Origin: a virus
Virus record (IMG/VR): IMGVR_UViG_3300030099_007267
Coordinates: 1-64,000 of that record
Length of the DNA stretch: 64,000 nt
Direction: 5' to 3' (one strand)
Shown: positions 1 to 64,000 of the stretch, in pieces
How positions within the stretch are numbered: position 1 is the stretch's first letter
Layout of the letters: the number at the start of each line of letters is the position of its first letter
Notes under the pieces: model-generated
Database searches by the model: none
What the model was told of the DNA's origin: nothing
What the model saw: the letters and a program-made list of their open reading frames with translations, nothing else
Program-made: the position numbers and the translations under genes

Positions 1-567
1 GCCTTAGAGCACGGGATTGCAATGGCCGTCGATCACGGAGGCGGAAGCTCTTCTAAAATGTATGTTGGTGGACAAGCAAATGCTGATGTTGCTGCTGGCA
101 CTACAACAGTCTCCAGCACTGCTGAAAACATGGCTGCTCAATACAAAATACCAGCAGATACCTTGGTGGCTGGATCAACTATTCGCGTTCGATTTGCCTG
201 CCTAACTTCTGATCAGGGTGGTGATGATCTTACCATTCGTCTTCGTTTCGGAAAAGATGGTAGCACCATGACAAATGATACTGAGTGTGCGATTAACACT
301 CCGGTTACTCAGGCCGATGGCGATTTTTCTGTTGGCGACATAATTATTCAAGTTCGCACAACTACCACTGCTGTTGCTTTTGGTACTATTGCTGATTCTG
401 ATGCGCTTGGCTCCAAATTGGTTTCCGCTCAATTTGAACCGTCATTTACCATAGATGCTACTAAAGATAACTACGTGTCTGTTACTACACAGTGGGATGG
501 TTCAAACGCTGATAATAAATGTACAACTCAGGCCTTCGTAGTAGACATCGTAAATCCCAAAACCTAA
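1..567 (+). CDS. 3' part of a beta-rich virion protein
   Basis: The frame is open from the first base, so the gene probably starts upstream; the internal ATG at 22 lacks a convincing ribosome binding site. The 188 visible residues are rich in Thr, Ser, Asp and Gly, have no membrane segment, and alternate short polar and hydrophobic runs as beta-structured appendage or capsid-surface proteins do. Two more small beta-type genes and a tail fibre follow on the same strand, which supports a role on the outside of the particle. No catalytic motif is visible and I cannot name a family. Confidence 0.6.
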   Translation, partial: ALEHGIAMAVDHGGGSSSKMYVGGQANADVAAGTTTVSSTAENMAAQYKIPADTLVAGSTIRVRFACLTSDQGGDDLTIRLRFGKDGSTMTNDTECAINTPVTQADGDFSVGDIIIQVRTTTTAVAFGTIADSDALGSKLVSAQFEPSFTIDATKDNYVSVTTQWDGSNADNKCTTQAFVVDIVNPKT

Positions 568-630
568 AGTTACATAGCTCTGGACAAAACAATACAAGGA
601 GTGTATGTTTAAGGTAACTTGGGGGCACGA

Positions 631-1071
631 ATGGCGATCTCGCGTAATCTTTTTCATCGAGGACTAAAAGGTTCTGAGGAAAATGTTGAGTTTGCCGCTA
701 CCGTCAACGAGCAAGTGACCGTAGGTAGTATATTGTCATTCATTACGGACGGCCTATTTGGTCAGGTCCGTAAAGCTCGTGTAGCAACAAATCAGGTTGT
801 TGGTATTGCGCAAGCAAAGGCCAAACAGGGGGCAAGGGTCAATGTAATCCAGCACGGGCTGACCAAGGTCTTGATGGACAGTGCCCCTGCCAAATCTGAC
901 AATGGCAAGCCAATTTATCTATCTCAGAGTCAAAACGGAGTAGCTTCCCTGACGGCACCAACAAACAGTAATTCGTACGTTGTTAGAATTGGATATCTGT
1001 ACGGTGCCAATGGCGTTACCACAACTCCAGATGTTGTCCTGAGCATCGTTTTTATTGTTTTCATTGGGTGA
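631..1071 (+). CDS. small beta-rich virion protein
   Basis: A 146-residue protein starting MAISRNLFHRG. ATG 631 is chosen because a purine-rich GGGGG run lies six bases upstream; a TTG at 619 in the same frame is possible. The middle (residues 25-110) has the Val/Gly/Ala beta pattern of phage decoration or fibre-tip domains, and the C-terminus ends in a hydrophobic strand like those closing the next two genes. A good AAGGAG site at 596-601 instead faces an ATG at 605 in another frame that stops after 19 codons. Probably a virion accessory protein; not assigned to a named family. Confidence 0.6.
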   Translation: MAISRNLFHRGLKGSEENVEFAATVNEQVTVGSILSFITDGLFGQVRKARVATNQVVGIAQAKAKQGARVNVIQHGLTKVLMDSAPAKSDNGKPIYLSQSQNGVASLTAPTNSNSYVVRIGYLYGANGVTTTPDVVLSIVFIVFIG

Positions 1072-1152
1072 GTATCATGTTTGCAATTTGGCCGTTTGTG
1101 TGCAACTTTATTTCTGTATCTGTTCTTTCTAAATTCAATATGGGAGGAGCGT

Positions 1153-1506
1153 ATGCCAAATGATTACAAGCTCATTGGTTACGACTCCACAAATGTCTCT
1201 CGCAGAGTCATTGGTCCGTCTGATACTGCTAAGATTACTGGCAATCTGACCATTGATGGCAACCTCTCAGTAGGTGGCACTCAACGGGACTTGAAACAGG
1301 TCAATCTTACATCTCAGATTGATGGTTCTGCACAGATATTTACAGTGCCTGAAGCGTATCAGGCTGGCTCATTACGCGTTTACTGGAACGGATTACGCCA
1401 AATTGGCGGAGGTACAACCTTCACCGAAAACTCTACAACTCAATTCACAACAACCTTCACTCCGGAAAGCGGAGACTATTTAATAATAGATTATTATCCA
1501 GACTAG
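1153..1506 (+). CDS. short tail-fibre-like protein
   Basis: 117 residues. The start is set by GGAGGAG just before ATG 1153; an upstream TTG would add 24 hydrophobic residues with no support. The N-terminal 45 residues (TGNLTIDGNLSVGGT) have the TIDG/LSVGG repeat character of fibre shafts. The C-terminal half (LRVYWNGLRQ, then FTTTF and DYLIIDYY) resembles C-terminal knobs of phage tail fibres. It directly precedes the long fibre gene and is probably a second fibre, chaperone-like or tip subunit. Confidence 0.6.
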   Translation: MPNDYKLIGYDSTNVSRRVIGPSDTAKITGNLTIDGNLSVGGTQRDLKQVNLTSQIDGSAQIFTVPEAYQAGSLRVYWNGLRQIGGGTTFTENSTTQFTTTFTPESGDYLIIDYYPD

Positions 1507-1533
1507 GGGAACTCCCCGGTCTAAGGGGAAAAC

Positions 1534-3486
1534 ATGGCTAATATACAGATTAGAGGCGCACAGATTAAAGACAGTGCCATTACCACGGAAAAACTTTTTG
1601 GATCAATACCAGACAGTAAGCTTGCACAACTTTCAACCGCAAACAAAGTAGCTTTATCCGCAATCGACTTGGATACTGCTACAGACATTGGTGCCGCTCT
1701 TGCTGACGCTGACCTGATTTTTGTCGACGACGGAGGAGGCGGAACCAATAGAAAAGCAGCCCTAAGTCGACTGCCAACTTACCTTTTTGCCAAAGTCTCT
1801 GGAGACGCTACAATCGCCTCTAGTGGTGCTCTTACAATCGCTGCTGGTGCCGTTGAAAACAGTATGCTCGCGGATGATGCTGTCGGTGCTGACGAGTTGG
1901 CTTCAGATGCCGTTGTAACTGCTTCTATTGTTGATGCAAATGTCACAACAGCCAAGCTTGCTGCTGACGCAGTTACCGGTGCTAAGCTTGCTGACGATGC
2001 TGTAAATTCAGAACACATTGCCGCAGGTGCAATTGATACTGAGCACATTGCTTCTGCACAAATCACTCTTGCTAAGATGGCTGCTAATTCAGTAGATTCA
2101 GACCAGTACGTCGACGGCTCTATTGATACTGCTCATATCGCTGATGCACAGATCACTCTTGTTAAGATGGCTGATAATTCAGTAGATTCAGACCAGTATG
2201 TTGATGGCTCTATTGATACTGCTCACTTGGGTGATGCGCAGGTTACTACAGCTAAGATTGCTGACGACGCAGTCGATGCAGACAAATTAGCTGCAGATGC
2301 CGTTGTCTTCTCTTCCGTTGCTTCTTCTGCATACACCACAAATCTAAAAAGCTCCGCGTCAACTACTGAGTTTGCTCTTGCTTCTGCCATTAAAGACTAC
2401 GTTGACAGCAATATTGCTGGACTTGCTGTAAAAAGCCCCGTTTCCGCTGCTTACACTGCTTCTTTTACAATGGCTTCTACTGCTTCAAACAACACTCTTG
2501 TGCTTGCCGACGGAGAGGGTGGATTTGATGCTAGCGCTGATACGCTCACTGTAGACGGTGTAAGCGTAGGCACAGGTAAACGAGTACTGGTCAAAGATGG
2601 TGTTAACTCTAATGGTTCTGGCGTACACAACAAATGGAACGGTGTATACACTGTTGGAGACTTGTCTGGAGATACGGTTACATTAACTCGTGCTGATGAC
2701 TTCAACGAAGACACAGAATTCTCTAAAGCTCCATTCTTCATGGTTCGAAATGGTTCAAAATTTGGTGCTCACGGATTTGTGTGCTCTAACGGAGGAAGCG
2801 TTACTCTTGGTACTGATCCGGTTACATTCTACCAATTCAGTGCTCCTGGACAAGACGCTGTTGCTGGTGATGGTATTGCTAAAAGTGGAAATGTTTTGAG
2901 TGTTGATATCGATGAACTTACTGCTCTTAGTGGAACAGGTCTTCATCAAACTCAAGACTTCTTCATGTTCTCCGATAACGGAACCGAAAAGAAAATTTCT
3001 TTCTCAAACCTTGAAGATGCTATCTTTGGTAACCTCTCTGGTGATGTTAGTGTTGCTGCTGGTGGTGCTGTAACAATCGCCGATGACGCTGTTGAACAAG
3101 ATATGATTGCCAATGATGCTGTTGGGGCCGATCAGTTGGCTGCAAATGCTGTTGTAGAGGGTTCCATGGTTGACGGTGCCGTCACTGAGCGCAAGCTTAA
3201 TGACAATGCTGTTACCGCTGCTAAATTGGGCGCTACATTGAAGCAGAAACTGCACACAGTCTCTGGTGGTTCTGAAACAACACTCGATCTAGACGAACCT
3301 TTGGATGCTAGTCATAACAAACCAATTGTTTACAAAAACGGTTTGGCTCTCATCCCTGCTGACTCCCCAAGTACTTTTGACGAATACTCTGTATCTATTA
3401 ATGGTGGTGGATCTGGAAATGCCAGAATTACTTTTGGTGCAGCCTTGTCTGTAGGTGATATTGTTCTTGTTCTTTACATTGGATAA
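1534..3486 (+). CDS. tail fibre protein
   Basis: 650 residues. The N-terminus (MANIQIRGAQIKDSAIT) and residues 110-250 consist of short D-A-V/S-I-D-T-x-H-I repeats typical of trimeric fibre shafts, including two nearly identical 30-residue units. Residues about 290-430 form a domain with AVKSPVSAAY, then DGVSVGTGKRVLVKDG and LTRADDF, a segment I know from many phage tail fibres. The shaft repeats resume near residue 510 and the protein ends in a beta knob (IVLVLYIG). It probably mediates host contact. A strong terminator follows directly, so this gene ends a transcription unit. Confidence 0.85.
   Translation: MANIQIRGAQIKDSAITTEKLFGSIPDSKLAQLSTANKVALSAIDLDTATDIGAALADADLIFVDDGGGGTNRKAALSRLPTYLFAKVSGDATIASSGALTIAAGAVENSMLADDAVGADELASDAVVTASIVDANVTTAKLAADAVTGAKLADDAVNSEHIAAGAIDTEHIASAQITLAKMAANSVDSDQYVDGSIDTAHIADAQITLVKMADNSVDSDQYVDGSIDTAHLGDAQVTTAKIADDAVDADKLAADAVVFSSVASSAYTTNLKSSASTTEFALASAIKDYVDSNIAGLAVKSPVSAAYTASFTMASTASNNTLVLADGEGGFDASADTLTVDGVSVGTGKRVLVKDGVNSNGSGVHNKWNGVYTVGDLSGDTVTLTRADDFNEDTEFSKAPFFMVRNGSKFGAHGFVCSNGGSVTLGTDPVTFYQFSAPGQDAVAGDGIAKSGNVLSVDIDELTALSGTGLHQTQDFFMFSDNGTEKKISFSNLEDAIFGNLSGDVSVAAGGAVTIADDAVEQDMIANDAVGADQLAANAVVEGSMVDGAVTERKLNDNAVTAAKLGATLKQKLHTVSGGSETTLDLDEPLDASHNKPIVYKNGLALIPADSPSTFDEYSVSINGGGSGNARITFGAALSVGDIVLVLYIG
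2056..2235 (+). repeat. two tandem 90-bp repeats in the tail fibre gene
   Basis: Units at 2056-2145 and 2146-2235 encode ITLxKMAxNSVDSDQYVDGS plus IDTAH. They differ at few positions, many of them synonymous. Shorter related D-A-V units flank them. Such units let fibre length change by recombination. Confidence 0.85.
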
Positions 3487-3497
3487 TCTTTTATGAT

Positions 3498-3530
3498 GGT
3501 GGGGGGTTTTGCTCCCCACCTCTTTTGTTA
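3498..3530 (+). terminator. rho-independent terminator after the tail fibre
   Basis: Stem GGTGGGGGG (3498-3506) pairs with CTCCCCACC (3512-3520) around a TTTTG loop, followed by TCTTTTGTTATT. It lies 12 bases after the fibre stop codon. Confidence 0.85.
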
Positions 3531-3588
3531 TTACATTGTGTATACTCGTTGGAGTGTCACTATGTTTTTAATTAAAAAGAGGATCAAA

Positions 3589-3801
3589 ATGAATAGAAAT
3601 GCCTTAACTTTATGTATCGCAATCACCCGAAAAATGATGCCAGTTGTTCTCCAAATGCTTCGTGATGTTGAAGCCGCCCGAGATGAGAAATCTGATGGTG
3701 GACGAAGACTCACCAAAAAAGAAAAGTGGATTATTGCAGAAGAAGCTTGCTTCTCCATCCTGCCGTCTTTAATCGACGTAATCACTGATGCTTTGGATTA
3801 A
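3589..3801 (+). CDS. small protein of unknown function
   Basis: 70 residues from ATG 3589 (GAGGA, 5-base spacing). An in-frame ATG at 3562 with TTGGAG at 7-base spacing is an equally plausible start and adds MFLIKKRIK. Frames opening earlier would run through the terminator and are not credible. The product is amphipathic and helical (MMPVVLQMLRDVEAARDEK), with no membrane span or known motif. It sits directly before the presumed cell-wall enzyme, so it may belong to the lysis group. Confidence 0.55.
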   Translation: MNRNALTLCIAITRKMMPVVLQMLRDVEAARDEKSDGGRRLTKKEKWIIAEEACFSILPSLIDVITDALD

Positions 3802-3803
3802 GT

Positions 3804-4403
3804 ATGAGAATTTTTGTCGAGAACAACAGGCGGCCTGAAATCCTAGATCGTGTATCTGATCTAGGGTTTCAGGTTTTCGATTCCAATAAAGATTATGATT
3901 TGAACATTATTGGAGAGCGCAATCCTGAGGGAACCACTGATCAGTTTGATGATTATATCAACCTTGTTTTTAAGATCGATGGTTTCTGGAATTGGTACAT
4001 ATATCCGTGTACTACCGATCCAGGGAAGTGGTATCTGGAGAACTTTGGCAGTCGCTCAGGAACGGCCATTCTTTGCCATCCTCAGCAAATGCGGGGTGTA
4101 TATAAGATTGACAAACACGCAGGAAAATATGACGCTTTGTGCCAACGCAACGGAGAAGTCAAGGTGTGGCGCGACTCTAATCGAGACGATGTACACGACA
4201 TGATAGGCGTTCCAGATGAAGGGTGGTTCGGTATCAACATCCACAAATCCTCCCGTGATTCGGTCGTTGTAGGTAAATGGAGTGCGGGCTGTACTGTCTT
4301 CAAAAGAGAAGCAGACTTCAATGAATTTATGAGCTTTTGCCGAAAGCAGATTGTTCACACCGGATGGGATTCTTTCTCGTATACTTTAATTATGGGTAAG
4401 TAG
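3804..4403 (+). CDS. L,D-transpeptidase (YkuD)-like cell-wall enzyme, possible endolysin
   Basis: 199 residues. The C-terminal part reads GINIHKSS (His147), then SAGC (Cys163): His, 12 intervening residues, then S-x-G-C. This matches the H...[S/T]xGC catalytic signature of YkuD-type L,D-transpeptidases, which act on peptidoglycan stem peptides. No signal peptide or lysozyme/amidase motif is visible. The next two genes encode a multi-span membrane protein and a membrane-anchored coiled coil, so a lysis cassette in which this is the peptidoglycan-active member is plausible. The family match is by motif only; the substrate is inferred. Confidence 0.6.
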   Translation: MRIFVENNRRPEILDRVSDLGFQVFDSNKDYDLNIIGERNPEGTTDQFDDYINLVFKIDGFWNWYIYPCTTDPGKWYLENFGSRSGTAILCHPQQMRGVYKIDKHAGKYDALCQRNGEVKVWRDSNRDDVHDMIGVPDEGWFGINIHKSSRDSVVVGKWSAGCTVFKREADFNEFMSFCRKQIVHTGWDSFSYTLIMGK

Positions 4404-4807
4404 TGAAGAATTTTTTGCGCCAGTACAGAAACATCCTGATGTACGGGGATAATCAAGTCTTGGAGATGCTTGTTGCTTTGTCTGCAATGATCATTACTCC
4501 GGCTTTAATGCACGGAAAAATTATCTCTTCCCCGCCTTGGTTTTTGTTTTTAGGTGTCATTTTTGGTGTGTTAGTTTTCATCTCAATAGGACTCAACGAG
4601 TTACTAGCTCGTTTGTTTGTAATGCGGTTGATCTGGTCGTGGTTCTTTGCAATCATTGTTCTGGAATACTTCGCTGGTACGTACAATTTCTATACTCTTT
4701 ATCATGTGTGGATTGAACTTGTTATCTCGACATATAATATATGGAGAATCAATCGAGAAATAGCTCACAGAGCTTGTAGAGCAGGGAGAAATGATGGACA
4801 ATACTAG
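4403..4807 (+). CDS. multi-span membrane protein, holin candidate
   Basis: 134 residues starting at a GTG that overlaps the previous TAG by one base. It has three or four hydrophobic segments, about residues 20-40, 46-65, 72-92 and 97-113, each long enough to cross a membrane, and a basic C-terminal tail (REIAHRACRAGR). Between a cell-wall enzyme candidate and a spanin-like protein, the natural guess is a holin that releases or activates the lysis enzyme. The sequence itself shows only that it is an integral membrane protein. Confidence 0.6.
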   Translation: MKNFLRQYRNILMYGDNQVLEMLVALSAMIITPALMHGKIISSPPWFLFLGVIFGVLVFISIGLNELLARLFVMRLIWSWFFAIIVLEYFAGTYNFYTLYHVWIELVISTYNIWRINREIAHRACRAGRNDGQY

Positions 4808-5123
4808 CACAGTTGTAACAGTGGTTTTGGCTATGATTACCGCCTTGTCAAGCACAAAGGCGTGGGACTATTATGCTAAAAAAGATGCCGCCAAAAAAGA
4901 ATTATTGATTGACGAAAAGAACGAAAAGAATTTATATCGAGATGATTTGCGAAAAGAAGTCGAGAGACTTCGGATTGAATTGAAGGATCTGTACGAGAAG
5001 AGAGATCGGGAAATGAGCAAGCTGCACGAAGAAATGTCAGCACTTCGCGAAGAACTTGGTAAAATGAGAGCAAGAGTAGAAATGCTTGAAGCCGAGAACA
5101 AAAGACTACGTGAGGAATCATAA
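4791..5123 (+). CDS. membrane-anchored coiled-coil protein, spanin-like
   Basis: 110 residues; two adjacent ATGs (4791, 4794) follow GGGAG. One N-terminal hydrophobic segment (residues 7-23) is followed by an unbroken charged coiled coil to the end (KEVERLRIELKDLYEKRDRE and similar heptads). This is the layout of inner-membrane spanins (Rz-type). No separate lipoprotein partner is visible nearby. The gene overlaps the preceding membrane gene by 17 bases, consistent with coordinated expression in a lysis group. It could alternatively be a structural rod or holin regulator. Confidence 0.55.
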   Translation: MMDNTSTVVTVVLAMITALSSTKAWDYYAKKDAAKKELLIDEKNEKNLYRDDLRKEVERLRIELKDLYEKRDREMSKLHEEMSALREELGKMRARVEMLEAENKRLREES

Positions 5124-5482
5124 TGGCGATTACAACCGAAATAAACGAAACGAATTTTGACAAGGTGGTGCAGCAAACAACAGCTTCAGCCACGCCCGAT
5201 GACAATATCTTTAATGGTGCCGGAAACATATTTTATATTCAGGCTAAAAATAGTAATGCGACCGCTGCATTTTTGAAGCTTTATGACAGCACTGGGCCAA
5301 CTGTTGGCACAACTGCTCCAGACATTCAAATCTTCTGCATTGGCAACGTTACACAAAACATCATTTGCCGTACCGGAATTTCATTCGCGACAGGTATCAG
5401 TATGTGTGGCGTTCAAGAGGATGGTACCGAGGGCACATCAAATGCTGCCGATACTCTCCAAGTCACGATTATAGGAGCTTAA
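5123..5482 (+). CDS. small beta-rich virion protein, paralogue 1
   Basis: 119 residues. The pattern FLKLYDSTGPTVGTTAPD, then GISFATGISM and a final VTIIGA strand recurs in the next gene (MYLKLYNAATGSVTVGTTDP...), so the two look like duplicated paralogues. The all-beta character and absence of membrane or catalytic motifs suggest a capsid or appendage decoration protein. It starts one base before the end of the coiled-coil gene and is separated from its paralogue by one base. Confidence 0.6.
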   Translation: MAITTEINETNFDKVVQQTTASATPDDNIFNGAGNIFYIQAKNSNATAAFLKLYDSTGPTVGTTAPDIQIFCIGNVTQNIICRTGISFATGISMCGVQEDGTEGTSNAADTLQVTIIGA

Positions 5483-5483
5483 A

Positions 5484-5873
5484 ATGGCGACCTCAAAAAC
5501 AACAATCAACTCTCCACTATATACAACCAAGTTTACTGATACGGACGCTTCTCCTGGATCTTCTGCTTCCAAAGTTGAAGTTAGTACCTCTAGTCCGACC
5601 AACGTCGGTGAAATCTTCATTGATAACAGTGTCAAAGCTTCAAAAATGTATTTGAAATTGTACAATGCAGCTACAGGATCCGTAACGGTTGGGACCACCG
5701 ATCCTCATCTGATATTGACTGTTGAGGCCTCGTCAACAGTCAAATATACGTTTGTTCCAAATATGGTTTTTAGCTCTGGTTGCACGTACTCTTTGGTCAC
5801 GACAGCAGGGACAGCAGGTACAACTGGAGCCAATGTTGCAGGAATTAAAGTTGAAATACTTATGGGATCGTAA
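5484..5873 (+). CDS. small beta-rich virion protein, paralogue 2
   Basis: 129 residues, Thr/Ser/Val-rich. It shares with the preceding protein the core K-L-Y-[DN]-x2-T-G-x-V-G-T-T-x-P-[DH] and a closing beta strand (VEILMGS). No enzyme motif. Probably part of the particle, perhaps forming mixed oligomers with its neighbour. The stop overlaps the start of the resolvase gene, so expression is probably coupled. Confidence 0.6.
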   Translation: MATSKTTINSPLYTTKFTDTDASPGSSASKVEVSTSSPTNVGEIFIDNSVKASKMYLKLYNAATGSVTVGTTDPHLILTVEASSTVKYTFVPNMVFSSGCTYSLVTTAGTAGTTGANVAGIKVEILMGS

Positions 5874-6394
5874 TGGCTGGACGAGGACTAGGCTGGGAAA
5901 AGGTTTGCAAGAACTCCCGAGATAAGATGCAGCAAGACGGATGTATCCACTGGATGCGTATGTCTCCTCCTGTTCTGAAGGTTGGGCCAGGAATGAAGAC
6001 TCGGAAAGGTTCTTTTTTGGCTGTGTACGTGGGAAAAGGTCCACCAGACTGGATTGTATTACACGCTGGATTGAGCATTTTGGGTGACGATAAAGACTCG
6101 AAGAAGGTTCGTTGGTCAACTGGCAACGTCAAAAAACATCAAGCACAAGCTTTCGAAAAACACGAACAGAATGGTGGTCAGGCCTGTGTCCTTCTTCGGA
6201 TGCACGATCGATCTAGATGGGTCGTACCGTGGGAAATGTTGCGTCCACACTGGGAGAATCGTGCTACACTATCCGTGGAAGACTTGGTTGAAATGGACGC
6301 TATACAGTGGCGTAAGAAAGAACCTGAAAATCCGAACTATGACTGGCTCACTCCTTTAATGGAGTGGCGTGCAAAGGAGAAATGCAATGCCTAA
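5873..6394 (+). CDS. RecU-like Holliday junction resolvase
   Basis: 173 residues. The central block GPPDWIVLHAG ... GDDKDSKK ... RWSTGNVKKHQAQAFEKHEQ ... GGQACVLLRM matches the RecU layout: an acidic residue after GPPD, a D-x-K pair, then the conserved helix N-V-x-x-H-Q followed by G-G. These are the PD-(D/E)XK nuclease elements. Such enzymes cut four-way junctions, which in phages helps resolve branched replicating DNA before packaging. It is unusual to find it between virion and small basic proteins rather than with the recombination genes at 30-33 kb. Confidence 0.75.
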   Translation: MAGRGLGWEKVCKNSRDKMQQDGCIHWMRMSPPVLKVGPGMKTRKGSFLAVYVGKGPPDWIVLHAGLSILGDDKDSKKVRWSTGNVKKHQAQAFEKHEQNGGQACVLLRMHDRSRWVVPWEMLRPHWENRATLSVEDLVEMDAIQWRKKEPENPNYDWLTPLMEWRAKEKCNA

Positions 6395-6638
6395 AAAATC
6401 AAGAACAGGTTCCATCAAGAAACACGAAAAGATAGCGGTGCGGTCATATACGCCAAAGCCTATGAAAGCAACGAAACCGATAAAGCGTGCTCCTAATCCT
6501 GTTGGACGTAGCTACAGTAGCACAACTACTTTTGGTGGTGTTACAATGACACATCCGCAAGGTAAGTCACAACCGAAGAGTGCTGCTCGACGTAAAATGC
6601 AAACCAAAAAAGCAATCAGGAAGGCTAAGAGAAGATGA
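6387..6638 (+). CDS. small Lys/Arg-rich protein
   Basis: 83 residues from ATG 6387, seven bases after AAGGAG. It is about one third Lys plus Arg, concentrated at both ends (MPKKSRTGSIKKHEK and a tail of KKAIRKAKRR), with a Ser/Thr/Gly-rich middle. No membrane segment or fold is recognisable. It is the first of seven short basic proteins over the next 2 kb. Likely a nucleic-acid-binding or DNA-compacting particle component; function inferred from charge only. Confidence 0.6.
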   Translation: MPKKSRTGSIKKHEKIAVRSYTPKPMKATKPIKRAPNPVGRSYSSTTTFGGVTMTHPQGKSQPKSAARRKMQTKKAIRKAKRR

Positions 6639-6988
6639 CTTGGTTGTATGGTGGACTGATTGGATTGGCATTGGGTGTAGGAGGCACTGTAGGGGTCGTA
6701 AAGGCTCTTCAGAAGCCACAGGAGCCTATTGCTATACCTGAGCCAGTGATCGCTGAAAAACTGACCGATTTGGACTTGGTAAAGCCTCTTTGTTCTGAGA
6801 GCTTCATTGACAAGCACGGTGCCAATCTTTGCCGAGAAATTTGGTGTATGATGATGACCAGGGGAATAGATAGCCAAACTTCCGGCTCGTCTTGCGAATC
6901 TATATCGAACATTACAAACACGCTTGAAATTCTAAAAGCCTGTCAAGACTCTGAGGATTGCGAGCGACTTTTCAGGGAGAGAAAATGA
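6635..6988 (+). CDS. membrane-anchored Cys-rich small protein
   Basis: 117 residues. An N-terminal glycine-rich hydrophobic helix (residues 4-24) is followed by a soluble domain with six cysteines (PLC, NLCREIWC, SSC, ACQDSEDC). Cysteine pairing would suit a periplasmic location, so this may be an inner-membrane protein facing outward. I recall similar C-R-E-x2-C-x-M-M proteins in other phage genomes, without known function. It overlaps the preceding gene by 4 bases and the following one at ATGA. Confidence 0.55.
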   Translation: MTWLYGGLIGLALGVGGTVGVVKALQKPQEPIAIPEPVIAEKLTDLDLVKPLCSESFIDKHGANLCREIWCMMMTRGIDSQTSGSSCESISNITNTLEILKACQDSEDCERLFRERK

Positions 6989-7131
6989 GATACAATATGA
7001 AACCCAAGAGCACCAAAAAGAAACCATCCAAAAAGAAAGTTTCGGGAATGATGAAGAAAGCTAAGGCTACTCGTGCCGGACAAAAACCAAAACGAGGCAA
7101 CCGAGCTTCAAAAAATAAAGGGAAGAAATAA
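6985..7131 (+). CDS. 48-residue Lys-rich protein
   Basis: Starts at ATGA overlapping the upstream stop and ends at TAATG overlapping the next start. The sequence MRYNMKPKSTKKKPSKKK continues with KKAKATRAGQKPKRG; Lys and Arg make up nearly half the residues. It is disordered-looking, with no acidic residues. The tight coupling on both sides argues that it is translated. Confidence 0.6.
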   Translation: MRYNMKPKSTKKKPSKKKVSGMMKKAKATRAGQKPKRGNRASKNKGKK

Positions 7132-7436
7132 TGCCAAAGATATCAGAATCAGATGAATATTTAATTTATCGAGCGATAGCCGACGAAACCATAAGTCACT
7201 CTGGCTCAGAAGTTTGTGCCGTCGAAGAAATCCATTACAGCCTGATCGCAGGACACAAGGTAGAAATAAAATTTGACACCACCGCAGTGCTTGAACTGTA
7301 TGGATCTGGAAGAATAGGAGGATTGGGGCGCAAAATTACTGGCGATAGTTCAGCCGGAGAGGATGTTACGATTGACTTTTCAGCTTCTGCCGCTGGTACT
7401 GTCTACATTGTAATTCGGAAGGTGAAAGGATTCTGA
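7131..7436 (+). CDS. small beta-rich protein, probable virion component
   Basis: 101 residues with alternating hydrophobic positions (HKVEIKFDTTAVLELYG ... DVTIDFSASAAGTVYIVIRK). Unlike its neighbours it is not basic overall. Its composition resembles the paired beta proteins at 5.1-5.9 kb. The start shares a base with the previous stop. Structural role inferred; no family named. Confidence 0.5.
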   Translation: MPKISESDEYLIYRAIADETISHSGSEVCAVEEIHYSLIAGHKVEIKFDTTAVLELYGSGRIGGLGRKITGDSSAGEDVTIDFSASAAGTVYIVIRKVKGF

Positions 7437-7437
7437 G

Positions 7438-7578
7438 ATGCCAAAGAAAAAATTAAGTAAGAAACAAAAAAAGCTCGACGTAAATAAAAATAACAGAATT
7501 GACGCTGGAGATTTTAAAAAATTACGCGCCAAAAAGAAAAAATCTGTTGCAAAAAAGTCTGTACGGAAGAAGAAGTAA
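7438..7578 (+). CDS. 46-residue Lys-rich protein with EF-hand-like loop
   Basis: Starts two bases after the upstream stop and ends at TAATG. Residues 14-25, D-V-N-K-N-N-R-I-D-A-G-D, fit a calcium-binding EF-hand/dockerin loop (acidic or Asn at 1, 3, 5, 9, 12 and Ile at 8), embedded between poly-basic tails. A single loop of this kind is odd in such a small basic protein; it could bind calcium or be a helix-capping turn. Confidence 0.6.
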   Translation: MPKKKLSKKQKKLDVNKNNRIDAGDFKKLRAKKKKSVAKKSVRKKK

Positions 7579-7763
7579 TGCCTAGAAAGAAACGAAAATC
7601 TACTGTGAACAAAGCTGGTAACTATACAAAACCAACGATGCGAAAACGTTTGTTTGAAAAAATTAAACGTGGTGGAAAAGGGGGCAAGCCCGGTCAGTGG
7701 TCTGCCAGAAAAGCACAAATGCTTGCCAAAGAATACAAATCGAAGGGCGGAGGATATAGATAA
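7578..7763 (+). CDS. 61-residue basic protein
   Basis: Coupled on both sides through TAATG overlaps. After a basic head (MPRKKRKST) it has a conserved-looking core, NYTKPTMRKRLFEKIKRGGK, then GQWSARKAQMLAKEYKSKGG. I recall this N-Y-T-K-P-x-M-R-K-R...Q-W-S-A-R-K-A-Q pattern from other virus-encoded small proteins. The core may be a small helical nucleic-acid-binding fold. Confidence 0.65.
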   Translation: MPRKKRKSTVNKAGNYTKPTMRKRLFEKIKRGGKGGKPGQWSARKAQMLAKEYKSKGGGYR

Positions 7764-7945
7764 TGCCAATGAAGAAAAAGAAACCAACTATGAAAAAGAA
7801 ATTGACCAAGCGTCAAGAAGAAACGATGAAGAGACACAAACAGCATCATACAAAAAAGCATATGGACTTCATGCGGAAAGAGATGCTGAAGGGATCGACA
7901 TTTACTGCTGCTCATAAGAAAGCTCAGAAAAAAGTAGGAAGATAG
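7763..7945 (+). CDS. 60-residue basic protein
   Basis: Starts at a TAATG overlap and ends at TAGTG shared with the next gene. Lys, Arg and His dominate (MPMKKKKPTMKKKLTKRQEE, then RHKQHHTKKHMDFMRKEM), with a C-terminal stretch GSTFTAAHKKAQKKVGR. Predicted helical. Probably a nucleic-acid-binding small protein like its neighbours. Confidence 0.55.
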   Translation: MPMKKKKPTMKKKLTKRQEETMKRHKQHHTKKHMDFMRKEMLKGSTFTAAHKKAQKKVGR

Positions 7946-8187
7946 TGCCTCTGAAGAAAAGCCAGAAGTCCCTCAAAAAATGGACTAAGCAAAAGTGGAC
8001 TACGCCCAGCGGAAAGCCCTCTGGCAAAACCGGAGAGGTGTACGCTCCGAAACGTGCCATTGATCGACTCAAGTCAACCAAAGCTGGACGAAAGAAGCTC
8101 GCTGCTGCAAACCGTAAAAAACGCGCTGCCACCAAAAAAGGAAAACAGCACGCAAAACACGGACTGCATAAAGGAAAAAAGAGGTGA
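7945..8187 (+). CDS. 80-residue basic protein, DUF5872-like
   Basis: GTG start overlapping the previous TAG. The pattern S-L-K-K-W-T-K-Q-K-W ... SGKPSGKTGEVYAPKRAIDR ... KKRAATKKGKQHAKHG matches the small viral family I know as DUF5872 (W-x-K-Q-x-W, T-G-E-x-Y-x-P, T-x-K-K-x-x-A-T-K-K-G-K-Q). That family is shared by phages and large eukaryotic viruses and has no assigned function. Family name given from memory. Confidence 0.7.
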   Translation: MPLKKSQKSLKKWTKQKWTTPSGKPSGKTGEVYAPKRAIDRLKSTKAGRKKLAAANRKKRAATKKGKQHAKHGLHKGKKR

Positions 8188-8190
8188 ATT

Positions 8191-8463
8191 ATGCCAAAGA
8201 AAAAAAAGAGTGTTAGCCTTACGGTGGGTCGTGGTGAAAAGTCCAAGAAAGGAGGACTGACCGCCAAAGGTCGCAAGAAGTACAATCGAGCCACGGGTAG
8301 TAAATTAAAGGCTCCAGTAACAGGAAAAGTTAAACGAGGCTCAAAAGCAGCGAAAAGACGTGCCAGCTTCTGCGCCAGAATGAAGGGCAACAAAGGCCCT
8401 ATGAAGGACAAGAAGGGCAGACCAACGAGAAAGGCATTGGCTCTTCGTCGCTGGAAATGCTAA
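8191..8463 (+). CDS. 90-residue basic protein, DUF6321-like
   Basis: GAGGTG precedes ATG 8191. The core G-G-L-T-A-K-G-R-K-K-Y-N-R-A-T-G-S-x-L-K, then A-P-V-T, and A-A-K-R-R-A-S-F-C-A-R-M-K-G followed by A-L-R-R-W-K-C at the C-terminus, match the viral family I know as DUF6321. The two invariant-looking cysteines (SFCARM and the terminal WKC) could bind metal. It ends the basic-protein run; a terminator hairpin begins two bases after the stop. Confidence 0.7.
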   Translation: MPKKKKSVSLTVGRGEKSKKGGLTAKGRKKYNRATGSKLKAPVTGKVKRGSKAAKRRASFCARMKGNKGPMKDKKGRPTRKALALRRWKC

Positions 8464-8464
8464 A

Positions 8465-8493
8465 AGCCCTCACCTAATTAAAGATGAGGGCTT
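8465..8493. terminator. terminator hairpin between converging genes
   Basis: AGCCCTCA (8465-8472) pairs with TGAGGGCT (8485-8492). On the minus strand the hairpin is followed by TTTTA, so it mainly terminates the leftward operon; it may also slow rightward transcripts. Confidence 0.7.
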
Positions 8494-8516
8494 CGAGGGA
8501 CATCCGAGGGTGGATG

Positions 8517-8846
8517 TTAATAGTGTTTGTCCATGTGGTCTTCAAGAACATCCTTGTGTACTCTGTGGTATTCTCGACCATCAATTCCATACATCGAAGC
8601 GTTTTTGTCCGCGAACGATAGGTTTGCGATATCACTGTATACTTCATCGATCTTACCCCACACGTAAATGTCTTGGACCTTAAATCCGTCTACAATAATT
8701 TGTGTGATCTCATGATATTCTCTTCGATCCCATATTACATATTCAGGCTGTACTATGGCAACCACCTGATGTGGATTTACATAGATCCACTGACCATTTA
8801 ATTGGACGAGCTTGCTGAATAATCGCTCATTCATTCTTTTGTTCAT
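8517..8846 (-). CDS. unknown protein at the end of a leftward operon
   Basis: 109 residues, ATG preceded by AGGAGC. It contains several aromatic/valine strands (LNGQWIYVNPHQVVAIVQPE, IIVDGFKVQDIYVWGK) suggesting a mixed alpha/beta fold. No motif or membrane segment recognised. It starts eight bases after the MT-A70 gene and so is probably co-transcribed with the methyltransferase and helicase. Confidence 0.6.
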   Translation of the reverse strand: MNKRMNERLFSKLVQLNGQWIYVNPHQVVAIVQPEYVIWDRREYHEITQIIVDGFKVQDIYVWGKIDEVYSDIANLSFADKNASMYGIDGREYHRVHKDVLEDHMDKHY

Positions 8847-8854
8847 TTCTGCTC

Positions 8855-9475
8855 CTAAAATAAAGTGTACTGTTTTCGCTTGCGTTTTACCGGTATTTCC
8901 TGACCACCGACTTGATTACCTACACTGATCCATCCAGGTCTTGTGTTTCGAGCATACATCTCTAGGTATGGACCGTTTGAACGCTCCTCGATGTAGTCAT
9001 AAAATATCTCGGGCTTTTTGGAATGTCTACCTCGATCTGCAATAATGTAATCTTTGGTTGTGGTCAATCCCTTCTTGCATACACTCGTCTCCGTCTCCCT
9101 AGCATAGGCCACATCATAGATATGTCCCTTGCGAAAACGAGTAGCAAAAAGACAAAGCTCTGTGCAGCGCAAAGCATAGAGTGTGGGATTGCCGCTGTTC
9201 TTTATCCACGGAATAAATTGAATAGGCTCAAAGCCCATCTCCCTGCACAACTCCAGAGCATCCATAACACCCTTCGAATTGACTTTTGGAAATGCGTTCA
9301 TCGTCCACAGGTACAGATGAGCCTCCGGAGCAACCGGGTGTTGCTCCATCCAAGCTAAGCAAGTGTCAATAATCTGGTGTTGCTTCTGCGTTGGATAGTG
9401 AGCCTGAGCCGATAAGCCCTTCGATCCTCCAGAGCACATCTCCCAAGGGGGGTCAACTAGAACTGTTTTGATCAT
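8855..9475 (-). CDS. MT-A70-type adenine methyltransferase
   Basis: 206 residues. Residues 8-11 are DPPW, the catalytic motif IV of MT-A70 N6-adenine methyltransferases, within VLVDPPWEMC. Downstream are LYLWTMNAF and RPEIFYD-type segments of the S-adenosylmethionine fold (here KKPEIFYDYIEE). The ATG at 9475 overlaps the helicase stop by one base, so I use it rather than longer upstream frames. It probably methylates adenine in phage DNA, for example to block host restriction. A second MT-A70 gene lies at 30.6-31.2 kb; the two differ clearly. Confidence 0.8.
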   Translation of the reverse strand: MIKTVLVDPPWEMCSGGSKGLSAQAHYPTQKQHQIIDTCLAWMEQHPVAPEAHLYLWTMNAFPKVNSKGVMDALELCREMGFEPIQFIPWIKNSGNPTLYALRCTELCLFATRFRKGHIYDVAYARETETSVCKKGLTTTKDYIIADRGRHSKKPEIFYDYIEERSNGPYLEMYARNTRPGWISVGNQVGGQEIPVKRKRKQYTLF

Positions 9476-10959
9476 TAATTTTTCTCCATTACAAACAATA
9501 ATTGTTGTATTGCAAACTTTGGCTTTGGATACCGTATCTTGGGCAGGAAATAGTGTTGCTTCCTCTTCCGAGCAGTCTTGCTGGATTTGGCAAGGCCAAA
9601 CAATATCGTCAGTAGATCGTTGACGGTGCCCTTGTTGTACGTGTGGCATTGATCAAGTATCAGTTTGAACGATACCCTCACGTCTTCCGGAAGATACCTA
9701 GAACTCCACCGGACTTTTTCAATTGTCATTAATTGTTTTCTGGATGGTGTCCCGCCTCTCCAATGATCGTCAACCCATTTCTTTGGTGGAGCACAAATAC
9801 CTGACGATCGAAGAACAGATAGCAAACTCATTACATAGGAGTCCATCGCCTGAAAAGCAACCGCAGGAGGCATCTTGCGTATATAGTCCCTTTCCAACTC
9901 TTCTGGACAGAGCTTCACCAATTCATCCTCATATTCTTTCTCCTCCCTCGTCAGTACTTCCCCAAGCTTCTCAGGGTTGTTGAGACAATGGATGTTAAAT
10001 AGAGAGTGCGGATCAATGATGTACGCAACCTCTTTACCTGGATGACAACGCAGAACTCTTCCTACTTCCTGAACAAACCTTACACGCGCCCCAACAGGCC
10101 TTCTGAGGCACAACCAGCGCAACCAAGGCATGTCGACACCTTCTGCCAGCAAGGAGACGTGTACGAGGCATTTTAGGCCTCCTGTGCGCAACTCTTCAAT
10201 CAGGTCGTCTCTTTGCTGTCGTCTCATTTTCGAATGGATGGCAGCAGACTTGATACCATATCTATTAAGGTAACCAGCGTAGCTTTCAGCATCATCAATA
10301 TTCAAAGCCGACACAACGCCCGGTCCCTCCATCTGAGAGATTAAACGATGACAAACATCGTCAGCATCCGAAGACCCAGTACCATCCCAATGAACTAGCT
10401 CCCACGGTACAATTACTCCATCATTCAAAGCATCTGCCGCGCTGTATCTGTAAATCACTTCGTCCCACAAAGTCAGTGACTCGCGGTCGTCTGACCTGTA
10501 TGGAGTGGCCGTAAAGCCAATAGCACACGCTGGATTTAGGTCTTCCCAAGAGTACTTAAAATGTTCCCCCTCCGTCCCGTGAACTTCATCACCAATCAGC
10601 ATAGCACACTTAATACTCTTCGCGATTGTCGGGGTTGAAACGAAAGTCGTGACTACGACTTTTTTGGTCGTGTCCTTTTGATCCGAATAATACACCCCAA
10701 CATTCTCCGCACCACAACGCACAGCGATAGTCTTTGATAGTTGACGAATTAAGTTCTGCCTAGGAGCTACGACAACGATCTTGTGGTCGGGTCGTAACTT
10801 CTTCAGGCCCTGAAACACTAACTCAGCCAAAAGCACAGATTTTCCGGCTCCCATAATCGCTGAGATGATTGGTTTTTTACCAGCCTTTAAAGCGTCAATG
10901 GCAACAGGGAGTGCTTCCTGCTGCCATCTTCGCGGTTTCCAAGGGGCATTATCCCACAT
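9475..10959 (-). CDS. superfamily 2 DNA/RNA helicase
   Basis: 494 residues. Motif I is MGAGKS (residues 36-41), motif II DEVH (124-127), motif III TATP near 151, and motif VI QEVGRVLR in the second RecA-like domain; RRWQQEAL near the N-terminus is a Q-motif-like element. This is the DEAD/DEAH-type arrangement of phage helicases such as UvsW-like branch-migration enzymes. The C-terminal 130 residues carry no known domain. Coupled to the methyltransferase downstream. Likely role: remodelling replication or recombination intermediates. Confidence 0.88.
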   Translation of the reverse strand: MWDNAPWKPRRWQQEALPVAIDALKAGKKPIISAIMGAGKSVLLAELVFQGLKKLRPDHKIVVVAPRQNLIRQLSKTIAVRCGAENVGVYYSDQKDTTKKVVVTTFVSTPTIAKSIKCAMLIGDEVHGTEGEHFKYSWEDLNPACAIGFTATPYRSDDRESLTLWDEVIYRYSAADALNDGVIVPWELVHWDGTGSSDADDVCHRLISQMEGPGVVSALNIDDAESYAGYLNRYGIKSAAIHSKMRRQQRDDLIEELRTGGLKCLVHVSLLAEGVDMPWLRWLCLRRPVGARVRFVQEVGRVLRCHPGKEVAYIIDPHSLFNIHCLNNPEKLGEVLTREEKEYEDELVKLCPEELERDYIRKMPPAVAFQAMDSYVMSLLSVLRSSGICAPPKKWVDDHWRGGTPSRKQLMTIEKVRWSSRYLPEDVRVSFKLILDQCHTYNKGTVNDLLTILFGLAKSSKTARKRKQHYFLPKIRYPKPKFAIQQLLFVMEKN

Positions 10960-11230
10960 TGCAAGCCTCCGATATTATGTTGTCTATTATCCGTTCAACG
11001 TGGTGCAACAAAACTTGATGCAATACTTTTTTTTGATGATCAACCAACTGATCGATCTTGATCTGAAAATGATACCCTTGATGCAAAATGATGATGTGGC
11101 CATTGTCGTAGATTAAAAAATCTCCTTCGCTGTTCATCACCTCGACAAACAATTCATCTTCATCGTCGCACTCTCTAATTCCTTCGATCAAATGATCGAA
11201 TATATTGCTATCAATCTTTATTTTGGACAC
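10949..11230 (-). CDS. unknown acidic/His-rich protein
   Basis: 93 residues overlapping the helicase start by 11 bases. The N-terminal half is acidic (ECDDEDELFVEVMNSEGDF); the C-terminal half is His-rich (HQKKVLHQVLLHHVERI) and helical. No known motif. Its place between an RHH regulator and a helicase suggests a small accessory protein of that operon. Confidence 0.55.
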   Translation of the reverse strand: MSKIKIDSNIFDHLIEGIRECDDEDELFVEVMNSEGDFLIYDNGHIIILHQGYHFQIKIDQLVDHQKKVLHQVLLHHVERIIDNIISEACNVG

Positions 11231-11235
11231 GTCGT

Positions 11236-11622
11236 TTACTCCGGTACAATTATCTCAAATCGAGAAGCGCTCATTAGCAGATGTTCGATGACAGCGGTCT
11301 TCGAAACACCTCCTCTCGCGGCTAAGTCTTCTAACTTAAATCTAGCATCTTCAGACAGTTTAAACGACTGCAATTTTTTTCCGCTCCCCCTTTTGGGGCT
11401 GAGCGTTTTGTTCTTCATCTTCAGTAAAATAGTATATAATTGTTTGGCCTCTTCTGGACTAAGATCATAATATCTATTGCCCTTGACAAATGCAGTCTGT
11501 ACCAAAGACAGTTCAAAGGCGATCTCCGCTTTAGCAATTTCAAGATCGTGACACGCCAAAGATCGTCTCCATTTTTCCGCAATTTTTTTAGCTTTAATTA
11601 TTATTTTATTTTCATCGTTCAT
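11236..11622 (-). CDS. ribbon-helix-helix-type regulator
   Basis: 128 residues. The last 45 residues (LQSFKLSEDARFKLEDLAAR, then GGVSKTAVIEHLL) fit a CopG/Arc ribbon-helix-helix domain: a short strand, a helix, a G-x-S turn and a second helix. The N-terminal 75 residues are helical and may oligomerise. As first gene of the leftward operon, next to divergent promoters, it is a good candidate for regulating both directions. Confidence 0.6.
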   Translation of the reverse strand: MNDENKIIIKAKKIAEKWRRSLACHDLEIAKAEIAFELSLVQTAFVKGNRYYDLSPEEAKQLYTILLKMKNKTLSPKRGSGKKLQSFKLSEDARFKLEDLAARGGVSKTAVIEHLLMSASRFEIIVPE

Positions 11623-11640
11623 CTTTTTACTCCTTTTTTC

Positions 11641-11669
11641 TTGTACAAATAGTACATACCATATACAAT
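11641..11669 (+). promoter_or_regulatory. promoter for the primase-helicase gene
   Basis: TTGTAC, 17-base spacer, TACAAT. The -10 box lies 6 bases before ATCAACTAAC, placing the probable start of transcription on its first A. The same stretch read leftward contains TTGACA and TGGTATGTA, so a divergent promoter for the 8.5-11.6 kb operon probably overlaps it. Confidence 0.65.
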
Positions 11670-11675
11670 AATCCC

Positions 11676-11685
11676 ATCAACTAAC
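11676..11685 (+). promoter_or_regulatory. 5'-leader motif ATCAACTAAC, copy 1
   Basis: Ten bases, ending 20 bases before the primase-helicase ATG, identical to leader copies at 24096, 26899, 27901 and 28529. The message also has AAGAGG 5-10 bases before its start. The exact complement GTTAGTTGAT occurs at the 3' end of this same gene's transcript. Confidence 0.65.
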
Positions 11686-11705
11686 AACTGTCAAGAGGAA
11701 AAATT

Positions 11706-14591
11706 ATGACACAAAAAACTCACTGGATCCAAGAAGTGAAAAGTCGGTATTCGTTGGAGAGTATCGCTTATCAGCTTGGAATGAAAACAACCGGACGTAA
11801 CGCCTTTGGGCCGTGTCCCTCCTGCAATGCACAGAAGAGAGGAGATCACGACAAAAGAGCACCGTTAGCTTTTTTTGTCCCCTTGGGTAGCAAGGAAGCC
11901 AGATGGCAATGCTTCTCTTGCGGAGACAAAGGAGATATGATCGATCTCGTTTCTTACAAGTTCAATGGAGTAAAGGGTAGCCAAGTTGGCGACTGGACTG
12001 AGATAAAAAACTTCTTCAAAACCCACGAGTTCACCGATATTCGAGTGATCGACAAACCAAAATCCAAGATTCCAAAAAAGGATCTGAAGAGACTTTGGTC
12101 AGAGGGAGTGGTCGGAAACCCTATCGACGGAACCGCTCGTATCGACGTACAACAATTCTTTAAAGATCGAGGACTAAATCATTACTACATTGATGAAGGC
12201 TACATATTTGATATAAACTTTCCCTTTCAAGAACTGGAGAAAGTTATTACATCATCCGGAAAGCCTATGCCCTTTTGGCCTGCTGGATGGGCGTACAGCT
12301 ATCCTATTGCAATTCCTTTGTTCGATGCCAATGGTACCTTCTGTTCTTTTCAGGGTCGCGCCATCCGAAAGCAAGAAGGTAAGCCCAAGACAATGTGCCC
12401 GGCCGGGTTCTCGATGGATGGGTTGTTCTTCGCCAATACAACGATGCGACAATTCCTACTGAAGGAATACAACAGCAATCGCTTTTGGATTGTTGAAGGA
12501 GAGATGGACTTTCTAGCGATCACCTCCAAGCAAGCCAATGAGCCAGTGATGGGCATAAAAAATGGGTCGTTCAGTGCGTTCGATCACATCGCCTTCCCAG
12601 CAGGGGCCGAAGTCATCATTGCTACTCACAACGACACTGCCGGAAACGAATATGCAAAGAAAATTGCTGTTCGGATCGCTCCACACAAACCTAAGCGCAT
12701 CTTGCTTCAGGATGGAGATATCAACGATTTCATTAAGGACGGTAACACCTTTCAAGACTTGGTTGGGAAAATACAAGATTACCCAGACTACGACAGCGTT
12801 TCGGGAGAGATGGCGATAAGAATTATGAAAGATCAATTCTTTCGTATGGAAAATGCCAAACGTGCCGAACGTCAGAACTTGATGGATGATTTGATCGATC
12901 AAACAGAAGCGATCACAGCGGCGTTCAAGACCAACAGAGAAGAAGCTACGAAGATATTTACACGCATCAAAAACCTTCACGGTTGTGGAGCTATTGCCAG
13001 TAAAATGCTACAAGGTATCAACAGCCGCCTTCAATCCTATGAATCAGCCGCAGCGGATACTCTCTTGAATACTCCCACAGAAATAGCCACAGTTCAAGGC
13101 CCAGACCCAAGCGTAGAACTGCTTCGTAAGCCCATTCGAGCCAAAGGTCAGATCGTTGGGTACGGTGCGCCTCTTGCACTAGAAGCCAACATCCAACGCA
13201 TCCTGACAAACGATAGACGTTGGGCTGGACGGCTTCGATACAATAAAATGAAAGGCGAAGTCGAGGTCGACGAAGAGTCCCTGAAGGCAATCCACGTAAC
13301 AGAATTTATGATTTGGTTGCAGGAGAATTACGAAGGACTTCGACTTGACCCCTCTGCGGTTGGACGAGTAATGAACCAAATGGCAGAACGAAACTACGCC
13401 TACCATCCTGTCCAAGAAATCCTCACCGACTGGTGGAAAAACGTTGACCTCAGCGAAGCTCCAGACCACGCTCGACCAGAACATCTATTTACATATTACT
13501 TTCGAGCCGAGAGCAAGGTCGACGAAAAGAAGATTGCAAAAGGTGGTATCAATCAGAAGTTGCTCAATGAAGCCTACGGACGTATCTTCTGTCGTGGCTT
13601 CGTTGCTCGTCAGTTTTTTCCTGACTGCATCAGACGAGGAAAGTTTGACTACACCCCAATCGTCATTTCCCCTGCACAAGGTATCGGAAAAGGTAAGGCG
13701 CTTGAATCACTCGCAATCGAGCCTGAGTTCTTCCACCGTGGTAATCCAAACATAGACAAGAAGGACACCGAGATTATGCTCTCTGGGTGCTCTGTCTTTG
13801 AGTTTGAGGAGTGCGTCACGTTTATCGAGAACCCCTTCACGAAAGTGAAGATGTTCCTGACAAAGTCATCGTTCAAACTTCGAAAACCATACGGAAAAGG
13901 CATGGAAGATATACCAGCCAGCGTTGTTTATGTCGGGTCAACCAACGAAGAAAGCCTTGACTTTCTGGGTGACCCCACAGGTTCTCGACGTTTTATGTCT
14001 ATGATTGTTGGGGTCGGTGGTGATCTACGAGTCGAGGAACTGAGACGCGATCTGAAATATATCTACGCCAGAGCTATGCACTCCTTCTACGGTACAGGTG
14101 AGTACGCAAATACTCAATATCATCCAGAAGACAATCCAGAAGGCGTTGGACTTCCCAAAGGGTTTAACCTTGATTGTCGCAAAACAGGAAACAACAAAGC
14201 TTACCTAGAGATGCTTCCAAACGGCAAACAGTATCTCGAATGGCAAACCAGATCAAACGCTCGCTTTGCTGCAATGGATCCCTGGATACCATACGTTTCA
14301 GATTACTGCGAGGAGGTTTGGAAAGATTACCACCGAGCAAAAAGAGCAATGTTGGCTGACGCTGAAAAATTACTCTTCATCAGCGTTAAGACCCTTCTGG
14401 ACAATGTCCTGAAAATACCAGCAATGAAACAGGACCGGAAAGCATCTAAGAGAGTCGGAGAGGTGTTGATACAGGTAGGACTTAAACCTTCTGGGCAAAA
14501 GTGGCACGGTAAGAAGAAGGTCGCTGTCTGGAAAATACCAATGGGATTATTTAAAGAACCAACCCTTGACGAACTAAGCAAAGGAAGATAA
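11706..14591 (+). CDS. primase-helicase (CHC2 zinc finger, Toprim, VirE-type helicase)
   Basis: 961 residues. A CHC2-like zinc finger uses Cys37, 40, 69 and 72 (CPSC...CFSC). A Toprim domain follows with VEGEMDF (Glu264) and a THNDTAGNEYA segment. Residues about 480-900 resemble the virulence-associated E helicase family: Walker A-like PAQGIGKGK (656-664), acidic FEFEEC, and GSTNEESLDFLGDPTGSRRF. The Walker Lys662 is followed by Gly instead of Ser/Thr, which is atypical. It would synthesise primers and unwind the fork in phage replication. No DNA polymerase is in the window, so it may use the host enzyme or one encoded elsewhere. Own promoter upstream and terminator downstream. Confidence 0.85.
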   Translation: MTQKTHWIQEVKSRYSLESIAYQLGMKTTGRNAFGPCPSCNAQKRGDHDKRAPLAFFVPLGSKEARWQCFSCGDKGDMIDLVSYKFNGVKGSQVGDWTEIKNFFKTHEFTDIRVIDKPKSKIPKKDLKRLWSEGVVGNPIDGTARIDVQQFFKDRGLNHYYIDEGYIFDINFPFQELEKVITSSGKPMPFWPAGWAYSYPIAIPLFDANGTFCSFQGRAIRKQEGKPKTMCPAGFSMDGLFFANTTMRQFLLKEYNSNRFWIVEGEMDFLAITSKQANEPVMGIKNGSFSAFDHIAFPAGAEVIIATHNDTAGNEYAKKIAVRIAPHKPKRILLQDGDINDFIKDGNTFQDLVGKIQDYPDYDSVSGEMAIRIMKDQFFRMENAKRAERQNLMDDLIDQTEAITAAFKTNREEATKIFTRIKNLHGCGAIASKMLQGINSRLQSYESAAADTLLNTPTEIATVQGPDPSVELLRKPIRAKGQIVGYGAPLALEANIQRILTNDRRWAGRLRYNKMKGEVEVDEESLKAIHVTEFMIWLQENYEGLRLDPSAVGRVMNQMAERNYAYHPVQEILTDWWKNVDLSEAPDHARPEHLFTYYFRAESKVDEKKIAKGGINQKLLNEAYGRIFCRGFVARQFFPDCIRRGKFDYTPIVISPAQGIGKGKALESLAIEPEFFHRGNPNIDKKDTEIMLSGCSVFEFEECVTFIENPFTKVKMFLTKSSFKLRKPYGKGMEDIPASVVYVGSTNEESLDFLGDPTGSRRFMSMIVGVGGDLRVEELRRDLKYIYARAMHSFYGTGEYANTQYHPEDNPEGVGLPKGFNLDCRKTGNNKAYLEMLPNGKQYLEWQTRSNARFAAMDPWIPYVSDYCEEVWKDYHRAKRAMLADAEKLLFISVKTLLDNVLKIPAMKQDRKASKRVGEVLIQVGLKPSGQKWHGKKKVAVWKIPMGLFKEPTLDELSKGR

Positions 14592-14620
14592 TAATTAGTG
14601 TGCTGCCATTTTTGGAAGTC

Positions 14621-14630
14621 GTTAGTTGAT
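14621..14630 (+). promoter_or_regulatory. GTTAGTTGAT, complement of the leader motif
   Basis: Exact reverse complement of ATCAACTAAC, located in the 3' untranslated region of the primase-helicase transcript, 6 bases before the terminator stem. Read on the minus strand it follows CCCTCTCAGGAGG, as the copy at 28.53 kb does, so it may be a remnant of a leftward leader. Confidence 0.5.
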
Positions 14631-14636
14631 ATGAAG

Positions 14637-14663
14637 CCCTCTCACCTCCTGAGAGGGTTTTTT
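14637..14663 (+). terminator. rho-independent terminator after the primase-helicase
   Basis: CCCTCTCA (14637-14644), CCTCC loop, TGAGAGGG (14650-14657), then TTTTTT. The loop contains CACCTCC, complementary to the GGAGGTG ribosome sites used in the 24-25 kb cluster. No gene is visible in the next 200 bases. Confidence 0.9.
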
Positions 14664-14865
14664 ATATTTTTAGGTCGATACTTGGATGGCAGTCGCAAGG
14701 ATCGCAATCGCAAACAGGGCAGACCTGACACGAGTAAACCATTACTGCCATCAATGCCCACAAACTTCCAATGAACAAAAACAAACCAATCACGCTGCAC
14801 CTATATTGCTGATCCCAATTAACTTAAATAAACTGCCAAAGCAACATTCAACACAAGGAGACGAT

Positions 14866-14955
14866 ATGTTGTTTCTAATTACGTTGCTGGCCTGTGGTGC
14901 TTGCTCAGAAAAAAAGGACACTTCAGAAGACACAGCTACTGAACTTCCCGAATAA
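14866..14955 (+). CDS. 29-residue lipoprotein
   Basis: AAGGAG seven bases before ATG 14866. The peptide MLFLITLLACGACSEKKDTS has a signal sequence ending in a lipobox (L-L-A-C-G), so Cys10 would be the lipidated N-terminus, followed by a 19-residue acidic tail. Such tiny lipoproteins can be outer spanins (Rz1-like), exclusion proteins or decoys. It stands alone and its 3' end overlaps the leftward operon end by 20 bases. Confidence 0.6.
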   Translation: MLFLITLLACGACSEKKDTSEDTATELPE

Positions 14956-15109
14956 TTACTGTGCCCTCTCGGCACACAAACTTCTCTCCGTCTTCTATTC
15001 CGATGAAGATAAGAAATCCCCGCTTGACCCCACGGTATCGTACTATGCGCACCGTGGGGTCGTCGCTCCAACAGATGGCGTACTTTTCGTCGACAACCAA
15101 ATCAATCAT
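14936..15109 (-). CDS. 57-residue unknown protein
   Basis: ATGA overlap with the upstream gene. Sequence starts MIDLVVDEKYAICWSDDPTV and continues with beta-like strands (RIVRYRGVKRGFLIFIG) to IIREVQ. It reads as a compact beta domain (barrel-like) of unknown role. Last gene of the leftward operon and convergent with the lipoprotein. Confidence 0.55.
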   Translation of the reverse strand: MIDLVVDEKYAICWSDDPTVRIVRYRGVKRGFLIFIGIEDGEKFVCREGTVIIREVQ

Positions 15110-15378
15110 TGTACCGATGTTTCAAATTCTGAAGGCATCTCTTCTGTTGGATCATCATCAGTATGACGAATTACCTCGATGGAAAAGATGAGCGTCATCT
15201 CTTCTTCTCCATCTGAATCACTTACTATAATCTTTTGACCATCTGAAAATCGATCAAACGCCTTCTCTGGAATAGCTTGCCACACGGCTTTGCCGTACTT
15301 CAATGCCGCCTCGATGCGAGTTCCAGCAGGGATCACTAGAGTTGCACCCTTCTCAGTCTTGACTATTTTCTTATCCAT
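15106..15378 (-). CDS. unknown small protein
   Basis: 90 residues from ATG 15378; a GTG four codons upstream is an alternative. Sequence MDKKIVKTEKGATLVIPAGT ... WQAIPEKAFDRFSDGQKIIV suggests a mixed fold with an acidic tail (HTDDDPTEEMPSE). No motif recognised. Overlaps both neighbours, as is usual in this operon. Confidence 0.5.
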   Translation of the reverse strand: MDKKIVKTEKGATLVIPAGTRIEAALKYGKAVWQAIPEKAFDRFSDGQKIIVSDSDGEEEMTLIFSIEVIRHTDDDPTEEMPSEFETSVQ

Positions 15379-15557
15379 AAAACCATCCACGCCATCAAAA
15401 AACGTCTCCAGAAGGTTAGACGGATCGGCTCACTGGCCGAACGAGATCGATGACGTATTCGTTTTAACTCGTGATCTGTAATAAATAAACACTCTTGCTC
15501 ATTTTTATCATTAATAACTCGGACAACATTGTACATATCTACTTTTGTTATTCTCAT
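15363..15557 (-). CDS. 64-residue basic protein with hydrophobic C-terminus
   Basis: GGAGGGG lies before ATG 15557, which overlaps the upstream stop as ATGA. The N-terminal half (MRITKVDMYNVVRVINDKNE) is soluble; the C-terminus (FWRRFLMAWMVLWIRK) is a short hydrophobic, Trp-rich segment with basic ends that could insert in a membrane. Function unknown. Confidence 0.5.
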   Translation of the reverse strand: MRITKVDMYNVVRVINDKNEQECLFITDHELKRIRHRSRSASEPIRLTFWRRFLMAWMVLWIRK

Positions 15558-15796
15558 TTCTTTCCCCTCCACAACACAGGATGCTCTTCCACCGCCTGGT
15601 ATACAATCGTTCTAGGCGGTACACCGAGAAGACGAGCAAGACTGCCGCATATCAACAGCACCGTGTCCAGACTAGGCTCTTCTCCATTGCGCCACCGTTT
15701 GATACTCCCTTTCGAAAGGCCAACTCTGCGATTTAACCACGACTGAGTCTTGCCCATCTCATTAAGCTTAAATACTAACCACTCTCCAAAATTCAT
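15554..15796 (-). CDS. XRE-type helix-turn-helix regulator
   Basis: 80 residues, GGAGGATATAAA before ATG. The order FGEWLVFKLNEMGKTQSWLN, then R-R-V-G-L-S-K-G-S-I-K-R-W-R-N-G-E-x-P-S-L-D-T-V is the five-helix XRE/Cro DNA-binding pattern. One of four proteins of this class in the window. Small size suggests a Cro-like repressor or operon autoregulator. Confidence 0.75.
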   Translation of the reverse strand: MNFGEWLVFKLNEMGKTQSWLNRRVGLSKGSIKRWRNGEEPSLDTVLLICGSLARLLGVPPRTIVYQAVEEHPVLWRGKK

Positions 15797-15993
15797 TTTA
15801 TATCCTCCATCTGTACAATCTCTATGTACCGATCATCGTAACAAACACACGTTGAACTGTCAGCCATATCGTGCTTGTACGGTATGCAGTACTCAGTGCA
15901 AAGAGGACGGTTGATCTCCATCTTGAAGTAATCCCACAACAAGATGAAGATCATCGTCAGCACCGAAATGATTCCAGTTAACGTTACACGCAT
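15793..15993 (-). CDS. single-span membrane protein with Cys-rich tail
   Basis: 66 residues. One N-terminal transmembrane segment (residues 3-21), then a soluble tail with four cysteines (PLCTEYCIP ... TCVCYDD), probably periplasmic. It overlaps both adjacent regulators. No family recognised; membrane topology is clear, function is not. Confidence 0.55.
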   Translation of the reverse strand: MRVTLTGIISVLTMIFILLWDYFKMEINRPLCTEYCIPYKHDMADSSTCVCYDDRYIEIVQMEDIK

Positions 15994-16232
15994 ATCACTT
16001 TGATCGCTTCACTGAACGGCAACGGCATCCCAATCCCATTGCACAGTTGGAACATCGTGCGAGTTGTGACGGGTCGTCTGCCATACTCAATGTCCTGATA
16101 AAACTTTACGTTCAATCCAGCACGCTTCGCTGCCTCTTTTTGAGTGATGCCCAACTGGCGACGATAACTCGCGACCACCTGACCTATACATTTTAACCAA
16201 GATTCATACTCTGTCTTTTGTTCTTCAGTCAT
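15984..16232 (-). CDS. XRE-type helix-turn-helix regulator
   Basis: 82 residues. IGQVVASYRRQLGITQKEAA, K-R-A-G-L-N-V-K-F-Y-Q-D-I-E-Y-G-R-R-P and T-T-R-T-M-F-Q-L-C form a canonical XRE domain. The ATG overlaps the stop of the small basic gene upstream as ATGA. Probably regulates early or lysis/lysogeny-type decisions, although no integrase is seen in the window. Confidence 0.78.
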   Translation of the reverse strand: MTEEQKTEYESWLKCIGQVVASYRRQLGITQKEAAKRAGLNVKFYQDIEYGRRPVTTRTMFQLCNGIGMPLPFSEAIKVICV

Positions 16233-16405
16233 CTGTTTTTTCTCCTAGACTTTTTTTGTTGTTTACGTTTCTTCTTCATCGCTTCCCTTTTGCTCTGCGA
16301 TACTTCTTTACGTTCGTTTGCTTCCTGCTTTGGAAGATGCCTTATCTGCCAGCTATCTACACTGGACATGTGCTCCCCTGGCTTGTATGCCTTCTTTCCA
16401 CTCAT
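16229..16405 (-). CDS. 58-residue basic protein
   Basis: ATGA overlaps at both ends. Sequence MSGKKAYKPGEHMSSVDSWQ, then a Lys/Arg-rich helical tail (REAMKKKRKQQKKSRRKNR). Charge suggests nucleic-acid binding. Overlap with coupled neighbours on both sides supports real translation. Confidence 0.55.
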   Translation of the reverse strand: MSGKKAYKPGEHMSSVDSWQIRHLPKQEANERKEVSQSKREAMKKKRKQQKKSRRKNR

Positions 16406-16830
16406 TCTTCTACTCCTTTGTATAGGTAGATCATCCTACCGTTTATTATGTCTGCTCTTTCGTCGCGAAGAGCAATCTCCTCGTTCATTGAAATAGGGTT
16501 CGATCCCACTAAAACGGAAAGACGATTGTCGATATACTCAAGGCGACCAAGCAAACGTTCGGTTCGAACCAAGTGCATCCTCATCGTTTGATCCACAAAA
16601 GTACCTTTAGGTGCTGACACCCTTCTATGCACTACAGGATGAGTACGACCATAAGGACTTTTTTCTACTTGTATCACCAGCAACCCTAAATCGAAAGTGG
16701 TACACAAATCGTCATCCGGAATAATCGGCTGGTCTAGCTTCGAATACGCATAGAGAATATGCTCCGGTTGAGAGAACTTATCCAAGATCATTATGATCTC
16801 TTTTGTGTACATCTCTATTATTTTATTCAT
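16402..16830 (-). CDS. unknown protein
   Basis: 142 residues, helical with a central beta stretch (FDLGLLVIQVEKSPYGRTHP, VVHRRVSAPKG). No catalytic or membrane motif. Coupled to both neighbours by ATGA-type overlaps in the leftward operon. Not recognised. Confidence 0.55.
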   Translation of the reverse strand: MNKIIEMYTKEIIMILDKFSQPEHILYAYSKLDQPIIPDDDLCTTFDLGLLVIQVEKSPYGRTHPVVHRRVSAPKGTFVDQTMRMHLVRTERLLGRLEYIDNRLSVLVGSNPISMNEEIALRDERADIINGRMIYLYKGVEE

Positions 16831-17108
16831 CTGTTTGTCCTATAAAAAACTGAGTGTGTTGCCATCCAAGGCTCAACTCTTGGGTCGTTCGATATCGTGT
16901 GTCGATACCACATCTCTCGGTCCCAGCCACCATCCCTCGGTTGCCAAACCTTTATCGTTCCTTCTTTCATTGCCTGAGCACTCCAAGTCGTCCCATTAAG
17001 TTTGGTGCCAATCACCTCTATTCGGAAAGGCTCGTGGACTAGAACAAACTGTTCAGGAGAAGCAGACTTGTAGGCATCAATCACTTTCATTCGCTGCTCA
17101 TTGTCCAT
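16827..17108 (-). CDS. unknown protein
   Basis: 93 residues from ATG 17108 inside the end of the preceding gene. The longer in-frame start would add a hydrophobic head antisense to nothing useful and lacks a ribosome site. Contains several Trp residues and a pattern PFRIEVIGTKLNGTTWSAQA ... TIKVWQPRDGGWDREMWYR suggesting a beta domain. Function unknown. Confidence 0.5.
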   Translation of the reverse strand: MDNEQRMKVIDAYKSASPEQFVLVHEPFRIEVIGTKLNGTTWSAQAMKEGTIKVWQPRDGGWDREMWYRHTISNDPRVEPWMATHSVFYRTNR

Positions 17109-17400
17109 GCCTAGCATCCCAAAGCAACCCTGTAATCTTGTTGAACTCATCTCGTTGCTTTTGCTTAGATATCTCCCATTGCTCATCGTAATCCGCAGCA
17201 TCCTCATCAAGCACACCAACAAACAACTGATAGCAAACTTCATCGAGGATATGGAGACGAGGCCTTAGACCTCGCTCCCAACCAAGAAGAACGTGCTCTC
17301 CAATACCAGTCGCCCTAGCCAAGCTTGAATGAGTAAACCCAGCTTCCTTCATATGAGCGCGTAACCATTCCTTAAACACCAAGCCTTCTTCTTTACTCAT
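17098..17400 (-). CDS. helix-turn-helix regulator (XRE-like)
   Basis: 100 residues from ATG 17400, overlapping the upstream stop. Residues 5-60 (LVFKEWLRAHMKEAGFTHSS, L-A-R-A-T-G-I-G-E-H-V-L-L-G-W-E-R-G) fit an XRE-type domain; the second half is acidic and helical. Third regulator of this class in the same operon, upstream of two more small genes. Confidence 0.65.
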   Translation of the reverse strand: MSKEEGLVFKEWLRAHMKEAGFTHSSLARATGIGEHVLLGWERGLRPRLHILDEVCYQLFVGVLDEDAADYDEQWEISKQKQRDEFNKITGLLWDARHGQ

Positions 17401-17800
17401 CTTTATTCTCAATTTTTTTCGTTGTTTTCGACTTGTACAAGGCAATGTAATCTGAAATTAAATTCCAGTATTTGCTCAGGTTTTCCGACATCCCATCGCT
17501 CCAAATAATCACACCTGTCCTCGGATTAAGTTTTCCAATGTCGCCATCATAATATGCCACTGGTACGATGTATCCCTCTTCCTCACCTCGATTGTACAGG
17601 TCTAAATCAGGAACGGGAGCTTCCAATGCTGATTGCGGTATCACATGCCACGGAACTAGATCGGAAACCAGATCGTCATCTGAGGACTCCCAAATTATCT
17701 TCATAAGCTGAACAGTTTGCTCCGAAGATAAACCTGAGAGGGTTTCTCCGAGAGCTTCGTTCAGAAACTGAAGGATTTTAACTTTTAATCGTCTACTCAT
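17393..17800 (-). CDS. unknown protein
   Basis: 135 residues. Helical N-terminus (SRRLKVKILQFLNEALGETL) and a middle rich in Asp, Pro and Tyr (PDLDLYNRGEEEGYIVPVAY). Overlaps the cytosine methyltransferase stop by 8 bases, so translation is probably coupled. A modification-associated role is possible but only by position. Confidence 0.5.
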   Translation of the reverse strand: MSRRLKVKILQFLNEALGETLSGLSSEQTVQLMKIIWESSDDDLVSDLVPWHVIPQSALEAPVPDLDLYNRGEEEGYIVPVAYYDGDIGKLNPRTGVIIWSDGMSENLSKYWNLISDYIALYKSKTTKKIENKDE

Positions 17801-19271
17801 CTCTAAATCTCCTTTTTAGAATACTAAACGCTGCCGCTGCACACTGAGGCACCACTGAGTTGCCCAAGGCTTTTACACGATTGACTCGGTTGTCCTTGCG
17901 CTCAGTAAGGCGAGGGATGCCCTCCTCCCAACTGCCATCTTGCCAAGACGATGGATTGATTATCTCAACCGATACATCCTTCTCCAAATCTGTAAACCCA
18001 GACGGAAGACCCATAAGCGGCTCAACCCAATCTGGATTTAACTTCCCTGGTAGCCACTCAATAGGCTCTCCAGTCCCACGATGATCATCAGCAGAATACC
18101 GACGACCACCAGACTCGATGAAGCGAGACAACGAATGACTGCCCAACTTGTGTCCATCTCCTCTAACAGGTGTCGGCAAAAGCTCGTTCTGAAAAGCAGG
18201 AACATAAGACCCCAACCGAACACTATTACCCTTGCGCTTGACCTGAGCACGAATAGAGTGCTCACTGCCTCCATCTTTGTAATCTGTCGACGTTGGAGTA
18301 GGCCACATCTTCGATTCTCTCATATCTCTTATTGGATACCCGAACTTCACTTGTTCAGACAAGTTCCCCGGTGGTACCGTTTTTCTCCCGCCCTTGTTTC
18401 GCCATTCCTCTCTCTTCTTTAAAGATTCAGCCGAACGCTCCTGAATGTTCGTTGCGCAAGGAGTCAGCCACATTAGTCTAGGATCTTCTCGTAGATTTCC
18501 TGATCGCTGCCTTTTGGAACCGTCATTTCCTCGATTAAGCTGACGCTCTAAGGCCTCTCCCTCTCGACGTGGAAGATGGTCCATTGTATTCGGAGTATTG
18601 AACCAACCAGGCTTACATACTGGCTGCTCACGAGAATACAATCTATTGCCGGTCGCCATCCCAGCCTTCGGTAGTTTATCAAACGACTGAGGACTGAATA
18701 AGTCTATTTGTTGTGGTGCCCATTTGGAATTGTTCAGGAAACCAATCTGGTCGTAACCATCAAACAATAGCTCCTCTTTGTGAGCAATAGCCCACCATCT
18801 CTCTCGACGATGCCAAGCTCCCACATCCGATGCAGACAAGCAGAACCATTCGATGGTCCAACCGCTCTTTACAATCGACTCGGTGACCACATCTAAACCT
18901 CGACCAGTAATCGCTGGCACGTTCTCGAACAAAACAAAGCGAGGGTGCAGGTAAAATGCTGCTAACTCCCACATGTCTAAGAATAGACCAGAACGTGTCC
19001 CCTCCTTAATACCCTTGCCGTGACCGGCCACACTCAAATCCTGACACGGAAAGCCCCCCACCAAGATGTCAGGGCTGGTAATCTTCATACGTGGAAGGTC
19101 GGTTACATCATCGTAGATGGGTGTACCAGGAAATCGCTTGGACAATAGCTTCTGACAAAATGAATCTGACTCGCAAAACCAAACTGTCTCTGCATTGCCA
19201 CCTAGAGCATCTATGACACCCAAGTCCAATGAACCTATACCACTAAACAGTGAGCCTATTTTAACGGGCAT
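17793..19271 (-). CDS. C5-cytosine DNA methyltransferase
   Basis: 492 residues. Motif I is GSLFSGIGSLDLG (6-18); motif IV GGFPCQDLS contains the catalytic Cys76; motif VI ENV lies in FVLFENVPAI; motif X is ALGNSVVPQ near the C-terminus. The variable region (about 200-420) is long and should contain the target recognition domain. It would methylate cytosine in phage DNA, probably for protection from restriction. No cognate endonuclease is recognisable next to it. A second C5 enzyme lies at 21.7 kb and is clearly different. Confidence 0.9.
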   Translation of the reverse strand: MPVKIGSLFSGIGSLDLGVIDALGGNAETVWFCESDSFCQKLLSKRFPGTPIYDDVTDLPRMKITSPDILVGGFPCQDLSVAGHGKGIKEGTRSGLFLDMWELAAFYLHPRFVLFENVPAITGRGLDVVTESIVKSGWTIEWFCLSASDVGAWHRRERWWAIAHKEELLFDGYDQIGFLNNSKWAPQQIDLFSPQSFDKLPKAGMATGNRLYSREQPVCKPGWFNTPNTMDHLPRREGEALERQLNRGNDGSKRQRSGNLREDPRLMWLTPCATNIQERSAESLKKREEWRNKGGRKTVPPGNLSEQVKFGYPIRDMRESKMWPTPTSTDYKDGGSEHSIRAQVKRKGNSVRLGSYVPAFQNELLPTPVRGDGHKLGSHSLSRFIESGGRRYSADDHRGTGEPIEWLPGKLNPDWVEPLMGLPSGFTDLEKDVSVEIINPSSWQDGSWEEGIPRLTERKDNRVNRVKALGNSVVPQCAAAAFSILKRRFRDE

Positions 19272-19416
19272 AGAACACCTCCTTATATATATCCAATAGC
19301 GCTAAGCGTCGATTGCCTTCCGCTTTAACCAAAACCTCTGAGAATAACTCTCTCGTTCGTTGCTTACCTTTTGTCCGGAGTATGTATCTCCAGTATCTTG
19401 CAGTTAGTTGTGTCAT
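19261..19416 (-). CDS. 51-residue basic protein
   Basis: AGGAGGT four bases before ATG 19416; the stop lies inside the methyltransferase start. Sequence MTQLTARYWRYILRTKGKQR, then helical RELFSEVLVKAEGN. First gene of the leftward operon, with an extended -10 promoter 25 bases upstream. Function unknown. Confidence 0.6.
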   Translation of the reverse strand: MTQLTARYWRYILRTKGKQRTRELFSEVLVKAEGNRRLALLDIYKEVFYAR

Positions 19417-19440
19417 GTTTACCTCCTATGACGTATCAGT

Positions 19441-19449
19441 ATTGTACCA
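19441..19449 (-). promoter_or_regulatory. promoter of the 14.9-19.4 kb leftward operon
   Basis: On the minus strand TGGTACAAT, an extended -10 box like those at 24.08 and 28.85 kb. No clear -35 hexamer; extended -10 promoters often lack one. The ribosome site follows about 17 bases downstream. Confidence 0.55.
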
Positions 19450-20038
19450 CGAAATAGTGTTCTGGGCACCTTTTATTTGTCTCGTGGTTAGTTGGTTTGC
19501 TTATGGGCCCGAACAACTCGGCAACATCACGAAAGTCAAAAAAGGATAGAAAAGTAAGTTGGTAGCCTATGTACTCGTCCAGTAGGAGCATATAGAAGAA
19601 ATCGCACCAAAAAACCCCAATATCGCAAAACTTTTCTGCCAAAAATAAATATTAAATTAATAATTAAAATAATTAAAGCTGATATCATACAATTATTTTA
19701 ATTATTATAATTAAATATCTAATATTACAAAATACATATTTTTTTATAGCAATTTACTATATTTATATACTGTTTTTACCAGAGATGTAGAGAGGTAGGG
19801 GGTTGTAGACTACCAACTTCAAAAACACACAGGATCTAGAGTTGTTCTATGATTACCACAGCAACGGACTTTGCAACAAAACCTAACTTCTGGAGAGAAA
19901 AAGCAAAGTTAGGAATTGACTAATTTTTACTTCAAAAATCACCTTTTTGCCTCACAGGACAATTTTGTAAGAGAAATCTCGTGCAACACCTTTCAAAAGA
20001 AATAATACTCTACAAGAGACATCAGGAATATGGAGGCT
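19450..20038. other. non-coding AT-rich spacer, possible replication origin
   Basis: About 590 bases between divergent operons with no convincing gene. From 19636 to 19775 the sequence is almost entirely A and T. It holds a perfect 17-bp inverted repeat (19658-19674 with 19691-19707) around AAAGCTGATATCATAC. A weaker pair CCTAACTT/AAGTTAGG lies near 19890-19925. An easily melted tract plus an inverted repeat between divergent transcription units suits an origin or major control region; no initiator gene or iterons were found. Confidence 0.5.
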
Positions 20039-20170
20039 ATGTCATTTGCGTCTATCACTAAAACCAAATCAACTATGTTGGATGGAGGAAGTCCCGAAGA
20101 TACCGGTGCTTCGGATGATTCGGTCCAAGCACAGGATAAAGCAGCACGGTTATTTTCACCGGAAGAATGA
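20039..20170 (+). CDS. possible 43-residue peptide overlapping the next gene
   Basis: ATG 20039 lies two bases after GGAGG, the only good ribosome site here, and opens a hydrophilic peptide (MSFASITKTKSTMLDGGSPE...). It overlaps the zinc-ribbon gene in another frame, which has no good ribosome site of its own. Either this is a real leader peptide, or the two frames are joined by a frameshift, or the zinc-ribbon protein starts inside. Undecided. Confidence 0.35.
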   Translation: MSFASITKTKSTMLDGGSPEDTGASDDSVQAQDKAARLFSPEE

Positions 20171-20606
20171 ACGAGTCAATTATCTATTAAGCTTGAAGAC
20201 AGGGATCATTTGGTTTCGGTATTATGGGGACAAACGGTTTGTATCTACTTGGCAAAGTGCATTTTTCAACTTTGAAAGATTGAAGCAACGAGGTGGGGAC
20301 ACGACAATTTGCTGTCCGTTTTGTGGTACTCAGGTAGAAGAGGTTTGGTTTTTTGCCAAAACATTGCGTTGTGAGCACTGTTTATGGGTTGCTGATCGAT
20401 GGGGAAAACAGATGGATATGAGTAAATCTAGACGAATGAAAATACGAAAAGGAGATTTATTGTCTGTTGCGGAAGGATTATCTTCTGGAAATCCAATGGA
20501 AATTTATATGACAATGGTTGCGATGGAGATGGCTGGATTATCCCCGCGAAAGCTTACAACAGAAAAAACAAATCAAAAATGGGATATTGTGAGATACAAA
20601 TGGTAA
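20046..20606 (+). CDS. zinc-ribbon protein of unknown function
   Basis: 186 residues from TTG 20046; ATG 20082 and ATG 20115 are other in-frame starts and none has a clear ribosome site. The centre carries a four-Cys zinc ribbon (CCPFCGTQ ... LRCEHC). The C-terminal half is basic and helical (KSRRMKIRKGDLLSVAEGLS). Could be a DNA-binding or transcription-related protein. The true N-terminus is uncertain because of the overlapping peptide frame. Confidence 0.55.
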   Translation: MRLSLKPNQLCWMEEVPKIPVLRMIRSKHRIKQHGYFHRKNERVNYLLSLKTGIIWFRYYGDKRFVSTWQSAFFNFERLKQRGGDTTICCPFCGTQVEEVWFFAKTLRCEHCLWVADRWGKQMDMSKSRRMKIRKGDLLSVAEGLSSGNPMEIYMTMVAMEMAGLSPRKLTTEKTNQKWDIVRYKW

Positions 20607-20914
20607 AAATTGTCGGTTTTGCCGGAAACTTTTATGTTTTATCTGGATGGAACATTGACCGGACCGGTACTTTTCAAAAAAAATACTGGATAAATCAAAA
20701 GGGAAAACGCCCGGCAGCAGTCGTCCTGTACTCGGATGGAAGATACAAAGCTCTCCTGTACGACCCAGAAGGAGAATTGATCGATGTTATCGCTGGTCAA
20801 TCCAAACGAGAGTTCTTCAATCGGATACGTGATTCTCTAGCTTTCTATGTGGAAGAGGGAAAAATCCATCCCAACCGAACATCCAAGGAGTTCAAGGATT
20901 GGTTTGGTATTTAG
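20600..20914 (+). CDS. unknown protein
   Basis: 104 residues from ATG 20600, which overlaps the upstream TAA. Beta-rich N-terminal half (MVKIVGFAGNFYVLSGWNID ... RPAAVVLYSDGRYKALLY) and helical C-terminus. No motif recognised. Followed by a short GCGACA/TGTCGC hairpin before a converging gene. Confidence 0.55.
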   Translation: MVKIVGFAGNFYVLSGWNIDRTGTFQKKYWINQKGKRPAAVVLYSDGRYKALLYDPEGELIDVIAGQSKREFFNRIRDSLAFYVEEGKIHPNRTSKEFKDWFGI

Positions 20915-20959
20915 ACTATCGCGACACTGTAACAAGCTGGCTCGTTGTCGCGTGGACTG

Positions 20960-21229
20960 TCATTTGTTGTACTTTCGACGATTGGTCTTTCGAGACACAA
21001 CCCGAGTGTTTTTGCGGCCATTCCCACCGCCTTTGCTCAGTGGTCTTCTGTGATCCACTTCCTGAGTGGTCTTCAGCTTCGGTAACCCTCTCCGCTTTCG
21101 TGCAGCATTTATCCTGGCACGAGCACCATTACGAGCAGTTCTATTTTTAATTTGCTTGGGCTTCCCGTGATACTGCTTGTATTCACGTTTGTAATTTCGT
21201 TTGCCTGTCTTCGGATCTTTGTACGGCAT
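20960..21229 (-). CDS. HNH-like basic protein
   Basis: 89 residues, GGAGGGAG before ATG 21229. KNRTARNGARARINAARKRR is followed by VDHRRPLSKGGGNGRKNTRV and VSRKTNRRK. This matches small phage proteins annotated as HNH endonucleases: D-H before a P-L-S-x-G-G turn, then N-x-R-V-x-S. The metal-binding half-motif is partial, so nuclease activity is not certain. It has its own promoter in the spacer to its right. Confidence 0.6.
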   Translation of the reverse strand: MPYKDPKTGKRNYKREYKQYHGKPKQIKNRTARNGARARINAARKRRGLPKLKTTQEVDHRRPLSKGGGNGRKNTRVVSRKTNRRKYNK

Positions 21230-21247
21230 ACTCCCTCCACAACCTAC

Positions 21248-21256
21248 AATATACCA
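21248..21256 (-). promoter_or_regulatory. promoter of the HNH-like gene
   Basis: Minus-strand TGGTATATT, an extended -10 box, followed 12 bases later by GGAGGGAG and the start codon. Confidence 0.5.
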
Positions 21257-21293
21257 CGACACCACACACCCTGCCCACCTTCCTTCACCCAAA

Positions 21294-21521
21294 GATAGTC
21301 CTCCTCCTCCTCTGTGCCTGTGCCATACCATACGTATGGTCTATCAATGTGTAAAGATTTTGCCGTTTTATTTGCACGTCGGCACCCATATGTAAAGGAA
21401 ATGACAGTCCTCCTCCTCAGTTGCAGCCCACGTCCGATACGTTCGGTCTATCAGGCCCGAGATCTCAGGTCTCGGTGCCCGACCTCACTATCATCCGTGG
21501 GCTGCTAGGAGGAGGACTATC
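21294..21521 (-). ncRNA. structured intergenic element A
   Basis: Read leftward, GATAGTCCTCCTCCT (21521-21507) can pair with AGGAGGAGGACTGTC (21417-21403; one wobble) or with AGGAGGAGGACTATC (21308-21294; perfect). The inner arm adds GCAGCCCACG/CGTGGGCTGC (21423-21432 with 21496-21505) and a CCGAGA/TCTCGG hairpin. The outer loop contains a 14-bp perfect palindrome ACCATACGTATGGT (21327-21340). TTGACA lies just before the 5' strand, as in D, E and F. The element sits between the promoters of the HNH-like gene and the fused methyltransferase. Whether it is transcribed is unknown. Confidence 0.6.
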
Positions 21522-21619
21522 CTCTGTCAAGGGGGTATTTTAGGGACATTTCCTGATATCCCGAGATACAGGGGGCCATAGGGAAAAATTAAGAATGACC
21601 AAATTGTGTCCGGTATTTA

Positions 21620-21649
21620 TTTGGTCTTATATTGTCCATCTGATAAAAT
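21620..21649 (+). promoter_or_regulatory. promoter of the fused methyltransferase gene
   Basis: TTGGTC, 17-base spacer, TAAAAT preceded by TGA (extended -10). Leader of about 50 bases to the AAGGAGG ribosome site before ATG 21704. Confidence 0.5.
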
Positions 21650-21703
21650 GAGTATGTACCTACGGGTTTCATAAGCCCTAACATCCAAGGAGGATATAAA
21701 ATT

Positions 21704-23602
21704 ATGATTATTCAAAAACAAAAACTCTCTCATGTCGAATTGTTCTCGGGCCTCGGTTCTGCTAGCATAGCTCTTAGAAGCGTTTCACCTCTATTTGAAA
21801 CCGTCGCTTATAGTGAGATTTGCACGAAAGCTGAAGCTGTTCGTGCTGTACTCGTTAAAGATGGCGCTCGCAATATTGGAGATCTGACAGATGACTCCAA
21901 TTGGAGAGATGACAAACGATTGAAAGATATCGACCTTGTAACGGCTGGATTTCCTTGCCAAGACTTTTCAGGAATGAATAGCAAAGCTCTAGGATGGAAT
22001 AGCCCTCGCACTCGCTTTGTAACAAACGCATTACACAGATATGTTTCACACACTCAACCGAAATATATTGTGATGGAGAATGTTAAAAATCTATTTTGTT
22101 CAACCCATATAAAAGGAACAAAGAGCTTCCTTGACTCCTTCAGTGGATACAGTTGGAATCACGTATCCTTCAATCCTGCCGATTATGGATATATTCAGAG
22201 TCGCGGCCGTGTTTACATTCTTCTTTGTCGTAAAGATGTACCACAAGCTGAACTTGATTTAAATGCTATAGTTGGAATCAAACAACAAACCTTTTCCGAT
22301 GTTATGGATAAGCGGACTCTGAAAGACGATGTAAAAGGTGAATATTACCATGTTAAAACACAGTCAAGAATTGAGAGCGCTAAGAAGAGCAATAGATATT
22401 GGCAATTAACGCCCCGATCGACACGCATGCAAACTATGGGAAGACGATCGATCGACGCGCGCTGCAATCGTTTCAGTTGGGTAAAAGGCAATCCAGACCC
22501 TCGTTATTCGCATCGATCCTTATCAGTGAAAGAAGCTCTTCGTATTCAAGGCCATTCAAAAATACCCTCTCGCTTATCTTCTGTAAAAGGGTTGAGCCGA
22601 TCATCATGTTTCATGGCTATTGGTAACGCTTGGCATATTGGCGCGGCTGTTCAAGTATTGAAGCAACTACCAATTCAAGGATTGCTAGAATTCAAATTCA
22701 GACAGTGGGCAAGTAAGTTTATTCGATGGGATAAGGTTGAAGCTCTCGCACGTCGTAAGACAGCACAGAACATCCGTGCTAGATATCTGATTGAAGATCT
22801 TATGACTTCAGGAAGAAGCAGTAACAGACGAGCTTTGTTCGCTACCTCATCGTACAAATTTGATAAGAAGGACGGTAAGAAGATCGAGACTCGAGGTGTT
22901 TACTTGGCCCCTGCTAAGAGAGCTAGCCGTCCTAGTGAAGGTATTATTATCAATAGCTGTCCTAACGCTGGAGAGTGTGCAAAAGAGAAGAACTGTTTAA
23001 TTGGATCGGGAACTATGCCCTTTCATTCTGATACTCGACAAGCTAAGACACTCTTCTTTTATGGTTACCCTGCTGAATACCTCATTCAGATCATCAGAGA
23101 AATTGTTGAGTTTGCACGAAAAGCTCATAAACGTGGCGACGAGCTACAGGTTCGTTTAAATGGAACTTCAGATATCCAATGGGAGCGCTATCTATATATG
23201 GATATGTTAGTGGCTTCTGTAATTGGTTTCATTGGCTTCTATGACTATACGAAGAACGGAGTCAATCGGCTATCTAGAATAGAGCAATCTTATCATCTAA
23301 CATTTTCCGTTAGTGAGGATAAGAATACTATGAAGAACGCACTTGAATATCTTAAAGCGGGATTCTCAGTGTCAATTGTAACCATTCCAAATGAGCATGA
23401 CGATATATTGAATTGGGGCCATCCTCGAGTCTTAGACGGCGAATTGAACGATCACCGACCACAAGATCCCCCCGGATCGGTCGTGTTACTTCCAGCCCGT
23501 GGAGAGTTGAGATCTCAAATTGGTAAAACAAAATTTGTAAAATCCAGATCTTGGGTTGCATGGTTCCTTACTATGGTAGATTCATGTCCAGAGCTAGCTT
23601 AG
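21704..23602 (+). CDS. C5-cytosine methyltransferase fused to a DUF7227-like domain
   Basis: 632 residues. Residues 8-330 are a C5 methyltransferase: motif I HVELFSGLGSASIAL, PCQ with Cys85, ENV in VMENVKNLF, and IGNAW as motif X. Residues about 395-632 match the phage family I know as DUF7227, usually a separate protein: three cysteines 419, 425, 431 (SCPNAGECAKEKNC), RLNGTSDIQWE (484-494), GFYDYTK, YHLTFSVSE and DPPGSVVLLPARGE. The Cys cluster resembles an iron-sulphur or metal site; catalysis is unknown. The fusion suggests that the second domain acts on, or is guided to, methylated cytosine. Family name from memory. Confidence 0.85.
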   Translation: MIIQKQKLSHVELFSGLGSASIALRSVSPLFETVAYSEICTKAEAVRAVLVKDGARNIGDLTDDSNWRDDKRLKDIDLVTAGFPCQDFSGMNSKALGWNSPRTRFVTNALHRYVSHTQPKYIVMENVKNLFCSTHIKGTKSFLDSFSGYSWNHVSFNPADYGYIQSRGRVYILLCRKDVPQAELDLNAIVGIKQQTFSDVMDKRTLKDDVKGEYYHVKTQSRIESAKKSNRYWQLTPRSTRMQTMGRRSIDARCNRFSWVKGNPDPRYSHRSLSVKEALRIQGHSKIPSRLSSVKGLSRSSCFMAIGNAWHIGAAVQVLKQLPIQGLLEFKFRQWASKFIRWDKVEALARRKTAQNIRARYLIEDLMTSGRSSNRRALFATSSYKFDKKDGKKIETRGVYLAPAKRASRPSEGIIINSCPNAGECAKEKNCLIGSGTMPFHSDTRQAKTLFFYGYPAEYLIQIIREIVEFARKAHKRGDELQVRLNGTSDIQWERYLYMDMLVASVIGFIGFYDYTKNGVNRLSRIEQSYHLTFSVSEDKNTMKNALEYLKAGFSVSIVTIPNEHDDILNWGHPRVLDGELNDHRPQDPPGSVVLLPARGELRSQIGKTKFVKSRSWVAWFLTMVDSCPELA

Positions 23603-23685
23603 AGAAGTGGCTTCTGATTATCTTCTTTATCTTATGGTTACTTGGTGCTATAAGTGAAGGATTGAAGCCCGACAAACCCTGTTAA
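23584..23685 (+). CDS. 33-residue single-span membrane peptide
   Basis: Overlaps the end of the fused methyltransferase by 19 bases. MSRASLEKWLLIIFFILWLL continues GAISEGLKPDKPC: one transmembrane helix with a short hydrophilic tail. No good ribosome site, so translation would depend on coupling. Followed directly by a terminator. Confidence 0.45.
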   Translation: MSRASLEKWLLIIFFILWLLGAISEGLKPDKPC

Positions 23686-23704
23686 CGGTCTCGAGCGAGG
23701 CAAG

Positions 23705-23731
23705 GGGGGAGCTAAGCTCCCCCTCTTCTTT
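23705..23731 (+). terminator. rho-independent terminator
   Basis: GGGGGAG (23705-23711), CTAAG loop, CTCCCCC (23717-23723), then TCTTCTTTT. Ends the fused-methyltransferase transcript. Confidence 0.85.
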
Positions 23732-23767
23732 TGCGCCTCTCTTATATGGCATAGAACTCGGGGCCCG

Positions 23768-24056
23768 AGAACCGGACATAAAATGACCTCGCACTATAAA
23801 GCCGAGTGTACCGGCCTTATCGGGGCAGGCCCCGATAGTCCAACCAGACCCAAGGCTGGTTGGGCCAGACACGAGCAACAAAGTGCGAGGTCTATCAGTA
23901 TGATGTATGGTTGGGTACCTACCTACATACTCAAACAATCCGATAGTCCTTCTCCTTTGCTGAGGGCGCAGCCCTCACTTCCTGGAGAAGGACTATCACG
24001 GGCCATGGCCGTAGCTGGTTCTCCGAGAAAGTCAAGACCAAAAACTGTCCGGTTCT
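23768..24056 (+). ncRNA. structured intergenic element B
   Basis: An 11-bp helix AGAACCGGACA/TGTCCGGTTCT (23768-23778 with 24046-24056) closes the whole element. Inside are GACCTCGCACT/AGTGCGAGGTC (23785-23795 with 23882-23892), which encloses two hairpins (TATCGGGGC/GCCCCGATA and CCAACCAG/CTGGTTGG), and GATAGTCCTTCTCC/GGAGAAGGACTATC (23942-23955 with 23984-23997) capped by TGAGGGC/GCCCTCA. ACGGGCC follows the last arm. All these helices are perfect. A promoter lies immediately downstream. The design looks like a folded RNA but could act as DNA. Confidence 0.65.
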
Positions 24057-24060
24057 GTCG

Positions 24061-24089
24061 GTGATATCTAGGTCGTCCTATGGTATAAT
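24061..24089 (+). promoter_or_regulatory. promoter of the 24.1-25.8 kb cluster
   Basis: GTGATA, 17-base spacer, TATAAT preceded by TGG. Spacer and -35 share the pattern TGATATCTA...ATGG with the minus-strand promoter at 28.85 kb. The probable first transcribed base is the A of ATCAACTAAC, 7 bases after the -10. Confidence 0.75.
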
Positions 24090-24095
24090 AGAGAT

Positions 24096-24138
24096 ATCAA
24101 CTAACGGGCCGCCAGCCCTACTACACGGAGGTGTAACT
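24096..24138 (+). promoter_or_regulatory. conserved leader: ATCAACTAAC, hairpin, GGAGGTG
   Basis: ATCAACTAAC, then GGGC/GCCC hairpin, then TACTACACGGAGGTG before the start codon. The same order and nearly the same sequence precede the gene at 28.24-28.50 kb (AGGCT/AGCCT hairpin, ACTTCACGGAGGTG), giving identical 43-base motif-to-start spacing. Confidence 0.65.
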
Positions 24139-24408
24139 ATGGCAATGACTAAAACACAACAAGCTCTAGAGGCTTTATTTTTGAAACTTCAGGATCATGA
24201 CGATGTAATTGATCTGAACAATATCTATATCCACTTTCCAGATCACTTTATCAGTCTGCTCTCCTGTTTGGAAATCGTTTCAAATCGTCTCGCTTGGACA
24301 TACTGCTCACAATATGACGAGAATGGTTATATTGTCGATCTTGAATACAAGAGAGATGAGATTTTGAACATCCTTGTCAGTGATGATTTTACCATTCAGA
24401 GCCACTAA
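24139..24408 (+). CDS. unknown acidic protein
   Basis: 89 residues, ATG after GGAGGTGTAACT. Helical, acidic sequence (KTQQALEALFLKLQDHDDVI ... YKRDEILNILVSDDF). First gene of a six-gene cluster whose members all use GGAGGT-type ribosome sites. The segment from GGAGGTGTAACT through ATGGCAATGAC is repeated before the second gene. No known motif; such small acidic proteins are often host-takeover factors, which here is only a guess. Confidence 0.6.
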   Translation: MAMTKTQQALEALFLKLQDHDDVIDLNNIYIHFPDHFISLLSCLEIVSNRLAWTYCSQYDENGYIVDLEYKRDEILNILVSDDFTIQSH

Positions 24409-24420
24409 GGAGGTGTAACT

Positions 24421-24759
24421 ATGGCAATGACAACAGAACAAATCATGGCAACGATAGAACAAATCAAAGATCAGGTTCTAAAGCTAGGCTCATATGATTT
24501 TGAGCAAAATCTTGTATCTCATGCTGATCAATTATCGGAACTTATTTTTCACTGCGAAGAGCTTCAGAACAGCTTCCACCCTGATGATGACGAGTATGAA
24601 ACACTCGATATTTATATCGGTGATATATTGCAGCCGATTCTGGATAAGCTGGAAAAAGACCAAGAAGAATATCTATCTGATGAGTACATCAAAAAGCAAA
24701 AAGTTGCTCTTGAAGCAGGAAGAATTTGGTTTCAAAAACTTATTGGAGGTGAGCAATGA
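24421..24759 (+). CDS. unknown acidic helical protein
   Basis: 112 residues starting MAMTTEQIMATIEQIKDQVL, with the same ribosome site and first codons as the preceding gene. Strongly acidic helices (YETLDIYIGDILQPILDKLE). C-terminal GGEQ arises because the next gene's GGAGGTGAGCA ribosome site is translated. No family recognised. Confidence 0.55.
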   Translation: MAMTTEQIMATIEQIKDQVLKLGSYDFEQNLVSHADQLSELIFHCEELQNSFHPDDDEYETLDIYIGDILQPILDKLEKDQEEYLSDEYIKKQKVALEAGRIWFQKLIGGEQ

Positions 24760-24938
24760 GAACATATGTATATATCAAAGTAAAACTTTACCTTAAAGAG
24801 GGGCAGACAGAAGACTCAATTCAAGATATCGTTCAAGAGATGGATTATGATTTTGATCACGATGAAATTGTTGATACCGAGATTAAGGATATCATAGATT
24901 ATGATATCCCTGAATCCTCTAACAAAGGAGGTGAGTAA
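24756..24938 (+). CDS. 60-residue acidic protein
   Basis: MRTYVYIKVKLYLKEGQTED resembles an edge-strand beta start; the rest is very acidic (YDFDHDEIVDTEIKDIIDYD). ATGA overlap upstream, TAATG overlap downstream. The charge distribution could mimic DNA, as some anti-restriction proteins do, but nothing else supports that. Confidence 0.5.
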   Translation: MRTYVYIKVKLYLKEGQTEDSIQDIVQEMDYDFDHDEIVDTEIKDIIDYDIPESSNKGGE

Positions 24939-25105
24939 TGACTGTTTGTTTAGTGTGCGGAAGCTCTGATGTACTTATCAAAGCATGGGTCAATCCGAAT
25001 GATGACAAAGCCGAACCCATCCCACTCCCGTGGGACACAGACGCTTGGTGTAACATCTGCGATTGTATCGTCGATCTCAAAGAAGAAGAAGGAGGTAAGC
25101 AATGA
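24938..25105 (+). CDS. 55-residue double-CxxC zinc protein
   Basis: AAAGGAGGTGAG before ATG. Two Cys pairs, CLVC (residues 4-7) and CNIC followed by DC, fit a small zinc ribbon. The rest is acidic. Ends in GGKQ, encoded by the next ribosome site. Probably a small metal-binding protein; function unknown. Confidence 0.55.
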   Translation: MTVCLVCGSSDVLIKAWVNPNDDKAEPIPLPWDTDAWCNICDCIVDLKEEEGGKQ

Positions 25106-25509
25106 GAACCGTTAAAACCTTGCGCAAAGGGAGCTTCGTTCGGAAGTTCCTCGAGGAGTTTGTGAAGAATCATGAGAAGTACAGAGGGGCTTATTTTTGG
25201 CGACCACCGTCTACAGCTTCACAACGCCGTAGAATGGAATTCGATCACTGCACCGTTTTTAAGTATCAAGGCGACGTGTACGAGCTTGAACAGAGCTTGG
25301 AGTGCTCTTGTAAAAATGTTTATTGGACCAGTAGAGTCTTTGTCAATGAGAAGAAGAAGGATATCCGAGTCATCCATAAACTTATTGGTAGCAAAAAACC
25401 ACCGATGTGGTCAGATGAACTTCTACCAACCCTAGACACTCCTGAAGAATTTACCGAGAAGTCTTTAGCGCATTTGGAGAGTTTGATAAACAAAGGAGGT
25501 GAGCAATGA
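25102..25509 (+). CDS. unknown protein
   Basis: 135 residues, ATGA overlap upstream and downstream. Basic N-terminus (MRTVKTLRKGSFVRKFLEEF), three cysteines (HC, ECSC) and a helical C-terminus ending GGEQ. No recognisable domain. Part of the rightward accessory cluster. Confidence 0.5.
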   Translation: MRTVKTLRKGSFVRKFLEEFVKNHEKYRGAYFWRPPSTASQRRRMEFDHCTVFKYQGDVYELEQSLECSCKNVYWTSRVFVNEKKKDIRVIHKLIGSKKPPMWSDELLPTLDTPEEFTEKSLAHLESLINKGGEQ

Positions 25510-25805
25510 GAGTTAGAGTAAAATGGAATTTGACGAATTGTAAATGGTCTGTGTGTGATTGCGAGGGTGTTACCCCTCCGTACCACACTGATTCGATTGT
25601 GCTGTTGAATTGTAAGCTACATCATCCGTTTGGCCATATCGAGGGCGATGTGTCCACAGGTTCAACACGCTACCAATCTGAATGTATAACCCCTATTGGA
25701 TTTGTGAATGATAAAAACGAGATACGCTTTGACGCTGAGTGTGTCTTCCTTACTTCATATGAGGGATCCCCCTCAGCCTATGCGAGTGTAACAGAGGACG
25801 CTTAG
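25506..25805 (+). CDS. unknown protein
   Basis: 99 residues. MRVRVKWNLTNCKWSVCDCE is beta-like with a Cys cluster; middle rich in Gly, His and Thr. Last gene of the cluster, followed 22 bases later by a strong terminator. Not recognised. Confidence 0.5.
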   Translation: MRVRVKWNLTNCKWSVCDCEGVTPPYHTDSIVLLNCKLHHPFGHIEGDVSTGSTRYQSECITPIGFVNDKNEIRFDAECVFLTSYEGSPSAYASVTEDA

Positions 25806-25826
25806 AACGTCCCTCACGCCCCTTGT

Positions 25827-25850
25827 AAGCCCTCTTCGGAGGGCTTTTTT
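25827..25850 (+). terminator. rho-independent terminator with UUCG loop
   Basis: AAGCCCTC (25827-25834), TTCG, GAGGGCTT (25839-25846), then TTTT. The C(UUCG)G tetraloop is exceptionally stable. Confidence 0.92.
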
Positions 25851-25852
25851 GT

Positions 25853-26114
25853 ACCTCGCACTGTACGCTCACGGCAGGTCCCAGGCCGATAGTCCAACCA
25901 GACCTTGGGCTGGTGGACCAGACACGAGCAACGCAGTGCGAGGTCTATCAGTATGATGCCCCTGGCTCATCAAAGCAAACTCAGACAAACGATAGTCCTC
26001 CTCCTAATGCGCCCTGCCGGGGGGCCTGCTTCAACTGGACTGTCACGGGCCGTAGGCCCTGGCCGTCTTCATTAGGAGGAGGACAGAATCTGACCTCAGT
26101 AAGTCAAGGTCAGA
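25853..26114 (+). ncRNA. structured intergenic element C
   Basis: ACCTCGCACTG/CAGTGCGAGGT (25853-25863 with 25934-25944) encloses arms matching those of element B, including CCAG/CTGG and the shared unpaired stretch AGACACGAGCAAC. After TCTATCAGTATGATG (shared with B), GATAGTCC (25991) can pair with GGACTGTC (26037-26044) or, extended as GTCCTCCTCCTAATG, with CATTAGGAGGAGGAC (26070-26084; 15 bp). ACGGGCC follows the middle strand as in B. A TCTGACC/GGTCAGA hairpin (26089-26095 with 26108-26114) ends the element. It lies between converging gene clusters. Confidence 0.65.
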
Positions 26115-26128
26115 ATTTGTCCTATGTG

Positions 26129-26392
26129 TTAGGCTTCTTCGGATTCTTCTTCGTCAGCATAAGCGGACTCGATTCTCTCTGAACACTGAGTACAATAGAG
26201 ATCGGGCGTTTCCCAATTGATAGCTGGGGTAAGCTCCTCGTTACCTAACCATTCGCAATCGTCCTCATGAGCCTCCGACTCTACGTCAGATTCGATGTTC
26301 TCATTAACGCAGTTAGTACAAAACGCCTCACCTTGCCAAACGATGAATTGAGGGTAGCAACCGATAGAACAGTAGCGTTCAAACTTTCTCAT
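26129..26392 (-). CDS. Cys-rich acidic protein, probable zinc binding
   Basis: 87 residues from ATG 26392 (ATGA overlap with upstream gene). Cysteines occur as C-S-I-G-C, C-T-N-C, a single Cys and C-T-Q-C, enough for two zinc sites. The tail is strongly acidic (YADEEESEEA). The stop codon coincides with the end of a repeat shared with the cluster at 27.26 kb. Function unknown. Confidence 0.55.
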   Translation of the reverse strand: MRKFERYCSIGCYPQFIVWQGEAFCTNCVNENIESDVESEAHEDDCEWLGNEELTPAINWETPDLYCTQCSERIESAYADEEESEEA

Positions 26393-26700
26393 GCCGCCCC
26401 CTTGATCATACAGATAGCTTTGCACAAGCTATCTAGATCCGGATCAGCTTCGACCTCTCCAAAGGGGTCGTGGCTAGTCCAAGTCCAAACATGACGACCA
26501 CCGTAGGTGACGTAAAACCCTTCTATATTGTTCCCTTGACTTCCCCATTTTAATCTAAGAATGTCGTCACGATAGAATTCGATATAGAGGACTCGCCCAT
26601 GACATACAGTTTGTTGTTGGACGAATTTGAATCCAGTAGCTTTTGCAGTGCTACTGAACGTATCGATGATACTTTCGTAAATTCCAAATTCGAAGTTCAT
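26389..26700 (-). CDS. unknown protein
   Basis: 103 residues, beta-rich centre (RVLYIEFYRDDILRLKWG ... FYVTYGGRHVWTWTSHDPFG). Coupled to neighbours at ATGA overlaps. No motif recognised. Middle gene of a three-gene leftward cassette. Confidence 0.5.
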   Translation of the reverse strand: MNFEFGIYESIIDTFSSTAKATGFKFVQQQTVCHGRVLYIEFYRDDILRLKWGSQGNNIEGFYVTYGGRHVWTWTSHDPFGEVEADPDLDSLCKAICMIKGAA

Positions 26701-26882
26701 GCTTCCTTCTCCGCTTCTTTGAATACATCAATCTCAGTTAGTTGATCTTTCATGTTCTCGATTTTCACAGCTAAAGCCTTCATTCCGATCTCATTTAAAT
26801 ACTTTGTAGCTTCTTCTAATTGTTCAGAGGCAATAAAAATGCATTCCTCTGTTGCCATCATTGCATGCTTAACATATGCCAT
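26697..26882 (-). CDS. 61-residue helical protein
   Basis: Start ATG 26882 preceded by CGGAGTAAAGACC. The product MAYVKHAMMATEECIFIASE continues as an acidic helix to KEAEKEA. A frame-preserving upstream start at 26978 would add 32 residues encoded by the duplicated leader; its ATG lies exactly 6 bases after the -10 box, so a leaderless longer form is possible. The shorter form has the ribosome site and is preferred. Confidence 0.5.
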   Translation of the reverse strand: MAYVKHAMMATEECIFIASEQLEEATKYLNEIGMKALAVKIENMKDQLTEIDVFKEAEKEA

Positions 26883-26898
26883 GGTCTTTACTCCGTTA

Positions 26899-27036
26899 GT
26901 TAGTTGATTTTGAACAGAGCTTCCCATAGAGGCCCTATGCCCCTCGGTCCGCCCTGCAATGTTCTGTGCTTTACTCATACCTATATTTTATCTGATATCA
27001 GGCACAATTGAAAGTCAGAATATGTCCGGAAAAATA
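26899..27036 (-). repeat. 138-bp duplicated promoter/leader block, copy 1
   Basis: About 96% identical (6 differences) to 27901-28038. Reading leftward it contains TCAGAATATG..., a -10 box TAAAAT (26990-26985), a leader with CATAG/CTATG hairpin, and ATCAACTAAC (26908-26899). It drives the 26.1-26.9 kb gene cluster. Confidence 0.85.
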
Positions 27037-27241
27037 TCTCGCTAGGGCCGGCCCTACCGGAGACATAGAGCGACCATATTCTGTCCTTGACACGAGAAAG
27101 AGCTTGATATCATCGGCCCGAGGCCGATAGTCCTTTCAAAGGTGGGCCGGCAGGCCCGGCCTATTCTGTATTGGACTGTCACGGGCCAGCGTGACCCACC
27201 TTTAAAAGGACAGAATCTGACCCTGAAAAGTCAAGGTCAGA
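27016..27241 (+). ncRNA. structured intergenic element D
   Basis: CAGAATATG/CATATTCTG (27016-27024 with 27075-27083) encloses TCCGG/CCGGA and the 14-bp palindrome TAGGGCCGGCCCTA (27043-27056). Then GATAGTCC (27126) may pair with GGACTGTC (27173-27180), or GTCCTTTCAAAGGTGGG with CCCACCTTTAAAAGGAC (27195-27211; 17 positions, one mismatch). ACGGGCC follows the middle strand; TCTGACC/GGTCAGA (27216-27222 with 27235-27241) ends the element as in C. TTGACA lies between the two halves. Confidence 0.65.
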
Positions 27242-27255
27242 ATTTGTCCTATGTG

Positions 27256-27582
27256 TTAGCTGTAGTACTCTAACATGTGATCGTTACTGCAGACAGGAAC
27301 TGTAGTCCACCCAGCCTCATCGATGTTAAACTCCCAGCCTCCATTTGTCATGGAGGTAACGCGCTCCGCTATGAGTGGCAGCAAGCACCACCAATCAACG
27401 TCTTTGAACTCCTTACGGATAGCTTCTTCATCGAAGCTATCCATTCCCACACGTGATTCAATCAGTAGTTCCATAGCTACCACTCGACAAAGACACCCGC
27501 GCTCCTCGGCCTTCTCCATCACGTACGCATCAAGAGAAGGAAGAATCAAATCCTTATATTCTTGTGATACTTCCCAACTCAT
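27256..27582 (-). CDS. unknown protein
   Basis: 108 residues, acidic and helical (SQEYKDLILPSLDAYVMEKA), ending with a Trp-rich beta region (NGGWEFNIDEAGWTTVPVC). No family recognised. Its stop codon coincides with the end of the repeat also found at the stop of the 26.1 kb gene, which suggests cassette exchange. Confidence 0.5.
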   Translation of the reverse strand: MSWEVSQEYKDLILPSLDAYVMEKAEERGCLCRVVAMELLIESRVGMDSFDEEAIRKEFKDVDWWCLLPLIAERVTSMTNGGWEFNIDEAGWTTVPVCSNDHMLEYYS

Positions 27583-27881
27583 GGCTTCACCAAGCAGCCG
27601 CTATTATTCGCAAGCTCACGACTGGATTGACATGTGTTTTTATAGACCAGTTTAGCTAGCCTCGACGATATCTCATCAAGATTGTTTTTAACTTCCTCGA
27701 TATCTCTTGTAGCATCGTTAACGCATTGACAAAACCCTTCATGAGGGTCGCTTGTTGTGTCAGCCATTGCGATCCATGCGAGGATCCAAGACACGGTTTC
27801 AATCTGGCCAGCTAGGCCTTCTAAGGTTGCAATTGCCGCTTCGACCTTCGCGAGGTCGTCTTTGAAAGTACGTACTTTCAT
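27579..27881 (-). CDS. 100-residue helical protein
   Basis: ATG 27881 with CAGGAGTTACACC upstream. Helical repeats (DDLAKVEAAIATLEGLAGQI ... NNLDEISSRLAKLVYKNTC), three cysteines near the C-terminus. As in the 26.7 kb gene, an in-frame ATG (27980) 6 bases after the -10 box would give a leaderless form carrying leader-encoded residues. Function unknown. Confidence 0.5.
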   Translation of the reverse strand: MKVRTFKDDLAKVEAAIATLEGLAGQIETVSWILAWIAMADTTSDPHEGFCQCVNDATRDIEEVKNNLDEISSRLAKLVYKNTCQSSRELANNSGCLVKP

Positions 27882-27900
27882 GGTGTAACTCCTGTTACTT

Positions 27901-28038
27901 GTTAGTTGATTTTGAACAGAGCTTTCCATAGAGGCCCCATGCCCCTCGGTCCGCCCTGCAATGTGCTTTGCTTTACTCATACCTATATTGTATCCGATAT
28001 CAGGCACAATTGAAAGTCAGAATATGTCCGGAAAAATA
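27901..28038 (-). repeat. 138-bp duplicated promoter/leader block, copy 2
   Basis: Same block as 26899-27036. The -10 box reads TACAAT (27992-27987). The CATGG/CTATG hairpin keeps its pairing through a wobble where copy 1 has CATAG. Ends leftward in ATCAACTAAC (27910-27901). Confidence 0.85.
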
Positions 28039-28100
28039 GCCCTACACCCTCGGCCCTATGGAGAGAATAGAGCGGTCACATTATGTCCTTGACAACAAAA

Positions 28101-28162
28101 GATAGTCCCATTTGGCGGCCGCAGCACACACTGTTGTGCTGTTGGGACCAAATGGGACTATC
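28101..28162 (+). ncRNA. structured intergenic element E
   Basis: Single long hairpin: GATAGTCCCATTTGG (28101-28115) with CCAAATGGGACTATC (28148-28162), perfect over 15 bp, capped by CAGCACA/TGTGCTG. GTCCTTGACA lies 5-6 bases upstream. A reduced form of the same element family, without the second partner strand. Confidence 0.65.
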
Positions 28163-28180
28163 GGAGATGGGCAAAATAAA

Positions 28181-28198
28181 AGCCCTCCGGAGAGGGCT
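28181..28198 (-). terminator. rho-independent terminator
   Basis: On the minus strand AGCCCTC, TCCG, GAGGGCT, then TTTATTTTG. Ends the transcript of the 28.24 kb gene. Confidence 0.85.
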
Positions 28199-28240
28199 AG
28201 GATTACATAGCGAGGACGAGCTTATGGAGTAGACTAGGGA

Positions 28241-28495
28241 TCATGGCGACACCGCCTTATGGGCCCAACGTCGAGCACATCCAACATGATGTGAAGTAGT
28301 CATAGAATAAAAGTTGTCTGGACTAGTGTAATCCAAAACGATTTTTTTTCCTTCTTCGGTGTAGCCAATCAGAAGGTCATAAGACCATAGCTTCTCACCA
28401 TCTGTGTGAAAGGTGATATCACCTCTTTTGTTTTTTCCTGTCTTAGCTTTGATACCGTTGTACCAAGCCAGAGCGACTTGTTTTTTAGTAGCCAT
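28241..28495 (-). CDS. 84-residue unknown protein
   Basis: ATG 28495 after CGGAGGTGAAACA. ITFHTDGEKLWSYDLLIGYT ... YSMTTSHHVGC resembles small plasmid and phage proteins with a conserved YS-x-TTS-x-H stretch; I cannot name them with confidence. Longer frames reading upstream would cross a structured leader and the promoter and are rejected. Confidence 0.6.
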   Translation of the reverse strand: MATKKQVALAWYNGIKAKTGKNKRGDITFHTDGEKLWSYDLLIGYTEEGKKIVLDYTSPDNFYSMTTSHHVGCARRWAHKAVSP

Positions 28496-28836
28496 TGTTT
28501 CACCTCCGTGAAGTAGGCTGGCCAGCCTGTTAGTTGATAAGGTGCCCCTCCTGAGAGGGGCTGTACGTTGCGTAAGGATTATTTTCACTGAGGGAGGAGT
28601 GCGCGTCCCCTTGTGAGAGAGGAGAGAGCGACGTAACCCTGAAAGCGGCCCTGAAAGGGCTTCGAGCTTTCCCGTTACCGAGGGAACGACGGTTCGATCA
28701 AGTCGACGTAAACGAGCGACCGATCTTTGAAAATAATCCTTGATTCTTCCAACGACCGAGAGGGTTGGAAGAGGGTGTTTTTGCTTGGTGGTCCACCAAA
28801 CTAAATCTTGATTGCGATTTAAAAGAGCCAACGTAT
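28496..28836 (-). ncRNA. long structured 5' leader
   Basis: About 340 bases from promoter to start codon. AAGGATTATTTTCA (28741-28728) pairs perfectly with TGAAAATAATCCTT (28587-28574), closing a domain of about 140 bases with inner hairpins such as GCCCT/AGGGC. Upstream lie TCTTCCAAC/GTTGGAAGA (9 bp) and TTGGTGG/CCACCAA; downstream GCCCCTC/GAGGGGC, ATCAACTAAC, AGGCTGGCCAGCCT and the ribosome site. It could be a regulatory leader or an RNA processed from it. No match to a known riboswitch, tmRNA or RNase P was seen. Confidence 0.6.
28529..28538 (-). promoter_or_regulatory. 5'-leader motif ATCAACTAAC, fifth copy
   Basis: Lies 43 bases before the start codon, here far from the promoter, which shows the motif is tied to the translation start region rather than only to the transcription start. 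Confidence 0.6.
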
Positions 28837-28842
28837 GTATAT

Positions 28843-28871
28843 ATAATACCATTGGAGATCATAGATATCAA
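28843..28871 (-). promoter_or_regulatory. promoter of the structured leader
   Basis: TTGATA, 17-base spacer, TATTAT preceded by TGG; the best promoter in the region by match and spacing. Confidence 0.75.
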
Positions 28872-28958
28872 CATAAAAGGCCCTATAAACCGGACACATA
28901 TTGTCCTTGACAAACTGAGAGTAATGTCTTAGGCCTTAGACCCCCAGGACAAACACAC

Positions 28959-29023
28959 GATAGTCTTCCGAGAGGGCGTATGTGGACCAGAGTGTCCGCA
29001 CGCTTCCGGCTCGGAAGACTGTC
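28959..29023 (+). ncRNA. structured intergenic element F
   Basis: GATAGTCTTCCGAG (28959-28972) pairs with CTCGGAAGACTGTC (29010-29023; one wobble), capped by TGTGGAC/GTCCGCA. GTCCTTGACA occurs about 46 bases upstream. Lies between divergent promoters. Confidence 0.6.
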
Positions 29024-29034
29024 ATAGAATGTTG

Positions 29035-29063
29035 TTGCTATGTCAACTCTCGTCTGGTATAAC
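29035..29063 (+). promoter_or_regulatory. promoter of the exonuclease cluster, probably leaderless
   Basis: TTGCTA, 17-base spacer, TATAAC preceded by TGG. The next ATG (29070) begins 6 bases after the -10 box, where transcription should start. Confidence 0.6.
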
Positions 29064-29069
29064 GTGTCT

Positions 29070-29804
29070 ATGCGATACAACGTTAACGAATTTGCCAGTT
29101 TACCTTTATATGGTTTACCTGTAGCTGTATTTGATTTTGAGACAACAGGAATAGATGCTACTTCTTGTCGTGCTGTGGAGCTTGCGATTGTACATTTGAA
29201 CTTAGGTTATGACAATGCCGAGGTAGTCTTTGACAAGCGTTTCAATCCTGGTATCAGCATACCAGATGAAGCGGCAATGATACACGGTATAGGGGACAGT
29301 CAGGTAGCAGATTGTCCAACTTTCTGGGAGTGCTGGGAAGAGATAAGTGAATTACTTTTTGGACGTGTCCTTGCAGCATACAATCTACCGTATGACTGGA
29401 CGGTATTGAATCACGAATACAGACGGAATGTACAATGGCAACCGACGCATCATCATGATGCGGTATTTGGCAGTCAGTTATTTGGCATATGTGGTTTAGT
29501 GATGGCGAGGGCAGTAGACAGCAATGTACGAGGAAAGGGCAGTCATCGTTTGAGCAGAGTGTGTGACAGACGTGGTATAGAGATAATTCAGGAGCACAGT
29601 TCGATAGGTGACACGTTAGCTAGTGCTCAGTTAATAGAGTGTTTAATGTCAGAGATACGTCATGCTAGAGGGAAGAAGTTTAATACAATGCGTGATTATT
29701 GGGCTTGGCAAAAGATACGTGCGATTGAGCAAGAGTTTGATATTCGGGAATGGTTATTGAAGAAGGGGGTTAAAAATGATGTATGGCCTTGGACGGATTA
29801 CTGA
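29070..29804 (+). CDS. DnaQ-like 3'-5' exonuclease (DEDDh)
   Basis: 244 residues from ATG 29070; ATG 29040 is in frame but lies inside the promoter. Exo I is AVFDFETTGID, Exo II AYNLPYDWTVL, Exo III HSSIGDTLASAQ with the DEDDh histidine. This is the proofreading exonuclease fold of DNA polymerase III epsilon. It could trim replication or recombination ends or degrade host nucleic acid. First gene of a three-gene rightward cluster; codon use (many GTA, TTA, CGT) looks different from the structural genes. Confidence 0.82.
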   Translation: MRYNVNEFASLPLYGLPVAVFDFETTGIDATSCRAVELAIVHLNLGYDNAEVVFDKRFNPGISIPDEAAMIHGIGDSQVADCPTFWECWEEISELLFGRVLAAYNLPYDWTVLNHEYRRNVQWQPTHHHDAVFGSQLFGICGLVMARAVDSNVRGKGSHRLSRVCDRRGIEIIQEHSSIGDTLASAQLIECLMSEIRHARGKKFNTMRDYWAWQKIRAIEQEFDIREWLLKKGVKNDVWPWTDY

Positions 29805-29805
29805 G

Positions 29806-30111
29806 ATGACGAAGGGTCAAGAAGCTTATGAATATCGTCAACGATACAGGTGTTCTTGGTCTATTGTAGCGAAGAACATAGGGTATTGTAATAGTCAATC
29901 AGCATTGAGGGCTGCTCGTAATTATGCGAACAATTCTGGTTGTCCTTGGCCATTGAAGAAGGCTTCGAAGGGTGCTTGTATTTATCAGGCTCGGAAGCAT
30001 GGTATGACTTGGATGGCATTGTCGAGGACTTACAATCAGGATATAGCTGCAGTACAGAGATGTGCCTACAAGTGGGCGAAGAGGTATCAGGTACAATGGC
30101 CACCAAAATAA
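29806..30111 (+). CDS. two-repeat helix-turn-helix-like protein
   Basis: 101 residues from ATG 29806. Two halves align: SWSIVAKNIGYCNSQSALRA ... YANNSGCPWP and TWMALSRTYNQDIAAVQRCA ... WAKRYQVQWP. Each looks like a small helix-turn-helix ending in a W-P turn, so the protein may bind DNA as an internal duplication. No named family. It overlaps the next gene by 16 bases. Confidence 0.55.
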   Translation: MTKGQEAYEYRQRYRCSWSIVAKNIGYCNSQSALRAARNYANNSGCPWPLKKASKGACIYQARKHGMTWMALSRTYNQDIAAVQRCAYKWAKRYQVQWPPK

Positions 30112-30350
30112 GACGTAGTGAGGCAGCTAAGGCGGTAGTGATGTCTTTGATGCACGTTATAGAGCCATTGAATGAGGCAGGTGTACGTCCTGATGATATA
30201 GCTCATTCGTTGGCATTTGTTCTGGTAGCGTACAAGGTCAATGCGGGTTGGAGTACGGAGCAGATACTTCAGCTATTGGAGCATTACATAACGGAGACAG
30301 ACAAGCTTATGCCTGATGAGTTACCTCCTGATGATGGAGAATACAACTAG
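30096..30350 (+). CDS. unknown acidic helical protein
   Basis: 84 residues from ATG 30096. Helical (SEAAKAVVMSLMHVIEPLNE ... WSTEQILQLLEHYITETDKL) with an acidic Pro-rich tail. No motif. Its end overlaps the converging regulator gene by 4 bases; no terminator is visible between them. Confidence 0.5.
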   Translation: MATKIRRSEAAKAVVMSLMHVIEPLNEAGVRPDDIAHSLAFVLVAYKVNAGWSTEQILQLLEHYITETDKLMPDELPPDDGEYN

Positions 30351-30571
30351 GTAAAATATTGCGATGCTTCATTGTATACATCTAGCTCTGAGGTATTTTC
30401 TTCCATTGCGATGAACTTACAGATCCAGATAAAGTTTCTGATAGACGGTTCACGATAGTCTGTTGTCCAGCTAGTGACGGTATTTGGTGAGACGCATATT
30501 TGTTTAGCGAAGACTTTTTGTTGAACTTTGCAGTGTTTGAGTTTTAGTTTTAGCCATTTTCCGAATGTCAT
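30347..30571 (-). CDS. XRE-type helix-turn-helix regulator
   Basis: 74 residues from ATG 30571 with GGAG seven bases upstream. TFGKWLKLKLKHCKVQQKVF, then A-K-Q-I-C-V-S-P-N-T-V-T-S-W-T-T-D-Y-R-E-P forms a compact XRE domain. Last gene of the 30.3-33.2 kb leftward operon, so it may feed back on that operon's promoter. Confidence 0.7.
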   Translation of the reverse strand: MTFGKWLKLKLKHCKVQQKVFAKQICVSPNTVTSWTTDYREPSIRNFIWICKFIAMEENTSELDVYNEASQYFT

Positions 30572-30579
30572 AGAATCTC

Positions 30580-31248
30580 CTAGAATGGTATAGGCCACAT
30601 TACTTTTTGGACATGATCAGGTATATTTTTACTCTCGAGTCTGGGAATGACCACAACGCCTTCTCCGGTAGCGTCGAATCCCCAGCAATGCCATCCTTCG
30701 TGTGCTTTTCTGGAGAAGAGTTCGATTTTGTTTTGGGTTGGGTGCATCCGATCGATTCGTTCGATGAATCTGGTAGGTTTAGCTGAATGATGTTGTCTTT
30801 TTTCCTGATAGAATTGTCGTTCATTTCGTGTACCTCTTGGTTTAGGTATAGCGCCTTTAGTTCCGACGATACAGATTTCGACGGACGACATGGTGTAATA
30901 TCCGGGATTGGTGATAAGTTTTTCCCAAACGAAGCCGATTGTTTTGTACTTGAAGCCCCAGGCTTTGAGAACCTCTATGGAGATATCGAGTTGTGGGCCA
31001 GTTGTCCACATGTAGCAGATACAGTTTTTGGCCAAGATGTGTTTAACGTCCATAGCGCAGAGTTCATCTGGCTTCATAGTTGGGTAGTGATCGGATGCTG
31101 CTCCTGTGTCATTGGCTTCTTTGTTTAGGAAGGTGCGCTCATTGTAGTCCCATGGTGGGTCGCAGTAGATCACTTCGAATTCTTGTGGAGGTTCATTGGA
31201 TGGTGGTTCAATAGAGATGATTGGTTTTTTGAATAAGTCGAGTTGCAT
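30580..31248 (-). CDS. MT-A70-type adenine methyltransferase
   Basis: 222 residues. DPPW at residues 30-33 (VIYCDPPWDYNERTF), followed by YPTMKPDELCAMDV, ICYMWTTGPQL, TIGFVWEKL and KPTRFIERIDRMHPTQNKIE, the full MT-A70 layout seen in phage N6-adenine methyltransferases. Co-transcribed with a RecB-like nuclease and a recombination ATPase. It would methylate adenine in phage DNA; the target sequence cannot be predicted. Confidence 0.88.
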   Translation of the reverse strand: MQLDLFKKPIISIEPPSNEPPQEFEVIYCDPPWDYNERTFLNKEANDTGAASDHYPTMKPDELCAMDVKHILAKNCICYMWTTGPQLDISIEVLKAWGFKYKTIGFVWEKLITNPGYYTMSSVEICIVGTKGAIPKPRGTRNERQFYQEKRQHHSAKPTRFIERIDRMHPTQNKIELFSRKAHEGWHCWGFDATGEGVVVIPRLESKNIPDHVQKVMWPIPF

Positions 31249-32453
31249 TATTTATCCTTGTGGATACCGAAGCTGGAGTATGGTTCTTCTTTTGTGATTT
31301 GTTGTATAAGTTGTTCGCGTTCTTTTTTAGAGGATGTAATTTTTCGAGCTATTTTTTCGACGACTCGTATAGAGAGGTCCATAGAAGCGAAGAGTTCGTG
31401 TAGTGTTCCGTCTTGTTCTGTCCATTTTTGTAGAATAGTTTGTTGTGCTGTTGGCAGTATTTTTTTTCTTTTTTTCTGTGCGTATCCGACGAGTCCGAGT
31501 CCGATACGTTTTGGTGGTTTAGCCTTGTGTATTTTTCGGATTTGCGGTTCAAGTTTAGCGACGATTTCTTTAGCAGCGATGTATTTTCTGTACACGTCAT
31601 CGGATTTGTACATAGAGTCGAAGTATTCGCAGTATGGAGAGTACTGGCATTGAACGCATCCTGCGCCTGGGTTTGGGTTGAGTTGTTTATCGAGAGTACG
31701 GATAGCAGTGGAGATATTGTCTTGCCATTCTTGGAGCATATTTTGTTGTGCGTGGCAGTCGATTTCTTTGAAGAAGTTACACCTTAGTCTAAGGTTTGCG
31801 ATTTCTAGTGTGATGAAGTCAGGTCGATAGAAAAGCCAGACGACAACGGCTTGGCATCTTCGTTGGAAACTGTCGAGTTCATCGTAAGTGGCGACCCAAG
31901 AGGTTTTGTAGTCACGGATGATTGCTCTTGTGTGTGTTTCTCCTGTATCGCTATTGTATTCCTCGTGTATTTCGACAACATCGAGTAGGGTTCTAAACTT
32001 TGCTGTTTTGTCATTGTAGTCGACACTAGCCCATTGGTCGGTAAATGCGAAGGGGTGTTCGTGTGTGATGCCATCTCCGAATGGAACGGGAAACTTTCTG
32101 TGCCAATCGAGGGCAAGTTTAGCGCCTTCTAGGGCATCTGCTAGTGGAGCGGGTGGTTCAGGTATGCTGTCATACGCTCGCCCTTCGGAGCAGTACTTTT
32201 CGACGATTTTATCGGCTACTTGTCTAGCATCTTTGTCTGGATTTTTTCCGATTTCTTCGAGGATGGCGTGTGCGATCACGCCCGTATGAAAGATGGATCG
32301 ATCATACGGGGTGTTAAGCTTCCACAATTCCACTGCGTGAGGGCAGTTATTGGAGTGTAGTCTGATGGTTGTTGGGTGATATGCTGGCATATGTTCCTCA
32401 ATTTCGATGGGGAATTCGAATATTGTTTCGTGATCGCAGGTTTGCCATTTCAT
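31248..32453 (-). CDS. RecB/Cas4-like nuclease
   Basis: 401 residues. His near residue 62 (THAILEEIGK-like: FHTGVIAHAILEEIG), an acidic/lysine pair in ALIRDYKTS-type motif (AIIRDYKTSW), QAVVVWLF as motif of the QxxxY class, and a C-terminal cysteine cluster AGCVQCQYSPYC. This is the PD-(D/E)XK exonuclease with likely iron-sulphur anchor found in AddB/Cas4 and phage relatives. With the ATPase next to it, it probably resects DNA ends for single-strand annealing. The last 110 resid­ues are basic and helical. Confidence 0.82.
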   Translation of the reverse strand: MKWQTCDHETIFEFPIEIEEHMPAYHPTTIRLHSNNCPHAVELWKLNTPYDRSIFHTGVIAHAILEEIGKNPDKDARQVADKIVEKYCSEGRAYDSIPEPPAPLADALEGAKLALDWHRKFPVPFGDGITHEHPFAFTDQWASVDYNDKTAKFRTLLDVVEIHEEYNSDTGETHTRAIIRDYKTSWVATYDELDSFQRRCQAVVVWLFYRPDFITLEIANLRLRCNFFKEIDCHAQQNMLQEWQDNISTAIRTLDKQLNPNPGAGCVQCQYSPYCEYFDSMYKSDDVYRKYIAAKEIVAKLEPQIRKIHKAKPPKRIGLGLVGYAQKKRKKILPTAQQTILQKWTEQDGTLHELFASMDLSIRVVEKIARKITSSKKEREQLIQQITKEEPYSSFGIHKDK

Positions 32454-32461
32454 TGTAGACT

Positions 32462-33157
32462 TTATTTGTTGATTTGGTTGAAGATTTTGGTAAGATTTGG
32501 GTCTTTGATTGTGCCGGTGAGCGGGAAGGTTGGTTTACAAAGTACGTTTTGATTTCCTTCGAGCATAAGGTATCGGCTGGTCTTCTTTTCTTCTTTGTTC
32601 TGTGCTGGATATAGGAAGCCAACAAAGTTAAAGAACTGAGCGATTTCTCCGGATGTTTTCTTTCCATCGAAGGCTGGTCTGAGGTGTCTGGTACCGCTTC
32701 CTTCTTCGTATGTAGTTTCGAGGAGAGCTAGGCATACGATGTGTTTTGGGACTTGTCTGAGTGCTCGAATGAAGCGTCTCATATAGTCAGCGAGTTTGCC
32801 CCAGTCTTGTAGTTTCATTGGGTGTCTACCTTTATTTGTGAGATCGTCTTTGCACAGTCTTTGGACTTCTGTGAGTGAGTCGATGACGATTGTATCGTAC
32901 TGTGCCCATTGTTCTGGACTGGTTGTAATGCTGTTGAGGACATCTCCGAGTAATTTAACGGAAGAGATATGTAAGAGATCAGCGTTTGGGTTGCTGTGCA
33001 TGATACTGGTTTGTCCGTTCGGTTCGGTCAACAAAACGAGTGGTTTTGGTGCGGTCACAGCGAGAAAAGACTTACCTGCTCCGCTGTCTCCGTATACCAA
33101 GCATTTGATGTGAGTTTTTGCTTTTTGTTTTCCAGCATTTAAAATTTGAAATTTCAT
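32462..33157 (-). CDS. RecA-fold recombination ATPase, Sak4-like
   Basis: 231 residues from ATG 33157 (GGAG, seven-base spacing). Walker A GDSGAGKSFLA near residue 23, Walker B IVIDSLTEVQ, and a Sak4-like C-terminal part (RHLRPAFDGKKTSGEIAQFF). Such phage ATPases promote single-strand annealing with an SSB partner. First gene of the leftward operon, with the nuclease and methyltransferase downstream. No SSB gene was recognised in the window. Confidence 0.82.
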   Translation of the reverse strand: MKFQILNAGKQKAKTHIKCLVYGDSGAGKSFLAVTAPKPLVLLTEPNGQTSIMHSNPNADLLHISSVKLLGDVLNSITTSPEQWAQYDTIVIDSLTEVQRLCKDDLTNKGRHPMKLQDWGKLADYMRRFIRALRQVPKHIVCLALLETTYEEGSGTRHLRPAFDGKKTSGEIAQFFNFVGFLYPAQNKEEKKTSRYLMLEGNQNVLCKPTFPLTGTIKDPNLTKIFNQINK

Positions 33158-33180
33158 AGTTTTACTCCAAAGGTTGTGAG

Positions 33181-33226
33181 GTTCTAGAACAATGGTATTG
33201 ACATTTGTTTTGTTTGTCAATAGTCT
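33181..33226. promoter_or_regulatory. divergent promoters with shared inverted repeat
   Basis: TATTGACA and TGTCAATA form an 8-bp inverted repeat. Each half supplies a TTGACA -35 box for one direction: rightward TTGACA-17-TAGTCT, leftward TTGACA-17-TACCAT. GTTCTAGAAC, a perfect 10-bp palindrome at 33181-33190, could be an operator. The rightward start codon follows at 33233 after GGAG. Confidence 0.65.
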
Positions 33227-33232
33227 GGAGAT

Positions 33233-33709
33233 ATGACATTAGATAACATATTGAAAATACTCGATAGGGACGAGGCTGTGCGTGTCGCTCAGTGTGGAAA
33301 AAATGCAGCGTGGCATTGGTACAAGGAAGACCATAGGCGCAAAGTGCCAGGGATGCCGATATTAGTGGCGTGGGCAGATCATTTAGAGCTATCTGATGCA
33401 GATTTGGGGGAGTTAATCCGTGATGCACAGCAGGTACGGATACGCATTTTTGAATTATTGGCACAGGAAGACAAGCGTCGTATCAAGCCTCGGTCGACGT
33501 TACGGAAGGATTTGGCTCGTGAGATAGCAGAAGAGCTAGAAGCAATGCGCCAGCTAGAGCTTGAAGAGAAGCAGCGTTTAGTGGAAAAAAAAGAAGAGGC
33601 TTTACGCCGCGAGACACAGGAACAAGTGGTCGAATCGGAGCGTCAAGATCGTCTTGAACAGATTCGAGACAAATTAAAACATCTCAGGAGAAAACATGGG
33701 GATTATTGA
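33233..33709 (+). CDS. HTH-like N-terminus with coiled-coil tail
   Basis: 158 residues. Residues 1-60 (LDNILKILDRDEAVRVAQCG, K-N-A-A-W-H-W-Y-K-E) look like a small Cro-like DNA-binding domain; residues 90-158 form a charged coiled coil (EELEAMRQLELEEKQRLVEK). First gene of the late rightward block, next to a palindromic control region, so a regulator or packaging-associated factor. No named family. Confidence 0.55.
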   Translation: MTLDNILKILDRDEAVRVAQCGKNAAWHWYKEDHRRKVPGMPILVAWADHLELSDADLGELIRDAQQVRIRIFELLAQEDKRRIKPRSTLRKDLAREIAEELEAMRQLELEEKQRLVEKKEEALRRETQEQVVESERQDRLEQIRDKLKHLRRKHGDY

Positions 33710-34508
33710 AAATTACCGAAAGAGCAATCGACGTTATGGTCAGTACAATGAGCCGACGCGCAAGGACACTTCGTCGATCACGTCTAAGATTCTGGACTTG
33801 TCATATATGAAAAAGATGATTGACAATGTAATGAAGCATCATACGACAGAGGAGAGCAAGAAGTCTGTTGAGCACAACAGACGTTGGACGTATGTTCAGA
33901 CGTATCGGTTGCAGAACATGCTTGGTAGAGTGGACACACCGACGTTTGTATTTATGTTGGAGAGTTTATTGGAGTGGTGTATAGATTCTCGTTCAGCGAT
34001 ACAGCCAAACGCGAAGTGGGAGTTGTGCAGTTACGAGTATTCGATCGAAGTGGTAGAGAAGACAAGCAATAAGTTTGTTGGAAAGGATCAAGACGGTAAG
34101 CCAATGACCAATGAGATCAAGGAAGATGTACAGCATTTGGTCATCGGAATGGAATTTGTGGACATCTTAGGAAATGAAGATGTGCAGTATGATATGGGTC
34201 GAATCAGACGAAGTAGTGAGTCACAATTGACACCGAAGATGTTCCGAGAATTGTTAGCAAATCAAAACAGCAAGGTTGTCGAGCCTCCGCCTAGTGTAGA
34301 TGTAACAGTGTACAAAGAGAAGCTTGCAAAGCAGGACGAGATGTTGCTTGCTCAGGACCAGCAATTGACGGATATGCGGTCACAGATGGATACAATGCAA
34401 GAGATGATGGCTGGTCTAATAACTGAGTTGCAGACGGCAAAAACGTCGAGTACAACAATTGATAAGGATACACCGACAAAGAAAGTAACAAAGCGAAAGG
34501 CTAAATAA
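33696..34508 (+). CDS. unknown protein with C-terminal coiled coil
   Basis: 270 residues, AGGAG before ATG. The first 190 residues are a soluble domain with no visible motif; residues 200-245 are coiled coil (DEMLLAQDQQLTDMRSQMDT) and the tail is basic (KKVTKRKAK). Overlaps the previous gene by 14 bases and the next by one. Position before the terminase suggests a packaging or head-assembly accessory. Confidence 0.5.
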   Translation: MGIIENYRKSNRRYGQYNEPTRKDTSSITSKILDLSYMKKMIDNVMKHHTTEESKKSVEHNRRWTYVQTYRLQNMLGRVDTPTFVFMLESLLEWCIDSRSAIQPNAKWELCSYEYSIEVVEKTSNKFVGKDQDGKPMTNEIKEDVQHLVIGMEFVDILGNEDVQYDMGRIRRSSESQLTPKMFRELLANQNSKVVEPPPSVDVTVYKEKLAKQDEMLLAQDQQLTDMRSQMDTMQEMMAGLITELQTAKTSSTTIDKDTPTKKVTKRKAK

Positions 34509-34696
34509 TGTCTCGGAAAAGCACTCCTCAACAATTACTACGTTTGGTCAAGGCGCGGCAGCGACTGCAAGAAAAGAACAGTCGCAAGCCTGCTCACCTT
34601 CGTCAGACGGAGGATCAGATAGAAGAGATAGCTAGAAGAGCTTTACGAGAGAACAGAATAAATGATTACGGTGTGATCCTGAAAAGGGAGTCGTAA
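34508..34696 (+). CDS. 62-residue basic helical protein
   Basis: Starts at TAATG. Sequence MSRKSTPQQLLRLVKARQRL, then RRALRENRINDYGVILKRES; strongly basic and helical. Single-base overlaps on both sides with neighbouring genes. Possibly nucleic-acid binding; function unknown. Confidence 0.5.
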   Translation: MSRKSTPQQLLRLVKARQRLQEKNSRKPAHLRQTEDQIEEIARRALRENRINDYGVILKRES

Positions 34697-35103
34697 TGAA
34701 AAAGAAGAAGTTTTGTCCGAGTGAAGAGCAAGTCCAGATTCGACGTAGTGCGAGGAGCTTGTATAACAGTGGGATGTATTTGGTTGGAGAGTGGGTTGCT
34801 AGGATACCGACGTTAACGCTATCTAAGTGGAGAAATTGGGAGAGCACCAAGGGTTTCATGGACTGGTGGTCAGAGCTTCTTCCAGAACACGGGGGCGTGA
34901 CCTTATCAGATTTGAAGGCATTGGAGTTTGAGGCGAACAAGAGCTTGATGCGAGCGATGATGGAGGGTGACTTGGCCGCGACTAAGATTGTTATCTCGAT
35001 GGTATCTCAGGCAAGAGAGGCTGAGAAGATAACGGACAATGGTATGGAGGAGTGGTTCGACTCTTCCACCGAACAGAACGGTTGGACACAAGAGTGGAAT
35101 TAG
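34696..35103 (+). CDS. probable small terminase subunit
   Basis: 135 residues. RIPTLTLSKWRNWESTKGFM, W-W-S-E-L-L-P-E-H-G-G-V-T-L-S-D-L-K-A-L-E-F and helical ALMRAMMEGDLAATKIVISM recall small terminases of podoviruses, including an N-terminal HTH-like part. Directly overlaps the large subunit gene. It should recognise phage DNA for packaging. Assignment rests on pattern and position. Confidence 0.65.
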   Translation: MKKKKFCPSEEQVQIRRSARSLYNSGMYLVGEWVARIPTLTLSKWRNWESTKGFMDWWSELLPEHGGVTLSDLKALEFEANKSLMRAMMEGDLAATKIVISMVSQAREAEKITDNGMEEWFDSSTEQNGWTQEWN

Positions 35104-36629
35104 AAGCTATTCTCAGTGATCCAAAGCAATTCATACCTCGTTTGCGGTTTGAGGATGCGGATGCAAACTTGTCTTATTTCCGCAATCCATTTTCGGAGCA
35201 AGTTGCATTGATCGAGGCTCTAAACGATCCTGAAGTAAAGACAATAGTTGTGCTCAAACCTCGTCAGATTGGAATAACGACAGCGAATTGTGCTGACACT
35301 TGGTATCGGACGTTTACAGCGAAGAAGCCTTTGAGAACGATTGTTGTTGCTGACCACAACAAAACAACAAAATCAATATTCAAAAAGTTCTGTACGTACT
35401 TTCATCATCTTCCCAAGACCTTAAAGGAGTCAAATCCATTTAAGATCAATCAAAATGATAAAACACTTGTATCTGAGCGAACGGATGCCCTGATCGACCA
35501 TATGACTGCGCGAGGAGACACGCACGGTCGTGGTTGGACATATCAAAGATTTGTGGCAGAAGAGTTGGCTTTCTGGCCGCATCCAGAAGAAGTCTGGTCG
35601 GGTATCCGTTCGACTCTCCATGGTGGAGCAGATAGCAAGATTGTAATTGTATCAACTCCCAACGGGCCGGGTAATTTTTACCACGAGCGTGTTTTGATAG
35701 CTCAGGAGGCGGAGAGAACGGGAAACAAATCAATTAAGTTTCTATTTTCGAGGTGGAGTGATCACAGAACATATACATTAACACCTCCAAAAGATTGGGA
35801 GCCGAATGAGGAAGAGCACCAATTGGGTGAGAAATTTGGTCTTGATTGGGGTCAATTGTACTGGCGACACGAGATGATCTATGGTGTCGAGGGTATGGGG
35901 GACAGGAAGTTCCGTCGAGAGTTCCCACTGACGATTGAAGACGGCTTTCTTGTATTGGAGGGGTCTTGGTTTGACTCAGACTATTTGAATAATCGTTTAG
36001 AGGAGCTTCCAGCCTCCGAAAAGGCGGAGCTTCGTGTATATAGAGAGCCTGAAATAAATGTTGAATATGTAATCGGTGTAGACCCCAGTTGGTGTACAGG
36101 TGGAGACTTTGCAACGGCTTGTGTGATGAGCGAATATGGAGAGCAGGTTGCTGTGTTTTCGACGAACCAAGGTGGCGAGAATCGGTTTGCTTTGGAGGTA
36201 AATAATCTGTCTCGATATTACAATCGGGCGAGAGTTCTTTGCGAAGCGAACACAGGTGGTGCAGGTCGAGTAGTTATCAGATCGATGTATCAGGAGTCGA
36301 CCCCAGTGTGGAAGGATACGAAGGGAAAAGACTGGGTGACGCACAAGGGCAACAAGGAGCTTGCTTACTCTTTTGCGCGTCAGATGGTGAATGGTGATGG
36401 GCTTGAATTGAATGATCACCAAACGATACAGGAGTTGATGCACGTGAGAGAGGAACGTGGTAGAATAGAGGGTCAGGATGGTTATCATGATGACCACGCG
36501 GATGCTTTTGTTTTGGCTGTTTGGGCGTTGCGTCGTCTACCAGGGTTCAATGGCAAAGAGAGGCACCGTCCACGCTTAAGGCGTGAAAAACGCAACCCTA
36601 TGGACAAGATTAGGATGAGAACGCCATGA
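35052..36629 (+). CDS. large terminase subunit (ATPase-nuclease)
   Basis: 525 residues. The ATPase has KPRQIGITT (69-77), the deviant Walker A of this group, and RFVAEELAFW as Walker B. The nuclease domain has VIGVDPSWCTGGDFA, LCEANTGG and DGYHDDHADAFVLA with its acidic residues. It cuts concatemers and pumps DNA through the portal. GTG 35052 has GGAGG too close upstream; GTG 35094 is an alternative start 14 codons on. Overlaps both neighbours. Confidence 0.92.
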   Translation: MVRLFHRTERLDTRVELEAILSDPKQFIPRLRFEDADANLSYFRNPFSEQVALIEALNDPEVKTIVVLKPRQIGITTANCADTWYRTFTAKKPLRTIVVADHNKTTKSIFKKFCTYFHHLPKTLKESNPFKINQNDKTLVSERTDALIDHMTARGDTHGRGWTYQRFVAEELAFWPHPEEVWSGIRSTLHGGADSKIVIVSTPNGPGNFYHERVLIAQEAERTGNKSIKFLFSRWSDHRTYTLTPPKDWEPNEEEHQLGEKFGLDWGQLYWRHEMIYGVEGMGDRKFRREFPLTIEDGFLVLEGSWFDSDYLNNRLEELPASEKAELRVYREPEINVEYVIGVDPSWCTGGDFATACVMSEYGEQVAVFSTNQGGENRFALEVNNLSRYYNRARVLCEANTGGAGRVVIRSMYQESTPVWKDTKGKDWVTHKGNKELAYSFARQMVNGDGLELNDHQTIQELMHVREERGRIEGQDGYHDDHADAFVLAVWALRRLPGFNGKERHRPRLRREKRNPMDKIRMRTP

Positions 36630-38911
36630 ACAAAGATCAAATAAAAGGTTACGATTTCAGCGATGATTCATTGCCACCAAAGGTGGTTCTGGAGCACCTA
36701 AGAGCACACGACGCTAGGATGGACGATGAGCAGCCGTATATGGCCTTGGCCAAGGCAAGCTATACGACAAGGTTCTGGAGGTACATTGAAGGTTCTGAGG
36801 ATCTAAACTCGACTTATGAGATGAGTAAGCTGGATCAAGTAGAGGTGAACAGAATAAAGCCAGCGCTGACGGGATACTTGGCGAACCTGTATCCAAGACG
36901 AATGAAGGTTGTTGTTGGTCAATCTCCTTATACAACGGGAGACACCGCAAAAGCTGAAATGCTTGTCAACGATTGGATTAACCAGCCAACAATGAGAGAG
37001 CGAATTTTGGCTGCTTCTCGACAGGCGTTGTTGTACAAAGGAGCAGGAGCGAAAGTTGGATACGACCCTGCTGAGGAGGGTTTAAACCGTGTTTGGATGC
37101 GCGTTTTTCCTTATTGGGAGATGGTTCTTGATAGCGACGTACATGACTGGGATGATGCTCGTTTTGTCGGTCATGTTAGTTACCAACCTCGTTCCGAAAT
37201 CATTAAGAAGTACGGTTTGGAGGAGGATCTTAGTGGCGTTGCTCGCGACGATTATCTTGGAGCTTATCTGGCAAATTCGAAAAGAGTCGGTCACAAGGAG
37301 CAAGATGCGGACGATGACTCGACAGCTTTTGTTCGAGTTCTAGAGTTCTGTAACTTGGTTGATGACTTCTACGATACCGACGGAACCAGATACAAAGGTC
37401 GTTTGGAAATATACGTTCTGGATGGCTATGATGGAGACAAACCAGTATATATTGGGCCTCTTCCACTTGTGGATGGAAACGGGAAGAGCCTACCTCATAT
37501 TGTGCCGTTGATATTCGAACACGAACCAGAGTATCCGTATCGAGGATTGGCGTATGCTGAGCAGCTACTTCCACAACAAAAGGAACTGAATACAATGCGT
37601 TCGTATTTGGCTCAGTCAGCCAGACGAGATGCACGTATGTATTTGGCACCGAAGGGAGCTTTGGATGCTGACGCGATGGATAATCTGTCGAGTGGTGAGG
37701 ATGGTTCCATTATAGAGGTAGACGAACAGTATGCAGGTAACCTAGGGAACGTTGTTGTCCCAGTTATGCACGGACCTGTGAGTAGTAACATATTTAATTC
37801 TATGAGTTTGTCGGAAGCGGATTTTGATCGATCACAGGCCATCTCTCCTTCTGCTCTTGGACAAGTAACCAAGGCAACAGCCAGTGAGATTATGGCGATT
37901 GAGGGGCATACTCAGTCGGAGTTTGGTCGTCACGCAGAACAAAGAGACTTGTTTTTGATACGTATCGTTGAGCGTTGTTTGGCTGCACACGTGGCTTCAT
38001 TGTACGACACAGGAGACTCAGAAGGTGCAGAACAAAACATTGACGAACAAGGAATTGAACTGAGCGATTCTGAACTCGAGGAACGTAGAGACGCACAAGG
38101 AATTGAAGAGAAGCCGGAGTTCACGCCGCACGAAATGTATGATCCTGAAACTGGCAAAGCTGAGTTTGCGGAGACAGAAGAAGAACATTTGCGTTTGGGT
38201 GAAGAAGGATACGGACACGAAAAGATAGAAGAAATAAAAGAAGACGACGATGATTTGGATGAAGACGATTCATCCATCATTGATCTTGCTGCTCGTGTTG
38301 AGCCTGAACGTCAGACCGCTGAGCAGTCAAGAGTGGAACGTTCCTTGGTTTTGTTAGACAGCAGAGGAGAACGAGTAGACGTTATGGCGGAGGACATAGA
38401 CAGTGATTTTGACATCGGATTTTCAGAAGCTGGTCGTTCTCCATTATCTCGGATCGAAATGCGAAATAACATCTTGCAATTATCCGACAAGCTATTGCAA
38501 TTACTACAAGTTGCCCAGCAAGCACAGGGTACAATGTCAACGTTGGCAATTGAAATGTATAAAACAATTCATGAGCAATTCGAGTTCCCGAAAAACCTTT
38601 CGTTTGATTACATTGAGGGACAGGCTGCTCAGCAAGCCGAAGAGGCTCCACAAGAGGTTCCACCAGAAGCTCAAGAGGAACCTGCCGAAGCTCCTCCAGA
38701 GGAGACCCAGCAAAGTGAAGCGCCATCTCCGGAAGAGGTCATAGAGCAGATCAAACAGTTACCCCCTGAGCAAGCATTGGAAGCTTTGAGCCAGATTTTT
38801 GCTGACGATCCCAAAGCGATGGAAGTAATTGAGAAGGCAAAGGGTCTTCCAGCAGAACAGCAACAACAGGCTGTACAGATGCTTTTAGAAGCAATTGAGG
38901 TCGCGCAATGA
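36626..38911 (+). CDS. portal protein
   Basis: 761 residues, as expected for podovirus-type portals. The N-terminal half has the usual stem/wing features (FWRYIEGSEDLNSTYEMSKL, RIKPALTGYLANLYPRRMKV, Y-R-G-L-A-Y-A-E-Q-L-L-P-Q-Q-K-E-L-N-T), and ATASEIMAIEGHTQSEFGRH begins the crown helix. The last 120 residues are Glu/Gln/Pro-rich and probably form the barrel or an internal extension. Overlaps terminase at ATGA. The dodecamer would be the DNA gate at the capsid vertex. Confidence 0.9.
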   Translation: MNKDQIKGYDFSDDSLPPKVVLEHLRAHDARMDDEQPYMALAKASYTTRFWRYIEGSEDLNSTYEMSKLDQVEVNRIKPALTGYLANLYPRRMKVVVGQSPYTTGDTAKAEMLVNDWINQPTMRERILAASRQALLYKGAGAKVGYDPAEEGLNRVWMRVFPYWEMVLDSDVHDWDDARFVGHVSYQPRSEIIKKYGLEEDLSGVARDDYLGAYLANSKRVGHKEQDADDDSTAFVRVLEFCNLVDDFYDTDGTRYKGRLEIYVLDGYDGDKPVYIGPLPLVDGNGKSLPHIVPLIFEHEPEYPYRGLAYAEQLLPQQKELNTMRSYLAQSARRDARMYLAPKGALDADAMDNLSSGEDGSIIEVDEQYAGNLGNVVVPVMHGPVSSNIFNSMSLSEADFDRSQAISPSALGQVTKATASEIMAIEGHTQSEFGRHAEQRDLFLIRIVERCLAAHVASLYDTGDSEGAEQNIDEQGIELSDSELEERRDAQGIEEKPEFTPHEMYDPETGKAEFAETEEEHLRLGEEGYGHEKIEEIKEDDDDLDEDDSSIIDLAARVEPERQTAEQSRVERSLVLLDSRGERVDVMAEDIDSDFDIGFSEAGRSPLSRIEMRNNILQLSDKLLQLLQVAQQAQGTMSTLAIEMYKTIHEQFEFPKNLSFDYIEGQAAQQAEEAPQEVPPEAQEEPAEAPPEETQQSEAPSPEEVIEQIKQLPPEQALEALSQIFADDPKAMEVIEKAKGLPAEQQQQAVQMLLEAIEVAQ

Positions 38912-39390
38912 TCAGAGAATATTTAGTCTGTAAGAACTACAGATGTAGACAATGCAGATTTGAAGGGGAGACGTACGGGTACATTAAGGGTGATGAATTT
39001 TTAATGGATACGTTTGATCCTTGTGAAGAGTGTGGAAGCCTCGATTTGGACTTCCTTTTATCGGTTCCTGCGATTGAGGATACGGAGAGATATCCGTATT
39101 TTGATCGAGGGTTGGGCATAACGTTGGAAAGCAAAGAACACCGAAAGCGTGAGTGCAAGAAGAGAGGGGTTGTTGCGATTGATGGGGACATTGATTTTGC
39201 AGACGACTATGGAAAACTAGAGCGAAAGAACGCAGAAGCGGATAAAATTGTAGCAGATATGCAGGATCGAATTGACAATCATCCTGGATACGCTGAATAC
39301 AGAAAAAAGAAAGATCAAGGTTGGAAACCAAAACACGTGCATCGAGATCAAGGAATTGCTCCCGGTGTGGATCCATTTAATGAGGGATAA
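38908..39390 (+). CDS. zinc-ribbon virion-region protein
   Basis: 160 residues, overlapping the portal stop. N-terminal ribbon C-R-Q-C ... C-E-E-C (residues 14-43), then YFDRGLGITLESKEHRKREC and a basic tail. I recall FmdB-like zinc-ribbon proteins with F-D-x-G-L-G in phage head regions. Function unknown; perhaps an assembly regulator. Confidence 0.6.
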   Translation: MIREYLVCKNYRCRQCRFEGETYGYIKGDEFLMDTFDPCEECGSLDLDFLLSVPAIEDTERYPYFDRGLGITLESKEHRKRECKKRGVVAIDGDIDFADDYGKLERKNAEADKIVADMQDRIDNHPGYAEYRKKKDQGWKPKHVHRDQGIAPGVDPFNEG

Positions 39391-39391
39391 A

Positions 39392-39940
39392 ATGCAAGAA
39401 GAAATGAACGAACAACAAGAGATGCAGCCTGAAGGGGCACCACCAGCAGATCCGATGATGGCTGAACAACAAGCTCAAATCGAACAGATTGCTGCTACTG
39501 CACCGATGCCGGAAAAGCCTTACACCTATAAGGCGATTGATAAGTTTGCTGATGCAATGAACGCTTTTGTTGGTGGTATTGATCCAAACATGGCTGCTGC
39601 TGAGTACAACCCACCGGAAGGAGAGAAGAAACTTGACGCTCCTCTTCCTGCTGAAGTATACGTACCATTTGCAGTAATTATGGGTTTTATTTCACAACTT
39701 GGTGGATTTGACAAATATATTATGCGACCGGAAGACTTGGTGTCTGACACTGCACTGTCCAAAGGTGCTGCCAATTTCAAGCGAATGGGCAAAGACAAGA
39801 AGCTGAATGAAGCATTGAAAGCTGGGCCCGAGGCTCCTCCTGCTGAGCAAGATCCAGCGATGAGTGATGCTGAAATGGAAGCTGGTCGCATGCCAGGCTC
39901 TCCGTCTCCAGAAGACGAAGAAATTATGAACATGATGTAA
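39392..39940 (+). CDS. unknown head-region protein
   Basis: 182 residues from ATG 39392 after GAGGG. N-terminal 50 residues Gln/Glu/Pro-rich and probably disordered; centre helical (YKAIDKFADAMNAFVGGIDP); tail rich in Ala, Pro and Glu. Between portal and scaffold, it is likely a capsid-assembly accessory. No motif. Confidence 0.55.
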   Translation: MQEEMNEQQEMQPEGAPPADPMMAEQQAQIEQIAATAPMPEKPYTYKAIDKFADAMNAFVGGIDPNMAAAEYNPPEGEKKLDAPLPAEVYVPFAVIMGFISQLGGFDKYIMRPEDLVSDTALSKGAANFKRMGKDKKLNEALKAGPEAPPAEQDPAMSDAEMEAGRMPGSPSPEDEEIMNMM

Positions 39941-39950
39941 TGAGGTAAAA

Positions 39951-40961
39951 ATGAACGACACCCCAGTAGAAACCCCTGCCGCAGAAACAGCGGTAGCTGA
40001 AACCCCTATAGAAACCCCTGCCGTTGAAACAGCGGTAGCCGAAGAAACCCCTGCCGTTGAAACAGCGGTAGCCGTAGAGACTCCTGTTGTTGAAACGACA
40101 GAAGCTCCTGTTGCTGAGGCGAGTTCTAGCCCATCCAAACTTGATGGTTTACTGGACGCGTTTGGAGATTTTCCGGACGAACCGAGTGAAGCTTTGTTGG
40201 AAACGTTAGACGAGAAGACCATTCGCAATCTTCCAGATTCGATGAAAGGTCTTTTCAAGCATATGGTAGCCGCAGAGCGTCGTCGAGTGCGTGAATTGGA
40301 AGAGAAGATTAATTCTAGAAACGAGCAGTTGGACAAAAAATACGAAGAATTAAAAGAGCAGAACCGAGTAGTTATTCGCAATCGTGCTCAATTAAATCAG
40401 GTTTTGTTGGATCCAAAGTTTCAAGAGTATTTGAAGGCGGCTGACACTCCAGAAGAAGAGATGAAGGATCCACTGTCTCCTGAAGGGATTGAGCAAAGAA
40501 TTAAGAAAGGCGTTGCTGAGGCAATGAGGAGCTTTCAACAGCCCATTCAAGAAAGTGCTACTCGTGCAAGACAGATGGCTCGATATCAAGATTTTGTCGC
40601 TGAACATCCTCAAATGGAGGACAAAGGCTTTAAAACTCAGGTTCGTGATTTAATGCAAACGAGAAGAGATTCAGGCACAGCTATCTCTTTGGAAGACGCT
40701 TATGCGCTTGTAGAAAGAGACAGAATGTTGAAAGAGCGAGAAAAACAGACTGCTAAGGACAGATTGAAAAGAAGCGAAAGTGCCCGACAAGTTGCGAGAA
40801 GTACAGTATCTTCCTCTAACGATTCTGGTGACCCTGTACCAAAGTGGGTTACAGAACGTGGCTATAACGGTGTACGTGGAGCCTCTGCTCGTATAATGTA
40901 TTTACGAGACAACCCGTCTGCGTTAAAAAAATTACGCGCTCAACAGAAGTCTCGTAGATAA
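39951..40961 (+). CDS. scaffolding protein
   Basis: 336 residues. Begins with five imperfect V-E-T/A-V-A-E-T-P repeats, then a long charged helical region (RRRVRELEEKINSRNEQLDK) and a basic C-terminal helix (SALKKLRAQQKSRR), the classical scaffold layout in which the basic tail binds the coat. Located directly before the coat gene. Should be absent from mature particles. Confidence 0.8.
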   Translation: MNDTPVETPAAETAVAETPIETPAVETAVAEETPAVETAVAVETPVVETTEAPVAEASSSPSKLDGLLDAFGDFPDEPSEALLETLDEKTIRNLPDSMKGLFKHMVAAERRRVRELEEKINSRNEQLDKKYEELKEQNRVVIRNRAQLNQVLLDPKFQEYLKAADTPEEEMKDPLSPEGIEQRIKKGVAEAMRSFQQPIQESATRARQMARYQDFVAEHPQMEDKGFKTQVRDLMQTRRDSGTAISLEDAYALVERDRMLKEREKQTAKDRLKRSESARQVARSTVSSSNDSGDPVPKWVTERGYNGVRGASARIMYLRDNPSALKKLRAQQKSRR

Positions 40962-40981
40962 AATTTTTATGGAGTAATCAA

Positions 40982-42040
40982 ATGGCTACTACAACTTTAA
41001 CAGTAGATAATGAGCTTCTCTCGGCTACCTCGATAGAAGCGGCAAAAGAAGCTCGTGACTTGCGTCACGTCGTAACTCCTTTTCTGGCTGAGCAAGCTCG
41101 CGTTCACGGAGAGGGACAACCAAGCAAAGGATCTGGACACAAATGGATAGGGGCTTTCTCTACCGGTAATCACAGTTCTGCTACAAAAAGACAGACTGGA
41201 TATGAGCAAATGAATCTGTCGTTCAGTGGAGTTCTTACTCCGTTGGTTTTGACTCCTGCTGAGGTTAGCTATCCGATTGGTATCTCTGCAGTTGAAGAAG
41301 ACCTTAATGGTGGTGATTTACAAACAATCGAATTGGCATCTCGACGCGCTAAGGCGGTAATGAACAAAGCCAAGCGTGACTTCGAAGAGCACATTCTTTG
41401 TGGATCTGTAAGTCAGTATGATGATTGGCATACCTTGGAAGGTACAGTCAACGGTGATGGATTCCTTGAAGCTGTTGCTTTTGGTTCTCAAAACAACGTC
41501 ATCGGTGGTTTCTCCAAAGCTACCTTCGCTGCTTTGCCAGGTGCAAACAATCAATTTGCAGATGTAGGTGGTTCATTTAATACTTCTGGTTTAAGTAGTA
41601 TTTATCGTACAATCATCAAAGCCAAAGCACGCGCAACTGACGATTTGGCGGGGCTTACCGTAATTTGTTCAGAAAAGTCGCTTGAGAACTACAAAAGGAC
41701 TCTACAAGCGAATGAGCGGTACATGATTATGGACAATGATGACAAGATCGACGGTGCAAATATGAACCTGATGATTTCTGGAATTCCTGCTCACGTATCA
41801 ACCTTCTTGGGTAGCTACAGTGCGCAAGCTGGTCAACGACACAGTATGTACATCTTGGATCTAAATGCTATTTACGTTTGTTGGTCAAAAGTAATCCGCG
41901 ATGGTTATTTCAGCATGAGTGATTTCGCCAATGTTGGTAACGGATACAATGTACGCGTAGCTGAAGTATTGGTTAGAGGTCAACTCTGGGCTGAAAACTT
42001 TGGATCTTCCGCTGTTATTGCTGACGCAGAAACCTTTTAA
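40982..42040 (+). CDS. major capsid protein
   Basis: 352 residues, GGAG before ATG. Contains the HK97-type order: N-terminal arm, E-loop-like SGHKWIGAFSTGNHSSATKR, spine-helix region (ELASRRAKAVMNKAKRDFEE), P-domain strands and A-domain end (YNVRVAEVLVRGQLWAENFG). Position after portal and scaffold is decisive. Highest expected expression of the window; well-matched ribosome site. Confidence 0.88.
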   Translation: MATTTLTVDNELLSATSIEAAKEARDLRHVVTPFLAEQARVHGEGQPSKGSGHKWIGAFSTGNHSSATKRQTGYEQMNLSFSGVLTPLVLTPAEVSYPIGISAVEEDLNGGDLQTIELASRRAKAVMNKAKRDFEEHILCGSVSQYDDWHTLEGTVNGDGFLEAVAFGSQNNVIGGFSKATFAALPGANNQFADVGGSFNTSGLSSIYRTIIKAKARATDDLAGLTVICSEKSLENYKRTLQANERYMIMDNDDKIDGANMNLMISGIPAHVSTFLGSYSAQAGQRHSMYILDLNAIYVCWSKVIRDGYFSMSDFANVGNGYNVRVAEVLVRGQLWAENFGSSAVIADAETF

Positions 42041-42067
42041 TTAGAATAATCTTAGGAGAATAAGAAA

Positions 42068-42607
42068 ATGGCTAACTACCCAAACAAAATTGATGGAATT
42101 GGAACTCGTAAAGATGGTTCTGGTGGATTTAAAGCGAATACAAGTGTACAGCCTAAGAGAATTATACGGATGATCGGTTTTTCTACCGACAGCGGTTCTG
42201 CTGTTACTTACACCAAAGGCGACGCAGTGGCTTTGCAGATTGCTTCTGCTAACGTTGGTGGAACTGACATTCTCAGTTCTTTTGGAACTGGAAATGTAAT
42301 AAAACTAGCCTCAGCAACAACAGAACTGTTGTGTGTAGGAATTGTTGCGGAAACTATAACTGCATCTGTAAATGATACTGTAGGTGAAAGCGTTATTGTG
42401 CAAGTACAAGTTTCAGGTATTTTCGAAAAAGCTAATGTGGCAACAGGGTCAACAAGTGGTTTACATGTGTTCCCTTCTTCAACTGGTGGTCGGTTGGATC
42501 TAATACCTTCTTCAGATGCAGATACGAACAAGCCTCTTGCGATTGCTCTTGGAAATGCTTCAAGCAATAAAGCCAATGTTATGTTGCTCAATCCTTTGAG
42601 TTACTAA
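42068..42607 (+). CDS. capsid-associated beta protein (decoration candidate)
   Basis: 179 residues, AGGAG before ATG. Mostly beta (VTYTKGDAVALQIASANVGG ... ESVIVQVQVSGIFEKANVAT) with the DUF2190-like barrel feel of head-fibre or decoration proteins. It follows the coat gene by 27 bases and is followed by a terminator, so coat and this protein share high expression. Assignment is by fold impression and position. Confidence 0.6.
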   Translation: MANYPNKIDGIGTRKDGSGGFKANTSVQPKRIIRMIGFSTDSGSAVTYTKGDAVALQIASANVGGTDILSSFGTGNVIKLASATTELLCVGIVAETITASVNDTVGESVIVQVQVSGIFEKANVATGSTSGLHVFPSSTGGRLDLIPSSDADTNKPLAIALGNASSNKANVMLLNPLSY

Positions 42608-42637
42608 TAAAAATCAAGAAGTCTAGTGAATAACGGA

Positions 42638-42662
42638 GGGGGTGGCTTGCCATCCCCTTTTT
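42638..42662 (+). terminator. rho-independent terminator after capsid genes
   Basis: GGGGGTGG (42638-42645), CTTG, CCATCCCC (42650-42657; one G-T pair), then TTTTT. Confidence 0.85.
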
Positions 42663-42678
42663 CAATTGGAGAGTAAAA

Positions 42679-44067
42679 ATGAATGTATCTGAGATACGAC
42701 AGCGTATATTTGACCAGATGGATTACTTTCCGGACTTGCAGCAGTACAGAGACTCTGTTGTCCGTCGATTAAACGATCGATATCAGGAGCTATGCGACTC
42801 TGCTCATTGGTTGTTTTTGCAGAAGGAAAGAGAAATTACCTTGCGAAAAGCCATCGAGGGAAGCTCAACGGGTCCAGGTATACAGGTTACAAGTGCCACC
42901 AATGCGAGAAAGGTCACAGCAGTAGGTTTTACTCCAAATCTTCAGATGGAGTCGCAAACCTTAACGAACACAACAACAAGCAAAGAATTTACAATTATCC
43001 GAGTTGAGGAGGACACTTCTTCTAATCCTTCGACATTTCATTTCTTCATTGATGATGATTGGGACGGCACGGCAGATGGCTCCACTGTGTTCAACTGGAA
43101 GATTACGTATCAACGTTTTGCCCTTCCAAGAGACTGCATTGAGGTGCTGTCTTTTACCGACCGGGATGCAGACAGGGGTAAGCTGTTGTACGTCAATCGC
43201 AGAAGAGAGGAGTTTGCTTATTTGGATGCAGACAACACGGGTGATTCTTCTGCAGTTGTTGAAGATGAGCATATCACAGATGACCCTCCTTTGAACACAC
43301 CGACATTCATAACCGTTAATTCTGGTGCCTTTACTGCCAACAATTTGTTGGGGAGCACGACGTATGAGTACAAGTACACGATATATCGAGAAGGAAGAGA
43401 ATCACCACCGTCTCTTCCGGTAAGCGTCACCACTGGTGCCGTAGCTAATCCAACGGGTCCAAATCAACCAATTATCTCGTTGGGAAATTTAGATAACACT
43501 GGTTTTTTTGCAACAGCATCATCATTGACGAGAACAGACAGTGGAATGGCAAAACTGATATATCGTAGAGATGTAACCAATGATGGTAAATGGATGTTGG
43601 TTGGGTCGGCAGACAGCAACAGTTTGGTTTTTACTGATCAAGAACTTCATCCAAAGAAGGCGTTCAGCTATCAAATTAATCCTGACTTTCGGTTTTCCAA
43701 CTCAACAAATGTTTTACGATTTGAGGACTCTGGGCCGGTTCAATATGTTCGGTTTTGGTATACTCCAGATACAGATAAGAACATTCATATTCGATATCAT
43801 TATCGTCCCAAGGATTTGATTGCCGACAATGACGCTCCAGTCATACCTCGTCAATATCATGTTGTCCTTGTGTATATGACGTTACAAGACATGTTCTTGC
43901 AAATGCAAGATACGACACAGAGTCAGTTGTACGAGAGGCGAGCAGCATTGTTGTTGGCTCAGTTGAGGCGACGTTATCTGACTAGAGATGACGACAGGAA
44001 GAGGATGCAGCGATGGGATCGACCACGCAGGAACAGAAATGTGTACGGTACCCCAACGATTAATTAA
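42679..44067 (+). CDS. head-tail connector/adaptor protein with inserted beta domains
   Basis: 462 residues. The N-terminal 60 residues (IRQRIFDQMDYFPDLQQYRD, S-V-V-R-R-L-N-D-R-Y) resemble gp4-like connector helices. The middle has a fibronectin-type look (STTYEYKYTIYREGRESPPS). The C-terminal helices (YHVVLVYMTLQDMFLQMQDT) resume the connector. Probably binds the portal and starts the tail. Family by resemblance. Confidence 0.65.
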   Translation: MNVSEIRQRIFDQMDYFPDLQQYRDSVVRRLNDRYQELCDSAHWLFLQKEREITLRKAIEGSSTGPGIQVTSATNARKVTAVGFTPNLQMESQTLTNTTTSKEFTIIRVEEDTSSNPSTFHFFIDDDWDGTADGSTVFNWKITYQRFALPRDCIEVLSFTDRDADRGKLLYVNRRREEFAYLDADNTGDSSAVVEDEHITDDPPLNTPTFITVNSGAFTANNLLGSTTYEYKYTIYREGRESPPSLPVSVTTGAVANPTGPNQPIISLGNLDNTGFFATASSLTRTDSGMAKLIYRRDVTNDGKWMLVGSADSNSLVFTDQELHPKKAFSYQINPDFRFSNSTNVLRFEDSGPVQYVRFWYTPDTDKNIHIRYHYRPKDLIADNDAPVIPRQYHVVLVYMTLQDMFLQMQDTTQSQLYERRAALLLAQLRRRYLTRDDDRKRMQRWDRPRRNRNVYGTPTIN

Positions 44068-44113
44068 TCATATTTGAGTACACAACGAATAAATTCCAAT
44101 CAAGAGATCAAAT

Positions 44114-46318
44114 ATGAGTATTAAAACATCCAAGTTTATTGTAGCACCACTAAGAGGCATAGATCAGCGTTGGGAAGCTAGAGCAAATCAAGCTTCGCAC
44201 ATTGAGAACATGGTGTGGAGTGATCAAGATAGCTGGAGAACCGCGTTTGGATATCGCAGGTTGGTTGAGGATTACACGACAGATTCTAAGGAAGGTGTGG
44301 TAACGGGCGATGATGGGCCGGGTGCCTTAACGCTTCCCTCTTCGTCCACGATTAATTATTACGACTACAATTCTCCTCCAAATAGTTTGTTTTGGTTTGG
44401 TCAGCACGGAAGTGCACTGCAGTGGTTGGTGTACGAAAATAAGAATGGAGGCTTTCGTTATTTCAATGGATCTAAAGCTCCAAATGATCCCAGTACAATT
44501 ATTCAGTTTGTGAATGGCACGCTCATCAATGGCGATCCGTCATCGTATCGAAACAGATCAGGAGCCAATGGTCAGGATATTAGTCATACATATTTTACAT
44601 TATATGGAAGCAATTTGTACTTGGTTAATGGAGTAGACGCTCCTCTTGTTTTTGACGGAAAAAAATGCACTCGCGCAGGATTTAGCACCAAACCAAATCA
44701 ACCTCGGGCATACATTACGCAGAAAACGGCTATACGCAGTACGTTTCCAACAGGTGTTGGTCACGCAGGATCCAACAACGAATTTAAATATGTAGTGACC
44801 TTTGTCAATGAACGTGGTCAAGAGAGCAGGATGTCAACAGCTTCTGCGACAGTCAAAATAGATACAACAGAAAATTTTGATGCAAGAGACTCTGACAATG
44901 CAACGTCTACATTGACGGCAGACACGTATAGGCATTTTGTCGTTGTCGAGATACCAAGAGGGCCAATAGGAACAGTAGCCAGAAGATTGTACAGAACTTT
45001 AAATTTAGAAACATTTATTGAAGGTTCAAATGTTGTGACGCTACCCAAAGAATCTTTATTCGGTGGCGAGTATTACTTTTTGGACGAAATACAGGACAAT
45101 ATAACAGAGTTATATGTAGACGGACTGGGAGATTTTGACTTAGGCGCATTGACGTTGGAGCACGACTATGGAGATTTTCCAAAGAACAGTTCAAAGCTAG
45201 CTGTGTTCAAAAATACAATGTTTGTTGCTGGTGATACAAACGAAGAGTTGAGATACAGTCGACCTCTAAATCCAGAAGTATTCCCACCGGACAATGTTTT
45301 TAGTTTGGCAGACAATCAAACCTCATTGATCACTGGATTGTATCCAACAGGAGACTCTTTGGTGGTCTTTAAGCATAGAGCGATTTACCTAGTGAAAGGT
45401 GATCCGGTCAGTGGTTTTTTCGCACAGACTCTAACAACTGATATCGGTTGCATTTCAAATCAGACAATTCGAGAGGTACCTGGCGTTGGTTTGGTTTTTA
45501 TGGCCAATGATGGCATTTATGTTTTGGAAGGCACCTACCACAGCACACAGCAGACTAGGTTCTTCAAGCTGTCTCAGGGATTGAGAGATATTTTCAATCG
45601 AGTCAACACTCAATTTGCAAATAATTTCCGTAGTCTTATTTACCACAAAGATCGAGAATACTGGGTTACTGTTGCAATGGATGGAGAAACAATTCCACAC
45701 AAGGTGTTCAAGTTTTCTTATGAGATCGGTGCTTGGTCAGTTTATGAATCCAGCCAAGTGGCAGGATTAATTGAGACACAAGATCACAGAGGATACTTGA
45801 TGCTTGCTGGGCCAAATTTGGTGTCTACGACTGCTTCTAGAGGATTGTATGTATATGGAGGCACAAATCAGTTAGGATTGCTCGGAACAATAACCTCGAC
45901 CTACGAAACAGTAAACCTACCGTTCAATAGTGTGTACGAAAACTTCTCTCCCGTTCGAGTGATGAGTAGAATTGTTGGATACGGCAATACGATGACAATG
46001 GAGGTAACAGTAAATAGAGAGCCAGCTACGGTTGCAACAACAGCAACCGTCACTCAACTTAGACCATTAGAAGATGCTCAATTTCCTTTGTATGGTTCTA
46101 CAACATTTGATGGTACAGCGGTATACAAAGAACACCGACCAGTTGTGGCTCGTCTTGATTTTTCCACGATGCACAAAGGGCCAGTCAACGAGTTAAAATT
46201 AAAGTTCACTTGTTCTGACGAGATGGAAATTGTAAACTATGAGCTAGAGGGTCGACTAGGGACTCGCAGAGATGTTATACCATTGACAGAAAAGTTAGGT
46301 GGGAGTTTGAAGAGATAA
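44114..46318 (+). CDS. tail tube/DNA-stabilisation protein (gp10-like)
   Basis: 734 residues. FIVAPLRGIDQRWEARANQA followed by IENMVWSDQDSWRTAFGYRR is the conserved N-terminus of podovirus tail hub or packaged-DNA-stabilising proteins, and repeated strand-turn units (LFWFGQHG, LYLVNGVDAPLVFDG, VFMANDGIYVLEG) fit a beta-propeller. Likely closes the portal and forms the tail hub. Last base pair overlaps the next gene. Confidence 0.75.
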   Translation: MSIKTSKFIVAPLRGIDQRWEARANQASHIENMVWSDQDSWRTAFGYRRLVEDYTTDSKEGVVTGDDGPGALTLPSSSTINYYDYNSPPNSLFWFGQHGSALQWLVYENKNGGFRYFNGSKAPNDPSTIIQFVNGTLINGDPSSYRNRSGANGQDISHTYFTLYGSNLYLVNGVDAPLVFDGKKCTRAGFSTKPNQPRAYITQKTAIRSTFPTGVGHAGSNNEFKYVVTFVNERGQESRMSTASATVKIDTTENFDARDSDNATSTLTADTYRHFVVVEIPRGPIGTVARRLYRTLNLETFIEGSNVVTLPKESLFGGEYYFLDEIQDNITELYVDGLGDFDLGALTLEHDYGDFPKNSSKLAVFKNTMFVAGDTNEELRYSRPLNPEVFPPDNVFSLADNQTSLITGLYPTGDSLVVFKHRAIYLVKGDPVSGFFAQTLTTDIGCISNQTIREVPGVGLVFMANDGIYVLEGTYHSTQQTRFFKLSQGLRDIFNRVNTQFANNFRSLIYHKDREYWVTVAMDGETIPHKVFKFSYEIGAWSVYESSQVAGLIETQDHRGYLMLAGPNLVSTTASRGLYVYGGTNQLGLLGTITSTYETVNLPFNSVYENFSPVRVMSRIVGYGNTMTMEVTVNREPATVATTATVTQLRPLEDAQFPLYGSTTFDGTAVYKEHRPVVARLDFSTMHKGPVNELKLKFTCSDEMEIVNYELEGRLGTRRDVIPLTEKLGGSLKR

Positions 46319-46989
46319 TGGCACACAGGTATAAAAAATATGAGGTGCGAACCGGAGAAGTCATCGAACCCACAAGAATACGTGACAATATGCAGATATT
46401 GGGTCACGAGCTTAATGGGCATGTTGATCGAGACAATCTCCCGATGAAGGCTATAACTTCCAAGTCTATTGCGGATGAGGCTTTTAATATTGTTAAGACA
46501 GTAGCTTTCGACAGTATCAGTGTTCCGTTGGAAGATCAACCAATCCATTATGTGGATGTACAAGCACTTAAAATTACAGTTGATGTACCTGTTGATTGTG
46601 TGATCATTGGTCATTTTGGAGCTTGGTTCGAATGGGAAACCTTGACAGCATTAACCTCTGATTTATTTGATGACGGGAACAATGTTAAAACCAGATACGA
46701 TACTTTAAATGCTTTTGGAGAGGGTCATTACCACGAAGCCCAAGAGCATTTTATTGATTTTAGAATGATGGTCAACGGAGAGGACATTTGCCAAACATTT
46801 AGCTTTCCGTTTGTGCGTCAATCACAGAGTGTGTATATGACTGGGGCTATACCGGTAGCCGCTGGTAGTATAGAGCTTAAAATACAAGCTAGAATGTATC
46901 GAGATAACCTAGGGCAGAGAGAGGTCATAAGGGGTTTCAAGGTTACTATTCGAAACCGAAATTTAATTTTACATGCGAAAAAGAGGTAG
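46318..46989 (+). CDS. tail-associated protein, family member 1
   Basis: 223 residues. Short helical head (RIRDNMQILGHELNGHVDRD, then N-L-P) and a beta jelly-roll-like body ending R-N-R-N-L-I-L-H-A-K-K-R. The head/body plan and the R-x-R-N C-terminus recur in the next two genes, so these three are paralogues. Probably short tail spikes or tail appendages attached by the helical heads. Confidence 0.6.
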   Translation: MAHRYKKYEVRTGEVIEPTRIRDNMQILGHELNGHVDRDNLPMKAITSKSIADEAFNIVKTVAFDSISVPLEDQPIHYVDVQALKITVDVPVDCVIIGHFGAWFEWETLTALTSDLFDDGNNVKTRYDTLNAFGEGHYHEAQEHFIDFRMMVNGEDICQTFSFPFVRQSQSVYMTGAIPVAAGSIELKIQARMYRDNLGQREVIRGFKVTIRNRNLILHAKKR

Positions 46990-46991
46990 CA

Positions 46992-47675
46992 ATGGCACAA
47001 GTAAAAATTCCATCGTTACTCACAGGTAATCAGATAACAACAACTGATATCAATGATTTTATTAATTCGGTCAACAGTATTTCTGGAAATGTTAATTCTG
47101 ACAATGTTAGAGACGAAGGAATTGACAGAAGAAATTTAGGATTGCAGTCTGTACAAATAATTAGTGGCGCGACACAAACACCAACACAAACAGGAAGTCA
47201 TTTTATTTCAAGTGGCAGTTATACGATTCCCACACAAGCTAATTTTTGTTATGATCCTATTTTGTCTAGTACCGGTACACGAATACAGGTGTCAGGTATT
47301 CAATGTGATAATGGAGATAAAATATTGGTCCACTGTTCATTTTCGTTTCAAACGCTGACAAGATCCAATAATAATATAGGCGGCCCAGAAGTTCGATTTA
47401 AAATATTTGAAACAGAGTCTCAGGGGTCTACGTTTGGAGGAATACCTGGTTCTGAGAGAAGATTTAACAATTTCTTGGAGATAGATGGCCAATCAACCAA
47501 TGTAGACTATAGTTGTACGATTGTATGTTTGTTGGAGGCCTCGACCACAAGCAGTGGTGTCAACGATTACACTTTTGATTTACGCGGCTTTGCAATGCCC
47601 TCACTGGGCAGCAATGTTGCTATTACGGGGATACTACGAAACTGCCACATGTTTTACCGAGTGATAAAAAAATAA
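46992..47675 (+). CDS. tail-associated protein, family member 2
   Basis: 227 residues. Head TTTDINDFINSVNSISGNVN, then I-D-R-R-N-L-G, then an all-beta body with many Ser, Thr and Gly (SGSYTIPTQANFCYDPILSS). C-terminal strand NCHMFYRVIKK. Same plan as its neighbours but divergent in sequence. Confidence 0.6.
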   Translation: MAQVKIPSLLTGNQITTTDINDFINSVNSISGNVNSDNVRDEGIDRRNLGLQSVQIISGATQTPTQTGSHFISSGSYTIPTQANFCYDPILSSTGTRIQVSGIQCDNGDKILVHCSFSFQTLTRSNNNIGGPEVRFKIFETESQGSTFGGIPGSERRFNNFLEIDGQSTNVDYSCTIVCLLEASTTSSGVNDYTFDLRGFAMPSLGSNVAITGILRNCHMFYRVIKK

Positions 47676-48412
47676 TGCCTGTCAATATACCAGCACTAAC
47701 AACAGCGGCATCATTAAATGCCGCAACGTTAAACGATATCTTTCTTTTGGTCGAAAAATTCTTGAATGGAGGAATGGACTCTACTGATATTGACACGTCT
47801 TCCGAATGGATTGAATCTCGCCACGTGGTTAAACCAGACTTTTTTGGAGCACCTGCCCCAAGAGTACATCTTACATCCAGTGATGTACACATCCGAGAGC
47901 GATTAAATAATCTTCATACATTTGTTGTAACAAACGACATGAGCAATGGATTTATTCCAATACCAGGGCTGTCGGCTTCTTTTTACGTTGACTTAAACGC
48001 AGACGAGGCTGACACTTGTTTTGCCATAGTCAATGCAAACTTCTTCTGCTTAGAAAAGGAAGCTGTATCAGGAGACAGAAATTCAGGATTGGTTGATGAC
48101 AGTCCGAATGGTGATTTTGATCCCGATGACTATGAATCGTCGAGTTATCTAGCAGGTATTTTTGCTTTGTTTGTTAACGGAAGCGAAATAAGTAGTACAA
48201 GAAGAAACATATACGCCAACTACGATGGATTTGCGTTCAAGAACCATTCAATATCTGCTATGATTGAATTGTCAAAAGGGATGAATGACGTATCCATACG
48301 CATCAAACCTAGTCCTGATGAACAGCCAGCGAGTGCTGGTAATAACAAAGTGTATTTTTATCAAATAATGATCCGAGAACGAAACATGAACATTGAAGTA
48401 CTGTACAGGTAG
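47675..48412 (+). CDS. tail-associated protein, family member 3
   Basis: 245 residues. Head TLNDIFLLVEKFLNGGMDST with I-E-S-R-H-V, then a beta body (GLSASFYVDLNADEADTCFA) ending I-R-E-R-N-M-N-I-E-V-L-Y-R, close to the end of member 1. Completes a set of three adjacent paralogues likely to form different appendages or a mixed ring. Confidence 0.6.
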   Translation: MPVNIPALTTAASLNAATLNDIFLLVEKFLNGGMDSTDIDTSSEWIESRHVVKPDFFGAPAPRVHLTSSDVHIRERLNNLHTFVVTNDMSNGFIPIPGLSASFYVDLNADEADTCFAIVNANFFCLEKEAVSGDRNSGLVDDSPNGDFDPDDYESSSYLAGIFALFVNGSEISSTRRNIYANYDGFAFKNHSISAMIELSKGMNDVSIRIKPSPDEQPASAGNNKVYFYQIMIRERNMNIEVLYR

Positions 48413-48419
48413 GTAACAA

Positions 48420-48932
48420 ATGGCATCCGAATATTTTACAACATATGATACCAAAAAGAAGCAGAGTCAGTTTAAAGGGCCTGCGGTAGACCTAAGAGGC
48501 GAAGACGCTCCTCAACCAAGTGATTTTAAGAAGCCTGGACAAGCTTTTCTTCAGGCACTACCAGGTGCAATGCAGGGAGCAGCCACTGGAGCCAAGGTAG
48601 GGTCGCTTGTGCCTGGAATAGGCACAGGTGTTGGCGCTATTGCCGGAGGAACGATTGGTTTGGTTACTGGCTTGATGCAAGCAGACATGCAACAAGACGC
48701 AGCTTTTGCAGCCGCAGTGACCAAATATGGCTCAGCGAAAACGGCTGAGAAGGCAGCAAAGAAGTCTCAACAAGCTCAGAAGTCTATGGCCAAGCGAGCA
48801 AAAGAGGGTGCTGGTCGTGCCCCAGACTTGGCTCCAATTGTAGATACAGACAATGAAATATTAGCAATGATGCAACAAGGTGGCACATCTCAGTATGATC
48901 AAGGGATGGGCGGTTTGTATGGATACGGATAA
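48420..48932 (+). CDS. glycine-zipper internal/ejection protein
   Basis: 170 residues. Residues 45-80 (GAMQGAATGAKVGSLVPGIG, T-G-V-G-A-I-A-G-G-T-I-G-L-V-T-G) are a glycine-zipper membrane segment; around it are amphipathic Ala/Lys helices. Such proteins are packaged and inserted into the host envelope during DNA ejection. First of a run of presumed ejection proteins. Confidence 0.7.
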   Translation: MASEYFTTYDTKKKQSQFKGPAVDLRGEDAPQPSDFKKPGQAFLQALPGAMQGAATGAKVGSLVPGIGTGVGAIAGGTIGLVTGLMQADMQQDAAFAAAVTKYGSAKTAEKAAKKSQQAQKSMAKRAKEGAGRAPDLAPIVDTDNEILAMMQQGGTSQYDQGMGGLYGYG

Positions 48933-48943
48933 GGAGATTTAAA

Positions 48944-50098
48944 ATGGCTATTGACCCTAAAACTGGATATGAAATTATTGGTAGAGAGCTAGACGCAGAT
49001 TCTGCTCAACAACCTTTAATGTCAGACAGGTTTGGTACTCAGAACAAGCAAATATATAACGATCTGTTACAGGATACTGCGACAGGACAGTTTTATTACC
49101 AAAACAACAAGACAGGCAAAGTATCTCCGATTGGTGCAGACAACGTTGACTTGGTTTTGAAAAGTGCCAATTTTGCATTAGCGTCAGACAAAAAAATGGG
49201 CGAGACTGGGATTGAGCCTAATTTAATATCAGACATCCCTAAGTTTGATGACGCATCCGGTTTGACGATGGAGATGTTAGATATCGACCGTCCAGAAGAG
49301 AAAACCATTACTGAAATGCAACAACAGTATGATCCAGACACCAAAGCAGCAATGGAGAGAGCGCAGTTGTTGGACTTACAAAAACAACAACGAGCAAAAC
49401 AAGTTGGTGATGTTGGAGTGGGAGCACTTTTAGCAGGTCTAAACTATGCTACAAAGTTTGTCGGTGATAATGCAGCCCAAGAACGTGTCAAAGAGCAGTT
49501 TTCAGAACTCCGCCAAAAAGAAAAGGAGGGTCGATTGGGAGAACTGACAGGTGCCCAAGAAGAAGGTATACAAGCATTACAACGTGGTGTTGCTGCTGGT
49601 GCCAGAGAGAGACAAGTTGATACAGAAGCAAGACAAGCGGCACAGGGCGGCACTACTTCTGTTGCTGGAATGGTCGCAGGAAGAAGACAGGCGGCACAAG
49701 AAGATTTGCGAGGTAAGCAAGCTGCGTTCGGTGAGATGATACAAGCAGCCACACGGAATCTACAATTCAATACAGGTCGTCTAGATCAGTTGGGTGCTGC
49801 GATGGATTCGATCGCACAGCGTGACAAAGCGGCCGCTCAGAAATTTACGACAGAAGTTGGAGCTCTACTTGGTGCTGTAAGAGGAGCCAAGCCACTGATG
49901 AAGGATGACACCATTGATCAGTTGTATGCTGCGGCTGGTCGTCAAGATGTCTCTTTGAAGGCTGACGCTGCTGTGAAGCTGGCACAACGATTGCGGTTTG
50001 CCCCTTATTACAGTCAAGAGAGAATTGCCAAGATACTGACAGAAGAAGGTCTTGAAGCGACACCCGAACTAATTGAGAGTATATCAAGGAGTGTATAG
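48944..50098 (+). CDS. internal virion/ejection protein
   Basis: 384 residues, GGAG before ATG. Acidic, partly disordered N-terminal 130 residues, then Gln/Ala-rich helices (RVKEQFSELRQKEKEGRLGE ... ERQVDTEARQAAQGGTTSVA) and a C-terminal helical domain. Few cysteines, no enzyme motif. Composition and position match helical ejection proteins. Confidence 0.6.
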   Translation: MAIDPKTGYEIIGRELDADSAQQPLMSDRFGTQNKQIYNDLLQDTATGQFYYQNNKTGKVSPIGADNVDLVLKSANFALASDKKMGETGIEPNLISDIPKFDDASGLTMEMLDIDRPEEKTITEMQQQYDPDTKAAMERAQLLDLQKQQRAKQVGDVGVGALLAGLNYATKFVGDNAAQERVKEQFSELRQKEKEGRLGELTGAQEEGIQALQRGVAAGARERQVDTEARQAAQGGTTSVAGMVAGRRQAAQEDLRGKQAAFGEMIQAATRNLQFNTGRLDQLGAAMDSIAQRDKAAAQKFTTEVGALLGAVRGAKPLMKDDTIDQLYAAAGRQDVSLKADAAVKLAQRLRFAPYYSQERIAKILTEEGLEATPELIESISRSV

Positions 50099-52228
50099 AT
50101 GTTGAACCCAAACTCACCATATATGCCAGGAGCAGGAAGCTTAGCGTATTTTGACAGTTTTATGAAGACTGTTTCCAATATGAACGAAGCTATTATTGCG
50201 GAGAAGCAAAGAACTGATGATCCTACAATTGCTTTGAGAAACAAACAAGCTGCCCAAAGGCGACAACAACAGTTGGCAAGAGAATTAGCTGAATTAAGAA
50301 AGCTAGAAGTCACGAAAGCAAAAGCTGTTGGTCAAGACTACTCTAGTGGGATGAAAACTCAAAGAACAGCGATGTTGACTGCAGACAGGCAAAGAGCGAA
50401 AACTCAAACTGATGCTAGCAAAACCAGCAGTGATGTAAAAAAGAAAATTGATTCTGTTACAAGTGAAGACTTTATCAAAAACTTGCACAAATCGTTGAAA
50501 GTGGATCTTCGGAATAGCGGGTTTGATGACGCAACGAGTGATACTGAACTGCGCGAAGCTATTTACGTTTTCATAAAGGGACAGGATGATTCAACAGACG
50601 AGCAAATAAACGCTCGTAAAAGACAAGTAGAAATTGCAATTGGAAAGGCAATCGCAAAACAATTGGAAGTACAGGCTGACCCAGAAGGAAAAAATCCTGG
50701 TATAGAGTTAAAATATCAAAATCAACCTATTGGCGCTATACCGCAAAAAGCGTTGACCGAATTGGTTATGCGACAGTATGGATTTGGTGGTCAAGAAGCA
50801 AATCCAAGTGCGGTTAAGGACTTTAAATCTCGTATTGAAACTGATGCAGAACGATTGGTTTTTGAAGCGTCAAAGTCTGGCAGAATAGGAGTTCCAAGTC
50901 CGTCTCTTTCTGAATCTCAAAAGCGACAAGAGGAAATTTTTGCTGTTCCAACAGCGGAAACAAAAGCTCGCATAGAACAGATACAAAAAGAGATTAAAGA
51001 TCTTGATACAGAGATCGACTTGTATGACGCGAAAATAAAGGAAGGCCCAACATCAAGAGCAGATATTTATGCTCAAGCAGGTGTCACCTCTCCAATGATG
51101 CAAACTTTAAATATTCAAGATGATTTAAGACGCAGAAAGCTTCGACCTGACATCAATATCGACGAACAAATTGCTGGCTTAATGAGAGATAGAGATACTT
51201 CTTACGACCCTGAATTTGAACCACCAACGCCCCAACCGTTTGCTGGTGATTTTGAATTAGATGAGTTTGATGCGAGCGGAAGAACAGTTCCGTTCGAACA
51301 GGGATTTGGCAGAGGTCGAGGATACTTGAAAAATGTTATGAGTGAACCACAAGAGCCTTTGGCTTTGGATGAGTTTGATGCCAGTGGAAGAACAGTTCCG
51401 TTTAAAGAAGGATTTGGCAGAGGTCGAGGGTACTTAAAAAACGTTATGAGCGAACCACAAGCAACAGAAGAAGAAATTGAATTTCTTCCTTCCGAAGTAA
51501 AAAGAGTGGAAGACCCTTTTCTTTTAGATGATTTTGATGCCAGTGGAAGAACAGTTCCGTTCGAACAGGGATTTGGCAGAGGTCAAGGGTACTTGAAGAA
51601 CGTTATGAGCGAACCACAACCAAGAGATCAAAAAGCAGACGGATTGTTTCCTGAAGGGAGAACAATGCCTTTGTTATTGCCAGAGTTTGATGCCAGAGGT
51701 AGAACCGCCACTCGTAAACCTCCTTCACGACAAGCTTTTCCATCTCCTTTGGATGCGTATAGAGATCCGGAGCCACGATCGTTTTTAGGAGATGATGAAG
51801 ATTTTGATATATATGGTCTTCAAGGATCGCCCGAATACTCTAGGATGCAATCAAAAAGTCAATTAATCCAAGATATTATGGATTTTCAAGACTTTACAGG
51901 CCGTCAAATTACTCCAAAAGAACAACTTCAAAGATTTGATTACGATCAACTAAAATCTCTTGATGAACAACTTAGACTTATCCAAAGAGGATACACGTCA
52001 GAAATGCTTCAAAAAGGATTTAGAGCAGAAACAAGAATGGACGTTGAGTCTCAGATTAAAGTCAATGGACTTGATCTAAATGACTTTGATTTACTTCGAG
52101 ACAACAATGGAGACTTTATTGCTGTTCCCAAAGGAACATCTGTCAATATGAATCGCTTTACAAAGGTTCCATTTTTAAGCACACCAAAAGACATAAACAT
52201 CCCATCTTTAAGAGAGAGTCGTAGATAA
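50099..52228 (+). CDS. ejection-type protein with 32-residue repeats
   Basis: 709 residues, AAGGAG before ATG. Helical N-terminal 300 residues; then three near-identical copies of L-D-[ED]-F-D-A-S-G-R-T-V-P-F-[EK]-[QE]-G-F-G-R-G and Y-L-K-N-V-M-S-E-P-Q, plus a decayed fourth (PEFDARGRTATRK). Spacing between copies varies, which suggests linear binding or cleavage sites rather than a fold. Probably packaged with the giant protein downstream. Confidence 0.6.
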   Translation: MLNPNSPYMPGAGSLAYFDSFMKTVSNMNEAIIAEKQRTDDPTIALRNKQAAQRRQQQLARELAELRKLEVTKAKAVGQDYSSGMKTQRTAMLTADRQRAKTQTDASKTSSDVKKKIDSVTSEDFIKNLHKSLKVDLRNSGFDDATSDTELREAIYVFIKGQDDSTDEQINARKRQVEIAIGKAIAKQLEVQADPEGKNPGIELKYQNQPIGAIPQKALTELVMRQYGFGGQEANPSAVKDFKSRIETDAERLVFEASKSGRIGVPSPSLSESQKRQEEIFAVPTAETKARIEQIQKEIKDLDTEIDLYDAKIKEGPTSRADIYAQAGVTSPMMQTLNIQDDLRRRKLRPDINIDEQIAGLMRDRDTSYDPEFEPPTPQPFAGDFELDEFDASGRTVPFEQGFGRGRGYLKNVMSEPQEPLALDEFDASGRTVPFKEGFGRGRGYLKNVMSEPQATEEEIEFLPSEVKRVEDPFLLDDFDASGRTVPFEQGFGRGQGYLKNVMSEPQPRDQKADGLFPEGRTMPLLLPEFDARGRTATRKPPSRQAFPSPLDAYRDPEPRSFLGDDEDFDIYGLQGSPEYSRMQSKSQLIQDIMDFQDFTGRQITPKEQLQRFDYDQLKSLDEQLRLIQRGYTSEMLQKGFRAETRMDVESQIKVNGLDLNDFDLLRDNNGDFIAVPKGTSVNMNRFTKVPFLSTPKDINIPSLRESRR
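51250..51624 (+). repeat. three coding repeats of about 100 bp
   Basis: Copies start near 51256, 51364 and 51522, about 90% alike in DNA, separated by short unrelated linkers. Confidence 0.8.
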
Positions 52229-52653
52229 TGAAAGAAGATCTAGATAAAGATATTATTCAAGACATGTCATCTTTGGAAGAGTCTAAACATTACCGTAGGT
52301 ATCTCACAGATAGATTTGAAGTTCAAATGATCCACGAGATTGAAAACGGTCTGTGCGCACACGTGCTTGATATCGAAACGGGTCAAGAAATGAAGCTTCA
52401 TACTGGTGACGAACTAGCAGACGGCACAGTCCAAGTAACAGAAGGGGGTGTGATTTTTCAACCTCCCCGAGCAGATGTAGAATCATTCGTCTTGCGTTCT
52501 TCATCGGAAATGTCACCATTAAAGTCACATTCTTCCAGAAATAAACGTCACGAAATGAACAACCTTTTAAGACAGGAGCATCAATCCTCGCCATTGGACG
52601 ATGATGATGATACTATGATCATAGTATTGAGCGCAGAACCGATGACGTATTGA
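52228..52653 (+). CDS. unknown protein before the giant gene
   Basis: 141 residues, TAATG overlap with the upstream gene. Acidic N-terminus (MKEDLDKDIIQDMSSLEESK), a central beta stretch (CAHVLDIETGQEMKLHTGDE) and a Ser/His/Asp-rich tail. Fits a small regulatory or virion protein. No motif. Confidence 0.5.
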   Translation: MKEDLDKDIIQDMSSLEESKHYRRYLTDRFEVQMIHEIENGLCAHVLDIETGQEMKLHTGDELADGTVQVTEGGVIFQPPRADVESFVLRSSSEMSPLKSHSSRNKRHEMNNLLRQEHQSSPLDDDDDTMIIVLSAEPMTY

Positions 52654-52660
52654 GGTAAAT

Positions 52661-55600
52661 ATGGGTACTCCTGAAAACAAGATTATCTTAACTCCAGATG
52701 ATGTTGAAAAGTATACACAATTCGAAGACTTTAGAAAATATCATGGAGAGCTTGGGACAGTTGTAATCGATGCACACAAAGTTCTTATCGAGGAAGGAAA
52801 CACACCAAGTAGCATTACACCAGGGATGCTTCAAACCCAAGTGAACAAATTAGACTCTTCCCAACAGGGTGTACTTCCCGTAGCTGAAGAATTTCTTGAA
52901 AAGTTTGAATCTGTCAACCCAATATCTTCAATGACTCTAGATACAAATGAGTTGGAAAGTGATGTTGACAAACTGTATAAAAATTACATAGAACCTCATC
53001 TTACTCCTGTTAAAACTCATAAAGAGTCAAGGGAGTCTAGGCCGGTTGACCCTAGCGCGGCTGGTTTTGAGCCAAAGAACTTACAACAAGCTCAAAACGA
53101 TTACTTGAAAGCTGTAAATGATCTTATTGAAGATAGAGCAAATGAAAGGATTGCGGAATACAGCAGACAAAAAACCAAAGATAACAAATTAAAATACACA
53201 AAGGATCAGTTAGATACATTAAATAGACAAACTAAAATGATACTTCAGAAGTATTATTTGGCCAATACTTTGTACATTACCAATGAGCCGGATGGGATAC
53301 GGCAAGATATAAAAAAGTTGTTGCCGGATGAGATACCACAAGTCAGCCCAAAAGAAATTGACGATGCTATTGAACAAAAAATTAAAGTAGGAGGTATCGA
53401 TCCAATAAAACTTACACAGCTTCAAAATGATTTAGATTTTATTAAGAAAGCAGATGAAACGGGAATTATTCCTATTCCGACTAGAGAACTCACTTTGTTT
53501 AAGTTCTCGTCAACGGATTTTCCGGCTCAAAGAATAGTTGGAATTAAAGAAGAAGTTGAAAAGGATGAACAAGAACTCGTAAAGAAAAAGCAGCAAGAAG
53601 GCCATACTCCATCTGCTGCCCAAAAATCTGCGAGACTTCAAAAGAAAGAAGAAACAAAAGAGTCGTTATTAGTTGACACTGCTGAAAGTGCCGTAGACTT
53701 TGGAATGAAGATTTTTGGTTTTAAAGAAGCATATGGGGATATTGATAATCAATCTATTTCTCAAGCTGTAAGAAAAATAGGTGATGCGAATATCCAAGCA
53801 AAAGCTTTAAATTCTTTGGAAAACGCACAGAAAGAACATCGGAAAAGTCAAGCTGTCAGAAAAGAAATCTCAGAAGATTTGTCTTCAATTATTTATACAT
53901 TGTCTGAATCCAATAAACATCCAAAAGAAATTGAGCAGGTTGTAAAGGAAATAAGAGAAAGAACTATTTCTGAATCAGACAAGCGATTTATTGAAGCAAT
54001 AAATCGCAGAAACATAAATAATCTTGATGATCTTTTGAGAGAGACACACGCTTTAGTTTCCGCAACAAAGAATTCCAAAAAGCAAGAGTTTTTACTTGAA
54101 ACGACAGTTATGAGTCCAGAGCTATGGGAAAAGGGGATGGCTGATGTTTCTCCAACACAGATAGTTGAGATTGCAAAAAAACAAGGTTTTGATGAAAAGT
54201 ATGGAAATTTTTTAAAGCAAAATTTTGATGTAGCATCAATGCAGAGTTCATTGGATGAAGAGTTTTCTCAAATTGAAGAGGGTTTTTTTATTAGTGATGA
54301 TTCCAGACAACCTATTGCTAAAACCATATTCCGTCTTGGAACTGAATATGAAAAGATGGACAAAACAGAGTCTGTTGCAGATATTCCTTTAACTCCAATT
54401 GATAATCTTAAATTTTACTATGAGCTTCATGAATATGTAAAGCAAGAAATAGATAAAGAATGGGAGCCTGAACTTCGGGAGTTTACAAATCCAACGTCAG
54501 TCGCGTCAACTTACTCTAAATCTTCACTGGCTTTATCTTTGAAAACAACAGAAAATATTCTTTACTCTACTCCCTTTGAGGAAAGGGAGAAACGATCAGA
54601 GTTAAATAGACAAATTAAATCTTTGAGAAAAATGTTAGATGCTCAAACTCAACTCGATGATTACCATCAAGAGAAACCTTGGTTTGGTTTACTTTATCAA
54701 GTTGAACCAGGAGTTCTTTCTTACACTAAAGAAGGTGGCCCCTTCCGTGGGTTTGGTAATATTACGGTTTACGAAGGTGTGCGCGATATTATTGATCAAT
54801 ATCAAGCTAGAGCCTTAGAAGAGATACAACAAGAGCAACAAGCAGGGGAACAGCGACCAGTAGAACAGAAGCCTAGGTATCATCAAAGTATTGACTACGG
54901 AAAGGAATATAAGGCTACTGACGCATTTGTTAAGCAAGTAGCACTTGATACAATGAGGGAAGAATATTTAGACATATATGGAAAGCCCAAAGCCTTTAGC
55001 TCTGGTGATGAAACCAAAGTAATCACAACGTATCTTCAAGAAGGTTTGACTTTTGATGAAATGAAAGACCTTTCTAAGGCGAACGCTCAAAAATCATTGG
55101 AAGCATATCAAATAAACAGAATAATCCAAGATGATATGAGTCATCCATTTGCACGGGCTTTAATTGATATAGATTCTGCAAGTGAACTCCTTGCATCTGA
55201 GACTATATCAGGAATGAAAAAGAAGGAAGTACCTGAATTCTTTAGACAAATGCTTCCTGGTGAAGATGATGATACCATCGAGAACTTAATTATATCTGAT
55301 CAAATAGATGATTTGTTAATGAGAAGACTCAACATTGAAGCTAATTTTGTTGTAGACTCTTTTATTTCTCAACCTCTTACCGAGAACTTTGCATTTTATC
55401 TAGAAAAGCTTACTGCAAAAGCCGTTACAGATTCTTCTTCAATGGAAGCTAAAGTACAGTATACACCGATTACCTTTGCTTTTGAAACACTTACTGCATT
55501 AGCAGAAGAGGCCGTTGTTGTTCTTCCTGTTGAAACCCCAAGTTTTGGCATGTCTATGGCCACGTATTTTGGAGGAGGCCGAGCCGATTTAAACGAATAC

Positions 55601-58600
55601 TGGGAAATCAGAAAACAACAACTTGAAAAAATGGGAACTGTAAAGACACCAGACGGCCAATTTAAACACCCTCTTTCTGTGTATTTTGAACAAGAATGGG
55701 TAAGAGATGGTTTGGTTGAACATATTGACAAAAGAAAGAAAGAAGAAGAAACAGGTGACGCGAAGATAACATTTGGAGATCTTGAGAAATATACTATTGA
55801 ATACTTTAGCAGCTTGGTTGAGCCACAAGCCTTTGATGCGATGGTTCAACAAGGTTACTTTGATGATATCCTTCAAGTATACGGAAAGGCTCTTGCTGTT
55901 ATCTTGACAGGTCGTATGGACCAAGTTCCTTTTACTATTGCCACTCCAATGGAAATGGACTTTTATCTTCAAGAGCAAATGCCTGATATATATTCTGGGG
56001 TTATTCCTCCTTCTTACAATTCTTGGTCAGGACGGTTTTCTGTTTTTCTCGACTCAATGACGAATGAGCCTTTGGGCTTTCAGGAGTCTTATAGTTACCT
56101 TGGAGATGGATTAGGGTTTAGTTATGGATCTGTTCATCAAACTTTTTTAAACACTGGAACAGCTTTGTCTGTGTTTGTTCCATTTGAAAAAATCGCTGCC
56201 TCTCCAGTAAAAGCAACCTTAAAAACAGGTTCAGTGATGGCTTCTTCGACGCGTCAAGCTTTGGTTGCCATGAACAAAACCCCAATAGAAGCCGGTCTTG
56301 GCACGCAAGCAGTGCGAGGTTTAAAAGCGGGTGCCTTAGAAGCGGCTGAAATTGTGGAGGTCATTCCTTTCGTTGATGATAGGGGAACACGAATAGTAAG
56401 AGGTTTTCTACAAGAACAGATGAGTTACGAAAAGGAAACCCCTAACGCAACATTTTCAGATAGATTTCTTCGCGATGAAGAACTTTGGAGTGAAGCAATA
56501 GAGGCTTCAGCAATTACTGAACCAGACTTGAATAAATCTTTTAGAGCAGAACTCGTTAATGTTGCTGGCCAATCTGCAATAGGAGGTTTAATAGCCGGAA
56601 CGCCAGGTGCGTTGTTCTATGGTTTTAAACAAGGAATTCCATCTGCTTCAAAATTAATTGTTGATGGAGTTTTTAAAATCGCGGGACTGACAACGGAAAA
56701 GAACTTGTTGGCATTGTCATATTATTATCGAAGAAAAGGAGACTTAGCGAGTGTAGTTCACCAACAACAAATGTCACAAATGATTAAAGACGTAAGAGCA
56801 GGTCATTTAGACTCACTCTTTGAGCTTGTTAACAACACCAGCAAAAATGGTCAATACTATGAAGCAGACTACTTTCGTCAAGCAGCAAGCTCTTTAGGTA
56901 TCGATCCTAATGCGCTGGTTCTTAGTTTAATGGATCTTGGATTTGAGAACGCAAAAAAACAAAAAAGAGAAATCGAATATTTAATGGACGGAAGAAAAAT
57001 ACTCAAAGACAAATATAGTCGTAAACTGAAGAAAATAAAAAATGAAGAGCTATACAAAACAATATTTGGTCGAGATGAGATTATCTATAGAAGTAATGAG
57101 TACAAGAACCTAGAACGACAACATAAGATTCTAGTGAGAAGAAATACTTTGACCGAAACACAAGCGGCATACAATTTAGCTATATATCGATATCTAGCCT
57201 TAACTAAAGATGATCCTAAGAAGTTCCTTAAACAATTACAAGTAGTAGATTTAAACGAAACTGATTCTCTTAAAAATTTAGAAGACTACGTAAGAAATTT
57301 TGATACAGAAGAATTAGAATTTTTAAAAAAAGAAAAAGGTCAACAAGCCGTAGAATTTTTAAAATCAGACACGACGTATGAGCAAGATGCGTATAACAAG
57401 TCTATTGGATTGTATTCTTTTCTAAGTCAGAAAAAACAAGATTTAAATCCTGGTGATGCTAGAGAATATGTAAAGTCTTTTCAAGATATGAGTCTTGTCG
57501 AGCAAGAAGCCAAAGAGAAACCTAGTGTTGTTAAAGGCACCGAGGCTCAGAAACACAATCCTCCATCTAAAGAAATGGAAAAATTTGCTAGTGCTATTGT
57601 AACAATTGGTAACAATCGAGTTCAAGTATTCTTTGAAATATCCAAAAAGGATAAAAAATTATCCATAAAAGAAATCCATATCGACAATCCACCGATGATT
57701 CCTTTGGACGATGTAATGTTGCGAGTTAAAGCAACCAAAAAATTGTTTTCAAAGAAACTGCTAGAAAACAATTTAACATTAGAGTGGAATCCAGAGTTGG
57801 TATTCTTTCAATTAAAAGAAGCACCACAGGAAATGTTGAACTCATATACAGAGTTAATGCACCAATATATGGATAATTTTGTTGACAACATTGATGAATC
57901 TAAAAAAACCCAAAGAAGACAACAACCAAAAAGAACTGTCGCGCTACAGGTTGTAACCTCATTACGCAAAAATAAAAACATAGCCAAGAATAAGGACTTA
58001 GGAACCTTCAAGGTTGTAGACACAAATGAAGAATTATCGTTACATCCTCAATATCAGAAGATGATTAATGTAGACTATGAAATTGCGTCTAGAGCTATAC
58101 AAGAACAACTTAATTCAATACAAAAAGCAAACAAAAAAATTAAAGATATTGAAAAGAAAAATGTTTCAATCTTACAAGACAAATTAAGCTTGATTGAGTT
58201 TAATGCAGAAGCAAAAGAAACACCGAAAAAGTCTGTTACTGAGAACGCTTTAGCTGAGTTAGCTACGTATATGTACAACAGTAAAATATATTATGATATT
58301 GAAGACAAGATAAAAGCATTCGCAAAGAAAATTGATGAACAAGACACTCCTGAAAAAAAGCAACAAAAGTTTGATGAAATCCGAGAAGCTTTGAGAAGCG
58401 GAGTAGGCAATCAGTACAGAAAAGCAATGACAACAGAAATTGTTAGGAAAAACCGTGCTGAACAGAAAATTAGAAAGGCTGAAAAAGCTATTGATATTGT
58501 CAAGCCTACTTTTGATGAAGTGGTTGAAGAAAAAGTTCAGAAGCCTTTGGTTACTGAAGACTTAAGCGACGGTGGTCTTGAAACTATTCTCTCAACGGAA

Positions 58601-61600
58601 CCTCGCGAGCCTACACCTACAAAGATTTTTCGAGGCTTAACGAGCAGTGAGTTTATTGCAGTCAAAGGAACAGCGAGTGCTTTGTTCCGGAAAGGTCAGG
58701 TTGGAAATAAGTCTGTAATTTTAATGGAAAATATAGAGACACAGCAACCTACTAATTCTATAAATATATCTGAAATTTATTTTCAGTTAGAACAAGTTGA
58801 TCTTTTGATCGGAACAGAAGAACGTAAGAAGCTTCGCAAAGAATTAATGAACGATTTAGAACAAGCCAGAAAAGACTTGACTACCGCTGTCCCTCCAGAT
58901 TTAAGAGAATACTATTCCGATGCCAGGCAAATCATACGTGAAATGCTTACAAAAGATAAGCCTGACTCTGATTACATTGGATATCAAACAGATAATCTAG
59001 CTTTGGGGTCAGCATTAGTTGGTGAATTCAAGAAGGCTGGCATTGAAGTTGTTCAACACAAGATTAAAGATCCTTACGGTGTTCCATACACAATTATTGA
59101 ATTAACGGATAACGTTCGCAACAAACTCCAAAGAGACTCACTACCAATTATTGAATCTAGTGAAGATGTACGTTTTGTTGGTGTAGAGTTGCGTTCTTTG
59201 TATGACTTTCTTAAAGCGGCTCCAGTTTTTGAATTAGGTGAACTTAAGGAAAATGACAAGTCAATTTTTATTGATGACACAACCGTCTTGAATAAGAAAT
59301 ACCTGAACAACATGCGAAAATGGATGGGTCTTACAAATGAAACAGATGTAAAAAAGCTTATAGATGCCATTGAACAACAGGGTATGAGTTTACATACAAT
59401 AAGAGAAGACTTGTACGCTGGATACTCTCTTAGCGAGCTTAAGGATATTGTAAAAGAAGAAAGTTTAAACGACAAACAACAACAAAAATTAAAAGATTAT
59501 ATTGATTCGATTGAAGACTTCGATGAACAATTTGAATTCGTGAACAAAGATGGTCAGTTCAAGTCTTTCAGATTGTTTGATGGTGATGAAACATTGTTTA
59601 TTACGGATGACAGTGGATTGACCACACAGGAGGCGCGAAACATAGTGTATATGGCCGCGCAAGAAGGCAAAAGCAGTGTGAAGTTCATAAACGCATCTCG
59701 GGGCGCAAGAGAACTAAAAACAGGCATCAATTGGGGTAATGAGGTTAAAATAGACGATACATCGAATACTGTTGAAGTCGAAATAACTGAAGAGATGAGG
59801 TATTCCGTTAGTCCCAGAAGACAGCCACTTTTTCAAAAAAGCAAAACCAAAAAACTTGAACAGTCTTTGGTTGAAAGACTAACTCCTGAAGCCTATGATC
59901 AGTTAAACGTAAATCAAAAAAGATTAGCGTTGAACAATATGATGAATCACTCAGGTGAAGACTTATATATGGCAGAGAGTGTTGTTATTCAGCCCTCTAG
60001 ATCTGGAAAAACGTTTCAGCTTGATGTTGATGGGAAAAGAATAAAAAAGAACTTTAAAACCAAAGAAGATGCAGAGCAATATGTAAAAGACAAGTATCTA
60101 GCAAATCCAGATGAAGATCTTGTGGTTGGTGTGGCTCCCATCACAACCGACCCAGAAACGACCATCAAGGCATTGCATAATGAAATCCTAGAGCACATAG
60201 TGATACATACTGAGGATGGCAAGATAAGACGTGCAGTGGCCTCCAAAAAGTCAAATGCGTTCGACTCGAAAGCAATAGAAGTCACTGCGTCAGATTCTGT
60301 TTTTGACAACGCCACTGTTATTGTCAACAGAGACGCACCTTTGTCTTTAACGTTAAACGATATAAATTTTTTGCTGGCATCTAAAGTAAAAGAATTTGTA
60401 ATTGTTACTCCAACCAGGACGTTCACATACAGTTTGTCAAATAAATTTGATGTAACAAGCAGTCAAATAAAAAACCTGAGAATTTTAAACAATCGTTTGG
60501 GAGAAGAGGGACAGAAAAGATACAAACCTTCAGTCAGCATTGATATCTTTACTGAAATAGCATCTCAAATTGATACTAAGAATAAAAGTGCTGTTGAGGT
60601 TTTAAATGTTGCGTTGCATGCTTGTCAAGACTACAAAAACAAACAATTGCAATCTATTTTTCCAGAATTAAAAATAGACATAAAAGAACTAGAATTTACA
60701 GAAGTAGGTACATATGGATATAAAAAAGACGGAACCGGTAGTTTTCAATTTGATGGCAAGCTCCGAAGAAAAGAACTTAAACTTATTGACGCAAGTCGCC
60801 CAACTGCTGATCCAAAGAGACGAGAAGCTCAAAAAAGAAACAGAGCAATCGGACCAGCAACAACCCATATCTTCTCCACAAGAGAAAGAATAAAAGACAA
60901 CTATATTGCTAAACAAGCCGCATCAAGAGTAGCACAGATATCTTTGTATAAAGATTTAGAATATGTTAGTCAGCGAGACTTTGAAATTTTTGTTGGTTTG
61001 GATGATATTACCTATGGATCTATGCCAGAATGGATGGAAGACCTAAACAAAGTTCTTCTGGAACGGTTGGATATATTCCTCAACGGCCAAATCAAACCCA
61101 GCGAAGTTTTGTCTGCTTATTTCATTACGGTTGCTAGTCAGCAAGCCGGAGAGATAGAGTACTCCCTTTTTAAACGTAGAATGGAAAAAAGGGGAATGAT
61201 GAACGCAGTATCTCCGTTAATCAGTCAAAAAATGGATCCGACGAAGGGTCGATTTAATCTTGATTTTTTCATTGTAGGCAAAGACGGAAAAATAAACGTG
61301 CGCGCAGAAGAAATGATGGCGGCTTGGTTAATTACTCCAAAAGGCAGAAAAGCAATGCGAGCTTTTGATGAAGCTATTGCAAATGGCATGTTGCCAGAGT
61401 TTGATTTCTATACTGAATTTGTAGATTTATTAAATATTCGTAGGTTTGGCTGGTCAGGAACCAAAAACAACTTTCCTTTAGGAGAGAGTTTTGACTCTTT
61501 AAAATTTAAACTTGCAGAAATGACTGAAACCATGAATCAACAGGGTAAAGCTTACAATGAAGGCTTGAAACAAAAGAGGGCATTTGCAGCCACTCCAAAA

Positions 61601-64000
61601 ATAACCCAAGACGCTCTTGAAGCAAATTTAAAAAGACTTAGAGGTGTAGGGCCCGTTAAGGCTCCTTTCCTTGCTCAATTGCTAGGTTTTGGAGCCGGAA
61701 CAACCATAGACAGTAAAGAGATACAAGCATTACTTGGTTTAGACCCGATGGATCCTAAAGATATAGATAAAAAAGCCAAGGAAATCAATAAAAAAGCTTT
61801 ATCAAATCTCAAAAAATGGGAACTTCAGTACTTGAAACAAGGTGTTAAACGGTATGGAAAAGGTAGATTTTCAGAGATGCGAACTTTGATTGGACATCTT
61901 AGGGATGCTGTTGAATACCGTTATAAAGGAATGAATAAAGAGCTACAAAAAAGAGGTATCAATATAAGACCAGAACACTACCAAGCAATCATGCATCAAT
62001 GGATCTGGGCTAAAATGGCACGTTATGAAGAGACGAGGATAGCTCAACTAGAGATGTATGCTCCACTTTTATCGAAGAGGAGAGATATTGCCAGTGATGC
62101 AGAAATCGACATGTACATTGCTTTGTTGCAATCTGGAGATGTCGGCTATGAATTGGCTATGCAACAGTTGTCAGCATATCTTTCGGATGATGCAAGTCCA
62201 TTGATGGATAAAGAGGGACTAATAGTTGGAAAATTGAAAGCCGTTGCAGAAGCGCTTGAAGAAGTTCAATATGGAGAGCTTTCTGCTTTGTTGGATAATA
62301 AATTTCCTGACATTAAAGCTCTTCCTGTTGAGTTGGAGATTAATTCTAAAGCTTTTTCTATTGAAGAGGATAGAATAAGCGAAAGCAAACAAATCGAATA
62401 TTTAGAAAGAACAGGTTTGTATCAAATAAAAGACGGTCAACCTTTGGGTCGATATCGTTCTGATGGAAATATAAAAGAATTAGCATTTGCAGAAGGAGCC
62501 GATGTAAAAACTATAATCCACGAAAATGCTCACCTTCTAGAAGATATGCTTAGTCCAAAAGATTATGCAGAGCTTTTGGATATGGTAGATCCAGATTTTA
62601 TCGTACAAACGACAACAGGAAAAAAGATTCTTACGAAGGAAGGGCGAGAATACTTAGCTACGATGTATGAACAATTTGTAGTCAATAATATTCGATCTGC
62701 TGGCCCGAGAGAGAAAAACATGATGGCCAAAATTAAAGTTGCTTTTTCTCAAGTTGCTTTAGAATACCTACGTGGAAAGTATAGGGAAAAATTTGGTTCA
62801 CAAAATAAAGCAGATCCCACGGTGACAGATAGAGTTATGTTTGAGAATTTTAATCCTTTTGATCTTTTGCGAGAGGATGCAAAAATTCTTGCTGGTGATG
62901 AATTAACAGCTAATCAAATAAAAGTTGCTCAACAACTAGAGGCTCCAATTTCCAGAGGAATTCAGGGTTTATTAGATACTTCAAGCAAATCTGGAAAGTC
63001 TTTTAAAAAGTCTTTGATTGACAGGACAGAAGTATTTTTAGATGAGGATCCGGCAGTACGTCAAGCAGAAGACAAAGAGTCAAAAGCTACCGCAAAAAGA
63101 AGAGTGCAAAGTAGGGACACTTTGCAACCAAATGACAATCTAATATTTGATCTTCGTCCAAGTCAATTTCCCACGTGGGAAATGGAAGGTCACCTGCGTC
63201 CAGAAAAAGAACGAGCATACAGGAATAGAGCGGAAGCAAATCTGAGGAACAAGGGTGAACAAATAACACCAGAAAACATAGCTCAAGAATTACAAAATAT
63301 GGAGCGTACGAAGTTAACAGCAACCGAAATAGATCAAGCATTTTTTGATCTTAAGAATGAAGGCAAAAACGTTGACATTCTTCATTTGTCACTGAGACTA
63401 GCTGCATACACAAAAGGGAAAACCGCTCTCAGAAGAACAGCCTATCAACCGAGAACACCTATCACAAATCGGACTATCGTTCGCGAAACCGATGTTGCAA
63501 TGTATTCTAATTTTGCAGTTGTTAAACTAATGAGGATTTTTGGAGTTGAAGACATACGTCAACTCCAAGATATGTTCAACAATACAGAAGATCTTGATAT
63601 TGATAAATTGGAACGGTATGAAGACTTTACTCAGAAGAATCAAATCAAAGCGGTGATAAGAGATCCTAAAGTTAAGAGTTCTCTCATTTCTTTTGTTAAT
63701 GAAATAGAAGGAACGCCAGGGATGTTTGCTCTTTCTAGAGACTTGAGGAATAGAATAAAAAATGGCTTCAAAGAAGACGTAAAAAAAATAGATATATACC
63801 TAAGTGAAATTGCTGAAATCCGTAATGCGATTATTGATGTTTCTGTGCCAGCTTCATCTCGGAGAAACAAAATAGTAGAAGCAGGTGCAAAGTCTATTTT
63901 ATTTTCATTTGCTCATGGTATATCTGGATTGATTGATCTAATCCCGGGAGCAAATTTACAACCTGTTTTTAGAAAAATTGAAAGTTTAACAGAATCATTT
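52661..64000 (+). CDS. giant virion-associated protein, 3' end beyond the window
   Basis: GAGG eight bases before ATG 52661 opens a frame with no stop through base 64000: 3,780 codons and still open. The product is Lys/Glu-rich and mostly helical, with no signal peptide. Residues 3287-3291 are HENAH within VKTIIHENAHLLEDML, a HExxH zinc metallopeptidase signature. Near residue 2995, RGVGPVKAPFLAQLLGFGAG resembles a helix-hairpin-helix DNA-binding turn. Near 1988, KIFRGLTSSEF recalls the start of ADP-ribosyltransferase domains (weak). Giant multi-domain phage proteins of this kind (polyvalent or ejected proteins) enter the host with DNA. RNA polymerase motifs were looked for by eye and not found. 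Confidence 0.85.
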   Translation, partial: MGTPENKIILTPDDVEKYTQFEDFRKYHGELGTVVIDAHKVLIEEGNTPSSITPGMLQTQVNKLDSSQQGVLPVAEEFLEKFESVNPISSMTLDTNELESDVDKLYKNYIEPHLTPVKTHKESRESRPVDPSAAGFEPKNLQQAQNDYLKAVNDLIEDRANERIAEYSRQKTKDNKLKYTKDQLDTLNRQTKMILQKYYLANTLYITNEPDGIRQDIKKLLPDEIPQVSPKEIDDAIEQKIKVGGIDPIKLTQLQNDLDFIKKADETGIIPIPTRELTLFKFSSTDFPAQRIVGIKEEVEKDEQELVKKKQQEGHTPSAAQKSARLQKKEETKESLLVDTAESAVDFGMKIFGFKEAYGDIDNQSISQAVRKIGDANIQAKALNSLENAQKEHRKSQAVRKEISEDLSSIIYTLSESNKHPKEIEQVVKEIRERTISESDKRFIEAINRRNINNLDDLLRETHALVSATKNSKKQEFLLETTVMSPELWEKGMADVSPTQIVEIAKKQGFDEKYGNFLKQNFDVASMQSSLDEEFSQIEEGFFISDDSRQPIAKTIFRLGTEYEKMDKTESVADIPLTPIDNLKFYYELHEYVKQEIDKEWEPELREFTNPTSVASTYSKSSLALSLKTTENILYSTPFEEREKRSELNRQIKSLRKMLDAQTQLDDYHQEKPWFGLLYQVEPGVLSYTKEGGPFRGFGNITVYEGVRDIIDQYQARALEEIQQEQQAGEQRPVEQKPRYHQSIDYGKEYKATDAFVKQVALDTMREEYLDIYGKPKAFSSGDETKVITTYLQEGLTFDEMKDLSKANAQKSLEAYQINRIIQDDMSHPFARALIDIDSASELLASETISGMKKKEVPEFFRQMLPGEDDDTIENLIISDQIDDLLMRRLNIEANFVVDSFISQPLTENFAFYLEKLTAKAVTDSSSMEAKVQYTPITFAFETLTALAEEAVVVLPVETPSFGMSMATYFGGGRADLNEYWEIRKQQLEKMGTVKTPDGQFKHPLSVYFEQEWVRDGLVEHIDKRKKEEETGDAKITFGDLEKYTIEYFSSLVEPQAFDAMVQQGYFDDILQVYGKALAVILTGRMDQVPFTIATPMEMDFYLQEQMPDIYSGVIPPSYNSWSGRFSVFLDSMTNEPLGFQESYSYLGDGLGFSYGSVHQTFLNTGTALSVFVPFEKIAASPVKATLKTGSVMASSTRQALVAMNKTPIEAGLGTQAVRGLKAGALEAAEIVEVIPFVDDRGTRIVRGFLQEQMSYEKETPNATFSDRFLRDEELWSEAIEASAITEPDLNKSFRAELVNVAGQSAIGGLIAGTPGALFYGFKQGIPSASKLIVDGVFKIAGLTTEKNLLALSYYYRRKGDLASVVHQQQMSQMIKDVRAGHLDSLFELVNNTSKNGQYYEADYFRQAASSLGIDPNALVLSLMDLGFENAKKQKREIEYLMDGRKILKDKYSRKLKKIKNEELYKTIFGRDEIIYRSNEYKNLERQHKILVRRNTLTETQAAYNLAIYRYLALTKDDPKKFLKQLQVVDLNETDSLKNLEDYVRNFDTEELEFLKKEKGQQAVEFLKSDTTYEQDAYNKSIGLYSFLSQKKQDLNPGDAREYVKSFQDMSLVEQEAKEKPSVVKGTEAQKHNPPSKEMEKFASAIVTIGNNRVQVFFEISKKDKKLSIKEIHIDNPPMIPLDDVMLRVKATKKLFSKKLLENNLTLEWNPELVFFQLKEAPQEMLNSYTELMHQYMDNFVDNIDESKKTQRRQQPKRTVALQVVTSLRKNKNIAKNKDLGTFKVVDTNEELSLHPQYQKMINVDYEIASRAIQEQLNSIQKANKKIKDIEKKNVSILQDKLSLIEFNAEAKETPKKSVTENALAELATYMYNSKIYYDIEDKIKAFAKKIDEQDTPEKKQQKFDEIREALRSGVGNQYRKAMTTEIVRKNRAEQKIRKAEKAIDIVKPTFDEVVEEKVQKPLVTEDLSDGGLETILSTEPREPTPTKIFRGLTSSEFIAVKGTASALFRKGQVGNKSVILMENIETQQPTNSINISEIYFQLEQVDLLIGTEERKKLRKELMNDLEQARKDLTTAVPPDLREYYSDARQIIREMLTKDKPDSDYIGYQTDNLALGSALVGEFKKAGIEVVQHKIKDPYGVPYTIIELTDNVRNKLQRDSLPIIESSEDVRFVGVELRSLYDFLKAAPVFELGELKENDKSIFIDDTTVLNKKYLNNMRKWMGLTNETDVKKLIDAIEQQGMSLHTIREDLYAGYSLSELKDIVKEESLNDKQQQKLKDYIDSIEDFDEQFEFVNKDGQFKSFRLFDGDETLFITDDSGLTTQEARNIVYMAAQEGKSSVKFINASRGARELKTGINWGNEVKIDDTSNTVEVEITEEMRYSVSPRRQPLFQKSKTKKLEQSLVERLTPEAYDQLNVNQKRLALNNMMNHSGEDLYMAESVVIQPSRSGKTFQLDVDGKRIKKNFKTKEDAEQYVKDKYLANPDEDLVVGVAPITTDPETTIKALHNEILEHIVIHTEDGKIRRAVASKKSNAFDSKAIEVTASDSVFDNATVIVNRDAPLSLTLNDINFLLASKVKEFVIVTPTRTFTYSLSNKFDVTSSQIKNLRILNNRLGEEGQKRYKPSVSIDIFTEIASQIDTKNKSAVEVLNVALHACQDYKNKQLQSIFPELKIDIKELEFTEVGTYGYKKDGTGSFQFDGKLRRKELKLIDASRPTADPKRREAQKRNRAIGPATTHIFSTRERIKDNYIAKQAASRVAQISLYKDLEYVSQRDFEIFVGLDDITYGSMPEWMEDLNKVLLERLDIFLNGQIKPSEVLSAYFITVASQQAGEIEYSLFKRRMEKRGMMNAVSPLISQKMDPTKGRFNLDFFIVGKDGKINVRAEEMMAAWLITPKGRKAMRAFDEAIANGMLPEFDFYTEFVDLLNIRRFGWSGTKNNFPLGESFDSLKFKLAEMTETMNQQGKAYNEGLKQKRAFAATPKITQDALEANLKRLRGVGPVKAPFLAQLLGFGAGTTIDSKEIQALLGLDPMDPKDIDKKAKEINKKALSNLKKWELQYLKQGVKRYGKGRFSEMRTLIGHLRDAVEYRYKGMNKELQKRGINIRPEHYQAIMHQWIWAKMARYEETRIAQLEMYAPLLSKRRDIASDAEIDMYIALLQSGDVGYELAMQQLSAYLSDDASPLMDKEGLIVGKLKAVAEALEEVQYGELSALLDNKFPDIKALPVELEINSKAFSIEEDRISESKQIEYLERTGLYQIKDGQPLGRYRSDGNIKELAFAEGADVKTIIHENAHLLEDMLSPKDYAELLDMVDPDFIVQTTTGKKILTKEGREYLATMYEQFVVNNIRSAGPREKNMMAKIKVAFSQVALEYLRGKYREKFGSQNKADPTVTDRVMFENFNPFDLLREDAKILAGDELTANQIKVAQQLEAPISRGIQGLLDTSSKSGKSFKKSLIDRTEVFLDEDPAVRQAEDKESKATAKRRVQSRDTLQPNDNLIFDLRPSQFPTWEMEGHLRPEKERAYRNRAEANLRNKGEQITPENIAQELQNMERTKLTATEIDQAFFDLKNEGKNVDILHLSLRLAAYTKGKTALRRTAYQPRTPITNRTIVRETDVAMYSNFAVVKLMRIFGVEDIRQLQDMFNNTEDLDIDKLERYEDFTQKNQIKAVIRDPKVKSSLISFVNEIEGTPGMFALSRDLRNRIKNGFKEDVKKIDIYLSEIAEIRNAIIDVSVPASSRRNKIVEAGAKSILFSFAHGISGLIDLIPGANLQPVFRKIESLTESF

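Follow-up and report, generated by a model that had tools for sequence, protein, structure and literature searches.

Foldable elements with common ends at the operon boundaries of a tailed-phage region, possibly joints between exchanged gene cassettes

Why should nearly every operon boundary in one short region of a phage genome carry a foldable element with the same few nucleotides at its ends? In the window (the 64,000-nt stretch of DNA analyzed here), a sequence-only reading had described six structured intergenic elements, A to F, as one family with a shared core, and we asked whether these are small RNAs or joints between gene modules. A scan of the whole 68.6-kb tailed-phage record found 8 GAYAGTC...GACTRTC pairs no more than 160 nt apart against 0.09 expected (maximum of 1 in 300 dinucleotide shuffles), and 8/8 were confined to 21.3–29.1 kb, bearing out a family with a conserved core in this region. 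GATAGTCC lies at 21294, 23834, 23942, 25888, 25991, 27126, and 28101, a GATAGTCT variant at 28959, and the partner strands, GGACTATC or (G)GACTGTC, at 21514, 23990, 26037, 27173, 28155, and 29017. All six operon boundaries at 21–29 kb hold an element, one or two each, where the sequence-only reading had proposed almost every one in these ~8 kb, and the pair scan placed none at operon boundaries elsewhere in the phage record. The six loci are real, with the correction that B and C hold two elements each (B1 and B2, C1 and C2), and what the copies have in common is their ends, not one interior.

Element A (21403–21521, minus strand) sits between divergent HNH and methyltransferase-GP88 genes and is a nested hairpin whose minus strand reads GATAGTCCTCCTCCT...AGGAGGAGGACTGTC (fold z-score against shuffles −7.4), while a half element, A′ (21294–21346, plus strand), joins GATAGTCCTCCTCCT with GGTCTATC and has no good fold alone (z −1.6). 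All of the following up to F are on the plus strand. B1 (23786–23897, z −6.5) represents a second type, with ACCTCGCACT/AGTGCGAGGT around the ends GATAGTCC...GGTCTATC, which it shares with its homolog C1 (25853–25949, z −4.3). B2 (23942–23997, z −5.9) is a GATAGTCCTTCTCC/GGAGAAGGACTATC hairpin followed by CACGGGCC, and C2 (25991–26087, z −4.1) runs from GATAGTCC through TCCTCCTAATG and GGACTGTC (26037) to CATTAGGAGGA. Element D (27111–27214, z −5.7) comprises a P0 hairpin, P1 (AGTCC/GGACT), an 11-bp P2, and a P4 hairpin; E (28101–28162, z −8.1) has a perfect 15-bp outer stem, GATAGTCCCATTTGG/CCAAATGGGACTATC; and F (28959–29023, z −6.9), with GATAGTCTTCCGAG/CTCGGAAGACTGTC, lies directly 5′ of the predicted promoter of a DnaQ-like gene. 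A candidate left border, element Z (20914–20961, minus strand), reads GACAGTCC...GCGATAGTC with a 7-bp stem and folds weakly (z −0.4), and a related contig, G002, ends at the homologous place.

Stem sequences vary from copy to copy with complementarity kept, and over 11 elements the stem extensions are more complementary within elements than between them (permutation p = about 3e-4), as the sequence-only reading had it. Its choice of GGACTGTC as the main stem partner in C and D did not stand, since the long stems there use more distal strands, CATTAGGAGGA and CCCACCTTTAAAA, so that the two pairings either exclude each other or combine in a pseudoknot. For C2, the strand order P1a-P2a-P1b-P2b makes a pseudoknot possible.

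The elements fall outside the predicted operon transcripts. Each transcription unit at 21–29 kb has its promoter, palindromic operator sites, and one to six small genes; the elements lie past terminators (at 23704, 25827, and 28198) and ahead of promoters. Operator-like 15-bp palindromes number 7 in the window against 0.21 expected: a GGACAGAATCTGACC ... GGTCAGAATTTGTCC pair at 26081–26122 adjoins C2, a second pair of this type at 27208–27249 adjoins D, and further sites adjoin B1 (23774–23788), E (28074–28088), and F (28892–28906). Two promoter/operator/5′ modules on the minus strand, that of operon 26129–26882 (26880–27093) and that of operon 27256–27881 (27879–28094), are paralogs (86% over 218 nt) and also align with a related contig, L019. 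Such modules adjoin D, E, and F, and hairpins and promoters have separate histories. The predicted DnaQ promoter (29035–29063, plus strand, TTGCTA-17-TATAAC; aligned with L016–L019) begins 12 nt past element F, which precedes it, and the gene is probably leaderless, its ATG at 29070 being 7 nt after the −10 box. Reading GATAGT itself as a −10 box was rejected, as the spacing to a TTGAxx box fits two copies only. Hairpin promoters of the N4 type, considered because the phage has a giant ORF, were likewise discarded: a regular-expression search of that ORF gave no RNA polymerase motif, and it had no convincing Pfam or PHROG match.

Further copies were found in other phages, namely in contigs L014, L016–L019, L021, and L022. 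In relatives, an element with GATAGTCC or GATAGCCC ends and a mostly unrelated interior lies upstream of the DnaQ-like gene. The site of element F holds other elements in L016–L019, L021, and L022, and its position is kept between phages as far apart as about 43% identity in DnaQ. Elements and their neighboring modules are exchanged independently of each other. For example, the L016 and L019 hairpins are 98% identical over 50 nt, with adjoining DnaQ genes only 58–63% identical; conversely, the DnaQ of L016 is about 75% identical to that of the window, with its hairpin unrelated to hairpin F. The order in L019 is an ortholog of D, an unrelated gene, the promoter/operator module that the D and E units have in the window, an unrelated hairpin, and DnaQ, and homology blocks between L019 and the window end within about 20 nt of element edges. 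L021 and L022 have the same layout; their promoter blocks are paralogous, and their hairpins measure about 130 nt (z −10 to −13). Contigs also end at element borders (G002 at both ends, L014, L016, L018, and L019), i.e., 6 of 11 contig ends where 6% of positions qualify, a statistic devised after the pattern was noticed; such ends could also arise in assembly, or where strong secondary structure makes sequencing drop out.

Searches beyond these relatives, by DNA pattern, by protein-guided scanning of 2.9 million viral contigs, and by blastn against named phages and plasmids, place the family in one phage lineage only and did not sustain the expectation of a widespread one. Viral-contig scans for an operator with GATAGTC, for the D core, and for the promoter module gave L019 as the sole genuine match, and pattern matches in L025 and L029–L035 turned out on inspection to contain neither element nor operator. 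The region and three boundaries had no blastn match in named phages or plasmids, GTDB genomes held no relatives of the flanking 111-aa protein or of the phage's Sak4, and the methyltransferase-GP88 gene had none in viral contigs.

Element D keeps an RNA-like structure. Against its ortholog (L019:1–104), 32/32 pairs are kept with four compensatory double changes and one G-U change, and such compensation suggests selection on the hairpin itself. RNAalifold, unprompted, recovered P0, P1, P4, and the P3 hairpin in the two sequences, and the remaining P2 fits exactly between these helices as a possible pseudoknot; C2 and L018 repeat the strand order of D with unrelated P2 sequence. All this would suit transcription of the boundaries into one family of structured, in part pseudoknotted, non-coding RNAs with functions in trans or as cis switches. 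We nevertheless consider it rather unlikely: the covariation is carried by two sequences only (28/500 in the two-row shuffle control), promoter/terminator prediction and reading found no consistent promoter into the elements, whose transcription is not indicated, and the interiors of the other copies are unrelated. A covariance model of D matched only D and its ortholog and nothing else convincing, at odds with one RNA family of one structure, and Rfam held nothing relevant to the elements at the gathering threshold or at lax E-values, which agrees with the earlier view that no family with this core had been described. We also considered whether G-U pairs in the ends favor one strand but dropped the argument, since any T-G mismatch reads as A-C on the opposite strand and the choice of orientation is arbitrary.

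On balance, boundary or recombination joints fit the evidence better than a set of small RNAs does. We tentatively favor the reading (probability about 0.45) that the elements are joints at the boundaries of a hypervariable region where gene cassettes are shuffled, much as with the PeSL cassettes in T4-like phages. In this reading, gene modules meet at foldable elements with common GATAGTCC/GGACTRTC ends, and, as the comparisons show, elements and modules have passed between related phages independently of each other. The simplest route may be homologous recombination at the short repeated ends by enzymes of the phage itself, a PD-(D/E)XK nuclease and the annealing protein Sak4, whose genes are present. 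Where strong hairpins separate a terminator from a promoter, or two divergent promoters, they probably shield neighboring units from read-through. Against such joints, the stems vary so widely that copies have no more than about 8 to 15 nt in common, which is short for homologous recombination, and a selected hairpin is more than a mere homology patch would need.

Other readings account for parts of the same pattern. Folded single-strand DNA recombination sites like integron attC, where a recombinase reads the conserved hairpin ends and moves cassettes, would explain why the ends are conserved around imperfect stems that vary, why each cassette has one element, and why exchange is independent and contigs end at element borders; this is unlikely, however, as G000, G002, and G004 contain no tyrosine integrase (PF00589), serine resolvase, or Y1 transposase, the ends differ from attC R boxes, and the units have their own promoters and both orientations. 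We think it improbable, too, that an integrase-independent phage cassette system operates, in which an enzyme would recognize the GATAGTCC/GGACTRTC hairpin base and exchange hairpins or modules precisely there. Miniature inverted-repeat mobile elements with GATAGTCC ends, inserting intergenically, would explain the short terminal inverted repeats, the several copies, and the replacement at one locus, but are quite improbable given interiors that are unrelated rather than copied, a position constant across phages about 43% identical in DnaQ, no copies away from boundaries, no target duplications on reading of the sequence, and no Y1 transposase. Finally, strong hairpins at every boundary, with T-rich stretches after the L016 element and after element E (minus strand), recall bidirectional terminators or RNase III sites with no role in module exchange. 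Yet most elements lack the T-tract typical of terminators, B, C, and E already have separate canonical terminators, A and F sit between divergent promoters, where termination would serve no purpose, and constant ends with varying interiors are left unexplained, making this very improbable.

Among known systems, element D has the strand order P1a-P2a-P3-P1b-P4-P2b of HDV-like ribozymes (nested double pseudoknots) but lacks the J4/2 strand bearing the catalytic C and has no HDV-like Rfam match. REP/BIME, NEMIS/Correia, and other bacterial palindromic repeats are also intergenic many-copy palindromes, whereas the elements here have symmetric GATAGTCC/GGACTATC ends and non-copied interiors and are confined to a single region in a single phage lineage. 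The likeness to integron attC, conserved ends round an imperfect variable hairpin, one per cassette, contrasts with ends of GATAGTCC/GGACTRTC instead of R boxes (RYYYAAC/GTTRRRY), no match to an IntI-type integrase, and cassettes with their own promoters. PeSL (promoter early stem-loop) units are described in T4-like phages as mobile regulatory cassettes (Arbiol 2010, Comeau 2014, both cited in PMC4503421), and the haloarchaeal virus HGTV-1 has a PeSL-like motif (PMC3950731). The elements here resemble them as intergenic inverted-repeat units that recur in a tailed virus, occupy most boundaries in its hypervariable region, and mark where related phages have exchanged gene modules. A PeSL unit combines a sigma70-like promoter with its stem-loop; here promoter/operator modules adjoin D, E, and F, but hairpin and promoter differ in their histories. 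The elements differ from PeSL in that the hairpin is placed upstream of the promoter and detached from it, the common part is the 8-nt ends with unrelated stem interiors, palindromic operator sites accompany the hairpins, and some copies are possibly pseudoknotted. Unlike the original PeSL carrier, this phage is not T4-like, its gene order is unlike that of T4, and its nearest named TerL (Roseobacter phage CRP-7) is 25.6% identical. To our knowledge, most of what is known on how phages swap small accessory genes between otherwise stable genomes comes from T4-like phages. In this unrelated lineage, a compact region makes the joints visible as constant ends around variable hairpins whose histories are independent of the genes, and this offers exact sites for testing exchange, insulation, or RNA processing.

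GAYAGTC/GACTRTC pairs, pointed out in the sequence-only reading, are strongly over-represented, with 8 observed against 0.09 expected (maximum of 1 in 300 shuffles), all within 21.3–29.1 kb. A stricter search, for 9-bp ends, gave 4 hits in the record; the background rate is ~2 per Mb, taken from ~1.0 Mb of loci of Sak4-bearing, mostly distant phages. The elements, foldable intergenic units at operon boundaries (folding z = −4 to −8), come in three layouts. In A (21403..21521), B2 (23942..23997), E (28101..28162), and F (28959..29023), the shared ends continue into a single nested hairpin; in C2 (25991..26087), D (27111..27214), and the element of the related phage L018, a second, longer stem (TCCTCCTAATG/CATTAGGAGGA in C2, TTTCAAAGGTGGG/CCCACCTTTAAAA in D) encloses the partner (G)GACTRTC in its loop, so that both pairings would compete or make a pseudoknot; B1 (23786..23897) and C1 (25853..25949), homologous to each other, form the third. 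Past the shared 8 nt, stem extensions are more complementary within elements than between them (p = 3e-4), which is covariation in the sense proposed earlier, but the elements are too unlike to align as one structure.

Element D has an ortholog in the related phage L019 (L019:1-104, 86% identity), and 32 of 32 pairs are kept in both when P0, P1, P2, P3, and P4 are read as one tiled structure, compared with 30–44% in slid controls. P0 and P2 each contain two pairs with double changes, four in all, with one further G-C to G-U change, and RNAalifold, unaided, recovered P0, P1, P4, and a P3 hairpin from the two sequences. Because the shuffle control stands at 28/500, hardly improvable with two sequences, and P1 is invariant between them, the D pseudoknot is plausible, not proven. 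Searches with a covariance model built from D plus its L019 ortholog, run against 0.54 Mb of sequence and against the region without filters, gave nothing else convincing (best E-values 4.3 and 0.27, leaving aside opposite-strand matches to the same two), and hence a single RNA family sharing one structure is not supported. Within the collections searched, the elements appear limited to one phage lineage.

The elements lie in gaps between the predicted transcription units, since canonical terminators stand separate from them (23704, 25827, and 28198) and F would fall outside the DnaQ mRNA, the predicted DnaQ promoter (TTGCTA-17-TATAAC) starting 12 nt past F and the DnaQ ATG lying 7 nt after its −10 box. 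Promoter modules near the elements are duplicated (86% over 218 nt), and 15-bp palindromes GGWCANNNNNTGWCC number 7 against 0.21 expected (23774, 26081, 26108, 27208, 27235, 28074, and 28892); these often adjoin GTCAAG and are probably operators of a phage regulator. Separately, conserved 5′ modules (window 26883–26990 and 27882–27992; L019 764–876) carry an ATG 6–7 nt past the −10 box, in frame with a downstream SD-preceded start, and might encode a leaderless leader peptide or N-terminal extension.

The source, a virus record of 68,623 bases whose positions 1–64,000 make up the window, has the gene content of a tailed phage, including a terminase (35052; closest named terminase at 25.6% identity), a putative portal called from size and position only (36626), capsid (40982, phrog_9953), primase-helicase (11706), PD-(D/E)XK nuclease (31248), Sak4 (32462), and three DNA methyltransferases. 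GTDB genomes searched for relatives of two flanking proteins yielded none. At 21704–23602, a C5 cytosine methyltransferase and a phage 'Gene product 88' domain form one fused gene (PF00145 + PF17338), for which viral contigs yielded no relative, and one open frame of 5,092 codons spans record 52661–67939 (window 52661–64000 plus locus L001 to 13939), each third of which gave no convincing match to Pfam or PHROG.

Phages with the common region were gathered by scans using DnaQ, capsid, Sak4, and a 111-aa protein. At the F position, the element of L016, L017, and L019 has GATAGTCC/GGACTATC ends (truncated at the 5′ end in L016), while that of L018 is GATAGTC...GACTATC with the pseudoknot layout. 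In L021 and L022 the place is taken by TGATAGCCCC/GGGGCTATCA hairpins of ~130 nt (z −10 to −13), two of them in L021 with one gene unit and its own promoter between. Only L016 and L019 resemble each other in the interior, their hairpins matching at 98% identity across 50 nt beside DnaQ genes of 58–63% identity over most of their length; the DnaQ of L016 and of the window are ~75% identical, yet hairpin F is unrelated to that of L016. L019 runs from the D ortholog through an unrelated gene, a promoter/operator module shared with the window's D and E units (71–73%), and an unrelated hairpin to DnaQ, and homology blocks end within ~20 nt of element edges, a pattern of hairpins and genes exchanged independently of one another. 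A different hairpin design was also seen, a CCAGAT/ATCTGG palindrome cluster at a gene boundary of a relative with 54% Sak4 identity (L049 12461–12767, intergenic). Repeated 13–19 bp inverted repeats (CCTTTTCTAACATTGTTAG) occur in unrelated phage loci (L033 3328–3472 and 7470–7581; L035 2705–2849 and 6847–6958).

Anatomy and exchange pattern fit elements that would serve as boundary joints of a cassette-shuffling region. Contig ends also fall on element borders in G002 (both ends), L014, L016, L018, and L019; 6 of 11 region contig ends do so where 6% of positions qualify (p ~2e-5, counted post hoc with ends listed by hand), and G002 is the core genome cut at the variable region's two borders, with drop-out at strong hairpins an alternative cause of such ends. 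Tyrosine recombinase, serine recombinase, and Y1 transposase were looked for in contigs G000, G002, and G004, and none was found. Contig ends of G002, G004, L014, L016, L018, L019, and L021 begin near GATAG or at ATCA, the latter looking cut inside CTATCA; G004 and L021 both begin with ATCAC. Homology alone leaves unexplained why a hairpin is retained while its sequence drifts, which leaves room for an RNA role or an enzyme reading the hairpin base.

The closest known kind is the PeSL cassette of T4-like phages (PMC4503421). Unlike those cassettes, the elements here set a common 8-nt base on unrelated hairpins, keep the hairpin apart from the promoter, are accompanied by operator palindromes, and belong to a non-T4 phage. 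PeSL-type cassettes have been proposed also for haloarchaeal virus HGTV-1 (PMC3950731).
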